Positions 1-53,086 of a stretch of 53,086 nucleotides of DNA are shown in pieces; position 1 is the first letter of the stretch; every line of letters starts with the position of its first letter. Source of the stretch: a virus; IMG/VR virus record IMGVR_UViG_3300025423_000028, positions 1 through 53,086 of that record; one strand, given 5' to 3'. The position numbers were made by a program, and so were the translations under genes. A model generated the notes under the pieces. That model was not told where the DNA came from. It searched no databases and saw nothing but the letters and a program-made list of their open reading frames with translations.

Positions 1-59
1 TAAACACCACTCTCTGCGTCTTTAGCAATCTCTTGCAAGCAATCAGCACACACAATCAT
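1..59 (-). CDS. Partial hypothetical protein, N-terminus only
   Basis: An ATG at 59-57 overlaps the TGA of the preceding gene in an ATGA junction, and the frame stays open to the window edge. The 19 visible residues begin MIVCADCLQEIAK and contain a CxxC pair typical of small phage zinc-ribbon proteins. No function can be assigned from so short a piece. The coupling to the preceding gene is the main reason to accept this start. Confidence 0.5.
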   Translation of the reverse strand, partial: MIVCADCLQEIAKDAESGV

Positions 60-484
60 ACCAACGCCTCCTCTGGCCATACGTAGGGAAGGTCATTTGG
101 CTCATCCCAAAACTGACCATACCATTCAGGGAGTTTACGTGTCAAGTTGCTTCGGTGACTCTCGTGTAAACCATAGTTACCCAGCCAGGATGGTTGTTGC
201 CATTCTGATAAAGGAATGTTAGTCACTAGAGCTTCTGTCTTCTCAAGACAAGTGTCTTTGTAACCACGAGAAGTCCATTCGTTGCAGATAGCACGTTGGT
301 ACATCATCAATGCACCACGGTGGCCTCGCCACATCTTTACAGCTGGGTGATTCTGCCAACCATAGGTCGGGTCACTTAGTGCCTTCATGATTTGCAGCGT
401 TTCTACACGTTGTTTACACAATCTTTGGCGGTCCATCACCTTGGCTGTCTCACTAAAATTTGCATAAGGCAAAAATGTCTGCAT
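56..484 (-). CDS. Pyrimidine-dimer DNA glycosylase-like protein (MSMEG_6728-type)
   Basis: The 142-residue product resembles the MSMEG_6728-type branch of the pyrimidine dimer DNA glycosylase / endonuclease V superfamily (Pyr_excise). The N-terminus MQTFLPYANFSETAKVMD, followed by RLCKQRVETLQI and then YGWQNHPAVKMWRGH, is the recognisable signature. Members with T4 DenV activity excise UV-induced pyrimidine dimers, but that activity has not been assigned to this branch with certainty, so a repair role is an inference. The gene follows the replicative helicase by two bases and overlaps the next gene by ATGA, placing it at the end of the replication and repair operon. The length is normal for the family. 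Confidence 0.75.
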   Translation of the reverse strand: MQTFLPYANFSETAKVMDRQRLCKQRVETLQIMKALSDPTYGWQNHPAVKMWRGHRGALMMYQRAICNEWTSRGYKDTCLEKTEALVTNIPLSEWQQPSWLGNYGLHESHRSNLTRKLPEWYGQFWDEPNDLPYVWPEEALV

Positions 485-486
485 AC

Positions 487-1770
487 TTACTCTCCACTAG
501 CTTCTTCATACTCTCTAACAATACTAAGGTTTGTACGATCGCGCAACTCGAAACCCATCATCCAAGACTTGAGGTCACTACGACGTGACTTCATTATATC
601 CATAACTAGTGCTTCTTGACGCTTCATCTCTGCCGTAGCACCAATACCGAGAGCAATGTCAACGACCTGCTCGATCTGAGAGCTTAGTCCAATGTTGCCC
701 AGACCGCCACGACCCTTCTTACTCTTGGTAGCTTCACGGTTGAACTGTGCCAGCCATACGGATGCCATGCCCATCTCACGGTTGATAGAAGCAACGTCAT
801 TGATTACCTCAGCCATCTGAAGTGACTGGTAGTTACTCGATGAACCAAAGTTCTTATCACCAGTAATCCATGAGAGCTGGTCACCAACAACGAGGTCAGC
901 TCCCCAGTGCTTAGCCTTGGAATAGATCTCCAGGACACTACGCTCAGACTTCTTGCTAGGAGAGTCGATTACCAAGTACTCACCGAACTCCATGATTTCT
1001 TCACGGGCTTCCTTGAGCCGCTTCAACTCGTTTGGGGTGAGCTCACCGCGTTCGTATCGAGCGTACGGCACACCACTAGCAATGCAGTCAAGCCTTGTGA
1101 GCGTCATCTCCTTACGTAGCTCTAGTGACGCAAAGTAAACCTTGTTCTTGCGTCGTGCAGCCTCGAGTGCAATCACTGAACCAATCCATGACTTACCAAC
1201 GTTAGGGATGCCGACCACTACAGCTAGCTCACCCTTCTGGATGCCATAGAGGTGATCATTCAATGCATCCCAGCCGAGGTAGATACCCTTCTTGTTCTTT
1301 GTAGGGTTAGAAACCTCATCAAGGTAGTCATTGACACGGCGGTCATAGCCTTCACCATAGACTTCGATCCGTTCACGGGTGCTGGTGTCATTCTGAATCT
1401 TTGATAAGCTACTGAGTGCTAGGGCGATACCTTCTTCTGGATCAGCTTCCAGTGCATTGGCTGCCTTCAGAAGAACACTCTGCGTTGTAGCCTTACGGTA
1501 CTTTGCAACCATCTCTTCGATAAGGACGCCTACTAGGTAGGTTTCTTCTGGCCACTCATTGCGTGCGAAATAGTCAGCAAACTTTGTCTCCAAGAAATCT
1601 TGGTCAACCGTTTGCTTGAACTCACTACGCACATAGTAATCAAGGCTGTAGTCGAAGAGCTCTCTGACACCTGGGTCAAAGAAGTGCTCGCTACGAATAC
1701 CCTTGTTCCAGATTTCGTTGAACGATTCCAGATTTGTAAAATGCTTTACGAGGCTTTTCTCTAGGTCCAT
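487..1770 (-). CDS. dnaB-like: DnaB-type replicative DNA helicase
   Basis: This 427-residue protein has the RecA-like core of DnaB-family hexameric helicases. A Walker A motif GIPNVGKSW lies near residue 190, a Walker B segment DLVVGDQLSW near 295, and an LAQFNRE segment typical of the DnaB H3 region follows. The N-terminal 170 residues are a divergent helical domain without clear motifs. It should unwind duplex DNA 5'-3' at the phage replication fork. The DnaC-type loader gene lies immediately upstream, which supports a dedicated helicase-loader pair. No primase domain is visible, so priming must come from another phage gene or the host. Confidence 0.85.
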   Translation of the reverse strand: MDLEKSLVKHFTNLESFNEIWNKGIRSEHFFDPGVRELFDYSLDYYVRSEFKQTVDQDFLETKFADYFARNEWPEETYLVGVLIEEMVAKYRKATTQSVLLKAANALEADPEEGIALALSSLSKIQNDTSTRERIEVYGEGYDRRVNDYLDEVSNPTKNKKGIYLGWDALNDHLYGIQKGELAVVVGIPNVGKSWIGSVIALEAARRKNKVYFASLELRKEMTLTRLDCIASGVPYARYERGELTPNELKRLKEAREEIMEFGEYLVIDSPSKKSERSVLEIYSKAKHWGADLVVGDQLSWITGDKNFGSSSNYQSLQMAEVINDVASINREMGMASVWLAQFNREATKSKKGRGGLGNIGLSSQIEQVVDIALGIGATAEMKRQEALVMDIMKSRRSDLKSWMMGFELRDRTNLSIVREYEEASGE

Positions 1771-1782
1771 TTTCTTACTTTC

Positions 1783-2583
1783 TTATAGGATTTTGCGCTG
1801 GATACCGGACTTGATTTCATCAAGTGTACGGTCTCTTGCGTACTCACGGTAGTCGATGCCCTCCATCGAATGAACGATCATACGTTCTTTCAATAGCGAG
1901 AAGATAGCACTACCGTATCCTTCGTTTAGTTCTTCAATCGTCATGTTAGTCGTAATGAACGTCGGTCGGTTATCCAACGCACGCTGACGCAACACATGGT
2001 CAAACGTTGCTTCACTCAAGTTGTTCTTAGTGCGGAACTCCTTACCGATGTCGTCCAAGAAGAACACATCACTCTTGACAACCTTGCTCTCAAAACGAGC
2101 TTTGTCATCGTTGCTACCCCAGCCACGGGTGAATTCATCAACCATCTGAGTGAACGTAGCAAAGTATACCTTGTAGCCCAGCTTAACTAGCTCTTTAGCC
2201 AGAAGGCTGGTGAGCAAAGTCTTCCCTGTTCCCCAAGAACCATTGTAAAGTAGGCCCATGCCACCCTTTACGAAGTCCTTGTGCTGACCCAAGTAGATAC
2301 GAGCTAATGCCAACGCCTTCTCATCACCGTGGAAGTCATGCCAGTCAAGCTTCTGGTAGTTTAGCCCGATACCTGCACGCAGGTAGTGCTTATACAACTG
2401 TAGCTGTGTCTTGCAATCTCCGCAACTGTGGTCCTCACATGTTGGGCAACCACGCTTGTTGAAAGACTCAAATTGTGGATACTTCTGTTCTAGGTAGTCA
2501 ATCTCATCATCGTCTAAAAACTCATACTTGAGATTGACATAATCTTTCTGCCAATCAAACAGCGAATCGTTTAAGGAAGTCAT
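1783..2583 (-). CDS. dnaC-like: DnaC/IstB-like AAA+ helicase loader
   Basis: The 266-residue protein carries a Walker A motif GSWGTGKTLL near residue 118 and a Walker B motif VFFLDDIGKE near residue 174, with the spacing of DnaC/IstB helicase loaders. A Cys-rich segment, CPTCEDHSCGDC, near residue 45 may bind zinc. Such loaders open the DnaB ring and place it on single-stranded DNA. The helicase gene follows after only 12 bases. The start overlaps the upstream gene by 29 bases and lacks a close Shine-Dalgarno (SD) sequence; an AGAAGGG lies about 20 bases upstream. Start choice is therefore less certain than function. Confidence 0.83.
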   Translation of the reverse strand: MTSLNDSLFDWQKDYVNLKYEFLDDDEIDYLEQKYPQFESFNKRGCPTCEDHSCGDCKTQLQLYKHYLRAGIGLNYQKLDWHDFHGDEKALALARIYLGQHKDFVKGGMGLLYNGSWGTGKTLLTSLLAKELVKLGYKVYFATFTQMVDEFTRGWGSNDDKARFESKVVKSDVFFLDDIGKEFRTKNNLSEATFDHVLRQRALDNRPTFITTNMTIEELNEGYGSAIFSLLKERMIVHSMEGIDYREYARDRTLDEIKSGIQRKIL

Positions 2584-3016
2584 CTGTACTCATTAACCCT
2601 TCTGAACTTGGTCGGTTCTCTTCTTTAATCTTATCTTGCTGGAGTTCAATGTACAGTGTATCTTGAATCCACTTACTACCTTTTGAGAAAGCTGTCAGCG
2701 TCATTACCTGATCATTAATCTTGCCCTTGTGCTTATCGAACAAGAGCTTAATCATATAACCAGCATCAGCGCCATAACGTTCTCTGAACGACTTAAGGAT
2801 TGACGTTTCCTTAACCCATTCTACGTTGTACTCATAACCCTGAGTCTCTTTAAACCTACTACAAAAATAGAGTAGAAGATCCCGAGCATCGGCCCTTGAC
2901 AAATCTAACTCTTTAACAAGATCTTCCTTGGTTGCTGCTTGTTGTACTTCTATTACCTCATCGTAACTATCATCATCATAGTTAGCGAGGGGTCCATCAA
3001 AGCTTTTCTCTTCCAT
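2555..3016 (-). CDS. Hypothetical replication-region protein
   Basis: The 153-residue acidic protein is not recognised. It has an acidic N-terminus (NYDDDSYDEVIEV), a helical middle with KEDLVKELDLSRADARDLLL, and a short conserved-looking tail MSTDDFLKRF. It ends inside the start of the helicase loader gene and starts after a good SD (GAGAGGGA), so it is translated with the loader and helicase. The position suggests an accessory to helicase loading or origin recognition, comparable to the small proteins next to DnaC in other phages. This is inference from context alone. Confidence 0.6.
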   Translation of the reverse strand: MEEKSFDGPLANYDDDSYDEVIEVQQAATKEDLVKELDLSRADARDLLLYFCSRFKETQGYEYNVEWVKETSILKSFRERYGADAGYMIKLLFDKHKGKINDQVMTLTAFSKGSKWIQDTLYIELQQDKIKEENRPSSEGLMSTDDFLKRFAV

Positions 3017-3383
3017 TTTTGATCCCTCTCACTGACAAGAACTTATCACATACATCAGAGAACATCTGGATCTTCTTACTGATCCATTCCTGTGTCTCTT
3101 TATCATAGTCGTGCAATCCATTGCCATTTGGGCCAATGGCAGAAATGTTGCCCTTACCCAGTAGCAAAAAGCGCCACTGGATGTCAGCATTGTTCTTGTC
3201 ATTCTCTTCGTGACCATACAGCTGGATCCAGTCTTCATCCATGCCACACAGGTAGCCTTCATAAACAAAGCCATCACTGAAGATTTGAACTTCTTGGCGT
3301 CTGCTAGCAATGATAGCAATGTTTCTTTCAAACATTGTATCGTTCGCATGAGCTAACTTATTTTCTTTAACTAACTTATCCAC
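2997..3383 (-). CDS. Putative Sm/Hfq-like RNA-binding protein
   Basis: The 128-residue product contains a stretch around residues 30-82 that reads like an Sm fold. There is an Sm1-like run (EVQIFSDGFVYEGYLCGMDE, then DWIQLYGHE) with the G-x-L-x-G-x-D pattern, followed by an Sm2-like strand LLLGKGNISAIGP. A short helical C-terminus follows. Hfq and archaeal Lsm proteins use this fold to bind U- or A-rich RNA as rings. The start is GTG with AAAGGTGA seven bases upstream; an ATG at 3335 is an alternative. It sits between a membrane protein and the replication genes. The fold assignment is by pattern only and could be another small beta-barrel. Confidence 0.5.
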   Translation of the reverse strand: MDKLVKENKLAHANDTMFERNIAIIASRRQEVQIFSDGFVYEGYLCGMDEDWIQLYGHEENDKNNADIQWRFLLLGKGNISAIGPNGNGLHDYDKETQEWISKKIQMFSDVCDKFLSVRGIKNGREKL

Positions 3384-3385
3384 AA

Positions 3386-3682
3386 TTATTCACCTTTGTG
3401 CTTCCAACTATCAAAGTCGACATTGAAATTACCCCACTTAGAGTTTCCAAAGAAGTTTGGGGTTTCTTCTTCCTCATTCATTTTCCATGTTAATGCAGTA
3501 GCGAAATCCCACGCAAGGATAAACGGTGACAGCACTAGCATGATTGGTACTACGATTATAAAAACGATTGACATACCCAAGGCAATAAAAAACTTGAATA
3601 CACTTGAGTCTGAGTTGTTGTTGATAATTCGTTTAAATGTTTTACGTCTTTTGTGCTGCATAAAAAAATCAGTCGTAGACAT
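3386..3682 (-). CDS. Small membrane protein
   Basis: The 98-residue protein has a basic N-terminus (HKRRKTFKR) followed by a long hydrophobic stretch, about residues 30-62 (FFIALGMSIVFIIVVPIMLV onward), which could form one long or two short membrane segments. The C-terminus is polar and aromatic. A strong SD (AAGGAGAGTG) supports the start. No family is recognised. It lies inside the replication segment rather than near lysis genes, so a holin role is not supported; membrane anchoring of replication is possible but speculative. Confidence 0.65.
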   Translation of the reverse strand: MSTTDFFMQHKRRKTFKRIINNNSDSSVFKFFIALGMSIVFIIVVPIMLVLSPFILAWDFATALTWKMNEEEETPNFFGNSKWGNFNVDFDSWKHKGE

Positions 3683-3698
3683 GATTCACTCTCCTTAC

Positions 3699-4763
3699 TT
3701 AAATAAATCCATCTTCAAATGGATCTCCAATGTCTTCTTCATCAGTATAAATGTTGAAATCATCAACGCTATCAAACTGATCAAAGAAATCTGGGAATTG
3801 CATGTAACCAACTTCGCATATCCGCATAACCATCATATCTTCTAAAAGGTACAATGATTCTACATCATCATCGCTGTTAATTGCGATGGTGCTTATGTTG
3901 TCATGCCATTCACTTATAAAATCAGTTATCTCATCGTAGTCTCTTACCTCTACCAATTTGACATCACCATAGAGATTATCAAATATTGATTCAGAGTTCA
4001 AACTATCAAGACGAACAGACTTAGATATATATATTGAGCTAAGCATACCATTGATTAGTTCACTACGTTGAGAAAAGTTTATCTTTTCCCGGTACCCGTC
4101 GATGAAACCCTCATACAAAGCAGCCATGTTTTGACTGAACTGTTTGGCATGCTTCTTTTTTATCTTTCCTATTACAAAATAGAACTTAGGGGCGAGTGTG
4201 CCTTCCCCGTAGAAAGAGAAGAAATCAAAACAGATTTGATTAATTATTGTAGGCGTTAAGTGTTCTTCACGAATGATACCGAAGCTGAACTTGTATCCAT
4301 GTTCCCACACCCGTCGATCAACAGATTCATAATCTCGGTATGTTTCCATGGTGTTTTTGTTGCCAAAAACAATTATGTCAGTAGCATTTTCAATCTCTTC
4401 AAGCCACTCCTGATCAAGTTGCATACAGTTATCTATATCTGTATACAGTTTTGTTCTTACGTCCCCAGCGTGGTAGTCAAACACATTTTGGACCATGAAG
4501 CTTTCATCTACATTCGGGGTCTTGACCACGACGCTGATTGGGCCAGCAAGTTTAAGGCAAAGGAAAACACTCTTGGCTAACATCCAGGGTGTATCTCTTG
4601 ACCCAATGATTACAAACTTGCGCTCAGTTTTTTCTACATACTCTTCAAAATCTTTTGGCACTTCTAAGTGCTCTATGATCATTCTGTAGTCGTTCTCTAA
4701 GAACCTGCCGTACTGTTCAAGAATGCTAACGGTATCCAATTCAGGATTGATCACCCATGTCAT
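3699..4763 (-). CDS. LuxC-like acyl-CoA reductase/aldehyde-dehydrogenase-fold protein, catalytic Cys apparently absent
   Basis: The 354-residue protein has a segment order resembling LuxC-type acyl-CoA reductases. It has a nucleotide-fold strand FVIIGSRDTPWMLAKSVFL (residues 48-68), then ISVVVKTPNVDESF, a strand ATDIIVFGNKNTMETYRDYE (about 130), YKFSFGIIRE, and ICFDFFSFYGEGTLAPKFYF (about 190). In LuxC the last block reads roughly D-x-x-x-F-x-Q-x-x-C-L-S-P and carries the nucleophilic Cys; here Thr occupies that place. It may therefore be a non-catalytic or repurposed member. The C-terminus is very acidic. It overlaps the FEN nuclease gene by ATGA. The assignment is inferred from motif order and needs a profile search. 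Confidence 0.45.
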   Translation of the reverse strand: MTWVINPELDTVSILEQYGRFLENDYRMIIEHLEVPKDFEEYVEKTERKFVIIGSRDTPWMLAKSVFLCLKLAGPISVVVKTPNVDESFMVQNVFDYHAGDVRTKLYTDIDNCMQLDQEWLEEIENATDIIVFGNKNTMETYRDYESVDRRVWEHGYKFSFGIIREEHLTPTIINQICFDFFSFYGEGTLAPKFYFVIGKIKKKHAKQFSQNMAALYEGFIDGYREKINFSQRSELINGMLSSIYISKSVRLDSLNSESIFDNLYGDVKLVEVRDYDEITDFISEWHDNISTIAINSDDDVESLYLLEDMMVMRICEVGYMQFPDFFDQFDSVDDFNIYTDEEDIGDPFEDGFI

Positions 4764-5707
4764 CGTAGACCTCTACCAAACCTGCTTGATTCACGCCATA
4801 GATTCCCATGCTTCCAACGATCTTTAATCTGTACGAACCCAAGCTCATCATATAACTTAATAAGCTCTAACTCATTAGGATCGCCGGGTTGGATAGGGTT
4901 GAACTGTAGGTTGCCCAGTGGTGGGAACGGAATATCATTATCAATCCCCAACTCGATAAGCTGTTTAGCTTTCAGCACTGTATCTATGTGCTCAGAAATC
5001 TTTGGGTCATCCAGGCCTAGTACGGTGCTCAAGTCTCCATGCTCAGCAATAAGTTTTGTTGCTTTCTTTGGACCAATACCTGGGATACCCTTTACGTTGT
5101 CACCCTTGTCTCCCATAAGAGCCCAGATTTCAGTTAGTCTCCATGGTTCTACGCCCCACTGGTTCATAACCGCAGCAATGTCGTAGATCTCTTCTTCAAT
5201 GTCTTTAGAACTAATGCTTGGTTTTACAACAATAATGTTTTCTCTGATTAGTTGGTGCATATCGTGGTCAGCACTGACGATTACTACCTTGTCAAAGATA
5301 GGGGCTAGGCTAAGAGCAGCGGTGGCAATGATGTCGTCTGCTTCTACGTCTTGCACCCGCATAAATGGCAAACCATTACGCAAACAAACTTGCATAAAAA
5401 GATCAAGCTGGGGTCTAAACTCTTGAGAAAAAGCATCGTCGATTGGCTTTGATGAGGTCTTCTTATTCCTGTTAGCTTTGTATTCTGGGTCGATCGCCAA
5501 ACGCTTGGAGCTCTTACCTTTATCGAAGGCTATAAAAGCATGTGTTGGTTCGTACTTACGTACCATGCTAGCAACAACGTTGAAAGCACCGAACACTCCC
5601 CAGGTTCCTGAACCATCAGGTGCACTGAGACCTTGACGCATCAAACCCGCGAACGATCTAATAAAACAATTATGTCCATCAAAGATAAGCAACGTTGATT
5701 TTTTCAT
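4760..5707 (-). CDS. 5'-3' exonuclease / flap endonuclease (FEN-type)
   Basis: The 315-residue protein matches the T5 D15 / Pol I 5'-nuclease family. Metal-binding acidic residues sit in LLIFDGHN (residues 6-13), AFIAFDKGKSSKR (about 60), VEADDIIATAAL (about 121), VSADHDMHQL (about 147) and GDKGDNVKGIPGIG (about 205). The last also holds the helix-hairpin-helix that grips duplex DNA. It should remove RNA primers and flaps during phage replication. No DNA polymerase gene is in this window, so it is a stand-alone nuclease. It overlaps both neighbours by ATGA, consistent with coupled translation. Confidence 0.88.
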   Translation of the reverse strand: MKKSTLLIFDGHNCFIRSFAGLMRQGLSAPDGSGTWGVFGAFNVVASMVRKYEPTHAFIAFDKGKSSKRLAIDPEYKANRNKKTSSKPIDDAFSQEFRPQLDLFMQVCLRNGLPFMRVQDVEADDIIATAALSLAPIFDKVVIVSADHDMHQLIRENIIVVKPSISSKDIEEEIYDIAAVMNQWGVEPWRLTEIWALMGDKGDNVKGIPGIGPKKATKLIAEHGDLSTVLGLDDPKISEHIDTVLKAKQLIELGIDNDIPFPPLGNLQFNPIQPGDPNELELIKLYDELGFVQIKDRWKHGNLWRESSRFGRGLR

Positions 5708-6051
5708 GAAGGATTATTACCTTTTCTATATCTAAGTCTGTGAGCCTTAACGGGTTCTTTGAAAGCATCTACTCTTAAAACTATTAATCGAAGCTGCCTG
5801 TCGGTCATTTTATTACACCTTCTCAATGCATGAGCTATCCTAAGTATATCATTTAAGCTATACCTACGATTACCCCCGGCAGTCCTATTAATTTCAATAG
5901 GATCACCGGAGGCATCGAAAAGATATTGCTCTTTCTTTTTGAAAGTGTTTGGCTTAAGATCAAAGAATGCTGCAGCCATTGCTACTGAGAATAGCAAGTC
6001 ATCATCCCTTAGAGGGATTATTCTTTTTGGTCTCTTATAGGGTTCGGACAT
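5704..6051 (-). CDS. MerR-like winged-helix DNA-binding protein
   Basis: The 115-residue basic protein has the order seen in MerR-type N-terminal domains: a helix with FSVAMAAAFFDLKPNTFKK, then a wing ending in TAGGNRRYSLNDILRIAHAL. The N-R-R-Y turn before a helix is characteristic. The C-terminal effector part is short and basic. It may be a regulator or a DNA-binding accessory of replication; the neighbouring FEN gene starts within its stop codon. The start overlaps the upstream gene by 17 bases with only a weak SD, so coupling is likely. Confidence 0.65.
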   Translation of the reverse strand: MSEPYKRPKRIIPLRDDDLLFSVAMAAAFFDLKPNTFKKKEQYLFDASGDPIEINRTAGGNRRYSLNDILRIAHALRRCNKMTDRQLRLIVLRVDAFKEPVKAHRLRYRKGNNPS

Positions 6052-6724
6052 AGAAAGCTGAGCGAACCTTGCCAGGAGTGGTTGCCTTAACTACCTGCTC
6101 CATGCCGATGTTACCAAGCTTGAGTTCCTTCTCGAGGGCTTCCTCGTTCAGCTCACGTGTAACGGTAGTCTCTTCTACAGTCTTGCCATCAGGGTAGGTG
6201 ATGGTTCGGTAGTTGTGGATAAGGTTGGTAACAGAATGGAACTGGTCTTCATCAAGTACCTGCTCGAGCAAGTCAACATCAACTGTGAGCTTACCACCAG
6301 AGACTTCCTTAGAGAGCTTGATGCCATTCTCAGGACTAACAAGGTAACCGCTGTTCGCCAGTGGGTCTTCACCGTTCATAGAAATCTTAAGGTCAATAAC
6401 CTCAGTGGTGTACTTCTTAAGAGCGGACTCACGGCCTTCGACAATGTCCTTAGCCTTGCGCACAGCAAGCAACTCTGCTGCAATCGTGTCGACTTCAAGA
6501 GCACTGAGAGGCTTTACCTCGCTAATGTCAGCGGTGTAAAGGACATCGTTAAGTTCAGCGAACGCCTCGATAGCAACGTTAATTCCTGCTTCGTTTGCGC
6601 TAGCACGACGAATGTCGGCTCGGGTGGGAACCTTAGTAGTTTCCCCAAACGTAGGGTCCGTTACTTCCTGGAGTGGAGTAGTAGCGGGTTGCTTCCTTTG
6701 GGGCATAATGTAGTTTTGTGGCAT
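6035..6724 (-). CDS. Hypothetical protein, first gene of the promoter-headed replication operon
   Basis: The 229-residue protein is not recognised. The N-terminal 40 residues are Pro/Thr-rich and probably disordered. A helical region follows, with SALEVDTIAAELLAVRKAKD near residue 85. The C-terminal half has alternating charged segments and ends GKVRSAFYVRTL. It has a strong SD (AAGGAGACAG) and lies just below a near-consensus promoter, so it is probably an abundant early product. A role in single-strand binding or recombination would fit the context but is a guess. Confidence 0.65.
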   Translation of the reverse strand: MPQNYIMPQRKQPATTPLQEVTDPTFGETTKVPTRADIRRASANEAGINVAIEAFAELNDVLYTADISEVKPLSALEVDTIAAELLAVRKAKDIVEGRESALKKYTTEVIDLKISMNGEDPLANSGYLVSPENGIKLSKEVSGGKLTVDVDLLEQVLDEDQFHSVTNLIHNYRTITYPDGKTVEETTVTRELNEEALEKELKLGNIGMEQVVKATTPGKVRSAFYVRTL

Positions 6725-6753
6725 TTTCTGTCTCCTTACTTGTTGTTATATAG

Positions 6754-6782
6754 AATCTAGCATCCCCGGTTGGGAATGTCAA
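6754..6782 (-). promoter_or_regulatory. Sigma-70-like promoter for the replication operon
   Basis: On the minus strand a perfect -35 TTGACA (6782-6777) is followed by a 17-base spacer and a -10 TAGATT (6759-6754). The predicted start is near 6747, giving a leader of about 23 bases with AAGGAGACAG ahead of the ATG at 6724. It lies right after the stop of the HslV-like gene, so it can uncouple the replication genes from the upstream unit. Confidence 0.7.
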
Positions 6783-6790
6783 ATAGTAAT

Positions 6791-7345
6791 TCATACTTGT
6801 CTTACGAGCAACTCAACGGTGTCAACTTCATACAATGGGCCTCCAACACCGATAGCTGTTACTGTAGCACGATGTGCTGCTTCGATCACATCTTTTTTGG
6901 TCCATTCACCTTCGTTTCCTAGGGCACCTAGAGCTTCGCTTTGGCCTGAGCCAATTGCATATCTTGCGCTAATAGGGATAGTTACACCGAAGTCTTGATC
7001 AATCACAACGAGGGTGCTGTCCCAGGCCATAATGAATGAGCTCTCGTAGTCTTCCATCTTAATACCGTTGTCAATCAAAGCATCACGCATCCGGGGAACT
7101 ACTTCTTTAACGATGAACTCTTCCACTGGAGTAAGGCCTCGGTAGTATGGCCAGGCGACATGATACTTGATGATCTGAAGCTCACGTAGATTGCCCGCAC
7201 CACCAAAGATATATCCCTCATGTACCTCGTCTACCCATACCTTACTGTAGCCATCGCTATCCCTAGTATAGGGTGTAGAGAGCTCAGAGTCACCAACAAT
7301 AACGACACCATTATCAGCGGTCACTGCTGCTGCAATCACGGTCAT
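6791..7345 (-). CDS. HslV/proteasome-like Ntn-hydrolase peptidase
   Basis: The 184-residue protein matches HslV-type proteasome subunits in length and motifs. After Met removal, Thr2 would be the N-terminal nucleophile (MTVIAAAVTADNGVVIVGDS). Asp19 sits where HslV has Asp17 and Lys35 (in GYSKVW) where HslV has Lys33, so the catalytic triad appears complete. The C-terminal half has ARYAIGSGQSEALGAL and a helix WTKKDVIEAAHRAT, matching the HslV AIGSGG region. HslV normally works with the HslU ATPase; no unfoldase gene is in this window. The substrate could be a phage or host protein. Start and stop overlap neighbours, and the promoter for the next operon follows its stop. Confidence 0.75.
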   Translation of the reverse strand: MTVIAAAVTADNGVVIVGDSELSTPYTRDSDGYSKVWVDEVHEGYIFGGAGNLRELQIIKYHVAWPYYRGLTPVEEFIVKEVVPRMRDALIDNGIKMEDYESSFIMAWDSTLVVIDQDFGVTIPISARYAIGSGQSEALGALGNEGEWTKKDVIEAAHRATVTAIGVGGPLYEVDTVELLVRQV

Positions 7346-7467
7346 TCTTCCACCTTTTCGAAATCGCCATCCCAGTTAGTAGCACCTGACATCCATGCAG
7401 CAAATGCTGCACCAAGCTCATCAGGTTGGATGTTGTGCTTTTCTACAAACTTATCGAAGTCATCCAT
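7342..7467 (-). CDS. Small acidic hypothetical protein (41 aa)
   Basis: This short frame fills the space between two larger genes exactly. Its ATG (7467-7465) overlaps the TAA of the previous gene, and its TGA overlaps the ATG of the HslV-like gene. The product starts MDDFDKFVEKHNIQPDEL and ends in an acidic tail. The double overlap is the main evidence that it is real. No function is recognised. It could be an adaptor or partner of the downstream peptidase, which is a guess from adjacency. Confidence 0.65.
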   Translation of the reverse strand: MDDFDKFVEKHNIQPDELGAAFAAWMSGATNWDGDFEKVEE

Positions 7468-7805
7468 TAGTAATAGTCATCCTCATCAGTATTGGGCTTT
7501 TCATCCTCAGGGTCACCCTCAGCAGCATCCATAAGAGCTTCACGGAACTCTTCTGCGGTCTCTTCCTTCGGGGCTTCTTCCTTGGGGGTTTGTTCGTTGA
7601 TCAGTTCTTTGACAACTGAAGCAAATTGTGGACCTACGATCTCATCCCACATAAGTGCAAACTGATGTGGTAGGGCATCTGGCTTGATTTCATCATCAAT
7701 CATTCTAATCTCACAACCAACTTCGGGCTTGATCCAATCCCATTCACCACGGGCATTCTTTACTTGGAGAGTAGCTCCAATGTTTACTGACAACTTCAAT
7801 TCCAT
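7467..7805 (-). CDS. Hypothetical protein with acidic tail
   Basis: The 112-residue protein begins with beta-like segments (MELKLSVNIGATLQVKNARG) and ends in a strongly acidic, Pro/Glu-rich tail finishing EDDYY. A good SD (AAAGGAAG) precedes the ATG. No family is recognised. The acidic tail suggests protein binding or DNA mimicry, but nothing in the sequence decides this. It shares a TAATG junction with the 41-residue ORF that leads into the HslV-like gene. Confidence 0.6.
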   Translation of the reverse strand: MELKLSVNIGATLQVKNARGEWDWIKPEVGCEIRMIDDEIKPDALPHQFALMWDEIVGPQFASVVKELINEQTPKEEAPKEETAEEFREALMDAAEGDPEDEKPNTDEDDYY

Positions 7806-7814
7806 AATCTTCCT

Positions 7815-8147
7815 TTAGCTAAGTAACTTTTTGATATTTTCAACAACATATTTACTGTCTTCGAGCAATGAATGCTCAATGCTAACATCGTTGTTCGCAA
7901 TTAATTCTACCATAGATTCGACAGTGTTAACAATAATATTTAATGCACGCTCAGAAAGAACATACTCATATACAAGTGGTTCTTTTACTTCGTCGTTCTT
8001 CGGTAGGCTTTCGCCAATTTCCTTAAGCCTTTTGTTTTCTTTCTGGGCTCTCTTACCAAGCATTGCTACCTCCCAGCCAACAGCCATGCCCGCTAGAGCA
8101 TGTTGACGACTCTTCTTATAGTTTGGCTTCTTATTAATATCAAACAT
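7815..8147 (-). CDS. Hypothetical helical protein
   Basis: The 110-residue protein is basic at the N-terminus (NKKPNYKKSRQHALAGMAVG) and helical at the C-terminus (ALNIIVNTVESMVEL). No motif is recognised. An SD (AAGGAG) six bases before the ATG supports the start. A consensus -10 hexamer lies just upstream, after the tRNA-Arg gene. Confidence 0.6.
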   Translation of the reverse strand: MFDINKKPNYKKSRQHALAGMAVGWEVAMLGKRAQKENKRLKEIGESLPKNDEVKEPLVYEYVLSERALNIIVNTVESMVELIANNDVSIEHSLLEDSKYVVENIKKLLS

Positions 8148-8168
8148 ATTTTCTCCTTACTATTTTTT

Positions 8169-8174
8169 ATTATA
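8169..8174 (-). promoter_or_regulatory. Possible -10 element (TATAAT) after tRNA-Arg
   Basis: A perfect TATAAT is present on the minus strand between tRNA-Arg and the 110-residue gene. No convincing -35 is found 16-18 bases upstream, where the tRNA T-arm lies. It may be a weak promoter or chance in AT-rich spacer. Confidence 0.3.
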
Positions 8175-8181
8175 CACTACG

Positions 8182-8253
8182 TGCCTCCACTCAGACTCGA
8201 ACTGAGATCCCAGGGTTAGAACTCCTTTGCACTGTCCCTTGTGCTATAGAGGC
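8182..8253 (-). tRNA. tRNA-Arg (anticodon TCT)
   Basis: Reading the minus strand, acceptor GCCTCTA pairs with TGGAGGC, the D-stem is GCAC/GTGC, and the T-arm is CTCAG-TTCGAGT-CTGAG. The anticodon loop GTTCTAA gives TCT, decoding AGA. The anticodon stem has mismatches (only about three good pairs), so the anticodon call is less certain than the tRNA call. CCA is not encoded. Confidence 0.7.
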
Positions 8254-8259
8254 GTAAAA

Positions 8260-8538
8260 CTAATAAATAAGATCGTCCAATTCTTCTAGTGTACCATATT
8301 GTAACACTGATATGCCATTAAAAATTTCATCAAAATTTTCTTCAACAGTATTCATAATGTCATAAATTTTATCGATATCACCATACGGGCTAATTTGTGT
8401 CATGCGATGAGCTGCCCTTAGGTTGTGGCCAATGATCCACGACCTTGAATCATAATATTTATTTTTATCAAATATCATTTTGCCACAACCGCAAGCACAT
8501 TCTATTTGTTCAATTTCGACTCTATACTGCGGTGACAT
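8260..8538 (-). CDS. Small zinc-binding protein (CxCGCG...GHNLR motif)
   Basis: The 92-residue protein has CACGCGKMIFD near residue 14, followed by SWIIGHNLRAAH. That C-x-C-G-C-G plus G-H-N-L-R arrangement is a small zinc-binding motif frequent in actinophage proteins, often as part of HNH nucleases. Here the HNH catalytic part is absent. The C-terminal half is acidic and helical. Its ATG overlaps the stop of the upstream membrane protein (TAATG). Function is unknown; nucleic-acid binding is plausible. Confidence 0.6.
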   Translation of the reverse strand: MSPQYRVEIEQIECACGCGKMIFDKNKYYDSRSWIIGHNLRAAHRMTQISPYGDIDKIYDIMNTVEENFDEIFNGISVLQYGTLEELDDLIY

Positions 8539-8834
8539 TAGTGCTTCACTCCATGATCATCATCAAACTTCTTGTGCTCCTTGCGCCAGAGTCGCTTACC
8601 CCAAGCAAGGCCTACAGCCAAGATTACCAGGTCTTCCACTGTAGAGTAGAACAGCTCAGCGGTAGCGTGTGGTGCATCTGTGATCAAACCTACAGCTTTT
8701 TGTAGGTAACCAGACCCACCTGGTTGTTCACCAATCCATTGAGAATGGATAAGGTGCACAGCGCCAATGATTGCAAAAAGAATGATTATTACTATTACTG
8801 GTACTGCTAGGAAAAACTTATTCCTACTCTTCAC
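8538..8834 (-). CDS. Small membrane protein with His/Asp-rich tail
   Basis: The 98-residue protein has an N-terminal membrane segment (FFLAVPVIVIIILFAIIGAV, residues 7-26), a second hydrophobic region around VEDLVILAVGLAWG, and a charged C-terminus ending FDDDHGVKH. The start is GTG with AAGGAG six bases upstream. Similar two-segment membrane proteins with His-rich tails are common in actinophages and usually have no assigned role. A holin is possible but there is no lysis gene beside it. Confidence 0.6.
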   Translation of the reverse strand: MKSRNKFFLAVPVIVIIILFAIIGAVHLIHSQWIGEQPGGSGYLQKAVGLITDAPHATAELFYSTVEDLVILAVGLAWGKRLWRKEHKKFDDDHGVKH

Positions 8835-8846
8835 TTCTACTCCTTA

Positions 8847-9080
8847 CTAGTTGGTATCAAAGATATTAACATCAATTCCGTTGGCACGCAAAACATTTAA
8901 TGCTTCTTCATAAACAGGATTATTAAGAGTGTTAGCTGCGGGGGCTGCACTTTTAAGTATACCCTTAATCCACATACTATTAGCTGAGTAATTACTAAAC
9001 GCCGCTACCAATTTTGGCTCAGCAGGAATCTTGCACAACTCTAGCATGATTGTGGCTGCTTGTTTTAAATTCATTGTCAT
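8847..9080 (-). CDS. Hypothetical protein (77 aa)
   Basis: The small protein begins MTMNLKQAATIMLELCKI and is mostly helical, ending NGIDVNIFDTN. The pattern VYEEALNVLRANG looks like a compact helical domain, but no family is recognised. An SD (AAGGAG) precedes the first ATG. It lies between tRNA-Trp and the membrane protein gene. Confidence 0.55.
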   Translation of the reverse strand: MTMNLKQAATIMLELCKIPAEPKLVAAFSNYSANSMWIKGILKSAAPAANTLNNPVYEEALNVLRANGIDVNIFDTN

Positions 9081-9090
9081 ACTAACTCCT

Positions 9091-9164
9091 TGGCCCGGGT
9101 GCTAGGAATTGAACCTAGTCGAGCGGTTTTGGAGACCGCCATGCTACCGTAACATCTCACCCGA
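9091..9164 (-). tRNA. tRNA-Trp (anticodon CCA)
   Basis: Acceptor TCGGGTG pairs with CACCCGG, with a T-G pair at position 1-72. The D-stem is ATGT/GCAT, the anticodon stem GCGGT/ACCGC with loop CTCCAAA, and the T-arm CTAGG-TTCAATT-CCTAG. The 3' CCA is encoded. The anticodon is CCA. Confidence 0.88.
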
Positions 9165-9192
9165 ATATCTTATGAATTAAATCTTTTATTTG

Positions 9193-9263
9193 TGCCTCAA
9201 GCAGGAATCGAACCCACATTAGATCATTACAAGTGACCTGTACTACCATTGTACTATTGAGGC
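9193..9263 (-). tRNA. tRNA-Thr (anticodon TGT)
   Basis: Acceptor GCCTCAA pairs perfectly with TTGAGGC. The D-stem is GTAC/GTAC, the anticodon stem GGTCA/TGATC with loop CTTGTAA giving TGT, and the T-arm GTGGG-TTCGATT-CCTGC with two G-T pairs. It directly abuts a tRNA 5'-half remnant on its 5' side. Confidence 0.88.
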
Positions 9264-9287
9264 TAATACCAACTGAGCTACAAGGGC
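9264..9287 (-). pseudogene. tRNA 5'-half remnant (acceptor strand and D-arm)
   Basis: The minus strand reads GCCCTTG-TA-GCTC-AGTTGGTA and then stops three bases before the tRNA-Thr gene. This is the canonical first third of a tRNA: 7-base acceptor strand, T8-A9, D-stem and a D-loop with GG. The anticodon and T-arms are missing. It looks like the stub of a deleted tRNA. Confidence 0.65.
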
Positions 9288-9294
9288 TACTGCG

Positions 9295-9369
9295 TCGGGT
9301 AGGAGGGATTCGAACCCCCGATCTCGAAGACCCAAACTTCGCGGATTAACCAAGCTTTCCTACTACCCG
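9295..9369 (-). tRNA. tRNA-Pro (anticodon TGG)
   Basis: Acceptor CGGGTAG pairs with CTACCCG. The anticodon stem CGAAG/CTTCG encloses loop TTTGGGT with anticodon TGG. The T-arm is GGGGG-TTCGAAT-CCCTC. The D-stem GGAA/ATCC has one mismatch. The 3' CCA is not encoded. Confidence 0.85.
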
Positions 9370-9434
9370 TTGTTGGGAAGTTTATCCTCATTCCCAGGAG
9401 TTTGCTGCATCTACGGTATTTGCTTCGTTCGGAG

Positions 9435-9508
9435 TGCTCCTGGTAGGACTCGAACCTACAACCTCGAAATTAAAAGTTTCTTGCGCTAACCAATTGCGCC
9501 ACAGGAGC
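9435..9508 (-). tRNA. tRNA-Lys (anticodon TTT)
   Basis: Acceptor GCTCCTG pairs with CAGGAGC. The D-stem is GCGC/GCGC, the anticodon loop CTTTTAA gives TTT, and the T-arm is GTAGG-TTCGAGT-CCTAC. One anticodon-stem pair (27-43) is mismatched. The 65 bases between this tRNA and tRNA-Pro (9370-9434) hold no gene that I can see. Confidence 0.87.
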
Positions 9509-9514
9509 AGAACA

Positions 9515-9709
9515 TCATTCGCTAATATCCCAATCAGATGGTTGACCCAATCGTACAACATGCATACAAGGGTCTCCACCTTCTTCCCATTCTAGCTCTT
9601 CGCTCTCGTGCATTGGTGGACCGTCGTGAGTGTTGCAGAATTGCTCTGAACAATAACCATGGCTAATGCCATATCTCAACCACTGATCATAGGATAGAAA
9701 GAAAACCAT
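9515..9709 (-). CDS. Conserved small actinophage protein (64 aa)
   Basis: The short protein contains SYDQWLRYGISHGYCSEQF, then CNTHDGPPMHESEE and ends SDWDISE. I recognise this as a type of small protein found in many actinobacterial phages without known function; three Cys and several His residues could bind metal. An SD (AAGGAAT) precedes the ATG. It sits just upstream of the tRNA-Lys gene. Confidence 0.7.
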   Translation of the reverse strand: MVFFLSYDQWLRYGISHGYCSEQFCNTHDGPPMHESEELEWEEGGDPCMHVVRLGQPSDWDISE

Positions 9710-9711
9710 TG

Positions 9712-9981
9712 CTATTCCTTAATAAATTTCTTATATTTGTTTTTGTTTTCGATGAGATACTTTGGGTAATATTCTTCATCAAATTCTACCAGTTTTAATT
9801 CAAAACCCCGGCCAAATACATCTGTGTTCTCATCAAAGTTACTATCCACATTGCTGTTTATAGCATCGTTGTTTAATTCTGTATGAGCAAAAGCTTTGAT
9901 CTTGTCCTTAATAAAAGCAGTATCACCAATATAAGTCCAATGCCAACCGCCATTGGGGATATGGATAGAGTTGTCACCCAA
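9712..9981 (-). CDS. C-terminal fragment of a GT17-family glycosyltransferase, probably truncated
   Basis: The 89 residues match the C-terminal end of bacterial GT17 (beta-1,4-N-acetylglucosaminyltransferase-type) enzymes: GGWHWTYIGD, a helix IKDKIKAFAHTE, then DVFGRGFELKLVEFDEEYYP and KYLIEN. Full GT17 proteins are about three times longer. The only in-frame start is TTG at 9981, without a convincing SD. GT17-like residues (EGFWATGLR) are encoded in frame before it, in a frame that is open from 10050 but lacks ATG, GTG or other starts. I read this as the remnant of a larger gene, cut by the preceding GT4 gene. Expression is uncertain. Confidence 0.6.
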   Translation of the reverse strand: MGDNSIHIPNGGWHWTYIGDTAFIKDKIKAFAHTELNNDAINSNVDSNFDENTDVFGRGFELKLVEFDEEYYPKYLIENKNKYKKFIKE

Positions 9982-10034
9982 ACGAAGACCTGTCGCCCAG
10001 AATCCTTCTCTACGGTATTCACCAACGCTGCATG

Positions 10035-11306
10035 TTACGAAGCCTTGAACTTACGGGCTGTGCGTGCCTTGTTAGTAGCTCTGTTAAAAACGTTGATCCA
10101 TTGCTTGCAAATGTTTTCCCAAGTATTTTCTTTCACCCAGGCGTAAGCATTCTCTGCTCGTTCGGCAGCTTCCTCTGGGTGTTCCATGATGTACTTGATA
10201 GTTTCAGCAGCTTCTTCTACATCCATCAGCGGGCGCATACGCTCGTTGTCGTTCTCTTTGATGATCCAGTGTGTTGGTGTGTGACCGCTCTGGACTCTCC
10301 AACCACGGTCTTCACCAAGGATTTCTGGTACTGATGTGTTGTTGGGAGCAATGACTGGAAGCTTCGTTGCCATAGCTTCGGTGATACTCAAGCCCCAACC
10401 CTCACCATGCGTTGTAGTAAGGTAAGCGTCACTAGCGTTGTAAATACCATTCAAAAATTCAATTGGAAATCCGCTGTGTGCACCAAACTGACGTGGGTCT
10501 GGGATAGTGAAATCACTATCAGGGTTTAGACCAATTGATGCGGCCATCTGCATGATGCTACCGCCAAAATCCGTTTCTTGCATATGCATATAAAGGAATG
10601 CGTTCTTCATTCCAATGTTGTGCAGCTGCTTAAGGATCATTAGGCTTCTAGAAACATCTTTACGTCCCTGGTTCCGGTTCACATTGGTGATAATAAAACG
10701 GTCTTGCAAAACTGGTGGGAAGATGGCCTTCCTTGTTTCTTGTTTCTGTTCGGGCGTAAGAGGAAAGAAGTCATTGGTATTGGTACCGTGGTAAATAACA
10801 TCCTGCTTGTCAGCAATCGCTCCAACAAACTTGCGACTTTCATCTTTAGCGTATTTTGTATAGGCGACAGGGAAGTCAAAGCTAGTAACGCATTGCTTAA
10901 CCCATTCTTCACGTGGCGTACAATCGAATGGGTAGTAATAGATAGTCGAGAAAGTATTTGGCTTCGTTCGCTGCAGCTCAAGAATCTGAGGAACAATAGG
11001 CAAAACAATAAAAGTGTCTTGGACAATGAAAACAATGTCATAATTGTTTTGACCAAGGAGGTCAAGAAAAACCTGACGACCGAATACGTCACCGTAAGGG
11101 CCCTGTGTGCGGAGTGCACTGATAGCAGGCCAAAGTCTTCCTGGCCACTTTGAGGTGTCGTATGGGCCACCATCGTAGTTAACACCGACAACATCGATCT
11201 CATAGCTTCCAGTGTTGTTGATCTCACTCATGATGTTCTTCATCACTGTACCGAAGCCAGTACTACACGCGTAGTCACCCCACGCCAATACTTTGATCTT
11301 GCTCAC
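10035..11306 (-). CDS. GT4-family glycosyltransferase
   Basis: The 423-residue protein has a GT-B fold. The N-terminal domain opens VLAWGDYACSTGFGTVMKNI, where the Gly-rich loop binds acceptor. The C-terminal domain has NRNQGRKDVSRSL (about 210) and the donor-binding GEGWGLSITEAMATKLPVIA (about 302). It should transfer a sugar from a nucleotide-sugar donor to an unknown acceptor, perhaps virion proteins or host envelope glycans. The start is GTG with GGAGATAG upstream. It forms a unit with the GT2 gene before it and the GT17 fragment after it. Confidence 0.82.
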   Translation of the reverse strand: MSKIKVLAWGDYACSTGFGTVMKNIMSEINNTGSYEIDVVGVNYDGGPYDTSKWPGRLWPAISALRTQGPYGDVFGRQVFLDLLGQNNYDIVFIVQDTFIVLPIVPQILELQRTKPNTFSTIYYYPFDCTPREEWVKQCVTSFDFPVAYTKYAKDESRKFVGAIADKQDVIYHGTNTNDFFPLTPEQKQETRKAIFPPVLQDRFIITNVNRNQGRKDVSRSLMILKQLHNIGMKNAFLYMHMQETDFGGSIMQMAASIGLNPDSDFTIPDPRQFGAHSGFPIEFLNGIYNASDAYLTTTHGEGWGLSITEAMATKLPVIAPNNTSVPEILGEDRGWRVQSGHTPTHWIIKENDNERMRPLMDVEEAAETIKYIMEHPEEAAERAENAYAWVKENTWENICKQWINVFNRATNKARTARKFKAS

Positions 11307-11308
11307 AA

Positions 11309-11998
11309 CTATCTCCAGTCTTTAGGACTTAACGTACTATCATTATAGGGTTTATTGTATACTTCATGCAAGTCTTTCTTCGCACTACCCCATTTTCTAA
11401 CATAATATTCGCCAGACTTTAGTGAGTTTATAGGTAGTGTTAACTTCTTAGTTGATTGGTGCCTAAGGTGCGCGTATGGAACATCCGTTTGAAGTGTTTT
11501 ATAACCAAGCAATTTAATGCGGTATTTCATGTCAGCGTCTTCCCACCATGCTGGGTCGAAGTTTTCATCAAATGTGCCACATAGATCAAAAAAATCTGGT
11601 CTAATAGCGAAGCAAGAAAAGCTTTGGTCTTCTGCATTCTTATTGCCAGAAAACTCTTCGTCTTCTATGAAAAGAATGTCTGTTGGGTCTGCTAACTCAT
11701 CCAGCACGTCAACTGGGAATGCCATGACAAAGTTATCTACCATGGCAAGAGTCTCTACAGCCAAGCGATCGATAGTGCCTGGTGCAAAGATTGCGTCATC
11801 GTTGCTAACAATAATGACATCACAGTTATCAAAGATAGCCTCACGAATACCTTTGTTCCAGGCTGCCGCCAATGGCACTTGGTAACGATACTGTGGGCGA
11901 ATATAAATCTTAAGTTCGTTATTACTCTTAGCTGAATAGACCAGATCAATAGCTTGATCAAAATTATTTAAAACTGGGACAACGAGTCCGATTCGCAT
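11309..11998 (-). CDS. GT2-family glycosyltransferase
   Basis: The 229-residue GT-A protein opens MRIGLVVPVLNNFDQAIDLV. It carries a DxD-like VIIVSNDDAIFAPG near residue 62, and NFDPAWWEDADMKYRIKLLG near 150, the usual acceptor and base region of GT2 enzymes. It likely works with the adjacent GT4 enzyme on one glycan. The ATG lies inside the end of whiB (31-base overlap) with a good SD (AAGGAAGA), so it is coupled to the regulator. Confidence 0.8.
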   Translation of the reverse strand: MRIGLVVPVLNNFDQAIDLVYSAKSNNELKIYIRPQYRYQVPLAAAWNKGIREAIFDNCDVIIVSNDDAIFAPGTIDRLAVETLAMVDNFVMAFPVDVLDELADPTDILFIEDEEFSGNKNAEDQSFSCFAIRPDFFDLCGTFDENFDPAWWEDADMKYRIKLLGYKTLQTDVPYAHLRHQSTKKLTLPINSLKSGEYYVRKWGSAKKDLHEVYNKPYNDSTLSPKDWR

Positions 11999-12366
11999 TC
12001 TTCCTTCTTCCTTTTAGGGCCGCGCTTCTTTTTACTTGACTTGATTGCTACTGCCTGCTGTTGTTTTGTTATTTCGGCAACAACTTCTAGTGTAGATTCG
12101 TAGTCGATATCAATCAACTTAATACCAAGTTCCTGGCGTAGCACTCTACGTTGCTTAGTGCTAGTACCTGCCCAGTAACCATAATCTTCATAAAGCAATG
12201 CATGGTTCAAACAATTATCGTAAACGGGGCATGTAGTGCATAGCAACAATGCTTCTTTATCTGGGCTTTTACCTTGTCCAGGGTAGAAAGCATCGTATTT
12301 TTCAGCTGATAGCGCAGAACAAGAAGCGTCCTTTTGCCAGCTATAATCAATGGTTGTATTTTCCAT
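11968..12366 (-). CDS. whiB-like: WhiB-family iron-sulfur transcriptional regulator
   Basis: The 132-residue protein has the four cysteines of a WhiB cluster (C16-like in DASCSAL, then LLCTTCPVYDNC) and the turn GYWAGTS in place of GVWGG, followed by a basic helix KQRRVLRQELG. The C-terminus adds a long Lys-rich tail (KKKRGPKRKK). WhiB proteins are restricted to Actinobacteria and their phages; phage members can alter host transcription. The ATG has no SD and lies 20 bases after a GC-rich structured element, so translation may be regulated. An in-frame TAA just upstream fixes the start. Confidence 0.88.
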   Translation of the reverse strand: MENTTIDYSWQKDASCSALSAEKYDAFYPGQGKSPDKEALLLCTTCPVYDNCLNHALLYEDYGYWAGTSTKQRRVLRQELGIKLIDIDYESTLEVVAEITKQQQAVAIKSSKKKRGPKRKKEECESDSLSQF

Positions 12367-12385
12367 AATTTAATGAATTAAGCTG

Positions 12386-12460
12386 GAAGGGCCTCGGGGG
12401 GAGTCTAAGCATGATGCTGACTGCAACCCCCGAGGAAGACCAGGCCCTTCAGGAAGGGGC
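12386..12460 (-). ncRNA. GC-rich structured RNA element in the whiB leader
   Basis: In an AT-rich region, the outer arms GAAGGG (12450-12445) and CCCTTC (12391-12386) enclose CCTCGGGGG (12435-12427) pairing with CCCCCGAGG (12400-12392), and inside these AGTC/GACT and AGC/GCT pairs. The same GAAGGG can instead pair with a CCCTTCC lying just upstream (about 12459-12452), giving mutually exclusive folds. No U-run follows, so it is not a normal intrinsic terminator. It ends 20 bases before the whiB ATG. The remaining spacer to 12489 holds no gene. Confidence 0.55.
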
Positions 12461-12489
12461 TTAAGATCTGCCCGCTTCACTGACTAAGG

Positions 12490-12705
12490 CTACTTTCTCG
12501 GCTTTTTTACATTGTCCTTTCTAAATTGTTCTGCTTTCTTAAGCAGATCTACAATATATTCTGTGAATTCTTCGGCTTGTTGAAGCGTGCTTGCTTCTGA
12601 ACCACCGAGCGTGACCTGCTTTCCAACCAATGTGCTGTGCATCTCTCCCTTAAGGAGCAGGTCCATAACATCCTGGTGAATTTGGTCATACTTATTAATT
12701 GCCAT
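12490..12705 (-). CDS. Hypothetical protein (71 aa)
   Basis: The small protein is mostly helical and charged (YDQIHQDVMDLLLKGEMHST, then AEEFTEYIVDLLKKAEQF), ending in a basic VKKPRK tail. The helices could form a coiled coil. No family is recognised. It lies between the Rpf-like gene and the structured element before whiB; its SD (GAAAG) is weak. Confidence 0.55.
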   Translation of the reverse strand: MAINKYDQIHQDVMDLLLKGEMHSTLVGKQVTLGGSEASTLQQAEEFTEYIVDLLKKAEQFRKDNVKKPRK

Positions 12706-12719
12706 ATCTATTTATCTTT

Positions 12720-13073
12720 CTACCATGGGGCACAATAACCCTGTTGATCCGGCATAGCCATGTGGTATGCACGCAGGAACTTTGTCCCTATTTTAATCTG
12801 TGTTGCTCTACTACTTGGTTTTGCAACGCTTCCCCCGAATTGAATCCAATTCGGTCTATCAATTCCCAAAGCATCTGGGTACCAATAACTAAAATAATTC
12901 CAGTTGCCACCCTCTTCACAGGTAGCTATCCTTTGCCATTCGGCAATAACTACTGCGCTAAGTACAACCCTAGCAGCTACCAACACATGATGTTTTGGTG
13001 TTGCCGAGGCCGTTAAGGGAACTGCAAAAATACTTAATGATAATACAATTGTAATTATAGCTTTCTTTAACAA
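12720..13073 (-). CDS. Secreted Rpf-like transglycosylase domain protein
   Basis: The 117-residue protein has a signal peptide (LLKKAIITIVLSLSIFAVPL ending near TASATP) and a domain WQRIATCEEGGNW...LGIDRPNWIQFGGS like resuscitation-promoting factors and related actinobacterial muralytic domains. The Glu of CEEGGNW corresponds to the catalytic acid. It would cut peptidoglycan outside the membrane, perhaps aiding lysis or cell-wall remodelling. The start is TTG with AGGA ten bases upstream. A stronger SD further upstream drives a 10-codon ORF in the same frame that ends at TAG. It is not next to the endolysin. Confidence 0.7.
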   Translation of the reverse strand: MLKKAIITIVLSLSIFAVPLTASATPKHHVLVAARVVLSAVVIAEWQRIATCEEGGNWNYFSYWYPDALGIDRPNWIQFGGSVAKPSSRATQIKIGTKFLRAYHMAMPDQQGYCAPW

Positions 13074-13085
13074 AATTTTCCAATC

Positions 13086-13118
13086 CTAGAGGGATAAGTA
13101 CTCTTGGTGTTGGTTCAT
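13086..13118 (-). CDS. Tiny leader ORF (10 aa) with near-perfect SD ahead of the Rpf-like gene
   Basis: AAAGGAGGTGA, one of the strongest SD sequences in the window, lies six bases before an ATG that opens a frame encoding MNQHQEYLSL and ends at TAG (13088-13086). The Rpf-like TTG start lies in the same frame 12 bases later. It may be a coupling or attenuation leader, or an amber mutation in an originally longer gene. Confidence 0.45.
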   Translation of the reverse strand: MNQHQEYLSL

Positions 13119-13138
13119 TTGTCACCTCCTTTTCTGCG

Positions 13139-14998
13139 TTATCCCCATAGGAACCCACGGGGTGTTAGATCAATCGTATCATTTAAATCAGCATAGTCGT
13201 CGACTACACCTCTAATTGCTTCTGCTTCGTCTCTTCTTCTAAGGATCTTAGCATCGGCACGCTCTTCAATTGTATTAGCAGCCACCGCTCGATAGATCCA
13301 AGTATGGTCAATGCCTTTGCTTTTTGAGTCCGCTCGATTAATTCTGTTAGCTCGTTGCTTGTAGTCTGAGTAAGTGCGCGGTACTTCGATGTTCCAAAGA
13401 TAAGGGGCATATAGGTTTAGCCCTTCCTGTCCTACGTCTGAAGTAATAAGTATAGCAGGTCCGCTTGTTGTATTAAACGTCTTGATATTATCAGCAACAG
13501 TTTGGCTGTCCATACCAACACCCCAGATGGGTAACACTGGGATACCGGGGAACTTCTTCTTTAGGGCCTCTAGGTAGGGGAACAATGTACCATTCGTCCA
13601 GAACGTGAACAAAACAACTTTGTCCCCCGCTTCAACGTACGTCTCAAGGTTGCTTTCAATGAGTTGGTACTTTGCACTGTTAGCGATGCTAATGTCGTCA
13701 CCAAACTCTGCAACAATTTCTTTTGCAAACTTACTGCCGCTATTCCGCAAACCTTCTGTCGTATTGCAAATCATTCTAAGCATGTCAATATATGCCCAGT
13801 TTGCAACGGGGTTGTCTGGGTTGTAGTGTTCTCGAGCCCAACCCTCAGCCCAATCATAAATCTCACGGTCTATGTCAGACAATTCATAGACAATCTTTTT
13901 AGGGATGCTTTCAGGAAACTGTGCTGAGATAATGGGGTCGCTTTTCATAGCGATGTGAGTCCATTCCTCATGCTTCTTACCAAGCAACGGAAGCTTTGTT
14001 CTATCCCATTCCTTGACATATATTTCTTGTACATAACCGTTGTTAAAGATGCCGAAATCAAGCCCGTACATGCGCTTGAATACGTCTCTTGACATGTCAC
14101 TAACATCTGTAATCTTGGGTGCTATTGCAGAAAAAATGTTTCTGATGTTTAGTGGGCTAGTTGTATAAGGCGTTGCTGTAAGAGCAAGAACCATAGTCTT
14201 TGCTTCTGATTTGTTGATAAGACGGTGGAAGCCTTCACCAAGCAAACTTACGCCACTATTAATTTTCTGGGCCTCATCAATGATGATCAGCACGCGCTTA
14301 TCTTTGATGAGCTCGAGCACTTGTAGCAAGTCTGTGCGGTCGTAAGAGAGTACTTTGTTACGCTGCCCTTTAACTTTGACCATGTTGCCTTCACGGACTT
14401 TTTCATAATTCAGCACAAGGACTTTTGACGTAGTTTGTTCATAGAACATATGACGGTTACGACGTGTCATTTTCTCAGGTACACGACTTACTTCTAGGTG
14501 AGTCATGCGGCGGAACTCTTGTTCCCAGTCATACTGTTTAATCTTCTTACAGAAAACCAACACCAAGTCAATATCGCCAGCGTCAGAAAGCTTCTGGCTT
14601 GTCAAACAACTGAGTAAGGTTTTACCAGCACCGGTGTCCCACTGGACTAGTACATGTGGGTCTTTTGAGTGCATACGATCCCACACATAGTTCAAGCCAA
14701 CGTGCTGAAATGGGAACAGTTTGTGGTCATCCAGGAACGGACTATTCACTTCGTATGGCTTTGTACTGCAGGCAAGCAGCCCGTTGTATGCACGTTCCGC
14801 CATGATATCTTCAAACTTTAAAGTGTAGCCATTTTCCCTGACCAGAGCATCAAACTCATCAATACGGTCTCTATTCCGAAGAGTGCCGTAGTTATCAAGA
14901 GAAAATAATTTCTTGACTTTTGGGTCCAAAGACGAGTATCTTAGTACTCCATTGAGTAAATTACTTTTTTGAACAAAGATTGTCTTCTCTGAAGTCAT
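13139..14998 (-). CDS. SF2 helicase (SNF2/DEAD-like)
   Basis: The 619-residue protein has motif I WDTGAGKTLLSC (about 122), motif II IIIDEAQKI (about 241), motif III LALTATPY (about 274), and the second RecA domain with ITSDVGQEGLNLY and QRANRINRADSK (motif VI, about 551). This is a phage SNF2-like or type-III-restriction-like helicase that translocates on DNA with ATP. Roles in replication, repair or defence against host systems are possible. It has no SD; a promoter places its likely transcription start at the ATG. It is the first gene after the tail operon. Confidence 0.82.
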   Translation of the reverse strand: MTSEKTIFVQKSNLLNGVLRYSSLDPKVKKLFSLDNYGTLRNRDRIDEFDALVRENGYTLKFEDIMAERAYNGLLACSTKPYEVNSPFLDDHKLFPFQHVGLNYVWDRMHSKDPHVLVQWDTGAGKTLLSCLTSQKLSDAGDIDLVLVFCKKIKQYDWEQEFRRMTHLEVSRVPEKMTRRNRHMFYEQTTSKVLVLNYEKVREGNMVKVKGQRNKVLSYDRTDLLQVLELIKDKRVLIIIDEAQKINSGVSLLGEGFHRLINKSEAKTMVLALTATPYTTSPLNIRNIFSAIAPKITDVSDMSRDVFKRMYGLDFGIFNNGYVQEIYVKEWDRTKLPLLGKKHEEWTHIAMKSDPIISAQFPESIPKKIVYELSDIDREIYDWAEGWAREHYNPDNPVANWAYIDMLRMICNTTEGLRNSGSKFAKEIVAEFGDDISIANSAKYQLIESNLETYVEAGDKVVLFTFWTNGTLFPYLEALKKKFPGIPVLPIWGVGMDSQTVADNIKTFNTTSGPAILITSDVGQEGLNLYAPYLWNIEVPRTYSDYKQRANRINRADSKSKGIDHTWIYRAVAANTIEERADAKILRRRDEAEAIRGVVDDYADLNDTIDLTPRGFLWG

Positions 14999-15004
14999 AT
15001 ATCG

Positions 15005-15033
15005 ATCTTAGCATGTTGACTGAATGAAATCAA
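15005..15033 (-). promoter_or_regulatory. Promoter giving a probable leaderless helicase mRNA
   Basis: On the minus strand a -35 TTGATT (15033-15028), a 17-base spacer and a -10 TAAGAT (15010-15005) are present. Seven bases after the -10 lies the A of the helicase ATG (14998). No SD precedes that ATG. The -35 overlaps the stop region of the tail gene. Confidence 0.6.
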
Positions 15034-18000
15034 TCGATATAGAAAGTATTGATGCCTGGAGCAATTCTATTTATATTAAAGATAGACGGATGAACTTCTT
15101 TATTCAACTGAAAGTATGGCTTGTTACTAATGCTTGTATGAGCAGGTGTCTCATTAGTAAAACTACTACCAAGGTAATCAATATCTAGATTCATATACAA
15201 TGGTGACTGTTTGTAATAAGGGACAACACTTACTCCAGAAATATAAATGTTTTGATCAAGAGCAGTCATACGCACCTGGATACCACTGGCATTAGAACCA
15301 GAAGCGATAGCAATGAATTGGCTTGGGTCATTAATACCAGTTGTTATTGGGTACCATCCACTTGCGCTGGTTATACTTGCTCCACTACTGGTGGTGTATT
15401 CATAACGGACTGGGTGGTAGAACGGTGCAAGCATTGCCACATAGAATGTTTCAGCGATGGCACTATTAATTTGTACCAACTGCATTGTAAAAGTTGAGTA
15501 GTTTGTGCCAGTAAAGCTTTCGAGCTCGATGTCAAACCATGTTTTGACCGGCAAAGTATTTGGTTGATATTGTTTGTAAGTCAACTCATAGCTATTGCCG
15601 TTAACATCTGTAGAAATAAGACTTGCCCTATATGTTCCGTTGTTACTATTTGGCAAGTATGTTCTAGCAACACCACTAACCCTCATGTTGTTACGGTCAA
15701 CAGAACTTGTCCAGATTGAAGTCGGTGAATTATAAGCGCCAAACTCATAAAGCTGATATGGTATGGTTCCACTAACAACCACTTGGATAGTATTGCTTGG
15801 TATTCCAGTAGAGTAATTTGTACCAGTTAGAACATATTGTGAATATTGTGACGTACCACTGATGGCAGTGCCACTAACCAGTGTTCCTGAGATTGCTGAG
15901 TTATTATTTGGATTAATAAATTGGGTGTAAAGACTAATGTTTCCCGAGGCTGTAGCCTCAGCATTAATTAAGAAATAATAGTTGACACCACTTGCAGGTG
16001 TATACTCAGCGTAACCTATCGTTCCTAGTGCCGACGTGCCGAGTGCAACAGTCCATGGTGTTGTACCGCTAACGCTATAGGCGCCTGGCAGAGTAAAATT
16101 ATATGCAGCAACATACGGCGCTCCGGTGACAACAATCCCACTAACTGAAGTATTATAGATTGGGGAAAGACTTATAGTTGTGCCGCTTATACCATACCAA
16201 GGAGACGACGAACCGCTAGGTATAATGAAGTTTGAATCATAATAACTAAGCAGATTTGATTGACTTTTATAGGCAGGTGATTTGATGCCATATGATGTAC
16301 CCGATGCATATACGGAATACACAGAGCTTGCACCAAGGCTGGTGACGTAATTAAGGCTTGCACCAGAAATCGACATTGTAGCTAGAGAACCACTGATGTT
16401 GTTCATCAAAGTTTGATCAAGATTTATTGGTTGACCTTGAGTTAGGAAACTACGCCAATCGCTTGTCAGACCAGCAATATTAAAACTATTGAATTTATCA
16501 ATAGTTGAGAACCATGGCGATACGGCAATATCGTCGGGGTTTAATTGGACGTAATTAGTACCCTGAGCATAAAATCCGCTATTGGTACCGTTCTTTGACA
16601 ATAAAGTATTAGGAGTCGACAAGAGTTCATCGTACGTATTCTCATAAAAAGCAGTTATGTATTTGATACCAACAAAGTATGATTCATGCCAGATTTGAGG
16701 AATTGTTAGCTGGTTGTAAACGTGGACACTGTTGTTATTAAACTTACGTTGCAAGAATTGTGTATACGATTGACCATTGTAAGACCCATTCTGGTCAAGC
16801 AACTTGTAACTAATACTAGGGTCCGTGATCTGTGACGCTGTGCTTACACCAACCGTAGTTTCATTATCAATTTGTGAGGAGTTAAGTGCAGCAAGGCTAG
16901 GCCAATTGTTATTGCCAGCTACCGTCTGTGTAGCTAATCCAAAGATTGTTGAAGGGCTAATCTGATTATTTACTTGGGTTTGTGTGGTCAGATTGGGGTT
17001 ATTAATCAATGAATAGTTTGTTGCACTACCATCAACGATGCCAAGCTCGAGCTCTGAGTAAAGTTCCTCAATGTAATATGGGAAAGTATTAATAGTTCTG
17101 TTGACAGTATCGAAAGGCAAATCGTATGCCTCAGGAACCAGCTGAGTAAATTCAAACTTTAGATAAGTGCAAGAAGTTTGTGGTAATTCGTAGATACCAT
17201 TACGGAGCACAAAGTCTTGTGGTACAGGGGACCAGTAAAATGTACCGGGATCTATTGTCCCGCCAGAAGTTGTTTGCGTTGTATAGTATACGTTAAATTT
17301 ACAACCACTATAAAGCGGATCAATGTACAAACGGTTTATAGTAGTTGGGCTAGGGTCACTCACCTTGGCATAAAAATAAACGATTGCATCACCTACGGGT
17401 TGTGGTGCACTCTTCCAATAGAGCGAACCAGACGCACTGGAAAACATATTCGCAGTTGGGTAGTTCACAAAAGAGAAGTTTTCAACAAGACCGAGGGCAT
17501 TCTGGCTAACAATTGTATTGGTCCCACTTATTACACTTGAAGGGACATCAGAAACTTGTTGGATATTAAACTTTACAGAGAACTGTTGAATGCCAACTGG
17601 GTAAGATACGTTTGTATAATTACCACTATTATCGTATTGCGATACAGCCTGCTGCCTCGTGATTCTTACAGCGATATTATTTGATGAAAGTGTGTACGGG
17701 GCTGTGTACTCTATCAAGAACCAATCATCAGTTGCATAGATATTTGGCCCACCATTAATAATAAAAGTAGATTGGCCTGGCAACGCAGTCCAAACGCCAT
17801 TGTTTTCAAAACCAAGTTCAACGTAGCAAGGAACATTGAGTACAAAAAAACTTGTAAAGTTAAAATAAGTATTTGAACTAAATGTGTAAGTATTAATTAC
17901 TGGTGCACTGCCAGGGCCACCGAAATTTGGCGTTGAGTACCATACAGTATCTGCTGTGGGGTCAAAGCTCAGAAGACCATTCGGGCTGTTTGTAATGCTT

Positions 18001-18167
18001 AAATTAGGATCAGAGTAACCATTTGTGCTTGTTGTACTTAGAGAATCAATAACACCTGTGTGTGCATAAATTTGGTTGTACACAAGACCGTTAGAAGTCA
18101 AAGGTGGGTTAACACCCTGTGTTACATAATCTTTTGATGGGTCTACGTTGTTTGGGATTATTGACAT
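15030..18167 (-). CDS. Large minor tail / baseplate-associated protein
   Basis: The product (1045 residues from the ATG at 18167; a GTG four codons upstream is possible) is rich in Ser, Thr, Asn, Gly and Tyr, with many short beta segments and Ser-Gly turns. It has no enzymatic motif. Stretches such as FFVLNVPCYVELGF and WFDIELESFTGTNYST suggest repeated beta-sandwich domains of the carbohydrate-binding kind. It is the last gene of the tail operon, after baseplate J and a wedge-like gene, so it is probably a baseplate-tip or receptor-binding protein. The ATG follows the previous stop by one base. Confidence 0.65.
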   Translation of the reverse strand: MSIIPNNVDPSKDYVTQGVNPPLTSNGLVYNQIYAHTGVIDSLSTTSTNGYSDPNLSITNSPNGLLSFDPTADTVWYSTPNFGGPGSAPVINTYTFSSNTYFNFTSFFVLNVPCYVELGFENNGVWTALPGQSTFIINGGPNIYATDDWFLIEYTAPYTLSSNNIAVRITRQQAVSQYDNSGNYTNVSYPVGIQQFSVKFNIQQVSDVPSSVISGTNTIVSQNALGLVENFSFVNYPTANMFSSASGSLYWKSAPQPVGDAIVYFYAKVSDPSPTTINRLYIDPLYSGCKFNVYYTTQTTSGGTIDPGTFYWSPVPQDFVLRNGIYELPQTSCTYLKFEFTQLVPEAYDLPFDTVNRTINTFPYYIEELYSELELGIVDGSATNYSLINNPNLTTQTQVNNQISPSTIFGLATQTVAGNNNWPSLAALNSSQIDNETTVGVSTASQITDPSISYKLLDQNGSYNGQSYTQFLQRKFNNNSVHVYNQLTIPQIWHESYFVGIKYITAFYENTYDELLSTPNTLLSKNGTNSGFYAQGTNYVQLNPDDIAVSPWFSTIDKFNSFNIAGLTSDWRSFLTQGQPINLDQTLMNNISGSLATMSISGASLNYVTSLGASSVYSVYASGTSYGIKSPAYKSQSNLLSYYDSNFIIPSGSSSPWYGISGTTISLSPIYNTSVSGIVVTGAPYVAAYNFTLPGAYSVSGTTPWTVALGTSALGTIGYAEYTPASGVNYYFLINAEATASGNISLYTQFINPNNNSAISGTLVSGTAISGTSQYSQYVLTGTNYSTGIPSNTIQVVVSGTIPYQLYEFGAYNSPTSIWTSSVDRNNMRVSGVARTYLPNSNNGTYRASLISTDVNGNSYELTYKQYQPNTLPVKTWFDIELESFTGTNYSTFTMQLVQINSAIAETFYVAMLAPFYHPVRYEYTTSSGASITSASGWYPITTGINDPSQFIAIASGSNASGIQVRMTALDQNIYISGVSVVPYYKQSPLYMNLDIDYLGSSFTNETPAHTSISNKPYFQLNKEVHPSIFNINRIAPGINTFYID

Positions 18168-18168
18168 A

Positions 18169-19116
18169 TTATTGTGCACCGTACATGGTTGCAGTCACGG
18201 ACAAGGATGGGTTAGCAATACTGTTAGAAGGGTTAACAGAAGAATCGGTGCTCGAACAGAACGTTATGTTGCCCGTCTGATCAATTGATTTCTCTTGGGT
18301 TAACAAGTGAGCAAAGAATGGTGCTGTGCTGCTGCTATTGTTTTTTAACCAATACCTTGTGTAAGTACCTGGTTTTGGATTAGCTGGTGGGTTGATCTGT
18401 GCAGTCTGCACTGATGGTTGCAAAAAGAAATTAATTGAGTAGCCAGACGCTGTTGCTACGTTACTCAATGGAACTTGGGTAAATGTTTGGATAGGCTTGC
18501 CAAAACTTATAACAAAGTTAGTTGGTATCAATCTTTGTGCTGTGCTTAGGATCGCATGAGCATCGCTTTGGTTCCAAGTGAAAATCCCACTATTATCCAG
18601 CAATGGTATGAGTACAATTTCTTCTTGTGTGTTTATGCCAGAGCGTCCATAACCAGGAGTTCTCCACGTTTCTACAGCATAGAACTTTATGCCAGCTAGA
18701 GCCTGGCACAGTGTAAGTATGCCCCATACAGTTGCTCCCATTTGAAAAGCTTCTGCGGCTCCCAACAAAGTTTCTCTATAGCTCGCGTCCTTTTCAGCAA
18801 CTTCTTGCCACTGAGTAGCTGTAAGCTGATCGATAAAAGGATTAGTAGCAAAGCTATAAATCTCTGGAGATGTCCTTTGTACTTCTAGGATGGTTCCAAG
18901 GATGTTATCGAGGTTGCTGAACTCTAGAGTCTGTTGACCCAAGCGGGCGACCATTTGCAAATTATTGAGCTGACCCGTCCCGCTATTCCCAAGCAAGATC
19001 TTCATCAATGTAGTGAGATTATCATTATCATTGAAGTTGTAAACGTCGTCGGGGAAGTTTCGTACCTTTTGTATAAAGGTGTTGTGAAGAGATACTGGCA
19101 GCAGGTTTGCAGGCAT
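18169..19116 (-). CDS. Baseplate wedge-like protein
   Basis: The 315-residue protein begins MPANLLPVSLHNTFIQKVRN and has a helical N-terminal half and a beta-rich C-terminal half. It directly follows baseplate J with a TAATG overlap, the place where P2-type phages encode gpI and similar wedge proteins. I do not recognise a specific family motif. A structural role at the baseplate rim is inferred from position and coupling. Confidence 0.6.
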   Translation of the reverse strand: MPANLLPVSLHNTFIQKVRNFPDDVYNFNDNDNLTTLMKILLGNSGTGQLNNLQMVARLGQQTLEFSNLDNILGTILEVQRTSPEIYSFATNPFIDQLTATQWQEVAEKDASYRETLLGAAEAFQMGATVWGILTLCQALAGIKFYAVETWRTPGYGRSGINTQEEIVLIPLLDNSGIFTWNQSDAHAILSTAQRLIPTNFVISFGKPIQTFTQVPLSNVATASGYSINFFLQPSVQTAQINPPANPKPGTYTRYWLKNNSSSTAPFFAHLLTQEKSIDQTGNITFCSSTDSSVNPSNSIANPSLSVTATMYGAQ

Positions 19117-21617
19117 TAGAAGTTACTAGCTCCTGTGACTGTGTAAATGATGTTGTACAGGTTTGGTAGCTGATTGCTTGCCAGAATGAAATCTTTCTGA
19201 TATGAATTAATCAACGTACCATCCAAAGCAACGACGTTGATGTTTGTGATCTTAACGTTCGCTACGCCAGCTGAGGATAGGAATTGTGATGCTACATCTG
19301 CGAACGAAATCGTACCAAGGAATGAAAAGTTGTTAAAGTAATTATCGATCTGGTTAAAGATATTACTCTGCACCGTAGACAAGCTGTACCCATTAGAGAA
19401 GACAATCCTTGCATTCACAACAAGGTTAACAAAGTTCGCTTGGTGCACAAGAGTATTTGATCCGAATGGTCTACTTTGCTGCACAAGAGATTCAACCGTT
19501 GTTACATCGTTATTGTAAGAATGGTTGTATGTAGCCCAGCTTACAGAGCTTGGGAACGCAGGCCATCCATTTATCCCAGATGCCTGGACGTAAAGGCCAA
19601 GCCCTGTCATTGATTGAACACTGTTTTGTGTATTTGTGTTGTCAAATAATGGGTAGAACGCTACGCATCCAGTTAGAGTGATAGTTGTATTGATTGCGCT
19701 TGTAGTTGTAATAGCTTTATTCAAATAAACTCCACTAGAAGTTATGCTTTGAATATAGAATTGAGTTCCAGAAATTATAGAGTTGTTAGAACCAAGAATC
19801 ATACCTGGTATAAGGTTTGTCATGCTACCGCTGACTGGCAAGAAGTATCCACCAATTTGATTAGTTGTGACCGGCCCAGCGGTAAATGTTGCTGTTGGGA
19901 AAGGCGTTGCGTTTGTGCCCGGTTCAGGGTTGATAGCAATTGGGTATGTTGTGCCTGAGCTTATAGCTGTGTTATATAGATAAATCGTGTCAACGCTTGT
20001 AGGGTTTGCGGAGCTAATTTGAGATGGGAAATTTATTGCAGGCTGTACATTCAAAGGCAAGTAATAGTTACCAGACACCGAAGGGTTGGTTGCTGCTATT
20101 GAACCACTCGCAAGTGTATAGTTACGAGTATTTAAATAATTTATTGCGTTGCCAGAAGTCAATGTAAAGCTTGGGTTGAATACAATTTGTTCAGTGGCGG
20201 TATTTGGTGTCGTACCATTGATAAAAATATCAACATAGTTTCCGCTAGTTAACGTTGTAGAACGGCTCGATGCGGCATTGTATTCAGAAATAAGTTGTGG
20301 TGTGTTACCAATAAAAAGATTTGGGTTGTTAGTACTATTTGCAATGGTGATCGTCAACGGCGCTACAGGGTTTGTAGGGTAAAAGTAATCTGTTAGATTG
20401 GCGTATGTAGTTTGATTGTATGTATTTAAGTTAGTGCCAAGGAGCTCATTCCCTTGTGGGAAAAGGTAACCGCTGTTTACGCTGTTATACGACATGGTCC
20501 CCGACAAGCCAACATCAGGGTTGTTGGATACAATGTAATCATAAAAAGTGTAAACACTACCGCTGGCCAATGTGCCCGTAAATGTAGTTATACCACTAGT
20601 AGTAGAGGACCCTGATATAGTCAGTCTATATGGGGAAGCAAGGTTGGAAGAGATGTACATACCGCTTGCAATTGTGTTGGTGCCATTTGCTCCACTAACA
20701 GAGAATGAAAAACCACTGCTAGTTACAAGTGATGGGTATACCCCTGACATCATAGCGTTAAGGCCGGACGCAAGAGCCGATGCATTAGTGCTATATAGGA
20801 AACCACTGGATGCAACGTTGGTGCTTCCTGTATAGGTGACATTGTTAATAACACCGCTAGGAGCAACCAAATTAAACGTTACTGTTCCAGCATTTGATGT
20901 ACCACTAATTGTTGAAATAACCTGTGCTTGTTCACTGTAAAAGTTTTGTTGACCGATTGCATTCGCAAGGGTAACGTTAGGATCTTGCAACGCAGTAACA
21001 ACATATTTACCTTGTGTGCCTGCATTGTTACTAAATACAGTGCTCGTCCATCTATTTTGAAGAGCTGAGTCGCTCTCTGGGTCAAGACCACCAGAGATTG
21101 GATTGTAGTTATTCACAGCATTGACGCTGATGAGCGAAGTCATAAGGTTTGTTATGGTATTACTAGGGACGTTGCCAGTGGCACCGGGGAGGACTGCTAC
21201 AACAGGTACATCTACTGTGTAATCACCGATACCTATGATGGCCGGTGCAGTAGTTGAATAAATGATTGGCGTTGTGTAGTTCGTACCAATCGGTACAGAT
21301 ACCTGCGTACCGACTGGGATGTTAACTACAGTGGTCGATGCAGTGCTGATAGAAAAAGTGACGGTGCCTGAAGCACGCTTGCCTAGCTGACGATAGATAC
21401 CAAAAAGGTTGCAAAAGGCATCGAGCTCAGCGCCAGACTTTGTACTAATGTCATAGCTATATGTTTGTAGGACAGAGTTGTTATTAGCGTAAGCGATCTC
21501 TTGTGCTACAGCTTCTAAGATTTTAAATGTTGCTGTGCCAACGCTAACGTCCCAAGAGGGATCGTATACCGACAGCGCAGCTTGTAGCCGGGCAAGTACC
21601 CCAGTTGTATCAGCCAT
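19116..21617 (-). CDS. Baseplate J-like protein
   Basis: The 833-residue protein shows the baseplate J pattern: an N-terminal helical domain (FKILEAVAQEIAYANNNSVL), ELDAFCNLFGIYRQLGKRAS, then VVNIPVGTQVSVPIGTNYTT and VVAVLPGATGNVPSNTI. The C-terminus again has family-like SLSTVQSNIFNQIDNYFNNF. J proteins form the wedge arms that trigger sheath contraction. This one is long because of a middle region of roughly 400 Ser/Gly-rich residues with repeated beta segments, absent from the approximately 300-residue P2 gpJ. That insert may decorate the baseplate. Confidence 0.8.
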   Translation of the reverse strand: MADTTGVLARLQAALSVYDPSWDVSVGTATFKILEAVAQEIAYANNNSVLQTYSYDISTKSGAELDAFCNLFGIYRQLGKRASGTVTFSISTASTTVVNIPVGTQVSVPIGTNYTTPIIYSTTAPAIIGIGDYTVDVPVVAVLPGATGNVPSNTITNLMTSLISVNAVNNYNPISGGLDPESDSALQNRWTSTVFSNNAGTQGKYVVTALQDPNVTLANAIGQQNFYSEQAQVISTISGTSNAGTVTFNLVAPSGVINNVTYTGSTNVASSGFLYSTNASALASGLNAMMSGVYPSLVTSSGFSFSVSGANGTNTIASGMYISSNLASPYRLTISGSSTTSGITTFTGTLASGSVYTFYDYIVSNNPDVGLSGTMSYNSVNSGYLFPQGNELLGTNLNTYNQTTYANLTDYFYPTNPVAPLTITIANSTNNPNLFIGNTPQLISEYNAASSRSTTLTSGNYVDIFINGTTPNTATEQIVFNPSFTLTSGNAINYLNTRNYTLASGSIAATNPSVSGNYYLPLNVQPAINFPSQISSANPTSVDTIYLYNTAISSGTTYPIAINPEPGTNATPFPTATFTAGPVTTNQIGGYFLPVSGSMTNLIPGMILGSNNSIISGTQFYIQSITSSGVYLNKAITTTSAINTTITLTGCVAFYPLFDNTNTQNSVQSMTGLGLYVQASGINGWPAFPSSVSWATYNHSYNNDVTTVESLVQQSRPFGSNTLVHQANFVNLVVNARIVFSNGYSLSTVQSNIFNQIDNYFNNFSFLGTISFADVASQFLSSAGVANVKITNINVVALDGTLINSYQKDFILASNQLPNLYNIIYTVTGASNF

Positions 21618-22062
21618 TGTTTACACTAACTCCATCATTGTCCAAATAGACGTTTAAGTTTAATTTCGTATTAGCTAAGGTTGTTAAATATATGTTAGCT
21701 ATTACAGAAGTATTTTGTATGCTTACCTGCACGGAATCAATGCTTTTTATAATCTCGCTTTTATTCCAATAAGATAGTTGAGCAGAATTTTGAGCATTTT
21801 GCAAGCTTAAGGCCTGTTGACCCTGGTATAGTTGAAGGACTCTAGATATTTCGCTTTGGATTGTGCTAGAGGTATTATACCCCTGGGCTTTACCAACGAT
21901 ATCGGTAAGCAAGCTACCAAAACCAGGCGTTGTGAACCCTGTACCCAGTGGCTCTTCTAGCCACAAAGTAAGGTCTTGTATTAGTTTATTGCTACCAACG
22001 GTGAATTGTAATTTACCGTTATTTAATTGGATATCACCATTGCTAACTGTAATCGTCTTCAT
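21610..22062 (-). CDS. gp25/gpW-like baseplate wedge protein
   Basis: The 150-residue protein has the length and position of gp25-like wedge proteins, immediately before baseplate J with an 8-base overlap. Features include QDLTLWLEEPLGTGFTTPGF near residue 30 and a helical region with IQSEISRVLQLYQGQQ. T4 gp25 links the baseplate hub to the sheath start. The family call rests on size, order and the WLEEPLGTGF region rather than a diagnostic motif. Confidence 0.65.
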   Translation of the reverse strand: MKTITVSNGDIQLNNGKLQFTVGSNKLIQDLTLWLEEPLGTGFTTPGFGSLLTDIVGKAQGYNTSSTIQSEISRVLQLYQGQQALSLQNAQNSAQLSYWNKSEIIKSIDSVQVSIQNTSVIANIYLTTLANTKLNLNVYLDNDGVSVNNG

Positions 22063-22098
22063 AGTATCTTAGTTAAAATACGGTCTGTAGTACATTCT

Positions 22099-22776
22099 CT
22101 AAAAACCCATTGCTAGGAACATATTGCCATTGCTTGCTGGTTTTATGGCAAAACCATAAACAGAACCAATTGGATATGCTGATGCAGACTGAGGAGAGAC
22201 GTACGATTGGTTGGTCTGAGATGATGGTGCTATTAAGTAGTCAAGAAAAACCATTCTAGTAGTACCATTACGTGCAGCAAAAGTGTCAGAAGTTCCTGCC
22301 CAAGTTCCTGAAGGAGTAAGGTTGTTCCATTGATATGCTTGGCCAAAGGCAATTAATAACTGACCAGCTGACCATGACAAATTAGTACCTGTAACAGTGG
22401 AGAAGTTATTTGTATTTGATAAAGGGCCAAATAGCTGGGTTGGTGCAGCAGAGGAAGCTCCAGAAAAAATTCCAACACCAACTGCTGTACCACTGGCAGG
22501 GTTACTAGACAGAGTAAATGTGGTATTTCCAGCAGAACATCCATAGCCAATTGCAAACCAGTTACCGTTATTACCGCTTGTAGCGGGGAGACTTTTAATA
22601 ATCCAAGAAGCGCCTAACCCAGATACTGTTACGCCAGTCCAGTCAGCACTGGGAGTACCAATGATAATAACTGCGACATCATTTGCCTTGGTTGTATAGC
22701 TGTTTGGCAATGATATTGGGGACGTACTTAAGGCAAGAGGAGTTGTGTTTGAAGTTGTGCCAACTGTAATAGCCAT
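22099..22776 (-). CDS. Fibre-associated / receptor-binding protein
   Basis: The 225-residue protein is a beta-rich Ser/Gly/Thr protein ending YVSPQSASAY...YGFAIKPASNGNMFLAMGF. Its last 65 residues are clearly paralogous to the 104-residue product at 40616-40930. It follows the 611-residue fibre gene directly, as fibre tips or chaperones usually do. A role in host binding is inferred from position. Confidence 0.6.
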   Translation of the reverse strand: MAITVGTTSNTTPLALSTSPISLPNSYTTKANDVAVIIIGTPSADWTGVTVSGLGASWIIKSLPATSGNNGNWFAIGYGCSAGNTTFTLSSNPASGTAVGVGIFSGASSAAPTQLFGPLSNTNNFSTVTGTNLSWSAGQLLIAFGQAYQWNNLTPSGTWAGTSDTFAARNGTTRMVFLDYLIAPSSQTNQSYVSPQSASAYPIGSVYGFAIKPASNGNMFLAMGF

Positions 22777-24612
22777 TTAAGCCACCGCCACACAGCGCCA
22801 CTTAGAAGTGGAACCATTATAAATAAAGCCAACAGTTAGGGGAAGAGTCGTTGAACCATTCGATGTAGTGGGAGCAGATACCTGTGAATTTTCAGTATTT
22901 GTCCAGCTAATAGTTTGAGCAACTGCGCTAAAATCGAGGATGCGAACTATCGCCTGCATACCGTCTACTGCACCAGTAGTAGACATAGTAATAGCTAGGG
23001 TTGCCGCAGAGTTGTTGGTTACCTTAGTAGACGTATAGGTTGATCCACTAACGGTGGCTGCATTGGATGTAGCAGTAATGCTTGCAACGTTAGGTAGATA
23101 AGCATTTGATGTAATTGTACCACTAAAAGTAGCATTACCAACATGGGTAGAGGTACCTGTTACAAATAGTGTGCCACTACTAGTTAAGCTAGATGAAAAA
23201 ACACCAGAAGTTCCATTAATATTGGCAGCAGAGACTAAACCACCTGCTCCACCAACAGTTATATAACCTGAAGTTCCTGATCCACTTACAGATACATAAC
23301 CACTACCCAGAGTAGTGGTACCGGTGACAGTAAGTCCTGATGTTACTGTAAGGGTGCTCTGGACTGATGAAGCACCCTGTAGGATAAGACCACCGGTAAT
23401 AGAATTATTATAGATTACTCCAAGTCCGGGGTTATATGTCAGTACATAGCCAGTAGCTGGACCATAACCTGAGTTATAGTTGGCAATATAGTTGGTTGAA
23501 GGAACGGTTTGCCCATTATAGGCTAGTGTACCACTAATATTTATACCACCACTAACAGTAAGACCTGAAGCAACCGTAAGGTTGCCGCTTATAGTACCAC
23601 CAGAATATGGGAATTTAGCAGCAAGATCTGTAGTTAAATTAGTTACTTGACTTTCAGAGATCTGGATGCCAGTAGCGGTTACAGTACCGCTAACTGTAAG
23701 ACCACTAGCTACAACAAGATTACCCGATACCGTAGTAGTGGCAAGTGTTTTATTACTAAGCGTTTGAGTACCATTTAGAGTTGCAAGAGTATCGGTTGAA
23801 CCAAGGCCAGGGCCAGGAATAATAATTGTTCCTGGGTTTGACCCGCTTACAGAAAGCTGGTAACCACCACCAGTTAGGAAATTTATATTTGTTGCTTGAC
23901 CAAGGGTGATACCGCTGTTGGCAGCGAGTGTGTTGTTAAGAGTGGTTGTGCCTGTAACGGTGAGATTGCCGCCAACTGTCATTGCACCAGTGTCTACTTC
24001 ACTACCAACGGTTAAAGCACCACTAACAGTTAAACCTGATGCAACAACCAAGTTGCCTGAGACTGTACCACCTGAAATAGGTAGATAATTACCAGACACG
24101 GTGCCACCACTGATGGTAGCTGGTGCCCATTGCGTACCGTTGTAGACCAACGATTGGCCATTTGTAGCGGTTACACCACCCACTAGTGGGCTAGTAACGT
24201 ACAAACCACCTTGGAGTGTTGCTGTGCCAGTTACCGTTAAGTTACCACTGATTGTTCCACCAGATATTGGCAAGTAATTACCAGACACAGTTGGTGTAGG
24301 CAATGGAGCAGTAGTGTTTATCTGGCGAGTAACTGGGTCATAAACACCACCGTATAGATAAATACGGTAAAGGCTTGTGCGTTTTTCTACCCACCATACT
24401 TGGTTTGGGCCTAGTTGGTCTATGGAAACACCAGGCGGCATAGCCTGAAGGTCAATTTCGTATTGGAAACCCTTAGTGTCTACGCCATTACAATAATAAT
24501 TCTTTGTTGCAGTCTGCACGCTACTAAATGGGTGAAGTTGTGGCCCTGTTGTAAGGGTAACTTTTCGTACGCCATTGATTCTAAAATTCTGATCTTCTGT
24601 AAAAAAGTTCAT
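22777..24612 (-). CDS. Tail fibre protein with repeated SGNLTV modules
   Basis: The 611-residue protein has a distinct N-terminal domain (FRINGVRKVTLTTGPQLHPF), possibly attaching it to the baseplate. A series of triple-helix-like repeats of the form GGTISGNLTVTGTATL follows. The C-terminal domain ends ...ISWTNTENSQV...IYNGSTSKWRCVAVA, as in many phage fibre tips. Modules such as GQSLVYNGTQWAPATISGG recur in the fibres at 40927 and 48519. It overlaps the hub gene by ATGA. Confidence 0.72.
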   Translation of the reverse strand: MNFFTEDQNFRINGVRKVTLTTGPQLHPFSSVQTATKNYYCNGVDTKGFQYEIDLQAMPPGVSIDQLGPNQVWWVEKRTSLYRIYLYGGVYDPVTRQINTTAPLPTPTVSGNYLPISGGTISGNLTVTGTATLQGGLYVTSPLVGGVTATNGQSLVYNGTQWAPATISGGTVSGNYLPISGGTVSGNLVVASGLTVSGALTVGSEVDTGAMTVGGNLTVTGTTTLNNTLAANSGITLGQATNINFLTGGGYQLSVSGSNPGTIIIPGPGLGSTDTLATLNGTQTLSNKTLATTTVSGNLVVASGLTVSGTVTATGIQISESQVTNLTTDLAAKFPYSGGTISGNLTVASGLTVSGGINISGTLAYNGQTVPSTNYIANYNSGYGPATGYVLTYNPGLGVIYNNSITGGLILQGASSVQSTLTVTSGLTVTGTTTLGSGYVSVSGSGTSGYITVGGAGGLVSAANINGTSGVFSSSLTSSGTLFVTGTSTHVGNATFSGTITSNAYLPNVASITATSNAATVSGSTYTSTKVTNNSAATLAITMSTTGAVDGMQAIVRILDFSAVAQTISWTNTENSQVSAPTTSNGSTTLPLTVGFIYNGSTSKWRCVAVA

Positions 24613-27398
24613 GATACGAAGTTCAATCCATAGTGCATAATTTCACCGTTTTTGATCGGCGCTGTCAATGTAGCAGTAGTCAAAAAACCATTGCTTCTAT
24701 CGCCTTGGTGTTGTACCGAAGAGACATAGAACTGATAGTTATCAGTACCGCCAGATTCATTGTCTAACGTCAATGAGATTCTCATCCCTGGGTACAACTC
24801 AGGCATGAATGTAAGAGATACGGTGCTTACAAACTGGTTAACCCATTGCTGCATAAAGGTCTGCAGAGCATAAATGTACTCTAAAGCATGGGTGTGAATC
24901 ATGCTCTGTTGTGTGACAGAAGGTCTCAACCCGTATCTATTTAAAAAGTTAGTAATGTTCTTTTCATTGTCTGCAATGGTTTTAACATTCTGGTTGTACT
25001 TACCGAAAAGAATCTGCATAGTACTTACGTCTTGGATGCTAACAATGCCTTGATTAACCATTTGGTCAACAGTACTTACTTGTTGGCCGATGCCCGTTGT
25101 ATCACCAATAACTGAAACGTGTGTAACCAATTGAGTGTCATCATGATAGATCTGGAAGTCAATTATTTCTACTGGACTAATATCAAGTGCTGGTTGTGTA
25201 CCATAGACACCGTAGTAATCAGGGAACCAAGCAACGAAGTCGCCGTTGGGAGCACTTTGGAACATTCGTAGACCTGCACCAATGATTTGAGTTATATCTT
25301 GCATAACAGGGTTATCAAGGATAAATGCTTGGGGGTGTCCCTGGATAACAGACGCAGTTACATTGAAGTTTGGTGTCTGGAACCCTGTGTTATATGCGCC
25401 AGTAAGACTGAATGCGGAGTTTTTGCCAGAAACAGAAACGTCGTAGAATTGTGGTCCAGAATTCGGTGTTGTTTGACTTGCTGTATTGTTTGTAGAAATT
25501 GTAGGGTTGTAATTTTGCTTAGGGTTATTGCCCCAGCCAGGATGCAACGTGATTGGCCTGCGGCAACCAATAAGTCTTCCACCCCAGCTTTGTTGTTGTC
25601 CACCAACAATTTGTGACCAAATGACCTCTGACTCATTCAATGGTACACCATAAGTATTTGCTTGGATTGAGTAGCCAACGCCGGGAATTGCCTGGTTAAT
25701 ACCCTGAGCATTGTTAGAAGGAGGTGGATCTCCAAAATTAACGCTCATAATAGTTACGTGCTGGGGCGGTGCTCCAACATCTCCTGGTACTTCCCAGAAC
25801 ATAAGGTCACCAACCTGTGGTTGAACAGTGTTTGGGATCCATTGACCGTATATCTCTGGATGACTACCATCAATTGGTCCACATTCTGTCCATGTATCAC
25901 CCCAAGAGAGGCCACCAAGTTTAATGCCTATTGTTGAATAGCCCCAATAAGCCAGCCCTGAACAGTCAAAAGAACCAGTGTGCTTTCCATACACTCCTGG
26001 GTTCATACGCCCTGCGCCTGATTCTGTGTAAGAGTCTCCTATTTGCCCACGAAGATTATGGATCAGCTTATTAAGAGCATCAGTTATTGCTGTCGGTTCG
26101 GTTGCCTTAGTTGAATTATAACCATAATAGTTACTAGCATTACTTGCATTGAGGTCAGGCTGTGGTCCGGCTGTAATCTTTGCATTGTCTGCCCATTCGA
26201 ATGTTATTTCTGCATAGTCACCGGCAGCACCTGGCATATGTGGAGATGGGCTAGAAGATGACCAGGCGGTTGGGTCACCGATAGATCCATTGAGGTAAGA
26301 TATTACACCAGGGTGGCACTGCAGATAATCAACGTTGGGATCATACGCTGAGAAACCTTTAACTGCGTTGGAATATGGCGCTTGTGGGACACTCGTTGTC
26401 CTAACAGCAACAACTTTGCCCGTTTTTTGGTTGGTAATGAGCAGTAGACGACCATCGTATGAGTTCTTAACGGGGTTATACGCAAGCCAATTGATTGCAT
26501 TCTCAACAGTGACATTGTTTTTAAGCTGTAGATATGAGAACGCAGCAGAACAATAGTAAATGTCTTGGTTAATCAGCTCGAGTTTAACCGGGTTTGATGG
26601 GTTAGGACCGGGGAAGTTCGCCTTACCACCAGCCAGTGGGGAGGTAACAAGTGCTACGGCTTTAGATGCATGGATTTGTACGCCAACTCCACCGTCAGGT
26701 GCTCCAACGGCTTTTGCTGTTTGATTACCCTGGAATTCAATACTATTAGTCCCCAAGCTCTTACCCTTGGCAACACCATTGGAGCTTATAACTTTAGAAA
26801 TTGTTTCTGTAACGTGCTGATCTATCTGTGTGCTAGAGCTCAAGTTGTTTGTGAAAGCACCTGCGGCAAACTGCACAAAGTTCCATGGAATCCCTTGAAT
26901 GTGAATCGCATTCGTGTTCCAACCAACTACTTCAGTAAGCACGTTAACAATCGCCTGTGCGATACCACCATCATTTACAGTTGCCTGGCTGCTTGTAGCA
27001 CTCTTGTCCATGTAGTTAAGCAAAAGTGATTGGTACTGGATAAGGGTATCATCCCAATATGTTTGCTGGAGTATGTATAGCGTGCAAGACGCATTGATAG
27101 TTACTGGTGTTGGCACTAGAGTTTCAATAGGTGCATAGGTTACCAAACCAGTAAAACACTGAATGAAATTAGTACGCTTTAAAAATACAGTGATACGATC
27201 CATCGTATTAATTACACGGTTGTACTTACGTCTTGGGTTATTGAGTACGCAAGAGAATGTGCTTGTCTGATTTATTTCTCTACTCATATCAAAGCTAACA
27301 ATGTCTGCAGATACGTCAATGACACCGTTATTAATAGTAGATATAGCTACGCTAATGTCAGGTGAGTAGACAAATGTACCGGATTGATTAAAGCTCAT
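24609..27398 (-). CDS. Tail hub protein with NlpC/P60 peptidase domain
   Basis: The 929-residue protein begins like XkdQ/gpD-type hub proteins (VDVSADIVSFDMSREI is not exact, but DISVAISTINNGVIDVSADI then NNPRRKYNRV and DRITVFLK fit). A central NlpC/P60 domain has Cys in GSFDCSGLAYWGYS (about 480) and His in PPQHVTIMSV (about 547). The C-terminal third resumes a hub-like fold (YPGMRISLTL, YQFYVSSVQHQGD). It would form the spike base and cut cell-wall peptides during entry. The domain sits inside, rather than at the end of, the hub protein. Confidence 0.75.
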   Translation of the reverse strand: MSFNQSGTFVYSPDISVAISTINNGVIDVSADIVSFDMSREINQTSTFSCVLNNPRRKYNRVINTMDRITVFLKRTNFIQCFTGLVTYAPIETLVPTPVTINASCTLYILQQTYWDDTLIQYQSLLLNYMDKSATSSQATVNDGGIAQAIVNVLTEVVGWNTNAIHIQGIPWNFVQFAAGAFTNNLSSSTQIDQHVTETISKVISSNGVAKGKSLGTNSIEFQGNQTAKAVGAPDGGVGVQIHASKAVALVTSPLAGGKANFPGPNPSNPVKLELINQDIYYCSAAFSYLQLKNNVTVENAINWLAYNPVKNSYDGRLLLITNQKTGKVVAVRTTSVPQAPYSNAVKGFSAYDPNVDYLQCHPGVISYLNGSIGDPTAWSSSSPSPHMPGAAGDYAEITFEWADNAKITAGPQPDLNASNASNYYGYNSTKATEPTAITDALNKLIHNLRGQIGDSYTESGAGRMNPGVYGKHTGSFDCSGLAYWGYSTIGIKLGGLSWGDTWTECGPIDGSHPEIYGQWIPNTVQPQVGDLMFWEVPGDVGAPPQHVTIMSVNFGDPPPSNNAQGINQAIPGVGYSIQANTYGVPLNESEVIWSQIVGGQQQSWGGRLIGCRRPITLHPGWGNNPKQNYNPTISTNNTASQTTPNSGPQFYDVSVSGKNSAFSLTGAYNTGFQTPNFNVTASVIQGHPQAFILDNPVMQDITQIIGAGLRMFQSAPNGDFVAWFPDYYGVYGTQPALDISPVEIIDFQIYHDDTQLVTHVSVIGDTTGIGQQVSTVDQMVNQGIVSIQDVSTMQILFGKYNQNVKTIADNEKNITNFLNRYGLRPSVTQQSMIHTHALEYIYALQTFMQQWVNQFVSTVSLTFMPELYPGMRISLTLDNESGGTDNYQFYVSSVQHQGDRSNGFLTTATLTAPIKNGEIMHYGLNFVS

Positions 27399-28057
27399 CG
27401 CCCTGGTATCCCTGCAATTTTTGCTTTGTTTGCATTCAACCCTTGGATATTTAACCAGTTGGAACCGAGTTGGCCTTGATCAGATGCAGTTGGCGGATAT
27501 GTCAAAGCAAGTGTTCCTGTGGTTAGTGGAGTATTTGCTACGTTTTTTGTAATTATATTCATATTATATGAAGTTGTAAATACGTTCTGGAATTTGATAT
27601 ATTGCTTTTCTGCTTGTGCTATCCAACCGCTATATTGCATTGGATCTAATGGTGCTTGGCTAATGAGAGTGTTGAACAACGGCGACGATACATCTGAGTT
27701 ATTTATATAATTCAAAGTCATTGGTAGTGTTGTTCCACCATTCACCATCAATTGTTGATGATAGCGTATTGCATCCTGGAACTTATTCATCTTAGCAAAA
27801 CCATCTCTAGGATCAATGTCTTCAAAGCCGAGTTGGGTGATGTGCTTGGGTTTTTTGTAGTTAGGTGTTGCCAATGGCCACAATGCAGTAAATTGAATAA
27901 ACATTTCTGCACGTCTAATGGGAGTCCATGACAATTTTTCGCGCACCTGTTGCGTAACGAACTCATTACTAGTTGAAGTGCTTACAATTTGTAGCCATAT
28001 TTCGTATGTAGTGGCGCCATTTGCGCCCTGTAGTGTTACGGTTGCGTTCCCAGCCAT
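27395..28057 (-). CDS. Tail protein between tape measure and hub
   Basis: The 220-residue protein has an N-terminal beta region (ATVTLQGANGATTYEIWLQI) and a helical, Trp-rich middle (SGWIAQAEKQYIKFQNVFTT). In myoviruses the gene at this position is often a LysM-type or tube-baseplate adaptor (XkdP-like), but I see no LysM repeat. It overlaps the hub gene by ATGA and the preceding small ORF by 22 bases. A structural tail role is inferred from position. Confidence 0.6.
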   Translation of the reverse strand: MAGNATVTLQGANGATTYEIWLQIVSTSTSNEFVTQQVREKLSWTPIRRAEMFIQFTALWPLATPNYKKPKHITQLGFEDIDPRDGFAKMNKFQDAIRYHQQLMVNGGTTLPMTLNYINNSDVSSPLFNTLISQAPLDPMQYSGWIAQAEKQYIKFQNVFTTSYNMNIITKNVANTPLTTGTLALTYPPTASDQGQLGSNWLNIQGLNANKAKIAGIPGR

Positions 28058-28203
28058 TGCTGTGTACCTTGCTGTCCTAGTGTCTCATGAATCATTCCCA
28101 TGGAATTACTCCATGCAAAACCATTGAAACTAATCAACTCCGCATCTTGGTGAAGAATTGGAGTAGAGATCTTACAATTGTAATAATAATTATTTGTTTC
28201 CAT
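28036..28203 (-). CDS. Small hypothetical tail-operon protein (55 aa)
   Basis: An ATG at 28203-28201 opens a 55-codon frame beginning METNNYYYNCKISTPILH and ending QWLGTQP, with stop TAA at 28038-28036. It fills the gap between two tail genes and overlaps the next by 22 bases. A modest SD (AGG) precedes it. The composition resembles its tail neighbours. No function is recognised. Confidence 0.55.
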   Translation of the reverse strand: METNNYYYNCKISTPILHQDAELISFNGFAWSNSMGMIHETLGQQGTQQWLGTQP

Positions 28204-28217
28204 AAGTACCTAACTTT

Positions 28218-28772
28218 TTATTTTGGTAGGTTTACGTTTACTGATCTTGCAGAACCAGTACCGTTCCATACGTTGTTGTAACCTATTTCGCCACCAGAGC
28301 TCTTTATAATACGCTGCAGGGCTTCAGCTGTAGCAGCATTTGTAGAGACACCGCTCACATCTTGATCGGCTTCAAAGCTCATATAGTAAGGATATGTTAC
28401 GGTTGTAACATCCCAACCAAGTTGCATCTGCTCGAGCCAGACTCTCCAGGTAAGATTCCTGCTTGGCACATTCAAAGTCATTGAAACTTTATTTTGGTTT
28501 TGATTATCCTGCATGGTTTTAAAGTTCTCATACAAATCCATGAGGTTTTTCCTACTACCTGCTTCACCCTGGAGAGCAAGCGTTGTTATCTTTACAGAAA
28601 GCAATTGCTTGACACGCCCACCAATCGTGCTAAAACTTTGCATATTCATTTCATAGTTCCATGTAAGCTGATCGATGTTATATGGGAATGAATGTGTAAT
28701 GCCCGTTGTGTTATCAATGAGGTTGGCTACCTCTACTACGTTTTGTGGTTGTCCTGTATTAGCTATGAACAT
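28218..28772 (-). CDS. Tail protein following the tape measure
   Basis: The 184-residue protein begins MFIANTGQPQNVVEVANL and contains YNIDQLTWNYEMNMQSFST and a helical MDLYENFKTMQDNQNQNK. The mix of beta strands and one helix resembles distal tail or tube-initiator proteins. Its position right after the tape measure supports a role at the distal tube end. No diagnostic family motif is visible. Confidence 0.6.
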   Translation of the reverse strand: MFIANTGQPQNVVEVANLIDNTTGITHSFPYNIDQLTWNYEMNMQSFSTIGGRVKQLLSVKITTLALQGEAGSRKNLMDLYENFKTMQDNQNQNKVSMTLNVPSRNLTWRVWLEQMQLGWDVTTVTYPYYMSFEADQDVSGVSTNAATAEALQRIIKSSGGEIGYNNVWNGTGSARSVNVNLPK

Positions 28773-28774
28773 AA

Positions 28775-31177
28775 TTATTTAGTAGAGGTTCTACCAGCTC
28801 CGCTATTTGCTGCTTTTTGTGTCGCTTTAAGCCACTTAGAGGAATCCTTGTCGAATGTTACTACGATATTAACTGCTTGAGCAAAGTTTCCTGACTTTGC
28901 AGCGTTAAGTGCTGATTGGTAAGCAGCGGTAGCTGCTGTAGCTTGTTTGCCACGGAATGTTTGGTCTTCTATATTAGTTCTTAACAAACCTAATGTATTA
29001 GCTGCAGCAGTTCCTGAAGTATCATAGTTTTGATTGTAAAGACTAATACTTTCATTACTTGTTGTATCGCTCGAGGTTTTGAATGTTGAGATTGATGCTC
29101 CTCGTTCCCCAGGTGCACCCACCATATGTTGTAACTTATTGTCTTTTTTATTAATTGCAGCTTGTTGAGCAGGTGTAAGTTTTCTATCCTTAAAAATTCC
29201 AACTCCTGGCACGGGGATAGAGCCCATGCTTGAATTCACTTTTTGCTGTCTAATAACAAGCCACGCCCATTGTACAGCTTGCTGAGGAGTCTTAATATCA
29301 GTAATGCCCAATTGTGGCAAAGCCTTAGCAAGTAGCAGTGCATACTTATACAATTGTTTAGGACCCTTAATACTATTTACATCGATACCCAACATCGTTA
29401 ACAGTTCTACGTTATCTTGCGTATTTGCTGTAAGGACTGCGCTCGGGGACATTGATGCCATTTTTGAATAAGCATCCATGTAGCCAACGCCTTGGTTCTG
29501 AGCAAACAACGCTGTACCAAGATCAGTTCCCATAAGTTCGGTACCGGTTAACCCTGCTGTCTGGGCAATGAGGTTATTAGCGCCAAAAGCAACAGCGGCA
29601 GTACCCATAGTCTCAGCAGCAGCAGTCGAAGCACCCATGCCCATCGCAGCAGAAGCACCTGTATAACTAGCAATTTGTGAATAAGCACTAGACATGCTTG
29701 ATTTATTTTGGAGGAATCTAATTTCGTTTTCCATACCGGCTGTGCCCTGTACAGACATACCGATACCGAGGTTACCACCCAAGATCTGTTGAGTTTGCTG
29801 CGCATTTAGTCCATATTGACCTTGGAATTGTAGGGCAGTACCTACATAATTATTAAGTTGATTACCTTTGAGTCCAAGAGCTGCGCCAGACATTTGGTTT
29901 TGTAATACATTTTGAAAACTAAAGTTGGGGTTCAATCCAAAGTCTGAACGCACAAGAGCATTCCATGTGTTGCCCGCTGTTCTTCCAAAGTCAGTCTCAC
30001 CGAAAACGTTACCCTGAGCTTGAGCGTATCCTGTTAATTGGCGTGCTTGTGATGCAACACCTTCTGCAAAACTGGCGGCCATTCCCGCATAACCAGTATA
30101 TTTAGTGAAGGCATTAACAAGGTTATTGCCAAATATTTTTGCGACTCTATCAGCAAGATCAAGAGCAGTTTTTTCTGGTCCACTGGATGGAATGCCATTA
30201 ATCCTTGTCGTCATAAGACGACCGTATTCATCTAGTAGAATTTGGCCTTTTTCATCTCTCATCGTAACAGTGTTGTTCGCTTCTGAATTCCTAATGGTTG
30301 TAGCGTTTACACCATTGAGGTCCAGTGCTGTACTTACTGCACCAACAAATTGTTTACCAACAACAGGAATTCTACCGACAGTTCGGTTAAGAGTCTGCAT
30401 AGCATAGCTATACGCATTAGATGCTGCTCTACCTTCTTTACCCGAGGGTATAATCGAACCGTTAGTACTATCATTTATTCTACTTAGGTTTTTGTATGCT
30501 TTTAGTTGCTCTCTGATCTGCACTTGTGCAGGTGTACCGGGTACCCTGCTAAAATCAGTAGCAACACCACTAAATGTTGCTCTGCCTCGAGAACCTTCAT
30601 AATCAACGGTTCTTCTAGAACCAAAAGGAGTTGCTTCTTCCGGTTCAGTACCAGGGAAGGTCCATCCTGAGCTTTGGGCAGAATCGGCAGCACTCTGTTG
30701 TGCGCCCATCCGCATTGCACCATTTAGAGTAGCTTGATCGTAACCAGTTTGTACGCCAGCTCTCCCACTAAAGTCCTGGGAAGCAGTAGCGTAATTTGGC
30801 ACACCACCAGTTGTACCGCCCGTAACCATACTCATGGCGTCAAGAGCTTGGCCCATATTGCCACCGAGGGCCTTCGCTCCAGCAAGAGCTTCTCTTAGCG
30901 CCTGTAGGTTGCTACTAATGATCGATGCGTTGGATTGAGCAATAGAACCAATGATTGTTAATACGTCTTTGCCAGCAGTGAGTGCCTCTACTAAGTCTTT
31001 TGCTGCACTAGCCAATTTGTTAGCACGCTCAATGGTCCCATCGAGAGAATCATTCATTTTCTCTGCTGATTCAGCAGAATCACTCATCAATCGTGATACT
31101 GAACCTAGATCATCTTTGGCTTTGCCAGCTTCAATATTTAAACCAGCATTAATTTCAATGGAATCATCGTTTGCCAT
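28775..31177 (-). CDS. Tape measure protein
   Basis: The 800-residue protein is helical at its N-terminus (coiled-coil-like SVSRLMSDSAESAEKMNDSL). In the middle it has Ala/Gly-rich hydrophobic stretches (AAMGMGASTAAAETMGTAAV), and the C-terminus is charged. Its place directly after the frameshifted chaperone genes is diagnostic. Using about 0.15 nm per residue, the tail would be near 120 nm. Its ATG overlaps the stop of the chaperone extension (TAATG). Confidence 0.78.
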   Translation of the reverse strand: MANDDSIEINAGLNIEAGKAKDDLGSVSRLMSDSAESAEKMNDSLDGTIERANKLASAAKDLVEALTAGKDVLTIIGSIAQSNASIISSNLQALREALAGAKALGGNMGQALDAMSMVTGGTTGGVPNYATASQDFSGRAGVQTGYDQATLNGAMRMGAQQSAADSAQSSGWTFPGTEPEEATPFGSRRTVDYEGSRGRATFSGVATDFSRVPGTPAQVQIREQLKAYKNLSRINDSTNGSIIPSGKEGRAASNAYSYAMQTLNRTVGRIPVVGKQFVGAVSTALDLNGVNATTIRNSEANNTVTMRDEKGQILLDEYGRLMTTRINGIPSSGPEKTALDLADRVAKIFGNNLVNAFTKYTGYAGMAASFAEGVASQARQLTGYAQAQGNVFGETDFGRTAGNTWNALVRSDFGLNPNFSFQNVLQNQMSGAALGLKGNQLNNYVGTALQFQGQYGLNAQQTQQILGGNLGIGMSVQGTAGMENEIRFLQNKSSMSSAYSQIASYTGASAAMGMGASTAAAETMGTAAVAFGANNLIAQTAGLTGTELMGTDLGTALFAQNQGVGYMDAYSKMASMSPSAVLTANTQDNVELLTMLGIDVNSIKGPKQLYKYALLLAKALPQLGITDIKTPQQAVQWAWLVIRQQKVNSSMGSIPVPGVGIFKDRKLTPAQQAAINKKDNKLQHMVGAPGERGASISTFKTSSDTTSNESISLYNQNYDTSGTAAANTLGLLRTNIEDQTFRGKQATAATAAYQSALNAAKSGNFAQAVNIVVTFDKDSSKWLKATQKAANSGAGRTSTK

Positions 31178-31608
31178 TACTCATCCCCAATCTGATCTAG
31201 ATCGATGCCGCCAAGTAAGTTCATCAGGCTTACTTGTTTTACAAATTCATCGTCGGCTTCTTTGTTCTGTTCGCTCTTCCTTGCTGATTCAATCTCAGCA
31301 AAGATCTTTTCCAACTCACGGGCTTCTTCAATCGTTTCTGGAGCAGACCAGACGATTGGTTGACCATCGTTTTCTTCTTCTTCTTTTTTCTTTTCCATGT
31401 ATGCGCGGTACATGTCTGGGTTATTTATTACCATGTTTTGCTCAAAATGGGCTTCTTCAAGCTCAGATTCTCGCTTACGCTTTCTCATCTCTACTGTAAT
31501 GAGAAGTTTTTCTTGTAAAACGTTAAGGTCTTCTCTGTGGAAAATTCCTCTGAGCGCAGCAATTTCGCTTTGCTCAATAACGTATGGGTCTACTTCCCAT
31601 CTTTTGGG
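31177..31608 (-). CDS. Tail assembly chaperone extension, expressed by -1 frameshift
   Basis: This is the -1 frame entered at the slippery site. From 31608 it reads PKRWEVDPYVIEQSEIAALR and continues in frame into the acidic region EMRKRKRESELEEAHFEQNM up to its stop at 31177. The first ATG (31488) lies 40 codons inside and has no good SD, so expression by frameshift is more likely than separate initiation. The fusion would be about 312 residues: 171 from the upstream frame and 141 from this one. The G-T type product helps the tube polymerise on the tape measure. It overlaps the tape measure start. Confidence 0.7.
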   Translation of the reverse strand, partial: PKRWEVDPYVIEQSEIAALRGIFHREDLNVLQEKLLITVEMRKRKRESELEEAHFEQNMVINNPDMYRAYMEKKKEEEENDGQPIVWSAPETIEEARELEKIFAEIESARKSEQNKEADDEFVKQVSLMNLLGGIDLDQIGDE

Positions 31609-32114
31609 GTATCCTTTTCCTCTTCTGTCTGCTCAAAGATATTGAAGTCAACAAAAGGTTCTAGGATCCCTAACTCTTGCAACACAAAAATAACTCGGTT
31701 TTCTAGCGAATCAACTTCTTCATAAAGCAAGTCGATAGTACTGTCATACCAGTTATCGATAACGTAATCATACTTTTGTCTTACTACGTTGATGTTCCTA
31801 TTGCTAGGTACCAACTGTTTGCCATCTACGCTAACCAAGCTAGCGGCGACTATTGCTGCCTTATAAGCACGACCAAAGCCAGAACTATCCATGTAAGGCT
31901 TAGTGATCAGACTAACTTCCAGCTTATCATTGATATTAAGAGTCTTAATCACGAACTTGTGAAAAGGAATCTTTGTTACTTCACGCTGAAGATAACCTAG
32001 GAACAATAAACCTTCAAATTCATCCTTCCATTCATCGGGGAAGGATTCTGGTGTTTTAGCCACGGTCTGGGGGAGGTCTTCAGTCCCCCATCCGTTATCA
32101 GTAGCTTTTGTCAT
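31590..32114 (-). CDS. Tail assembly chaperone (G-like)
   Basis: The 174-residue acidic protein (PESFPDEWKDEFEGLLFLGY near residue 25) lies directly before the tape measure, the place of lambda gpG and P2 E-type chaperones. A typical phrase is VSLITKPYMDSSGFGRAYKA. It ends TPKDGK at a TAG four codons after CCCAAAA, so the unshifted product is this protein and the shifted one is longer. It should bind the tape measure and recruit tube subunits. Confidence 0.7.
   Translation of the reverse strand: MTKATDNGWGTEDLPQTVAKTPESFPDEWKDEFEGLLFLGYLQREVTKIPFHKFVIKTLNINDKLEVSLITKPYMDSSGFGRAYKAAIVAASLVSVDGKQLVPSNRNINVVRQKYDYVIDNWYDSTIDLLYEEVDSLENRVIFVLQELGILEPFVDFNIFEQTEEEKDTPKDGK
31602..31608 (-). promoter_or_regulatory. 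-1 programmed frameshift slippery site CCCAAAA
   Basis: In the zero frame the codons are (AC)C-CCA-AAA, the X-XXY-YYZ pattern with X=C and Y=A. After slipping, CCC and AAA are read in the -1 frame, which is open for 141 codons. A small hairpin ATGGG/CCCAT (31600-31584) begins two bases downstream. The zero-frame TAG follows three codons after the site. Confidence 0.72.
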
Positions 32115-32131
32115 ATTACCTTTGGATCTAG

Positions 32132-32154
32132 GGTTATACCGATAGTATATAACC
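32132..32154. repeat. Inverted repeat GGTTATA/TATAACC between virion and chaperone genes
   Basis: A perfect 7-base inverted repeat with a 9-base loop lies in the 55-base spacer after the 327-residue virion protein. It is AT-rich and has no U-run, so a weak stem or protein-binding site is more likely than a terminator. It is a candidate point for stepping down expression between abundant virion proteins and chaperones. Confidence 0.35.
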
Positions 32155-32169
32155 TACCAACTTATAATA

Positions 32170-33153
32170 CTAGTTCTTGTTCAAGAAACGGTTGTAAGGC
32201 TTCTTGACACGGCGGCTACGAAGCTCAACCTGTGCAAAGAATTGACCGTTAGTACCGGAGGCAGGAACAGTGAGTGATGTACCAGCAATGTTGTTGGCCA
32301 GAGCGGAACCAGTGACGATACCACCGCTGACGACTGTGGTAGTCGAAGCAGGAGCAGCAAGGTAACCAGCGTTGCTTGTACCACTAACACCAACCGCTGT
32401 ACCAACTGGAGTACCAGAAGCAACAGCAACAGCTGGGTGGATACCCTCAATCTGAACAAACCCGAAGTTACCAGCGGGGATGTTAACCAGTGTAACACCG
32501 GCGAATTCACCCTGCTTAGTACCAACTGTGGTAACAGCACCATTAACACCACTCAAGGTAGTGTTGGCACTGATTAGGTAGGAAGTACCCAGACCATCCT
32601 GGCGTACCTGGAATGTGATACCAGAAGCCGTTGAGATGTAACGGTTGTTATAGTCCTGCCACACAGTAGCCCAACCACCAGAGATGGTTGAAGCGGTACC
32701 ATTGTAAACAAGGGTGTAACGGGCACCGTCTGGGCCAATCAACGAGTAGTTGTTAGCAGCACCACTCAGTGTGGACTGAGGTGTACCAATACCGGCACCA
32801 GCGCCAACAGCACCACCGGCAGAAGCACCTTGTGCAGCGAAGCCAGCAATACTGAACGATGTGAGTGTTGGGCTAACCGAACCAAGCAGGCTAAGGAAGC
32901 TAGTACCGCTACCCGCAACTTGCTGGTTAAGGCCAGTCTGTGATTGTGCTGGCAAGTAGCCACCGCTAGCCGTGGTCAGGTCAGTATTAACCGTGACAAC
33001 GCTGATGACGTTCTGACGAGCACCAAGGCTAATCTTTGAGAACGTATCGGCGTCGACGGTGTACTGGAGACCAGGAACCATCTTGCGGTGGTCGGGAAGA
33101 ATAGCCTGCCCAACTCCTGCCTTTAGCTGAATTACATATGAACGTACGGACAT
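32170..33153 (-). CDS. Virion structural protein
   Basis: The 327-residue protein begins MSVRSYVIQLKAGVGQAILPDH with a helical-beta N-terminus. An Ala/Gly-rich linker (GGAVGAGAGIGT) and beta segments with Ser-Gly turns (YNGTASTISGGWATVWQDYN) follow, and it ends in a basic tail KKPYNRFLNK. Codon choice is GC-richer than in its neighbours, as in the sheath gene, which suggests high expression. Its place right after the tube gene suggests a tail or head decoration protein; which one cannot be decided. Confidence 0.6.
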   Translation of the reverse strand: MSVRSYVIQLKAGVGQAILPDHRKMVPGLQYTVDADTFSKISLGARQNVISVVTVNTDLTTASGGYLPAQSQTGLNQQVAGSGTSFLSLLGSVSPTLTSFSIAGFAAQGASAGGAVGAGAGIGTPQSTLSGAANNYSLIGPDGARYTLVYNGTASTISGGWATVWQDYNNRYISTASGITFQVRQDGLGTSYLISANTTLSGVNGAVTTVGTKQGEFAGVTLVNIPAGNFGFVQIEGIHPAVAVASGTPVGTAVGVSGTSNAGYLAAPASTTTVVSGGIVTGSALANNIAGTSLTVPASGTNGQFFAQVELRSRRVKKPYNRFLNKN

Positions 33154-33177
33154 TTTACTTCATTTCCTTTCTTAGAA

Positions 33178-33654
33178 TTAGCTCTGAAGTTCGGTTCTCT
33201 GACGATACATGATAGTAATCGTCTTAGGGATTGTCATGGTACCGATCTGGATGAGCTCGTCAATCTGAACGTTGACTACGACACAACCAGTGTAAGTAAT
33301 CTTACGTTGGGTGCCATTGGGGTTGTTAATGATCTTGATGCAAGAAACTTCGCCCTGAGCCAACTGTGCCTTAAAAACATCCAAAAGGTCAGCTGCACCT
33401 TGGAAGTTAGCTCCAAGCTGTGCCCAAACTTCTTGGTTCCATTGTTCCAGGAATGTGATTTCCAACATACCGGCTTGCAAAGCGGCGGGCAATGCAATCT
33501 CGATTGGATAAGCTGAATCGAGTGGTTGGATAGGCTGTGGTTGAGCAACAGGCTGAGGCGCCCGCTCATTAATCATCTGTGCGTAGATCAGTGGTTGACC
33601 ATTATAAGTGAAAGCTGTATAATGTCCACCTACGCGAAATTGTGAATTAGCCAT
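33178..33654 (-). CDS. Tail tube protein
   Basis: The 158-residue protein immediately follows the sheath gene, the classic tube position in myoviruses, and has the expected size. It is beta-rich (ITFLEQWNQEVWAQLGANFQ, VVVNVQIDELIQIGTMTIPK) with a helix near LLDVFKAQLAQGE. The codons look selected for high expression. The family call rests mainly on order and size. Confidence 0.65.
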   Translation of the reverse strand: MANSQFRVGGHYTAFTYNGQPLIYAQMINERAPQPVAQPQPIQPLDSAYPIEIALPAALQAGMLEITFLEQWNQEVWAQLGANFQGAADLLDVFKAQLAQGEVSCIKIINNPNGTQRKITYTGCVVVNVQIDELIQIGTMTIPKTITIMYRQRTELQS

Positions 33655-33663
33655 AAGTTACTC

Positions 33664-35214
33664 CTAGTAAGTTACGAGGTTGGTCTGCTGGTTAGTATTA
33701 ACAATCGTTCCAGTCTGAGTGTTAAGACTGATTGTTACCTGGATATAGTTAATTGGGTACGTAGGCGAGTACTGGAACGAAACGTTTACCGTAGTAGGCG
33801 TAGCAGGGTTAACAGAGTAAACAACATTCTGGTAACTCTGAATCAGACCGTTTGCCAAATCATTAATCAATGTATTCTGCACTGTACCAATGACGCTAGC
33901 CAGCGTGTTCTGCGTCAAAGGTCCACCAATGAGAGCACTGTTAAGCAGCCCATTGTAAATGTCGTTAGATAGCTGGTCACCAACAGCGTTGATCGAGATC
34001 TCTTGTGTGATCCAGTTCTGCACGTTTGTAGTAAGGCCTTGAAGGACGTACAGGTTACCGTTACGCTTTTGGAACACAGTAGTAATACCATATGGCAGGT
34101 AGTTTGTAGCTGCGTCGTTGAGACTGATCTGGTTTGGTATCGTGTTCGATACAGATGTATTGAACCCAGCCAGAGTCTTGTTCGTAATTGGTGTGGCAAC
34201 AGTTGGCTGACCGACGAACAGACCAGCGATAGCAGCAGCAACATAGTAACCGGGGATATTGAAGCTTGTGTTAGTCAAAGCAGTCGTTGTGTTCAAACCG
34301 GGGTTGTAGTTTATAGCAGCTGGGTACAGGAGTGTAACTCTTGTGCTGTTAAAACCACTCGCAAGTGTTTGCAAGCTAGACGACGTTACTTGGTTGCTAG
34401 TGCCATCAACACCAACGAAAGCACGCTGATAGATACCATAGTTAGCTTGCGAAGTAAGGTAAGTGTTAATACCGCTTGTGACAGCAGAAGTAACGGGGAC
34501 ACCGTTGCTAACAAAGCCATACAGAGGAACAATCGCATCAGCACCAGTAAGGTTCGACAGAATTGTTTGGTCACTACTTGCGCCAGAAGATGTTACCGTG
34601 AACACTCTAGCCCAGTCAGCAGTACTAGCGGCAGCTGTACCACTGCTAGAAACTCTGGCAACAGGCAGGATTTGGACAATATTAGCACCATTCTGGAAAG
34701 CAAGTTGTGCAGCCAATGTTGCTGGGTTAATAACTGTAGTACCGCTAACGGTTGCACCGATGGCGTTCTGAACAGTATTCAAGTTGTAATATGTGCCGTA
34801 AGCGCCCCACTGGTTAGCATAAGCAATGTTTACAGTACCACTTGGAAGGAGAGCGCTTTGGCTAATACCACTTGTGGTAAGGAAAGAGTATGGCTGACCG
34901 CTAGGTGTACTGATGCTAAAGTGCGTACCATAAACACCGGAGACAGTCGTCCCGCTCGATGATGTCCATGTAACTGAGAAACCGGAGTATGAAGCGTATG
35001 TACCCGTGCTGGTCGTAATCACCATAGGGGCAGAAAGTTGACCAACTGTTACACCACTAGCTGGTGTAATGTTGTAGAAAGTATCGGTCTTAGCGTTAAG
35101 GGTAGGCTGGTCTGCTACAATGGCAACGTTAAGAGGCGTCGTATTGATGTTGTTGAGCGACGTCCCAGTCTGTGTGACATAAACACCAGGGACCTGGTAA
35201 TTAGAAATAGGCAT
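33664..35214 (-). CDS. Contractile tail sheath protein
   Basis: The 516-residue protein has the sheath signature at both ends: an N-terminal VPGVYVTQTGTSLNN, and a C-terminal region with YLPYGITTVFQKRNGNLYVL, WITQEISINAVGDQL and LNSALIGGPLT. The middle holds a Ser/Thr/Gly-rich domain that probably faces outward. It identifies the phage as contractile-tailed. A good SD (GAAGGAG) precedes the ATG. GC-ending codons are common, as expected for an abundant protein. Confidence 0.85.
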   Translation of the reverse strand: MPISNYQVPGVYVTQTGTSLNNINTTPLNVAIVADQPTLNAKTDTFYNITPASGVTVGQLSAPMVITTSTGTYASYSGFSVTWTSSSGTTVSGVYGTHFSISTPSGQPYSFLTTSGISQSALLPSGTVNIAYANQWGAYGTYYNLNTVQNAIGATVSGTTVINPATLAAQLAFQNGANIVQILPVARVSSSGTAAASTADWARVFTVTSSGASSDQTILSNLTGADAIVPLYGFVSNGVPVTSAVTSGINTYLTSQANYGIYQRAFVGVDGTSNQVTSSSLQTLASGFNSTRVTLLYPAAINYNPGLNTTTALTNTSFNIPGYYVAAAIAGLFVGQPTVATPITNKTLAGFNTSVSNTIPNQISLNDAATNYLPYGITTVFQKRNGNLYVLQGLTTNVQNWITQEISINAVGDQLSNDIYNGLLNSALIGGPLTQNTLASVIGTVQNTLINDLANGLIQSYQNVVYSVNPATPTTVNVSFQYSPTYPINYIQVTISLNTQTGTIVNTNQQTNLVTY

Positions 35215-35267
35215 ACATTCTCCTTCAATGCCTTGTGCAAAATTATTGTTGTTTTACAGCGTTTTTT

Positions 35268-35936
35268 TTATAATTCTTGGATGTTCATTGTCCCAGAAGT
35301 CGTTAAAACATTGACAACTGGCACTCCCGAAGCGGTAATATTCGTGATTGCAGGTACTGTGTACTGGTATTTGCTCTCGTAGAAATCACCAACACATTGG
35401 ATCCTTATACTTGCTTCATATGTTAATTCTTCTGGGCTCCATGGCGTTCCTGCACTGATGGAGTCCCCAAGCGGGGTAAACGTATCCAAAAGGAACGTTA
35501 TGCCTACTAGGGTATTATTTAAAATACTTGCATTGAATGCAGTGCTAGCAGGGCTGCCCTGACCCATAAGGATAAGGTTGGCAACGCTGTCATATAGTCG
35601 ATCTCGTTCTTCGGAGTGCATGGCCATAATTTGGAGATCAACGCTACCCTCAAAGTAATTGGTTCTATTACTATTGAACCCTGAGTAGGTTGTCCCGCTG
35701 ATGGTTGTACCTGATGACGAGACCGTATAAATATCAGGGTTTAAACCCGACCATTGCACCTTGCTTGGCCTGAATTGGACAAGAATACAAGGCCACTCAA
35801 CAGCTTCAAGGGGGTATTCGATAACGATGCTATTAGGAGTTAAATCTAAGCTGTTGTTGCTTGGGCTGGATGCTAACGCGGAAAACCCAGCGTTTAGTGC
35901 TTCTATGATTGTAGTTTTAACGGCAGTAGTAAACAT
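35268..35936 (-). CDS. Tail terminator / neck protein
   Basis: The 222-residue protein has IIEALNAGFSALASSP at the start, then IVIEYPLEAVEWPCILVQFR and YFEGSVDLQIMAMHSEERDR. The last resembles tail terminator proteins that fit subunits around the tube end. It sits directly upstream of the sheath gene, the usual terminator position. The 53-base spacer to the sheath gene is AT-rich and holds only that gene's SD. No specific family motif decides the call. Confidence 0.6.
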   Translation of the reverse strand: MFTTAVKTTIIEALNAGFSALASSPSNNSLDLTPNSIVIEYPLEAVEWPCILVQFRPSKVQWSGLNPDIYTVSSSGTTISGTTYSGFNSNRTNYFEGSVDLQIMAMHSEERDRLYDSVANLILMGQGSPASTAFNASILNNTLVGITFLLDTFTPLGDSISAGTPWSPEELTYEASIRIQCVGDFYESKYQYTVPAITNITASGVPVVNVLTTSGTMNIQEL

Positions 35937-35938
35937 AT

Positions 35939-36457
35939 TTAAATAATCGTTCTTCCGTAAATTATGTGGCTAAGGTCGTCTTTCGCATCAGTTTGCATCA
36001 TGACGTTAACGATATCTTTACTTGTAGCTGTTCTTTTCCATTCATCTACGCTCATTTCTATTGATTTGAGCATAAAGTGTAAACCATCTTTTTTAGGGTA
36101 TACCCAGTTAGGCTTACCATCAGATAGACGCCCATCGCTAGCGAGCCTTGTGATTATCGGCATTGTTCCTATTTTATTCGCGCTAGCTCTTCTGAACTTA
36201 ATATTTCCATAGTTATCTCTAATTGGAATAACTCTTCCTTTTAGATCAACCATCGCATGCTGTTGGATGCCTTTTTCAAGGTCGAATAGGTAAGCAGCAC
36301 CATCAGGTATTTCTAAACCAATTATTCCAGGTTGTGATAAAGGTATAAGGCTATTTAGGCCCTTACCAGACTTACGTGGTCCAATAACTTGTGCGATTTG
36401 TAGGGCACGACGTGCCAACATTGATGCTAATGATTCTGGGATTTGGTAGTCTGTCAT
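35939..36457 (-). CDS. Neck / head completion protein
   Basis: The 172-residue protein begins MTDYQIPESLASMLARRALQ and has IIGLEIPDGAAYLFDLEKGI and a helical tail KRTATSKDIVNVMMQTDAKD. The short spacing and position between a zinc-ribbon connector and a terminator-like gene suggest a neck component, like HK97 gp10-type proteins in other phages. This is position-based. Confidence 0.5.
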   Translation of the reverse strand: MTDYQIPESLASMLARRALQIAQVIGPRKSGKGLNSLIPLSQPGIIGLEIPDGAAYLFDLEKGIQQHAMVDLKGRVIPIRDNYGNIKFRRASANKIGTMPIITRLASDGRLSDGKPNWVYPKKDGLHFMLKSIEMSVDEWKRTATSKDIVNVMMQTDAKDDLSHIIYGRTII

Positions 36458-37179
36458 ATAATTGGCACGTTGTAGTAAGGGTGGCCCGGCCAGACGTTCT
36501 CGAGGGTAGTCTGTTGGTTAACAACTATTGTGGTATTAGAGAATGGTTGTGTTGTTCCTACGCGGTATGGATATTGTGCGCTTGGTCCAGGACCAGTTCT
36601 AATAGTCTGTGGTGAAACTGCACTGACTTGGAACCTCTCACTAGTAGAAGTTGGAGAGCCATTTGACCATGTTTCTACCCGAACAACAAGGTCACCAACA
36701 CGGATCTGTGGGAACCAAGAAAACTGCACTCTAGGGTTCTGCTTCCAGAATTGACCGGTTGATAAGTTAGCACGAGCGTCTTCCGTATCAGCAGCAAGCA
36801 TATACAAGTGGTAACAAGTAGGCTGAAAACCACCTGAGAAAGTAGTGCCATAGCAAGTGGGACAATAACTATTACCTGTCTGCTTATATACGTTGCTTAC
36901 ACGGTTTTGAATTGATGCTGTTGGGTTAGCAGGGTTAGGGCTATCCTGACATTGCTGGCAATAGCCGACTAGTCCTGCGGCAGCATCCTCAGCACGCCAC
37001 ATTAAACGAACGATGCATTCTTCCCCAAACCATTGGAGCGTTTCATCGTGAAAGCGTTGTTGATTGACTTGAGTAAATGTTTCCCGTTGTTTTACAACAA
37101 GCAATGGGCTCTCGAGCTGTGTGTTTAAACCACCACTGCCAGATACAACTGGCCCTGGTACTGGGTTAATACCACTCAT
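36454..37179 (-). CDS. Head-tail connector protein with zinc ribbon
   Basis: The 241-residue protein has two Cys pairs, GYCQQCQD and YCPTCYG, separated by about 35 residues, a likely zinc ribbon. The N-terminus has QRFHDETLQWFGEECIVRLM. Its second half is beta-rich (WFPQIRVGDLVVRVETWSNG). Zinc-ribbon head-tail adaptors occur in several actinophages. It overlaps the next gene by ATGA and begins at the stop of the previous one. Confidence 0.55.
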   Translation of the reverse strand: MSGINPVPGPVVSGSGGLNTQLESPLLVVKQRETFTQVNQQRFHDETLQWFGEECIVRLMWRAEDAAAGLVGYCQQCQDSPNPANPTASIQNRVSNVYKQTGNSYCPTCYGTTFSGGFQPTCYHLYMLAADTEDARANLSTGQFWKQNPRVQFSWFPQIRVGDLVVRVETWSNGSPTSTSERFQVSAVSPQTIRTGPGPSAQYPYRVGTTQPFSNTTIVVNQQTTLENVWPGHPYYNVPII

Positions 37180-37538
37180 TATTTACTCGCTTCATCAATG
37201 GCTTTTTGTCTAGCTTCTAAGGATAGGTTGTACCACATTACGTGATCATTGTGTGCTTTTTTGCAATCTTCGCATGCGCCTTCATTCTCCCTAAGGTGCT
37301 TCATATAACCACCATTAGTTCCACAGGCTGCGGGCTTGAACTCTTGCACACCGCGTTCTCTGTTGCGATTGTTTGCATAATTATTAACAGCTTCTTGGCA
37401 AAGGATACAAGAAGGCTCACTGTTTTTACGGTGCAAGTCATAGCCATACCTAGAGCCACATTGCTCACGATACGTTATTTCGTTAGTAGGCTCTGTTAAC
37501 CTTTTTCTACCAGCTGAATAGCGTTGGTTCCAATTCAT
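37179..37538 (-). CDS. Zinc-binding protein with two CGxxxGY...CxxC repeats
   Basis: Two copies of a small motif are visible: CGSRYGYDLHR...CILC and CGTNGGYMKHL...CEDC, a pattern frequent in small actinophage zinc proteins. I place the start at the ATG at 37538 (MNWNQRYSAGRK), because a longer frame from 37583 would run into the previous gene and because the upstream gene begins with the same MNWN-x-RY sequence. DNA or RNA binding is plausible. It lies inside the head-tail region, which is unusual for a regulatory protein. Confidence 0.55.
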   Translation of the reverse strand: MNWNQRYSAGRKRLTEPTNEITYREQCGSRYGYDLHRKNSEPSCILCQEAVNNYANNRNRERGVQEFKPAACGTNGGYMKHLRENEGACEDCKKAHNDHVMWYNLSLEARQKAIDEASK

Positions 37539-37551
37539 ATCATACTCAAAA

Positions 37552-38010
37552 CTACCAGTCTTTTGGCACTCCGTCTGGAACATTGTAATCTCTTACATGT
37601 TCTCTTACCGGGATGCCGAGATCTTCTGCATGACTCCCAACAAAATCAATATATGAATCCATGTATGCTTCGTTCTGTTCACGTTGTTGGTCTGATTTCA
37701 TGCACTTTGTACAGTGAGGGAATAATATTTTATGAGAATTTCCCATTGAATGTGCGTCCAAAGAATCGTTACCGCGTTTAGAAATATTTCCCATCTCAGA
37801 CTCAGGGAACCCAGTGCTTTCTGCAAGCCTTAAAAGGATTTTTTGCCTATGATCGTGAAAATCAACAATGTCTTGTACTCGATCGTGGTCTAATTCAGCA
37901 ATCATATCATCATGGACGTGAGGATGCTTTAAATGGCAATTCATAGATGAATTCATTTCATCTTCCCATCCATCATGCTCGCTAGCGTATCTCTTATTCC
38001 AATTCATCAT
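37552..38010 (-). CDS. His-rich hypothetical protein
   Basis: The 152-residue protein begins MMNWNKRYASEHDGWED, sharing its first residues with the next gene. It has a His/Asp-rich part (CHLKHPHVHDDMIAELDHDR) and a CxxC (HCTKCMKS). Metal binding is likely. No family is recognised. It overlaps the connector gene's end by ATGA. Confidence 0.5.
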   Translation of the reverse strand: MMNWNKRYASEHDGWEDEMNSSMNCHLKHPHVHDDMIAELDHDRVQDIVDFHDHRQKILLRLAESTGFPESEMGNISKRGNDSLDAHSMGNSHKILFPHCTKCMKSDQQREQNEAYMDSYIDFVGSHAEDLGIPVREHVRDYNVPDGVPKDW

Positions 38011-38870
38011 ATTCCTCCCATATTGACTGCGGCGTAGGCAAAGTGCGGACGACTCGGATTGGTGTACATACGTGGGATAAGTCCACCAGCAACCAGGAGG
38101 CTTCGCTTCGATCCAACCATGTATTGACGCTTCATTTGGCGAAGCTGCTTGTCAGCGACTTCCTTGTCAAACAAGTACAGCTGCCACCAGCGGTTGTAGT
38201 AGTCTCTGCGGTCCATCCAGGCAGCGTTCATCCCTTGTGGGGTGGGCTGCTCAATATAGTTACGAGCAATGTGCTTTAAGAAGTGAGCATATGTCTGTGT
38301 GGCCAAGACACCATAATAAGTGGTTGGGAATGGAACTGTAGCATTTAAACCAATATTATAGGCAGGACTGAAGATTGGCTGGAATTCAAAGTTAATGTAA
38401 TCCATGGTTTCATCTTGCATAACCATAGCTACTTCTTCGTAGATAAGGAACCCACTCTGATTAAGCTCTTGCAGGTATGGACCACCAGCGGTGCTATCAA
38501 AACTCTTGTCAATACGGTGAACAATTCCAGTTACAAGTTGACGGGTATCAGTATCAAGATTGCTCCAATATGGCATCTGATCAGTAACAACAAAATTGTC
38601 TACATAGGTTCTAGTACCACTGTTAATAGTATAATTCCAGGTTGCTGCGTAATTACCTTGGATAGCAGTCTGGCTAGAATTAAGTGTATATTGGTACGTT
38701 CCAGTGCTTTCATATGTAGCTTGACCTGATGCAAGTACAACCGTACCATTATCAGCGTTCGTTATATTAACCCAAACGTATTGATTGTCAGGATCGGCCA
38801 GAGAACCACTGATGTACGTTGTTATACCCAATGGCTCAGCGGCATACTGTGGTATTGGGCGTACTCTCAT
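38007..38870 (-). CDS. Head-tail connector protein
   Basis: The 287-residue protein has an N-terminal Ig-like beta domain (AEPLGITTYISGSLADPDNQ) and a helical C-terminal domain with YAHFLKHIARNYIEQPTPQG and WMDRRDYYNRWWQLYLFDKE. The C-terminal part is the kind of helical, Trp/Arg-rich module seen in adaptor proteins of actinophage necks. The Ig-like domain may project from the capsid. It is coupled to the next gene by an ATGA overlap. Confidence 0.5.
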   Translation of the reverse strand: MRVRPIPQYAAEPLGITTYISGSLADPDNQYVWVNITNADNGTVVLASGQATYESTGTYQYTLNSSQTAIQGNYAATWNYTINSGTRTYVDNFVVTDQMPYWSNLDTDTRQLVTGIVHRIDKSFDSTAGGPYLQELNQSGFLIYEEVAMVMQDETMDYINFEFQPIFSPAYNIGLNATVPFPTTYYGVLATQTYAHFLKHIARNYIEQPTPQGMNAAWMDRRDYYNRWWQLYLFDKEVADKQLRQMKRQYMVGSKRSLLVAGGLIPRMYTNPSRPHFAYAAVNMGGI

Positions 38871-39743
38871 TTAACATCCCATGAATGTAACATCAAGACG
38901 GTATGAACCACCACCGCCTACATAACTTCCACCAGGTGTCATTAAGTTCACATAAAAACCGTTATAGGCCCAACTTGATCCACCCAGTGGTGTTTGAACA
39001 ACAATTATTTCATTATCAGAACCGACATTTATTTGTGGGTAAGTATATACATTGGGTACCAATGATTGAATCCCAGTGGGAAATGCTACAAAAGTAGCAG
39101 TGCCTGTAGCAGCAGTAACTACTGCGCTAAATGTAAGTATAGACCAGTTAGGATTACTGGGGATAGAAGCACCGTTAGGAATTGAAGTAGAGTCTACATA
39201 CAATGGTGCTATTACACCATTTGGTGATGTAACTCTACCGCTAACGGATACTGTACCAGTAACAGTTAAGTTACCGCCAACGACTACGCTCGAAGAAAAA
39301 GTTCCATACTGACCTATATATGATTGTGCACCGCTAATGGTTCCGTATGAACCAGTGAAAGATATACTTTCACCGTTGTTAGGAAGTGTCAAACCATTAT
39401 TAACTGTCAATGCACCACTAGATGTAAGGTTACTTACATCGAAGTCAGATACAAGAGGGCCAGCTACCCATGGAACATTTGTACCAGTTGCAACAACTGA
39501 GCTTTCAAGAACACGAGTAACGTTAGCGACCGTGCTTGTGCCACCCGATGTAATGTAAGCAATCTCTGGGCCACTAGAGTTAGTGGCGCCAAAATATCCT
39601 GGGTTCAACGTAATTGGTACATAGTACCCCGATGGTGGTGTGGGGAAGTTATTACCAGTGATAGTGGTAGTTGTTCCTGGAGAAGAGGTTGCCAGTGTAG
39701 TAACCGTTCCCGCTTTAAAGTTAACTCTTTGACGAATAGTCAT
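38871..39743 (-). CDS. Short fibre-like virion protein
   Basis: The 290-residue protein has an N-terminal anchor-like part (MTIRQRVNFKAGTVTTLATS), a central fibre repeat shared with the other fibres (VVVGGNLTVTGTVSVSG) and a distinct C-terminal domain ending GGGGSYRLDVTFMGC. It probably forms a trimeric fibre or head spike. It lies between the endolysin and the connector gene. Confidence 0.6.
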   Translation of the reverse strand: MTIRQRVNFKAGTVTTLATSSPGTTTTITGNNFPTPPSGYYVPITLNPGYFGATNSSGPEIAYITSGGTSTVANVTRVLESSVVATGTNVPWVAGPLVSDFDVSNLTSSGALTVNNGLTLPNNGESISFTGSYGTISGAQSYIGQYGTFSSSVVVGGNLTVTGTVSVSGRVTSPNGVIAPLYVDSTSIPNGASIPSNPNWSILTFSAVVTAATGTATFVAFPTGIQSLVPNVYTYPQINVGSDNEIIVVQTPLGGSSWAYNGFYVNLMTPGGSYVGGGGSYRLDVTFMGC

Positions 39744-39749
39744 TTAGTA

Positions 39750-40304
39750 CTACTTTGTTGTAGGAGGAAGACGAACGGGCTTGTTGTTATTCGTAATATT
39801 GCGCAGATATGTCTGTGGCGTACGACCGTCCGAGGGATAACCACGTGATGGAGCGACCTTCGGAGGGTTGACCCAGCAATAACCGGGGCCACCCTGCTGA
39901 CCGTGGCTAACGGTAAGAACGTCCGTGCCGTAAATCTCAACGATGATCGCCACGTGCTCGCCAGGAGCATCGCCATATACCACGTAGTCACCGACCTCGA
40001 TGTCGTCAACGGTGATACCCTTCAGGGTCTTAATCAACAGAGGGATGTGTTCCTCGTGGGTCAAGAATGTGCCGGTCCAGCCCTCGTGGTCAAAGCCCAA
40101 ACCGTTCGGGTCATTGCCGTTGGCGAGCCAAGCGTACAGCGTGCACGAGCCGGAGCAGTCGGTGTTGATTGGGAACTTAATAGGCCAGACACCGATGGCT
40201 GCCATACGGTCGCTGCCTTCAGAGTAATTAAAGTGTTGGTGGTTAGCAACGGCCCAGTTGGCCCATGCAACCTCTGCTTGGCGGTGGTCAATAGGTGTAG
40301 TCAT
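39750..40304 (-). CDS. Endolysin, NlpC/P60-type cysteine peptidase
   Basis: The product is 184 residues from the ATG at 40304, chosen because AGGAGATAAA precedes it; an upstream in-frame ATG at 40325 lacks an SD. Cys lies in INTDCSGSCTLYAWL (about 50) and His in PGEHVAIIVE (about 116), followed by a polar GYCWVNPP region. This fits an NlpC/P60 or CHAP cysteine amidase/peptidase. No signal peptide or transmembrane segment is visible, so release would need a holin. The sequence is GC-richer than the fibres around it. It might instead be virion-associated, given its position. Confidence 0.7.
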   Translation of the reverse strand: MTTPIDHRQAEVAWANWAVANHQHFNYSEGSDRMAAIGVWPIKFPINTDCSGSCTLYAWLANGNDPNGLGFDHEGWTGTFLTHEEHIPLLIKTLKGITVDDIEVGDYVVYGDAPGEHVAIIVEIYGTDVLTVSHGQQGGPGYCWVNPPKVAPSRGYPSDGRTPQTYLRNITNNNKPVRLPPTTK

Positions 40305-40352
40305 TTTATCTCCTTGTTCTACCATCTATGGTAGAAACAGAGTAGTTTTACA

Positions 40353-40616
40353 TTAAGAAGGGACAACATCCTCGCCAGAGGGGTTGTTTGGCTCTGCGTA
40401 ATCGGCTTCATTTTGGTCATTGTTTGCAGCGAAATCGCCAACACTGTCTAGGTTGCTATTGTTGTCAAGTGAATAACTGTTTACAGATAACAGCATCTGT
40501 GTACGCCCAGATTCCACCAAGGTAATGTTTAATAAGTATGCTTTTATGGAGCGGATACCGCGATAACCTTCATATACTTTTGCATTGGGGCTATAATATC
40601 CTCTATTACCTAACAT
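40353..40616 (-). CDS. Hypothetical protein (87 aa)
   Basis: The protein begins MLGNRGYYSPNAKVYEGYRG and ends in an acidic Asn/Glu-rich tail (NNDQNEADYAEPNNPSGEDV). It overlaps the stop of the preceding gene by one base. No motif is recognised. It could be a chaperone or cap for the fibre upstream, given the order fibre - tip - small protein. Confidence 0.5.
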   Translation of the reverse strand: MLGNRGYYSPNAKVYEGYRGIRSIKAYLLNITLVESGRTQMLLSVNSYSLDNNSNLDSVGDFAANNDQNEADYAEPNNPSGEDVVPS

Positions 40617-40930
40617 TAGAACCCCATTGCTAAAAACATGTTGCCATTCGAAGCTGGGCTAATAGCGTATCCATAAACTGCTGGGACTAAATAGGCAGAG
40701 CTGGATTGTGGAGAAACATATGTTTGATTAGTTAGTGTTGAAGGTGCTAAATAATAGTCAAGATATGAAACTCTAGAAGTACCAGAACGTGCACCAAATG
40801 TGGCGTTGTAGTTGGCGTTTGATGCGCCCTCCACCGTGCCTGGTGAGGTCTTGTGACCCAGTTTGCCGAGAAACCAACCGACGAAGCCTGCGCCGAAATA
40901 GGGGCGCGTGTAATTCTTGCGCGAGGTCAT
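40616..40930 (-). CDS. Chimeric fibre-associated protein, C-terminus paralogous to 22099-22776
   Basis: Residues 43-104 (ATFGARSGTSRVSYLDYYLA ... YVSPQSSSAY ... PASNGNMFLAMGF) match the C-terminus of the 225-residue protein at 22099. Residues 1-42 (MTSRKNYTRPYFGAGFVGWF...) are unrelated and GC-rich. The junction near 40810 coincides with the edge of a GC-rich patch. The gene is therefore probably a fusion of a foreign 5' end with the end of a resident gene. Whether it is functional is unclear. Confidence 0.55.
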   Translation of the reverse strand: MTSRKNYTRPYFGAGFVGWFLGKLGHKTSPGTVEGASNANYNATFGARSGTSRVSYLDYYLAPSTLTNQTYVSPQSSSAYLVPAVYGYAISPASNGNMFLAMGF

Positions 40931-42060
40931 GACAGACCGACCCAGATGGGCGAGCCGCTAACTGCTGGGGTTCCCGAGATGGTCGTGGGGAGCGAGGTAA
41001 AGCCGGTCAACGTACTGCAACGCTGGTTGAGGGTGTTCGCCGCGACCGTGTTGGGGCCGACGTTGATGGCTGCCGCCGTGGTCTGGTTGTAGGCGAACAG
41101 GTGGCTTGCCGCCGTCGACGTAATTATGCCGAGCCAGTAGACACCCGAGTTGGTCGGGGTGTAGGCGGTGCCGAAACTGCCGGAAGCCTGCGTGTTGCTC
41201 GGTGGCGTCGTGGCGATGTTACCCGTGACAGCCAACTGCGTCGTGGCATTGTAGAGGCCGACCGTGACGTAACTGCTACCGACACCCGTGGCGATGATGA
41301 CATAGACGTTGGAGTAGGTCACGCCCGCTTGGAGGTAGACCGCCATGAAGTAGACCGTGCTGGTCGCCAGCGTTAGACCACCCGTAGCCACCGTGTTTGT
41401 TGCTGCGTCATACGTCCATGCAGTTAGACCGTTGAGCGACGGTGGGGTCATGGCGACTGGGGTGGCGTAGGAGAGCGATGAGCCGTTTGAGGTCAACACC
41501 GTGCCGTTAGAGCCGACGGAGGTGAGGTTCGTGCCACCGTTAGCAACTGCGAGCGTTCCGGTTACGTTGCTGGTAAGCGACAGCGTTCCAATGAGGTTTG
41601 ACAAGTTGTTGCTGTTTGTCATGTACCAATTGCCGCCGTTGTAGTTCACAAAACTCAACGTGCCATAGGCGGACAAGGTGTAGGTGGTAACGCTTGAGCC
41701 CGAACCGAGTGGGTACATAGAGTTAGCAAAACTCAACGTAACTGGGTTGGCGCTGTTGTTAATGAGTGTCCAGGAGGAACCGTCAATGGGGTTGCTGGGT
41801 GTCGAAAGCGTTTGACCTGCGGCTCCGGTGAATACCGTTATCTCGTTGCGTCCGACCGTTGCCGTTGCCGAGCGCAGGACAAGGTGGTTCGAGATAGTGG
41901 TAGACCAGCCAGCCGTTGAGCCGGTGTAAACCCACACGGTTGCGGTCTGGTCAACAACAAAGTCACCAACCGTCCACGTTCCTGAAGCTGGTGCGCCGTT
42001 AACCGTGCCACCGACGAAGCGAGCGCCAGCCGTTGCACCCGTGAGACCAGTAGACGAGGA
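40810..42060. other. GC-rich, foreign-looking patch within the fibre genes
   Basis: This stretch is visibly richer in G and C than the AT-rich sequence on both sides and uses GC-ending codons. It covers the C-terminal third of the 1015-residue fibre and the first 42 codons of the next gene. On both sides the sequence returns abruptly to the AT-rich repeat style. Recent exchange with a GC-richer phage is the simplest reading. Confidence 0.6.
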
Positions 42061-43974
42061 ATATTGACCAGTAATACCACTTGTGACTGCAACGGTACCA
42101 CTAAACGTAGCATTGCCAATCTGTGTAGCTGTGCCGGTTACAGTGATGTTACCGCCTACGTTTAAGTTGCCTGCATCCATTTCACTACCAACGGTGATGG
42201 CACCTGTCACGGTCAATGATCCAGATATTGTTCCACCAGATGTCGGAACAAAGTTTCCTGTCCATGCTGCTGTGGCTCCATTAGATACGAGAGCAGTACC
42301 GCTTGTACCAATTGCTAAGTTAGTGTAGACAGATCCATTACCAATAAGCATTGAACCACTTGTAGCAGTAAGCTGAGAGCCCGTACCACCGTTATTGACA
42401 GAAAGCTTACCGGCAGAAGTGTTTGACATGTTGTTGGAGAACAACATGTTCCAGAAAGTACCGTTATATACAAAGAAAGACATTTCAACACCAGCATTCT
42501 GCGTTGAATATGTTGTGGTTCCGCTTGTCGAGTTAAATGGAGCAATGGTAGTTCCATTGCCGTTCAATGTAATTGGACCACTAGCTGGGTGAGCATAAAT
42601 ACCATAGGTAGAACCAGATGGTGGGTTTGATGGCAAATAGAATGTTAAACCACTGCCTGTAGTCCAGGTGAACTCATCAACTGTGCATGGTGATCCTGAT
42701 GTTGTGCTCGTAGTACGCACAACGAAGTTATAACCATTAACTAGTACACCAGAAGGTACTGTTGATCCATTGAAGGTGATTGCACCGCTAGCAGTTAAAC
42801 CACTAAGGACTGTCAGAGCACCAGAGATTGTGCCACCAGAACGTTGTAAAGCATCGTAAGCTACACCACTAACGGTGTTAAGATTGCCTGAAATTAGAGC
42901 GATAGAGCTCGTGTGTCCAGTAACAATACCAGATGTTGTGTTGTATGCACCGCTCAAAGTAACGAACTGACCTGAAAGCGTAGCAAGATTAGCAACAGTC
43001 CCTGTTACCGTTGAGTTGGCATTGATGATGGCATTAACAACACCGCTAACTGCTGTGGTGCCAACTAAGGTTGCAGCTACAGCTCCTGTCCCAGTTGCAG
43101 TAACGTCACCAGTAAGTGAAGTGATTCCTCCACCGCTTCCTCCACCGCTAACCGTTGCTGGCACCCATTGTGTGCTATTCCATACGATAGCTTGCCCGCT
43201 GGTAGCAGTTACACCACCAATGATGGGGCTGGTGATGTTCAATGCACCACTGATCGTACCGCCTGATCTTTGCAGAGCTCCATATGCCACGCCGCTAACA
43301 GTATTGAGGCTACCCGACGTAGAAGCGTATGAACCGCTTAGCGCTACAAACTGACCAGAAAGAGTTGCCAAACTACCTGACAAGCTGACAATATTTGCTT
43401 CATCTACAATTTGTTTGTTAGCAACGTATTCCAGCTGAATTGAAATGTTATTGATGTTTGTCTCATCAACAATTTGATTATTCGATATGGTTGTAATTTG
43501 GCTACCCTGGCCACTTACGGTGCCACTAAGGGCTATGTAGTTGTTAGTTAGCATAGACGCTGATGTGTTGAATTGAAGATCATCTACAGCTGTTCTAACA
43601 GGGAATACATTGAATCCCGATGAAGTGCCGATAGCGTGAGCGTAAGGAGTCGTTCCATCCCAGCCACGTCCATTGTATGTGCCATCAGTCCATACAGGGA
43701 TTACTGCGTTTGCACCAATAGTGATAGCACCTGAAGCACAAAGGATCTTCTCTTCCGTGCCCAAGCCGTAGTCAACTACAAGGGTGAAAACACCACTAGT
43801 TCCAAGGGGGTTAGTAGTGGCAGTGCCGCTCGAGCTTACTTCGTACCAACCTGCTGTATTTGCCAAGGTCAATGCTTGACCGCTTGTGTACCCACTGATA
43901 AGCGTTGCAGAAAGGTACGTGGGTGTAGCAGCACCTGCGAGAGATCTAGGAGTTGTGTAGTCTGGGTAAGCCAT
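40927..43974 (-). CDS. Long tail fibre, chimeric C-terminus
   Basis: The 1015-residue protein has an N-terminal domain (YTTPRSLAGAATPTYLSATL), a coiled-coil-like region with repeats of VALSGSYASTSGSLNTVSGV type, and modules GGTISGALNITSPIIGGVTA shared with two other fibres. The C-terminal third (about residues 640-1015) lies in GC-rich DNA and has its own globular domain with WTYDAATNTVATGGLTLATS and ends SGSPIWVGL. This is the expected place of the receptor-binding tip. It overlaps the next gene by ATGA. Confidence 0.7.
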   Translation of the reverse strand: MAYPDYTTPRSLAGAATPTYLSATLISGYTSGQALTLANTAGWYEVSSSGTATTNPLGTSGVFTLVVDYGLGTEEKILCASGAITIGANAVIPVWTDGTYNGRGWDGTTPYAHAIGTSSGFNVFPVRTAVDDLQFNTSASMLTNNYIALSGTVSGQGSQITTISNNQIVDETNINNISIQLEYVANKQIVDEANIVSLSGSLATLSGQFVALSGSYASTSGSLNTVSGVAYGALQRSGGTISGALNITSPIIGGVTATSGQAIVWNSTQWVPATVSGGGSGGGITSLTGDVTATGTGAVAATLVGTTAVSGVVNAIINANSTVTGTVANLATLSGQFVTLSGAYNTTSGIVTGHTSSIALISGNLNTVSGVAYDALQRSGGTISGALTVLSGLTASGAITFNGSTVPSGVLVNGYNFVVRTTSTTSGSPCTVDEFTWTTGSGLTFYLPSNPPSGSTYGIYAHPASGPITLNGNGTTIAPFNSTSGTTTYSTQNAGVEMSFFVYNGTFWNMLFSNNMSNTSAGKLSVNNGGTGSQLTATSGSMLIGNGSVYTNLAIGTSGTALVSNGATAAWTGNFVPTSGGTISGSLTVTGAITVGSEMDAGNLNVGGNITVTGTATQIGNATFSGTVAVTSGITGQYSSSTGLTGATAGARFVGGTVNGAPASGTWTVGDFVVDQTATVWVYTGSTAGWSTTISNHLVLRSATATVGRNEITVFTGAAGQTLSTPSNPIDGSSWTLINNSANPVTLSFANSMYPLGSGSSVTTYTLSAYGTLSFVNYNGGNWYMTNSNNLSNLIGTLSLTSNVTGTLAVANGGTNLTSVGSNGTVLTSNGSSLSYATPVAMTPPSLNGLTAWTYDAATNTVATGGLTLATSTVYFMAVYLQAGVTYSNVYVIIATGVGSSYVTVGLYNATTQLAVTGNIATTPPSNTQASGSFGTAYTPTNSGVYWLGIITSTAASHLFAYNQTTAAAINVGPNTVAANTLNQRCSTLTGFTSLPTTISGTPAVSGSPIWVGLS

Positions 43975-43984
43975 CAGTTATTTC

Positions 43985-44521
43985 CTAAGAAAATTGGACA
44001 ATTACTTTAAACAGAACGCTATCTTCAGGAAACAAATGGATACCAGCAAAAGTACTTTTGATATACATGTTGCTATTTGGCAACACTACTGGAGTAAGCG
44101 AAGGAATAATACTTGTCACCTTACTAGAGCCATTTGTAGCCCTAATTACATTGAAGCTATTGGTCCCATTACCAGAAATTACAGTCATTACTTCTGAAGT
44201 GACTTGGATATTGAACGGGAACGTAGCTGGAAAAAGGTTGTAACCGCTGACAGTAATTGTGGTATCTGTGGGGTTAACTTGATTTGACAATGAACTAACG
44301 GTTGAACTAGAATTACTATCAAAAAGGCCGACCTCGGTAATTGAGTAGAGATTGTTCGCAGTCAACAAACCAGTAGATATAAAAGTATCTCCAGAAGTAG
44401 AGGTAGTAAAAGCGCTGGTCGTACCAGAAATAACTGTTCCTACGGGGTTAAAAAGAGATATGTCTGTTGCTGAAGCGGTACCACTACCCGTTCCCCAACC
44501 AATATAAAAATTATTTGCCAT
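43985..44521 (-). CDS. Virion protein, fibre-associated
   Basis: The 178-residue protein is beta-rich, with NNFYIGWGTGSGTASATDIS at the start, ANNLYSITEVGLFDSNSSST in the middle and LFPEDSVLFKVIVQFS at the end. The pattern fits a compact structural protein, possibly an adaptor between the long adhesin before it and the fibre after it. It lies six bases after the adhesin gene. Confidence 0.5.
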   Translation of the reverse strand: MANNFYIGWGTGSGTASATDISLFNPVGTVISGTTSAFTTSTSGDTFISTGLLTANNLYSITEVGLFDSNSSSTVSSLSNQVNPTDTTITVSGYNLFPATFPFNIQVTSEVMTVISGNGTNSFNVIRATNGSSKVTSIIPSLTPVVLPNSNMYIKSTFAGIHLFPEDSVLFKVIVQFS

Positions 44522-44526
44522 ATTAT

Positions 44527-47500
44527 CTAGCCCAATCTTTGCGTGTAATACATCGGGAAATTGCTTGTAAGTACGTTATTGTTGGTACCTTTGAGTGTTG
44601 AATTCAAAGCGTATATTGGATTACCACTGGCAGTAACACCATTCAAGACAACGTAATTCATAGTTGCAACGGATGCTACTGATAATGTTCCACCATTTAT
44701 GATCAATGCACCGTCACGGTTAGAGATTGTGTTCCATACAGAACCATATTTTGATGATTCATTGAATGAATAAGTGCCAAATGGAACAGTTGTAAAATTC
44801 AAATCGAGCACAGGACCAACGTATGTTCCTGATGGTGGTTGGGTTGTTGTACCAGAAGTGCTTGAAGTTGAAGGCCACCATGCAGTAATTATTGATGCTA
44901 ATGCATAAAAATCCTGGTCAGGGCCTGGAAAATCACCAACTGTTGCAGTCGGGACACCACTACCTATTACCGAGAACGTAGTACCACTAACGACAGCATT
45001 GCTAACAACATAAGATCCGTTATATGGATTGCTAGCTGGGTTAACACCGCCACTAAACCCAGTCACGTTAACATTTGCACCAATGTGGAAATCGTTAGTG
45101 TTTGCAAGCGGACTTACAAGTTGGTAAATATAAGTATATGCTCCAGAAGTAATCGTGTAAGTTGCTCCTGAAACAGACACAGAGCTACCAATATAGTAAG
45201 GTGATGGATTATACCCGCTAATTCCGTTGTATACTTGTGCTCTCAGGAACTGACCAAAGTTGGTTGATCCAGCAATAATAGCTGGTTTTTGCCCCATTGT
45301 AATCGACCCAGTTGCTGATGTCACTGAAACCGAATATGGCCACGTTATTGGTAAATCACCAGTGCCTGGATCTGGAGAATAGTTAAAAGTAACGACTCCA
45401 GTGCTTTGCGATCTTGTTACATTAACCCAACTAGCATTTGTTGGGATGCTATTAAGTGATAGAGTGCCACTTACAGTATTGATGATCCCAGTTGAATCTT
45501 TATAAGAAAAGTATAAACCTAAGTTATTCCCTGTGGCTGGATTAAGTCCGAATGTCCAGCCATCTGCCCCAGTGCTATCTTTGATAATTGCTGTAGCAGT
45601 AGTTGGCTGCCATGAAACTGGATTTATAAACGTACGAACATCTACGTCGCCATTTGTTTGATACTGAGAAGCATTGCCAGAAACATTCGTGATAGTGTTA
45701 TCAAATATGTTACCATATGTTCTAAAGCTGTTTGCATTTAGATAGTTTATGGTTTGCTTTGTACCTTGGAAACCTACGGTTGTCATTGGGTAAAAAAGCA
45801 ATGAATTAAATGAATTGTTACCGTTAAAATTAACTGTCCAACCAAATCCATTTGTTTGTTGCAATGGCGAAGGGCTAGGTGAGGTTGCTGTCTTTGGACC
45901 AATAAAATTAGTAAATGAATTGTTCCCACTAATTGTAAAAGTTGTATATGCAGTGTATGACGCACCGCTAGGCATAGTCAGTGAATAATATTGTTGGTTA
46001 CCGCCATAAAAAGTTGAGGTACTTAAGTTAGTTAATTGAATTGATCCATAGTTACTTGTTAGTGCACCTGATGAAGTATTTTTAAACGTCCAAGTACCTG
46101 AAACAGCCCACGCTTGGGGGTTAGATGAAGTGCCACCCATAATAACTTTACCGCTAGGTCCAACGGTAAAGTTTTGCAAAACAACTGAGTTAATATTGGG
46201 ATTATTAGCAGATAGTGTTCCACTATTAACTGTTAAAGCTAATGCGGTAGAGAAATTGTCTTGCAACATTACAGTTGATCCGGGGTATAGATCAATATAA
46301 GTAGCACGCGGCCATTTATATCCATTTGAGGTAATTGTATTGACATTGCTACCAAGCAAAATCCAGTTAGGACTGCCCGTAGTTTTTGACCCCAATGAAA
46401 TACTACTAAAGATAAAATAGTTGGGGTTAAAAAAGTTTAAAGTCCCTGTAAAAGTTGTTGCATTAAACCCAGGGATTAATGGTGGATCTACTTTGATTGT
46501 TGCGTTCGATTTAGCTGAATTTTTGTCAAAAACAGCAATATCTTGTGGCAATGGATTGCGAACTACCCCACCGTTTCCGCTAGTAGATGTATACCATTTG
46601 GCGTCAGACCAGTTTCCTGAAGTTACTGCTGCGTTGTAAAAATACCCTGATATAGAAGGACTAAAAGTAATACCACTATTACCGCCGCCATCTCCCCAAC
46701 CGGTTGCATCTGGTGAAGACCAGTTAGCAACTCCTGATACTTTAATATTTTGAAAAATAACATATTTGATTGCAAGACTACTTGCTGTAATTGTTGATGG
46801 TGTGTATGACCAACTAGGTGTATACACAATAGATTGATCACTGGCGATATAAGTTGGTACGTGTCCAACCCCATTAGTAAATTGATTGATGCCAGATACG
46901 GTGAAAAGCCCATTGATTACGAGGTTTGATCCACTAGAGATAATTAAATTATTGCCTGATGTAGTGGTTGACAGTGTTGGAGAGAATGTCAGGTTGGAAA
47001 GAGGGAATGTAGAACCTGTACCAGTAGCATCATAGAAATACAAAGGGCCTTGACCACTATACGTAATCGGAGGCAATGTAGTTGATGTGCCGTTATAACT
47101 AACCACAGAACCATAAGGGAGCGTATTGCTAAGAACGATTGATGCGCCTGCTGAGTATTGACTTGTAACACTTCCATTAATTGCAATAGTTGGAGTTAAG
47201 TCTCCAGATGATGTTGGACCGCTATTGATAACAATATTGGAAGACCCAAAATTAATAGTAGATAAGTTATTTGCAGTTAACGTTGATAATGTACAGCTAT
47301 TGTTGTTAGTTGTAAAATTACCATTGGTATCTAAATAAAGATTACCTATATAAGAGCCACTCAACGATAAAGAAGAGTTATTATATATGCTAATACTACC
47401 ATTGCCAAGGTTAATGTTTCCGGAAGTTGTCACTGGTGCCGAAAGCCCATAAAAGGTAACAGAGTCGCCATTCACTGGGAATACAGATGCAATACCACCT

Positions 47501-48519
47501 GATGAGTATCCGCTACTAGGAACTGAAGTGGGAAATATTTGAAAACCACCGCTAGTGGTTCCTACTATCTGTTGGTTTTGGTTGTAATCATTTGGAGTCG
47601 TTCCAGTGATTACAACGGTTTGGCCAACTACAAAATTATTAGATCCTAGATATGTTACAGTTGGGGAAATTGAAGGGTTACCACCTGACACATAAAGGTC
47701 AGTTACATAGTTGTTATATGCAACATAAAAACTTGATGCTGTACAAGAAGTAATTGGCAGAGCCGTAATGTTAAAAGCTGTCCCAGATCCAGCATTTCCT
47801 GTAGCACCAGTTACAGTAACCAATTGACCTGGGATGAAGTTGTTGTTACATATATATAGTGCACCACCATTAGAATCAGCAAACCCACCAGAACCAGAAA
47901 TGCCAGCAAAAGCTGACGATGTAGACTGCACACTAAAAGAGGAAGCAGTAACTGAAGTTACCACCCAGTTATCACTAAATATAGTCGGAGATGTTTCAAA
48001 TACGCTTATTGGCTCTCCGACCACAAATGGATTGGCATACCCACCGGCTGTATTAAAAGTAATTGTATATGGACTGCTACTACCGCTTACAGTGATGTTA
48101 TTAATGTTTACAGTGCTTTGCCCATAAGCAAAACCACCAGAACTATAACTATCACCAGAAACTGTTGCGTTTGTAGTAAAAGAAGATGTTGTTACACGCG
48201 TTATGGTTGCAAAGACGTTAAACAACCCACTTGTTGAGACAATGTTTTTTGTTCTTACAAGTTGTCCAACTACAAAAGGATTGGTTCCACTAACAAAATA
48301 AGTAGGGGTTGAATTGGATAAATTTGCGCCACTGATCGTAGCGGAGACACCAATGTTATAAGAAATAGCATTGGTAATTGGACCACCCGTATACGTAACC
48401 GGGTTGTTATAGTATGCACCAGTAATGGTTACGTCAGGATAACCCCAGTTAACCTGTGGTTGATTCCAGTACCAAGTGTTAGGGTACCCACTAACAATTT
48501 GAAAAGCGTAGTCAGCCAT
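44527..48519 (-). CDS. Large adhesin-like virion protein with repeat domains
   Basis: The product has 1330 residues from the ATG at 48519, chosen because TAATG joins it to the previous gene; the frame is open eight codons further. The N-terminal 350 residues hold about four copies of a module of form NPFVVGQLV...TVTG...VTTSSFTTN, and a fifth copy (HIGANVNVTGFSGGVNP) lies near the C-terminus. The middle is rich in Asn/Ser/Gly beta strands of the beta-helix kind (GNLYLDTNGNFTTNNNSCTL). It is probably an extended host-binding appendage. Confidence 0.65.
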   Translation of the reverse strand: MADYAFQIVSGYPNTWYWNQPQVNWGYPDVTITGAYYNNPVTYTGGPITNAISYNIGVSATISGANLSNSTPTYFVSGTNPFVVGQLVRTKNIVSTSGLFNVFATITRVTTSSFTTNATVSGDSYSSGGFAYGQSTVNINNITVSGSSSPYTITFNTAGGYANPFVVGEPISVFETSPTIFSDNWVVTSVTASSFSVQSTSSAFAGISGSGGFADSNGGALYICNNNFIPGQLVTVTGATGNAGSGTAFNITALPITSCTASSFYVAYNNYVTDLYVSGGNPSISPTVTYLGSNNFVVGQTVVITGTTPNDYNQNQQIVGTTSGGFQIFPTSVPSSGYSSGGIASVFPVNGDSVTFYGLSAPVTTSGNINLGNGSISIYNNSSLSLSGSYIGNLYLDTNGNFTTNNNSCTLSTLTANNLSTINFGSSNIVINSGPTSSGDLTPTIAINGSVTSQYSAGASIVLSNTLPYGSVVSYNGTSTTLPPITYSGQGPLYFYDATGTGSTFPLSNLTFSPTLSTTTSGNNLIISSGSNLVINGLFTVSGINQFTNGVGHVPTYIASDQSIVYTPSWSYTPSTITASSLAIKYVIFQNIKVSGVANWSSPDATGWGDGGGNSGITFSPSISGYFYNAAVTSGNWSDAKWYTSTSGNGGVVRNPLPQDIAVFDKNSAKSNATIKVDPPLIPGFNATTFTGTLNFFNPNYFIFSSISLGSKTTGSPNWILLGSNVNTITSNGYKWPRATYIDLYPGSTVMLQDNFSTALALTVNSGTLSANNPNINSVVLQNFTVGPSGKVIMGGTSSNPQAWAVSGTWTFKNTSSGALTSNYGSIQLTNLSTSTFYGGNQQYYSLTMPSGASYTAYTTFTISGNNSFTNFIGPKTATSPSPSPLQQTNGFGWTVNFNGNNSFNSLLFYPMTTVGFQGTKQTINYLNANSFRTYGNIFDNTITNVSGNASQYQTNGDVDVRTFINPVSWQPTTATAIIKDSTGADGWTFGLNPATGNNLGLYFSYKDSTGIINTVSGTLSLNSIPTNASWVNVTRSQSTGVVTFNYSPDPGTGDLPITWPYSVSVTSATGSITMGQKPAIIAGSTNFGQFLRAQVYNGISGYNPSPYYIGSSVSVSGATYTITSGAYTYIYQLVSPLANTNDFHIGANVNVTGFSGGVNPASNPYNGSYVVSNAVVSGTTFSVIGSGVPTATVGDFPGPDQDFYALASIITAWWPSTSSTSGTTTQPPSGTYVGPVLDLNFTTVPFGTYSFNESSKYGSVWNTISNRDGALIINGGTLSVASVATMNYVVLNGVTASGNPIYALNSTLKGTNNNVLTSNFPMYYTQRLG

Positions 48520-50114
48520 TATACGATTCCAACAATGCGCCAAGCTCCACTAGGGTTAATCGTTAGATCCCAAACAAATGCGTAATCTACACGACCTGAA
48601 GAGGGTGGAACTGTAGGCAGTGCAATGCTAGAAGGCTCAAAACTTCCCGCTGTCCAAGCAGAACCAGGAATGTTAAATGGCCCTGCAATATTGGTGAAGG
48701 CAATGCGTATTGTTTTTTCACCTGATACTGTATTGCTTGCAAATGCCATGGATGTAACTGAAACGCCTTGTCCGCTAACTAATACTACATCATAATTAGC
48801 AGGGTTTACAGAAGATAAAGGTGTTGCTGAGCCCGGGACTGTAATTACACGGGGATTACCATCGATAATACCGGTGACAATTCTTCTTACGTTTGCTGTG
48901 TCGTTTAGGATTGGAGCTGGGTAAGTTCCAATCAAGTCACCAGCGGCAGAAATGCCACTGATAGTGGTAAGAACGTTATTTCCGCTTACAGTCAAACCAC
49001 TTGCTACAGCAAGGTTGCCAGTGATAGAACCACCGGCTGATGGCAACGCTGCATAAGCTACACCACTAACTGTATTCAAGTTGCCTGATGTAACTGCGTA
49101 TGATCCACTCAAGGCTACAAACTGGCTGGTTAGCGTGGTTACATTGCCGCTAGTTACAACATACTGGCCACTAAGAGTTGTCAAGCTCCCTGAAGTAGAT
49201 ACGTACTGGCCACTAAGTGTAGCCAAATTAGAATTGGTAGTCGTTATATTCCCACTAATATTAGTAAGATCAGTTACAAGACCAGTAACTTGGTTTTTGG
49301 TAATCTGAATACCAGTTGCTGTTACCGCACCGCTAACGGTCAAACCGCTGACAACTGTTAAGTTGCCTGATATTGTTCCACCTGAGATTGGCAAGAAATT
49401 GCCTGATGTCCCACCAGAAATTGTAATTGGTGTCCACGCAGTGTTATTCCATACCAAGCTTTGACCGCTAGCTGGAGTAGAAGACGAAATGGGGTAGCCT
49501 TGTAGAGTAGTGGCATTGGTACCACTGGCTCCACCACCACTAATTGAGATTGGCAACCATTGCGTGCCATTGTAAACTATTGACTGGCCAGAAGTTGCTG
49601 CTATGCCACCAACATAAGGACTGGTGAAATATACACCACCTTGGAACGTTGAAGAACCAGTAACCGTTAAGTTACCAGTGATAGTTCCACCAGAACGTTG
49701 TAAAGCACCGTAAGCTACACCACTAACGGTGTTAAGACTACCGCTTAGAGAAGCAATGTTGCCTGTTGCGGTAGTTACAATCCCGCTAGTAGTGTTATAC
49801 TGACCAGATAACGTAACAAATTGACCGCTTAGGGTTGTTAATGATCCACTAAGGTTGGCAATATTATTGGCGTTCGTATTCAGTGCGCCTGAAATATTTG
49901 TTAAGTCAGAAGTAAGATTTGTAACTTGGCTTTCAGTGATTTGGATACCAGTTGCAGTAACTGTTCCACTAACAGTTAAACCTGAAACAACTACTAAGTT
50001 GCCACTAATCGTGCCGCCAGTAAGAGGAAGATAGTTGCCTGATGCTGTACTAAAATTACCCAAAAATGCTTGAACCAGGTTACTTCTGGTAGCACTAGTC
50101 AATACCGTGTTCAT
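48519..50114 (-). CDS. Tail fibre protein with SGNL/TLSGQ repeats
   Basis: The product is 531 residues from the ATG at 50114, which has AAAGGAAG at good spacing; the ATG one codon upstream is too close to that SD. Repeats such as LATLSGQYVSTSGSLTTLSG, and modules SGNLTVVSGLTVSGAVTATG shared with the fibres at 22777 and 40927, suggest a trimeric coiled/triple-beta fibre. The C-terminal 150 residues form a distinct domain ending WDLTINPSGAWRIVGIV. Confidence 0.68.
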   Translation of the reverse strand: MNTVLTSATRSNLVQAFLGNFSTASGNYLPLTGGTISGNLVVVSGLTVSGTVTATGIQITESQVTNLTSDLTNISGALNTNANNIANLSGSLTTLSGQFVTLSGQYNTTSGIVTTATGNIASLSGSLNTVSGVAYGALQRSGGTITGNLTVTGSSTFQGGVYFTSPYVGGIAATSGQSIVYNGTQWLPISISGGGASGTNATTLQGYPISSSTPASGQSLVWNNTAWTPITISGGTSGNFLPISGGTISGNLTVVSGLTVSGAVTATGIQITKNQVTGLVTDLTNISGNITTTNSNLATLSGQYVSTSGSLTTLSGQYVVTSGNVTTLTSQFVALSGSYAVTSGNLNTVSGVAYAALPSAGGSITGNLAVASGLTVSGNNVLTTISGISAAGDLIGTYPAPILNDTANVRRIVTGIIDGNPRVITVPGSATPLSSVNPANYDVVLVSGQGVSVTSMAFASNTVSGEKTIRIAFTNIAGPFNIPGSAWTAGSFEPSSIALPTVPPSSGRVDYAFVWDLTINPSGAWRIVGIV

Positions 50115-50220
50115 CATCTTCCTTTAAAGTAGTAGAACCAATGGTGCCGAGCTCTTCCCGGTCACCATTGGCTCTAATAATTACTGCTTCTACCTTTACA
50201 TTAAAAGGTACGTGTTCCAT
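50095..50220 (-). CDS. Small hypothetical protein (41 aa)
   Basis: An ATG at 50220 overlaps the stop of the previous gene (TAATG), and the frame runs to TAG at 50097-50095, overlapping the start of the fibre gene. The product reads MEHVPFNVKVEAVIIRANGD onward with an acidic tail. It carries the SD of the next gene near its end. The perfect packing supports it. Function is unknown. Confidence 0.6.
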   Translation of the reverse strand: MEHVPFNVKVEAVIIRANGDREELGTIGSTTLKEDDEHGID

Positions 50221-50921
50221 TAGGATTGCTGACGGTACGTTCTCTTCTGACCAGTCTGGTACAAGTTACCGCTGTAGGTAGCAAAGTAACCAGCGTAGCT
50301 TTGGTTCTCAGAAACATTCGTTTGGATCTGACGAACCTGAGTTTGAACAACGTTTGCACCTGAGATAGTACCGTTGTTGTTAACAACGAGCTGACCAGCG
50401 AAACCAACCTGGTAAGCGTGGACTGTTGCGTCGTCGATCCAGGTAGGAACAGCGTTGGGGGTACCAACGTAGCTTGGGTAAGACTGACCCTCAGTACCAG
50501 AAGGCACGAAGGCGGTCAACGTTGGAACAGCACCAGTACCACTGATAACTGTGAGCACAGCACCGCTAGGCACAACAATAGTTGTTGTCGTGTCGTACAG
50601 GTAGTTAGCACCACCACCGTTCACGTAGAACGTTGTGTTAGAAAGAGGACCGGCTGCAAGAGCAGAGATCAAGTTGTTGATGTTGCTACCAGTAGAGGTA
50701 CCAGTCAAAGTCGTTGTGACCTGACCATTGCTACCACTGATTGTGAACGTAGTAACACCAGTACCGACTGAGAGCTCGAGGATACCGCTAGCCGTGTAGG
50801 CAGCGTTAACCATAATTGCTGGGTCAATAGCCTCAAAGTATGCGTTAGCACCACCGCGTGTTACACCACGGAGTGCGGCCTTTGTAGACTGCTCGTTTGG
50901 GACGTTTGGAGTAGTCGCCAT
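50220..50921 (-). CDS. Probable head decoration / virion protein
   Basis: The 233-residue protein begins TPNVPNEQSTKAALRGVTRG and is beta-rich with Thr/Gly turns, ending SYAGYFATYSGNLYQTGQKR. Its codons are GC-rich, as in the capsid and sheath genes, so it is probably abundant in the virion. It lies in the head region, downstream of the capsid and two small proteins. A decoration or head-fibre role is inferred. Confidence 0.55.
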   Translation of the reverse strand: MATTPNVPNEQSTKAALRGVTRGGANAYFEAIDPAIMVNAAYTASGILELSVGTGVTTFTISGSNGQVTTTLTGTSTGSNINNLISALAAGPLSNTTFYVNGGGANYLYDTTTTIVVPSGAVLTVISGTGAVPTLTAFVPSGTEGQSYPSYVGTPNAVPTWIDDATVHAYQVGFAGQLVVNNNGTISGANVVQTQVRQIQTNVSENQSYAGYFATYSGNLYQTGQKRTYRQQS

Positions 50922-51100
50922 TATATATCACCTATTCTGTTGAGTGTTTGTCCGGTTTGAAAAGTGCTGGCATGTGTTGCAACAGCTGCGTATGTTGTTG
51001 CAGCTTTTACATCAGGCAAGGCAACACCTTGTGAAATAACCGTATTTGGTTTTGGTTGGGTAGAAACGACAGCGTTCTTAGAAAGCTTCGTTGTCGACAT
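50921..51100 (-). CDS. Small virion-region protein (59 aa)
   Basis: The frame starts at ATG 51100-51098 (MSTTKLSKNAVVSTQPKP) and ends at TAA 50923-50921, overlapping the next start as TAATG. It is Ala/Thr/Val-rich with a short hydrophobic helix (AATTYAAVATHA). It begins one base after the stop of the preceding gene. No family is recognised. Confidence 0.6.
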   Translation of the reverse strand: MSTTKLSKNAVVSTQPKPNTVISQGVALPDVKAATTYAAVATHASTFQTGQTLNRIGDI

Positions 51101-51101
51101 C

Positions 51102-51371
51102 CTAGAAACCTCGTACAGTTGTGTTGTATTGATCGTTCTGAAAAACCAAACCAGTATTAACTTGGCCAGACCAACCCGAACCGCTTAAAGTAGGTGCAGC
51201 GTAACCACCGCTGACAGTACCGGCGAACGTCTGTGGTACCCAAACGTTGAACCATGGCTCATTGTAGATTGTTGTACCACTCAAAACCGTACCACTGGGG
51301 ATAATTGCGCCCAATGGTTCGGCAGCAGCCTCAACATCAGGCTTCACTGTGTTCTTGATCTCGTCGCTCAT
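51102..51371 (-). CDS. Small virion structural protein (89 aa)
   Basis: The short protein has an acidic N-terminus (SDEIKNTVKPDVEAAAEPLG) and an aromatic C-terminus (PWFNVWVPQTFAGTVSGGYA ... GWSGQVNTGLVFQN). An SD (AGAAGGAG) precedes the ATG. The codons are GC-rich like those of its neighbours, indicating good expression. It may be a minor capsid or decoration protein. Confidence 0.55.
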   Translation of the reverse strand: MSDEIKNTVKPDVEAAAEPLGAIIPSGTVLSGTTIYNEPWFNVWVPQTFAGTVSGGYAAPTLSGSGWSGQVNTGLVFQNDQYNTTVRGF

Positions 51372-51413
51372 CTAAGCTCCTTCTAGAGGTGGAGCTTTAC
51401 AGTCCACCGGTTG

Positions 51414-51980
51414 TTATACGTTCTTTGGCTTCGGAGTGCTAGTACTCGAGTTCCAAATCTGTTCCCAAGACTGTGATGGGCCTTTAGGCTCAGCTTCGTC
51501 AGGAAGAGGAATCTTGTAGAGACCTGTGTTCTCGCTAGCTCCTGCAGCGAGGCTCTCACGGAGGTGATCCATGTGGCTTTCGCTTGTGTTACTTTCATCC
51601 TTAAGTTCAGCGATCTTTTCCATTGCCTCATCGGAAGTGATGAACGCAATTCTTCCACGCTGCACTGCTCTCAGCAAGTAAGGATCCTTTCGGATCTCTT
51701 CTGCAATTGGCTGGATACTATTGTGATAACCAGCACCAGCTAGCTTAAAGCTACCCTTATCGCTAGCAAACACTGTAGAACCAGACATCAGGTTCTCGAT
51801 CCAGTCTGCAGTCTGAATGTCTTGCATATCCTTGAACGAAGCTGGTGCACGCTTTTGGAGTGCTGCTGCTCTGTCTGCTGGGTCTGCTTTGTGCTCTTCG
51901 TAGTGACCACCAAGGTCCACAACTGGGACTGGGGTGCTCTCTGACGAAACATCACTTGACTTCGATACTGTTCTTGCCAT
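51414..51980 (-). CDS. Capsid-associated protein, possibly scaffold-like
   Basis: The 188-residue protein is polar and helical (HKADPADRAAALQKRAPASF, PIAEEIRKDPYLLRAVQRGR, DEAMEKIAELKDESNTSESH). The motif DPYLLRAVQRGRIAF followed by an acidic helix is seen in small actinophage head proteins. A strong SD (AAGGAG) lies in a small hairpin stem. The leader before it carries several more hairpins, suggesting regulated or stabilised mRNA. Function is inferred from its place near the capsid gene. Confidence 0.55.
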   Translation of the reverse strand: MARTVSKSSDVSSESTPVPVVDLGGHYEEHKADPADRAAALQKRAPASFKDMQDIQTADWIENLMSGSTVFASDKGSFKLAGAGYHNSIQPIAEEIRKDPYLLRAVQRGRIAFITSDEAMEKIAELKDESNTSESHMDHLRESLAAGASENTGLYKIPLPDEAEPKGPSQSWEQIWNSSTSTPKPKNV

Positions 51981-51989
51981 TTTGTTTCT

Positions 51990-52141
51990 CCTTGTTTCAA
52001 GGCAATGTGCACATTTTGCACATTGCTAACAGATCTAGGAAATCTGTAGTTTTTAATGCGAATTTGGTACGAGTGCCGGGGGCGATTTGCTTTCGCAGGG
52101 ATCGTCCCCCGGCCGTACGGTTGTTAAGACTAAGCCTTAAC
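51990..52141 (-). ncRNA. Leader with five consecutive hairpins
   Basis: Minus-strand RNA can form, in order: GTTAAG/CTTAAC (52141-52123); a long GC-rich stem GTACG + GCCGGGGG(A)CGAT closed by TGC-GAAA-GCA, a GNRA-type tetraloop (52118-52067); ACAGAT/ATCTGT (52047-52029); a perfect 10-base GCAATGTGCA/TGCACATTGC (52026-52002); and CCTTG/CAAGG, which covers the SD of the 188-residue gene. The GNRA loop exists only on the minus strand, which supports RNA function. The 178-base gap holds no ORF. Confidence 0.6.
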
Positions 52142-52158
52142 GATCTTGCGCTTACCTG

Positions 52159-52782
52159 CTAACCTCTAGTGCGGTTAACCTGATAAGTTACATCAAAGTG
52201 TTCTCCATTAATAGTCCCATGTTCTTCGAACTCAATGAGCTCTTTCTCTGTTATTACAAGGTATTTATCACCCAGTAATCTTTGAGCAGTTTCGATTTTT
52301 ACAACCGAATCAAAGTTCATGTAACCTTTAACTTCAACAATGCGTTCATCTCTGCCAGCAATGAAGTCTGGGCGGTAAGTCCCTACGGGAGTCTCAATGT
52401 CGTCACCGTCATATCTTCTCCATGCGATTCCGTATCTCATGCAGCAAGCTGCAAAACGGATTTCCCATGTTGAGTGGAATACAACGGCGGCATCATTAAG
52501 TTCCATAACGAACTTGTCCCTAATGCTCTTTTGTTCCTTGTGAGAACATTTGTTAGAGCAGTATTTCATTGCTGATCGATAGGTTTCAGGTCTAGTAAAA
52601 GATTCACCACAGCCTACACAAATAGCCGATTTAGTTCTCGGCACTTGTTTTAAACCCTTTCTCCGTCCTTCATCTGCACAGCGTTTTGAGCAGTACATCG
52701 TCTTACGTGAATAAGCGAGATAATCTTTCTCGCATACCATGCAGATGAAGGGTTCGGAGTAGGGAGTAGTTCTGTGAGCCAT
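52159..52782 (-). CDS. Zinc-finger PD-(D/E)xK endonuclease, free-standing homing-type
   Basis: The 207-residue protein has two zinc fingers (CMVCEKDY...YCSKRC and CVGCGESF...YCSNKC) and a C-terminal nuclease-like domain. HSTWEIRFAACCMRYGI is followed by GTYRPDFIAGRDERIVEVKG, giving the P-D-x(n)-E-x-K catalytic pattern near residues 136-155, as in Vsr-like and phage homing nucleases. It sits alone between two head genes, a common site for mobile endonuclease genes. The target could be the capsid gene of related phages. It has only a weak SD and follows a 16-base palindrome. Confidence 0.72.
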   Translation of the reverse strand: MAHRTTPYSEPFICMVCEKDYLAYSRKTMYCSKRCADEGRRKGLKQVPRTKSAICVGCGESFTRPETYRSAMKYCSNKCSHKEQKSIRDKFVMELNDAAVVFHSTWEIRFAACCMRYGIAWRRYDGDDIETPVGTYRPDFIAGRDERIVEVKGYMNFDSVVKIETAQRLLGDKYLVITEKELIEFEEHGTINGEHFDVTYQVNRTRG

Positions 52783-52787
52783 TTATG

Positions 52788-52803
52788 GTACCTGATCAGG
52801 TAC
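52788..52803. repeat. Perfect 16-base palindrome between capsid and endonuclease genes
   Basis: GTACCTGATCAGGTAC is its own reverse complement. Its end overlaps the last base of the capsid stop codon (TAG, 52805-52803), and it lies five bases before the endonuclease ATG. It can be an mRNA 3' hairpin or a protein/endonuclease site. Confidence 0.6.
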
Positions 52804-53086
52804 TATGCTTTGACTATTTTGCCTAGGCCACGTGGATTAAGCACTATCTCGGAGACGAGCTCGTCCATGACCCAACCCTTGTGGAACTTCTCTGGGGTGT
52901 GGTTCTCTTCGACGTCGAGCGAGTACATGACGGGGAACACACCGAGGAACTCGGGGCTTGGGGTCATGTAGACAGTACCCTGAGGCACTTCGATCGAACG
53001 CTGAACCTGGAAACCACCGAACTGCACGATGCGCTCACCAGCAACAACACGGTCCTTGAAGGCCCAACCGGTCTGGTTGATGTCCC
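52803..53086 (-). CDS. Probable major capsid protein, C-terminal part only
   Basis: The frame is open to the window edge; 93 residues are visible (INQTGWAFKDRVVAGERIVQ ... GWVMDELVSEIVLNPRGLGK). The gene lies ahead of the other head and tail genes, and its codons are strongly biased to GC-ending forms, as for the sheath. Those two facts suggest the major capsid protein. No complete HK97-fold motif is visible in the fragment, so another abundant head protein is possible. Confidence 0.55.
   Translation of the reverse strand, partial: DINQTGWAFKDRVVAGERIVQFGGFQVQRSIEVPQGTVYMTPSPEFLGVFPVMYSLDVEENHTPEKFHKGWVMDELVSEIVLNPRGLGKIVKA

What the first reader, a model, noticed from the sequence alone, without database searches (positions are those of the whole stretch)
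6791..7345. Phage HslV/proteasome-like peptidase with complete catalytic triad and no visible unfoldase
Thr2, Asp19 and Lys35 line up with HslV Thr1, Asp17 and Lys33, and the AIGSGQSEALGAL region matches the family. HslV normally needs HslU, but no AAA+ unfoldase is near; the adjacent AAA+ protein (1783-2583) is a DnaC-type loader. A tiny acidic 41-residue ORF is coupled directly upstream and could be a partner. The peptidase may process phage proteins or degrade host factors.
Basis: partly seen in the sequence, partly recalled or inferred. Interest (0 to 1): 0.65.

Follow-up and report, generated by a model that had tools for sequence, protein, structure and literature searches.

The report
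Phage-encoded proteasome-like peptidase subunit
A virus that probably infects actinobacteria carries a small relative of the proteasome's cutting subunit with an apparently intact active site and no matching protein-unfolding motor in sight; this is one more member of a phage protease family that is already catalogued but apparently untested.

Summary
Window 6791-7345 (minus strand) encodes a 184-aa proteasome-fold Ntn protein. It matches phrog_1040 'peptidase HslV family' (5.9e-12). A profile of it and 19 relatives hits HslV (2e-8), BPH (2.7e-7) and proteasome beta among solved structures. The AlphaFold model (pLDDT 85.9) aligns to BPH, HslV, proteasome beta and Anbu (Z about 17). Thr2, Asp19, Lys35, Gly48 and Ser133 fall on HslV Thr1, Asp17, Lys33, Gly45 and Ser124. 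The gene is under strong purifying selection and keeps its place in related phage contigs.

It is proteasome-like but not HslV proper: HslV's basic pore residues Arg89/Lys90 are acidic here, and no HslU/ClpX gene was found, even in a 122.8-kb relative. Phage-borne proteasome homologs without unfoldase were described in 2021, and similar genes are annotated in Arthrobacter, Microbacterium, Escherichia and Pantoea phages. The 41-aa upstream ORF is a real gene but occurs only in the closest clade, so it is a weak partner candidate. Most likely: an ATP-independent Thr peptidase that forms rings and trims unstructured proteins during infection (activity, ring and substrate inferred). New member of a known kind.

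The parts
6791..7345 (-). 184-aa proteasome-like (Ntn, HslV/BPH-related) peptidase; predicted nucleophile Thr2 after Met1 removal, Asp19, Lys35, oxyanion Gly48, Ser133
7342..7467 (-). 41-aa acidic ORF, overlaps the peptidase start (ATGA); real coding gene in the close clade only (dN 0.14, dS 0.82 against L001), possible accessory protein
6633..6794 (-). 53-aa ORF immediately downstream, overlapping the peptidase stop; conserved in the close clade, function unknown
7467..7805 (-). 112-aa acidic protein upstream, syntenic with the peptidase in L001, L002, L011-L013, L015-L017 and L053
6035..6724 (-). 229-aa DUF7242-like protein downstream, syntenic with the peptidase
4760..5707 (-). 5'-3' exonuclease (replication gene) in the same run of genes; places the peptidase in the replication region, not among head genes

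Best explanation
The gene encodes a phage proteasome-like Thr peptidase subunit. Shown by computation: proteasome-fold monomer with Thr/Asp/Lys catalytic residues, oxyanion Gly and active-site Ser in register with HslV; strong purifying selection; a stable place among replication-region genes. Inferred: host methionine aminopeptidase removes Met1, so Thr2 becomes the N-terminal nucleophile without a propeptide; subunits assemble through H1-H4 into a single or double ring, as HslV and BPH do; the chamber admits small or unstructured polypeptides without a dedicated AAA+ unfoldase and cuts them by the proteasomal mechanism. Its job in infection is probably removal or trimming of selected phage or host polypeptides (early takeover or turnover), not head maturation.
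For: Family and fold. Active-site mapping, with Thr, Asp and Lys present in every relative inspected except that the Asp is followed by different residues. Selection. Synteny with DnaB, DnaC, exonuclease and DUF7242 genes. Similar non-structural contexts in other phages (ThyX/MazG, RNR/DHFR, dCMP deaminase/PhoH). No HslU/ClpX-type AAA_2 over cut-off in three contigs and no HslU tblastn hit across G001. Acidic instead of basic pore residues. BPH precedent of proteasomal chemistry without a known unfoldase (epoxomicin bound at Thr1): PMC5777263.
Against: No activity, ring or substrate has been shown here or, in the papers read, for any phage member. BPH itself was inert on standard peptides and casein (PMC5777263), so a specialised substrate, a missing activator or a non-protease reaction is possible. 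The host is unknown and could supply an unfoldase. In one distant phage group the gene sits directly behind the portal gene.
Confidence: 0.55

Rival explanations
1. It works with an AAA+ unfoldase after all: either a host ATPase or the phage's own MoxR-type AAA+ (with a VWA-like neighbour), which lies elsewhere in the larger relatives.
For: AAA_5/MoxR-type ATPase over cut-off in all five larger records with the peptidase that were searched (G001, G003, G004, DSL-LC01, Pumpernickel); in G001 it is followed by a VWA-like gene and in DSL-LC01 by a gene annotated 'cobalamin biosynthesis protein'.
Against: Not linked to the peptidase gene; the complete 41-kb Arthrobacter phage Pitbull has the peptidase and no AAA_5 match; such pairs are common in large phages (own knowledge); HslV's basic pore cluster, important for its activity, is not conserved.
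Confidence: 0.2
2. It is not a general protease but a highly specific enzyme (protein ligase, amidase or single-site processing enzyme) like the monomeric connectase, acting on one phage or host protein.
For: Proteasome-like homologs include connectase, a ligase (PMC8665760), and BPH was inert on standard substrates. The strongly conserved single-copy gene fits a specific substrate.
Against: The model keeps both H1 (53-62) and H2 (74-92), which connectase lacks, and shows no long helical insertion; nearest matches are mostly ring formers.
Confidence: 0.15
3. It is the phage's head-maturation protease.
For: In the ct2KA10-like group the gene directly follows the portal gene; no S78 prohead protease was found in G001, G003 or G004.
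Against: In the window and close relatives it lies among replication genes. DSL-LC01 has the peptidase away from portal and terminase and also an S78 match. Other prohead protease families (S14, S49, S77) were not searched.
Confidence: 0.07
4. Catalytically dead or decaying relic.
For: None beyond the lack of a test.
Against: Catalytic residues conserved, dN far below dS, position kept in many contigs.
Confidence: 0.03

Closest known systems
phrog_1040 'peptidase HslV family' phage proteins (e.g. Escherichia phage PBECO4 gp096, Pantoea phage AAS21 gp060, Microbacterium phage Pumpernickel gp135, Arthrobacter phage Pitbull gp77, Actinomycetia phage DSL-LC01 WJZ48484)
   Same: Same kind of protein: MT/VT start, Asp, Lys and GSG-type motifs; phage-encoded; no adjacent unfoldase in the stretches viewed; mostly non-structural neighbourhoods
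   Different: Only about 26-32% identity to DSL-LC01, Pumpernickel and ct2KA10 members; own clade (47-86% identity to the window protein) with specific small flanking ORFs
BPH (betaproteobacterial proteasome homolog)
   Same: Top structural match (Z 17.7, 3.3 A over 164 residues; tied with others), no propeptide, no known unfoldase, acidic pore-side residues
   Different: 16% identity; ring symmetry here unknown; BPH has a longer acidic pore loop; BPH is bacterial
HslV (ClpQ)
   Same: Catalytic residues, Thr right after the initiator residue, subunit size
   Different: Basic pore residues Arg83/Arg86/Arg89/Lys90 become Leu/Asn/Glu/Asp; no HslU found; about 20% identity
PPH and AAH (phage-associated proteasome homologs of Fuchs, Alva and Lupas 2021)
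   Same: Phage-borne, no AAA+ partner, related to HslV/BPH (group I)
   Different: PPH is about 140 residues and lacks helix H2; this protein is 184 residues with H2.

Membership tests
Proteasome-like Ntn family (Pfam Proteasome / Fuchs 2021) | Proteasome fold: beta-sheet core with flanking helices H1-H4 | tested here: met
   AF2 pLDDT 85.9, pTM 0.84, Z about 17 to BPH, HslV, proteasome beta and Anbu
Proteasome-like Ntn family (Pfam Proteasome / Fuchs 2021) | Thr/Ser1, Asp17, Lys33 and oxyanion Gly47 (Gly45 in HslV) | tested here: met
   Thr2, Asp19, Lys35, Gly48 aligned with HslV; Thr2 and Asp19 invariant in 20 sequences
Proteasome-like Ntn family (Pfam Proteasome / Fuchs 2021) | Pfam PF00227 above gathering score (a convenience cut-off, not a biological definition) | tested here: inconclusive
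   13.8 bits vs 22.4 for this sequence; 13 of 20 alignment members match at E<=0.1, best 2.8e-9
PHROG 1040 'peptidase HslV family' | Profile match over most of the domain | tested here: met
   E 5.9e-12, residues 1-159
HslV sensu stricto | HslU partner ATPase | tested here: inconclusive
   None in the window, G001 or G002, but contigs may be incomplete and the host is unknown
HslV sensu stricto | Basic pore cluster Arg86/Arg89/Lys90 | tested here: not met
   Asn93/Glu98/Asp99; role of the cluster from PMC5777263
HslV sensu stricto | Hexameric double ring | not testable with these tools
   Only monomer prediction offered
BPH | Heptameric double ring and long acidic pore loop | tested here: inconclusive
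   Linker after H2 (93-102) is acidic but short; oligomer not testable
PPH | About 140 residues, second helix H2 missing | tested here: not met
   184 aa with helix 74-92; definition from PMC8665760
AAH | Clusters with alpha-proteobacterial/actinobacterial AAH sequences | not tested
Connectase | H1/H2 missing and two-helix insertion between S3 and S4 | tested here: not met
   H1 and H2 present, no such insertion; definition from PMC8665760
Pup-like tag (considered for the 41-aa ORF) | C-terminal GGQ/GGE (own knowledge) | tested here: not met
   Ends VEE, VE or VEQ

The most novel reading that the evidence does not exclude
This actinophage clade carries its own subfamily of proteasome homolog: a self-assembling, ATP-independent chamber with an acidic entrance, activated or guided by the translationally coupled 41-aa protein, that selectively destroys or processes host or phage polypeptides during takeover.
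Probability: 0.1. Interest if true: 0.65.

Novelty: new member of a known kind. Interest (0 to 1): 0.28.

Why it matters
Phage-borne proteasome homologs are widespread yet, in the papers read, none has an assigned substrate or activity. A compact, strongly conserved member with intact catalytic residues, and annotated relatives in phages of culturable hosts (Arthrobacter, Microbacterium, Escherichia), makes the open question of what phages do with a proteasome subunit testable. By itself this locus adds a divergent clade and evidence that the gene is retained; it does not reveal a new kind of system.

Tried and rejected
HslU/ClpX search: PF07724 found nothing over cut-off in the window, G001 or G002; E. 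coli HslU tblastn against the window and all of G001 gave no meaningful hit. The second AAA+ of G001 proved MoxR-like (AAA_5) with a VWA-like neighbour, not HslU. PADLOC: the peptidase matches no defence model. Plasmids: no relatives of the Pumpernickel protein. Bacterial genomes: the scan found a single distant locus, so AAH membership stayed open. The 41-aa ORF as general partner: rejected because absent in L016, L017 and L053. The 41-aa ORF as Pup: rejected, no GGE/GGQ. Head protease: S78 not found in close relatives, but gene position argues against that role. NCBIfam gave no match for the peptidase. The initial forward-strand translation of 6791-7345 is not the gene; the gene is on the minus strand.

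Full report
What is there. The ORF is on the minus strand of the window, 6791-7345, 184 aa with an ATG start. Its start overlaps the stop of a 41-aa ORF (7342-7467) by ATGA, and its stop overlaps a 53-aa ORF. The window is a 53-kb virus record. A WhiB gene at 11968-12366 (PF02467, 1.5e-13) indicates an actinobacterial host, since WhiB is described as exclusive to actinobacteria and their phages (PMC10611076). The habitat was not tested.

Family. The protein matches phrog_1040 'peptidase HslV family' (5.9e-12) but is too divergent for Pfam's cut-off. I collected relatives in IMG/VR and in named phages. A profile of 20 sequences (A4) finds only HslV, BPH and proteasome beta chains among solved structures at E<=0.01. 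The AlphaFold model has pLDDT 85.9 and pTM 0.84; only loop 22-31 is poor. It aligns to BPH with Z 17.7, and to HslV, proteasome beta and Anbu with Z about 17, residue 2 on residue 1. These scores differ by less than 1 and so count as ties. Against predicted viral proteins it matches many phage proteins, including one named HslV and one from Gordonia phage Daredevil.

Active site. Aligned with E. coli HslV, Thr1, Asp17, Lys33, Gly45 and Ser124 correspond to Thr2, Asp19, Lys35, Gly48 and Ser133. Thr2 and Asp19 are invariant in the profile set; a Lys at the expected place before the S3/S4 hairpin is seen in every sequence inspected (read by eye). Met-Thr means that Met1 should be removed by methionine aminopeptidase (established knowledge), exposing the nucleophile without a propeptide.

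Not HslV proper. HslV's pore cluster Arg86/Arg89/Lys90, whose mutation severely lowers activity (PMC5777263), is Asn93/Glu98/Asp99 here, and Arg83 is Leu90. No AAA_2 (HslU/ClpX) domain exceeds its cut-off in the window, G001 (122.8 kb) or G002 (80.6 kb), and E. coli HslU finds nothing in G001. BPH is the precedent: no propeptide, acidic pore, no known unfoldase, Thr1 reactive with epoxomicin, yet inert on standard substrates. Fuchs, Alva and Lupas (PMC8665760) described phage-borne homologs PPH and AAH and found no AAA+ partners. PPH is excluded by length and by presence of H2; AAH could not be compared. Their statement that no actinobacterial phage encoding AAH was known may be overtaken by phages such as Pumpernickel, Pitbull and DSL-LC01, but whether these are AAH is untested.

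Context. DnaB, DnaC, exonuclease, DUF7242 and the acidic 112-aa gene keep order with the peptidase in L001, L002, L011-L013 and L015; part of the order is also seen in L016, L017 and L053. Duplicate contigs exist among these (L011/L012, L013/L014/L015 and L016/L017 have identical peptidases), so independent lineages are fewer. In other phages the gene lies beside ThyX/MazG, RNR/DHFR/thymidylate synthase, dCMP deaminase and PhoH, or WhiB: mostly non-structural neighbourhoods, although two genes near the PBECO4 copy are annotated as virion proteins. One clear exception, the ct2KA10-like group, has it right behind the portal gene.

Selection and partners. dN is 0.08-0.12 against close relatives while dS is above 1.4 or saturated. 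The 41-aa ORF is also coding (dN 0.14, dS 0.82 against L001) but has no counterpart in L016, L017 or L053, where other small ORFs precede the peptidase. A MoxR-type AAA+ gene is present in all five larger peptidase-bearing records searched, unlinked, and absent from the complete 41-kb genome of phage Pitbull, so an obligate pairing is unlikely.

Mechanism. I favour an ATP-independent Thr peptidase assembled from identical subunits that handles unfolded or small proteins in the replication phase. Fold, active-site register, conservation and context are shown; Met removal, ring assembly, proteolysis and substrate are inferred.

Verdict. Real, well supported, and a new member of a known but uncharacterised kind.

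Noticed in passing
L010:2959-5228 (-) (G001 about 116958-119227): MoxR-type AAA+ (268 aa) followed by a 487-aa VWA-like protein in the large relative; AAA_5 also in G003, G004, DSL-LC01 and Pumpernickel.
   Followed up: partly
L004:6171-8507: In ct2KA10-like phages the HslV-like peptidase gene directly follows the portal gene, the usual place of a prohead protease.
   Followed up: partly
window 6633-6794 and 6035-6724 (-): Two conserved ORFs overlap by about 90 bases in different frames; dS of the 53-aa ORF is correspondingly low (0.23-0.47).
   Followed up: partly
window 12720-13073 (-): Weak match to a transglycosylase-like domain, PF06737 just under its cut-off, near the WhiB gene.
   Followed up: no
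window 40927-50117 (-): Several very long tail-type proteins with repeated LTVSG / SGNLTV segments.
   Followed up: no
window 10035-11998 (-): Two adjacent glycosyltransferases; the first also matches PF20706 'GT4-conflict'.
   Followed up: no
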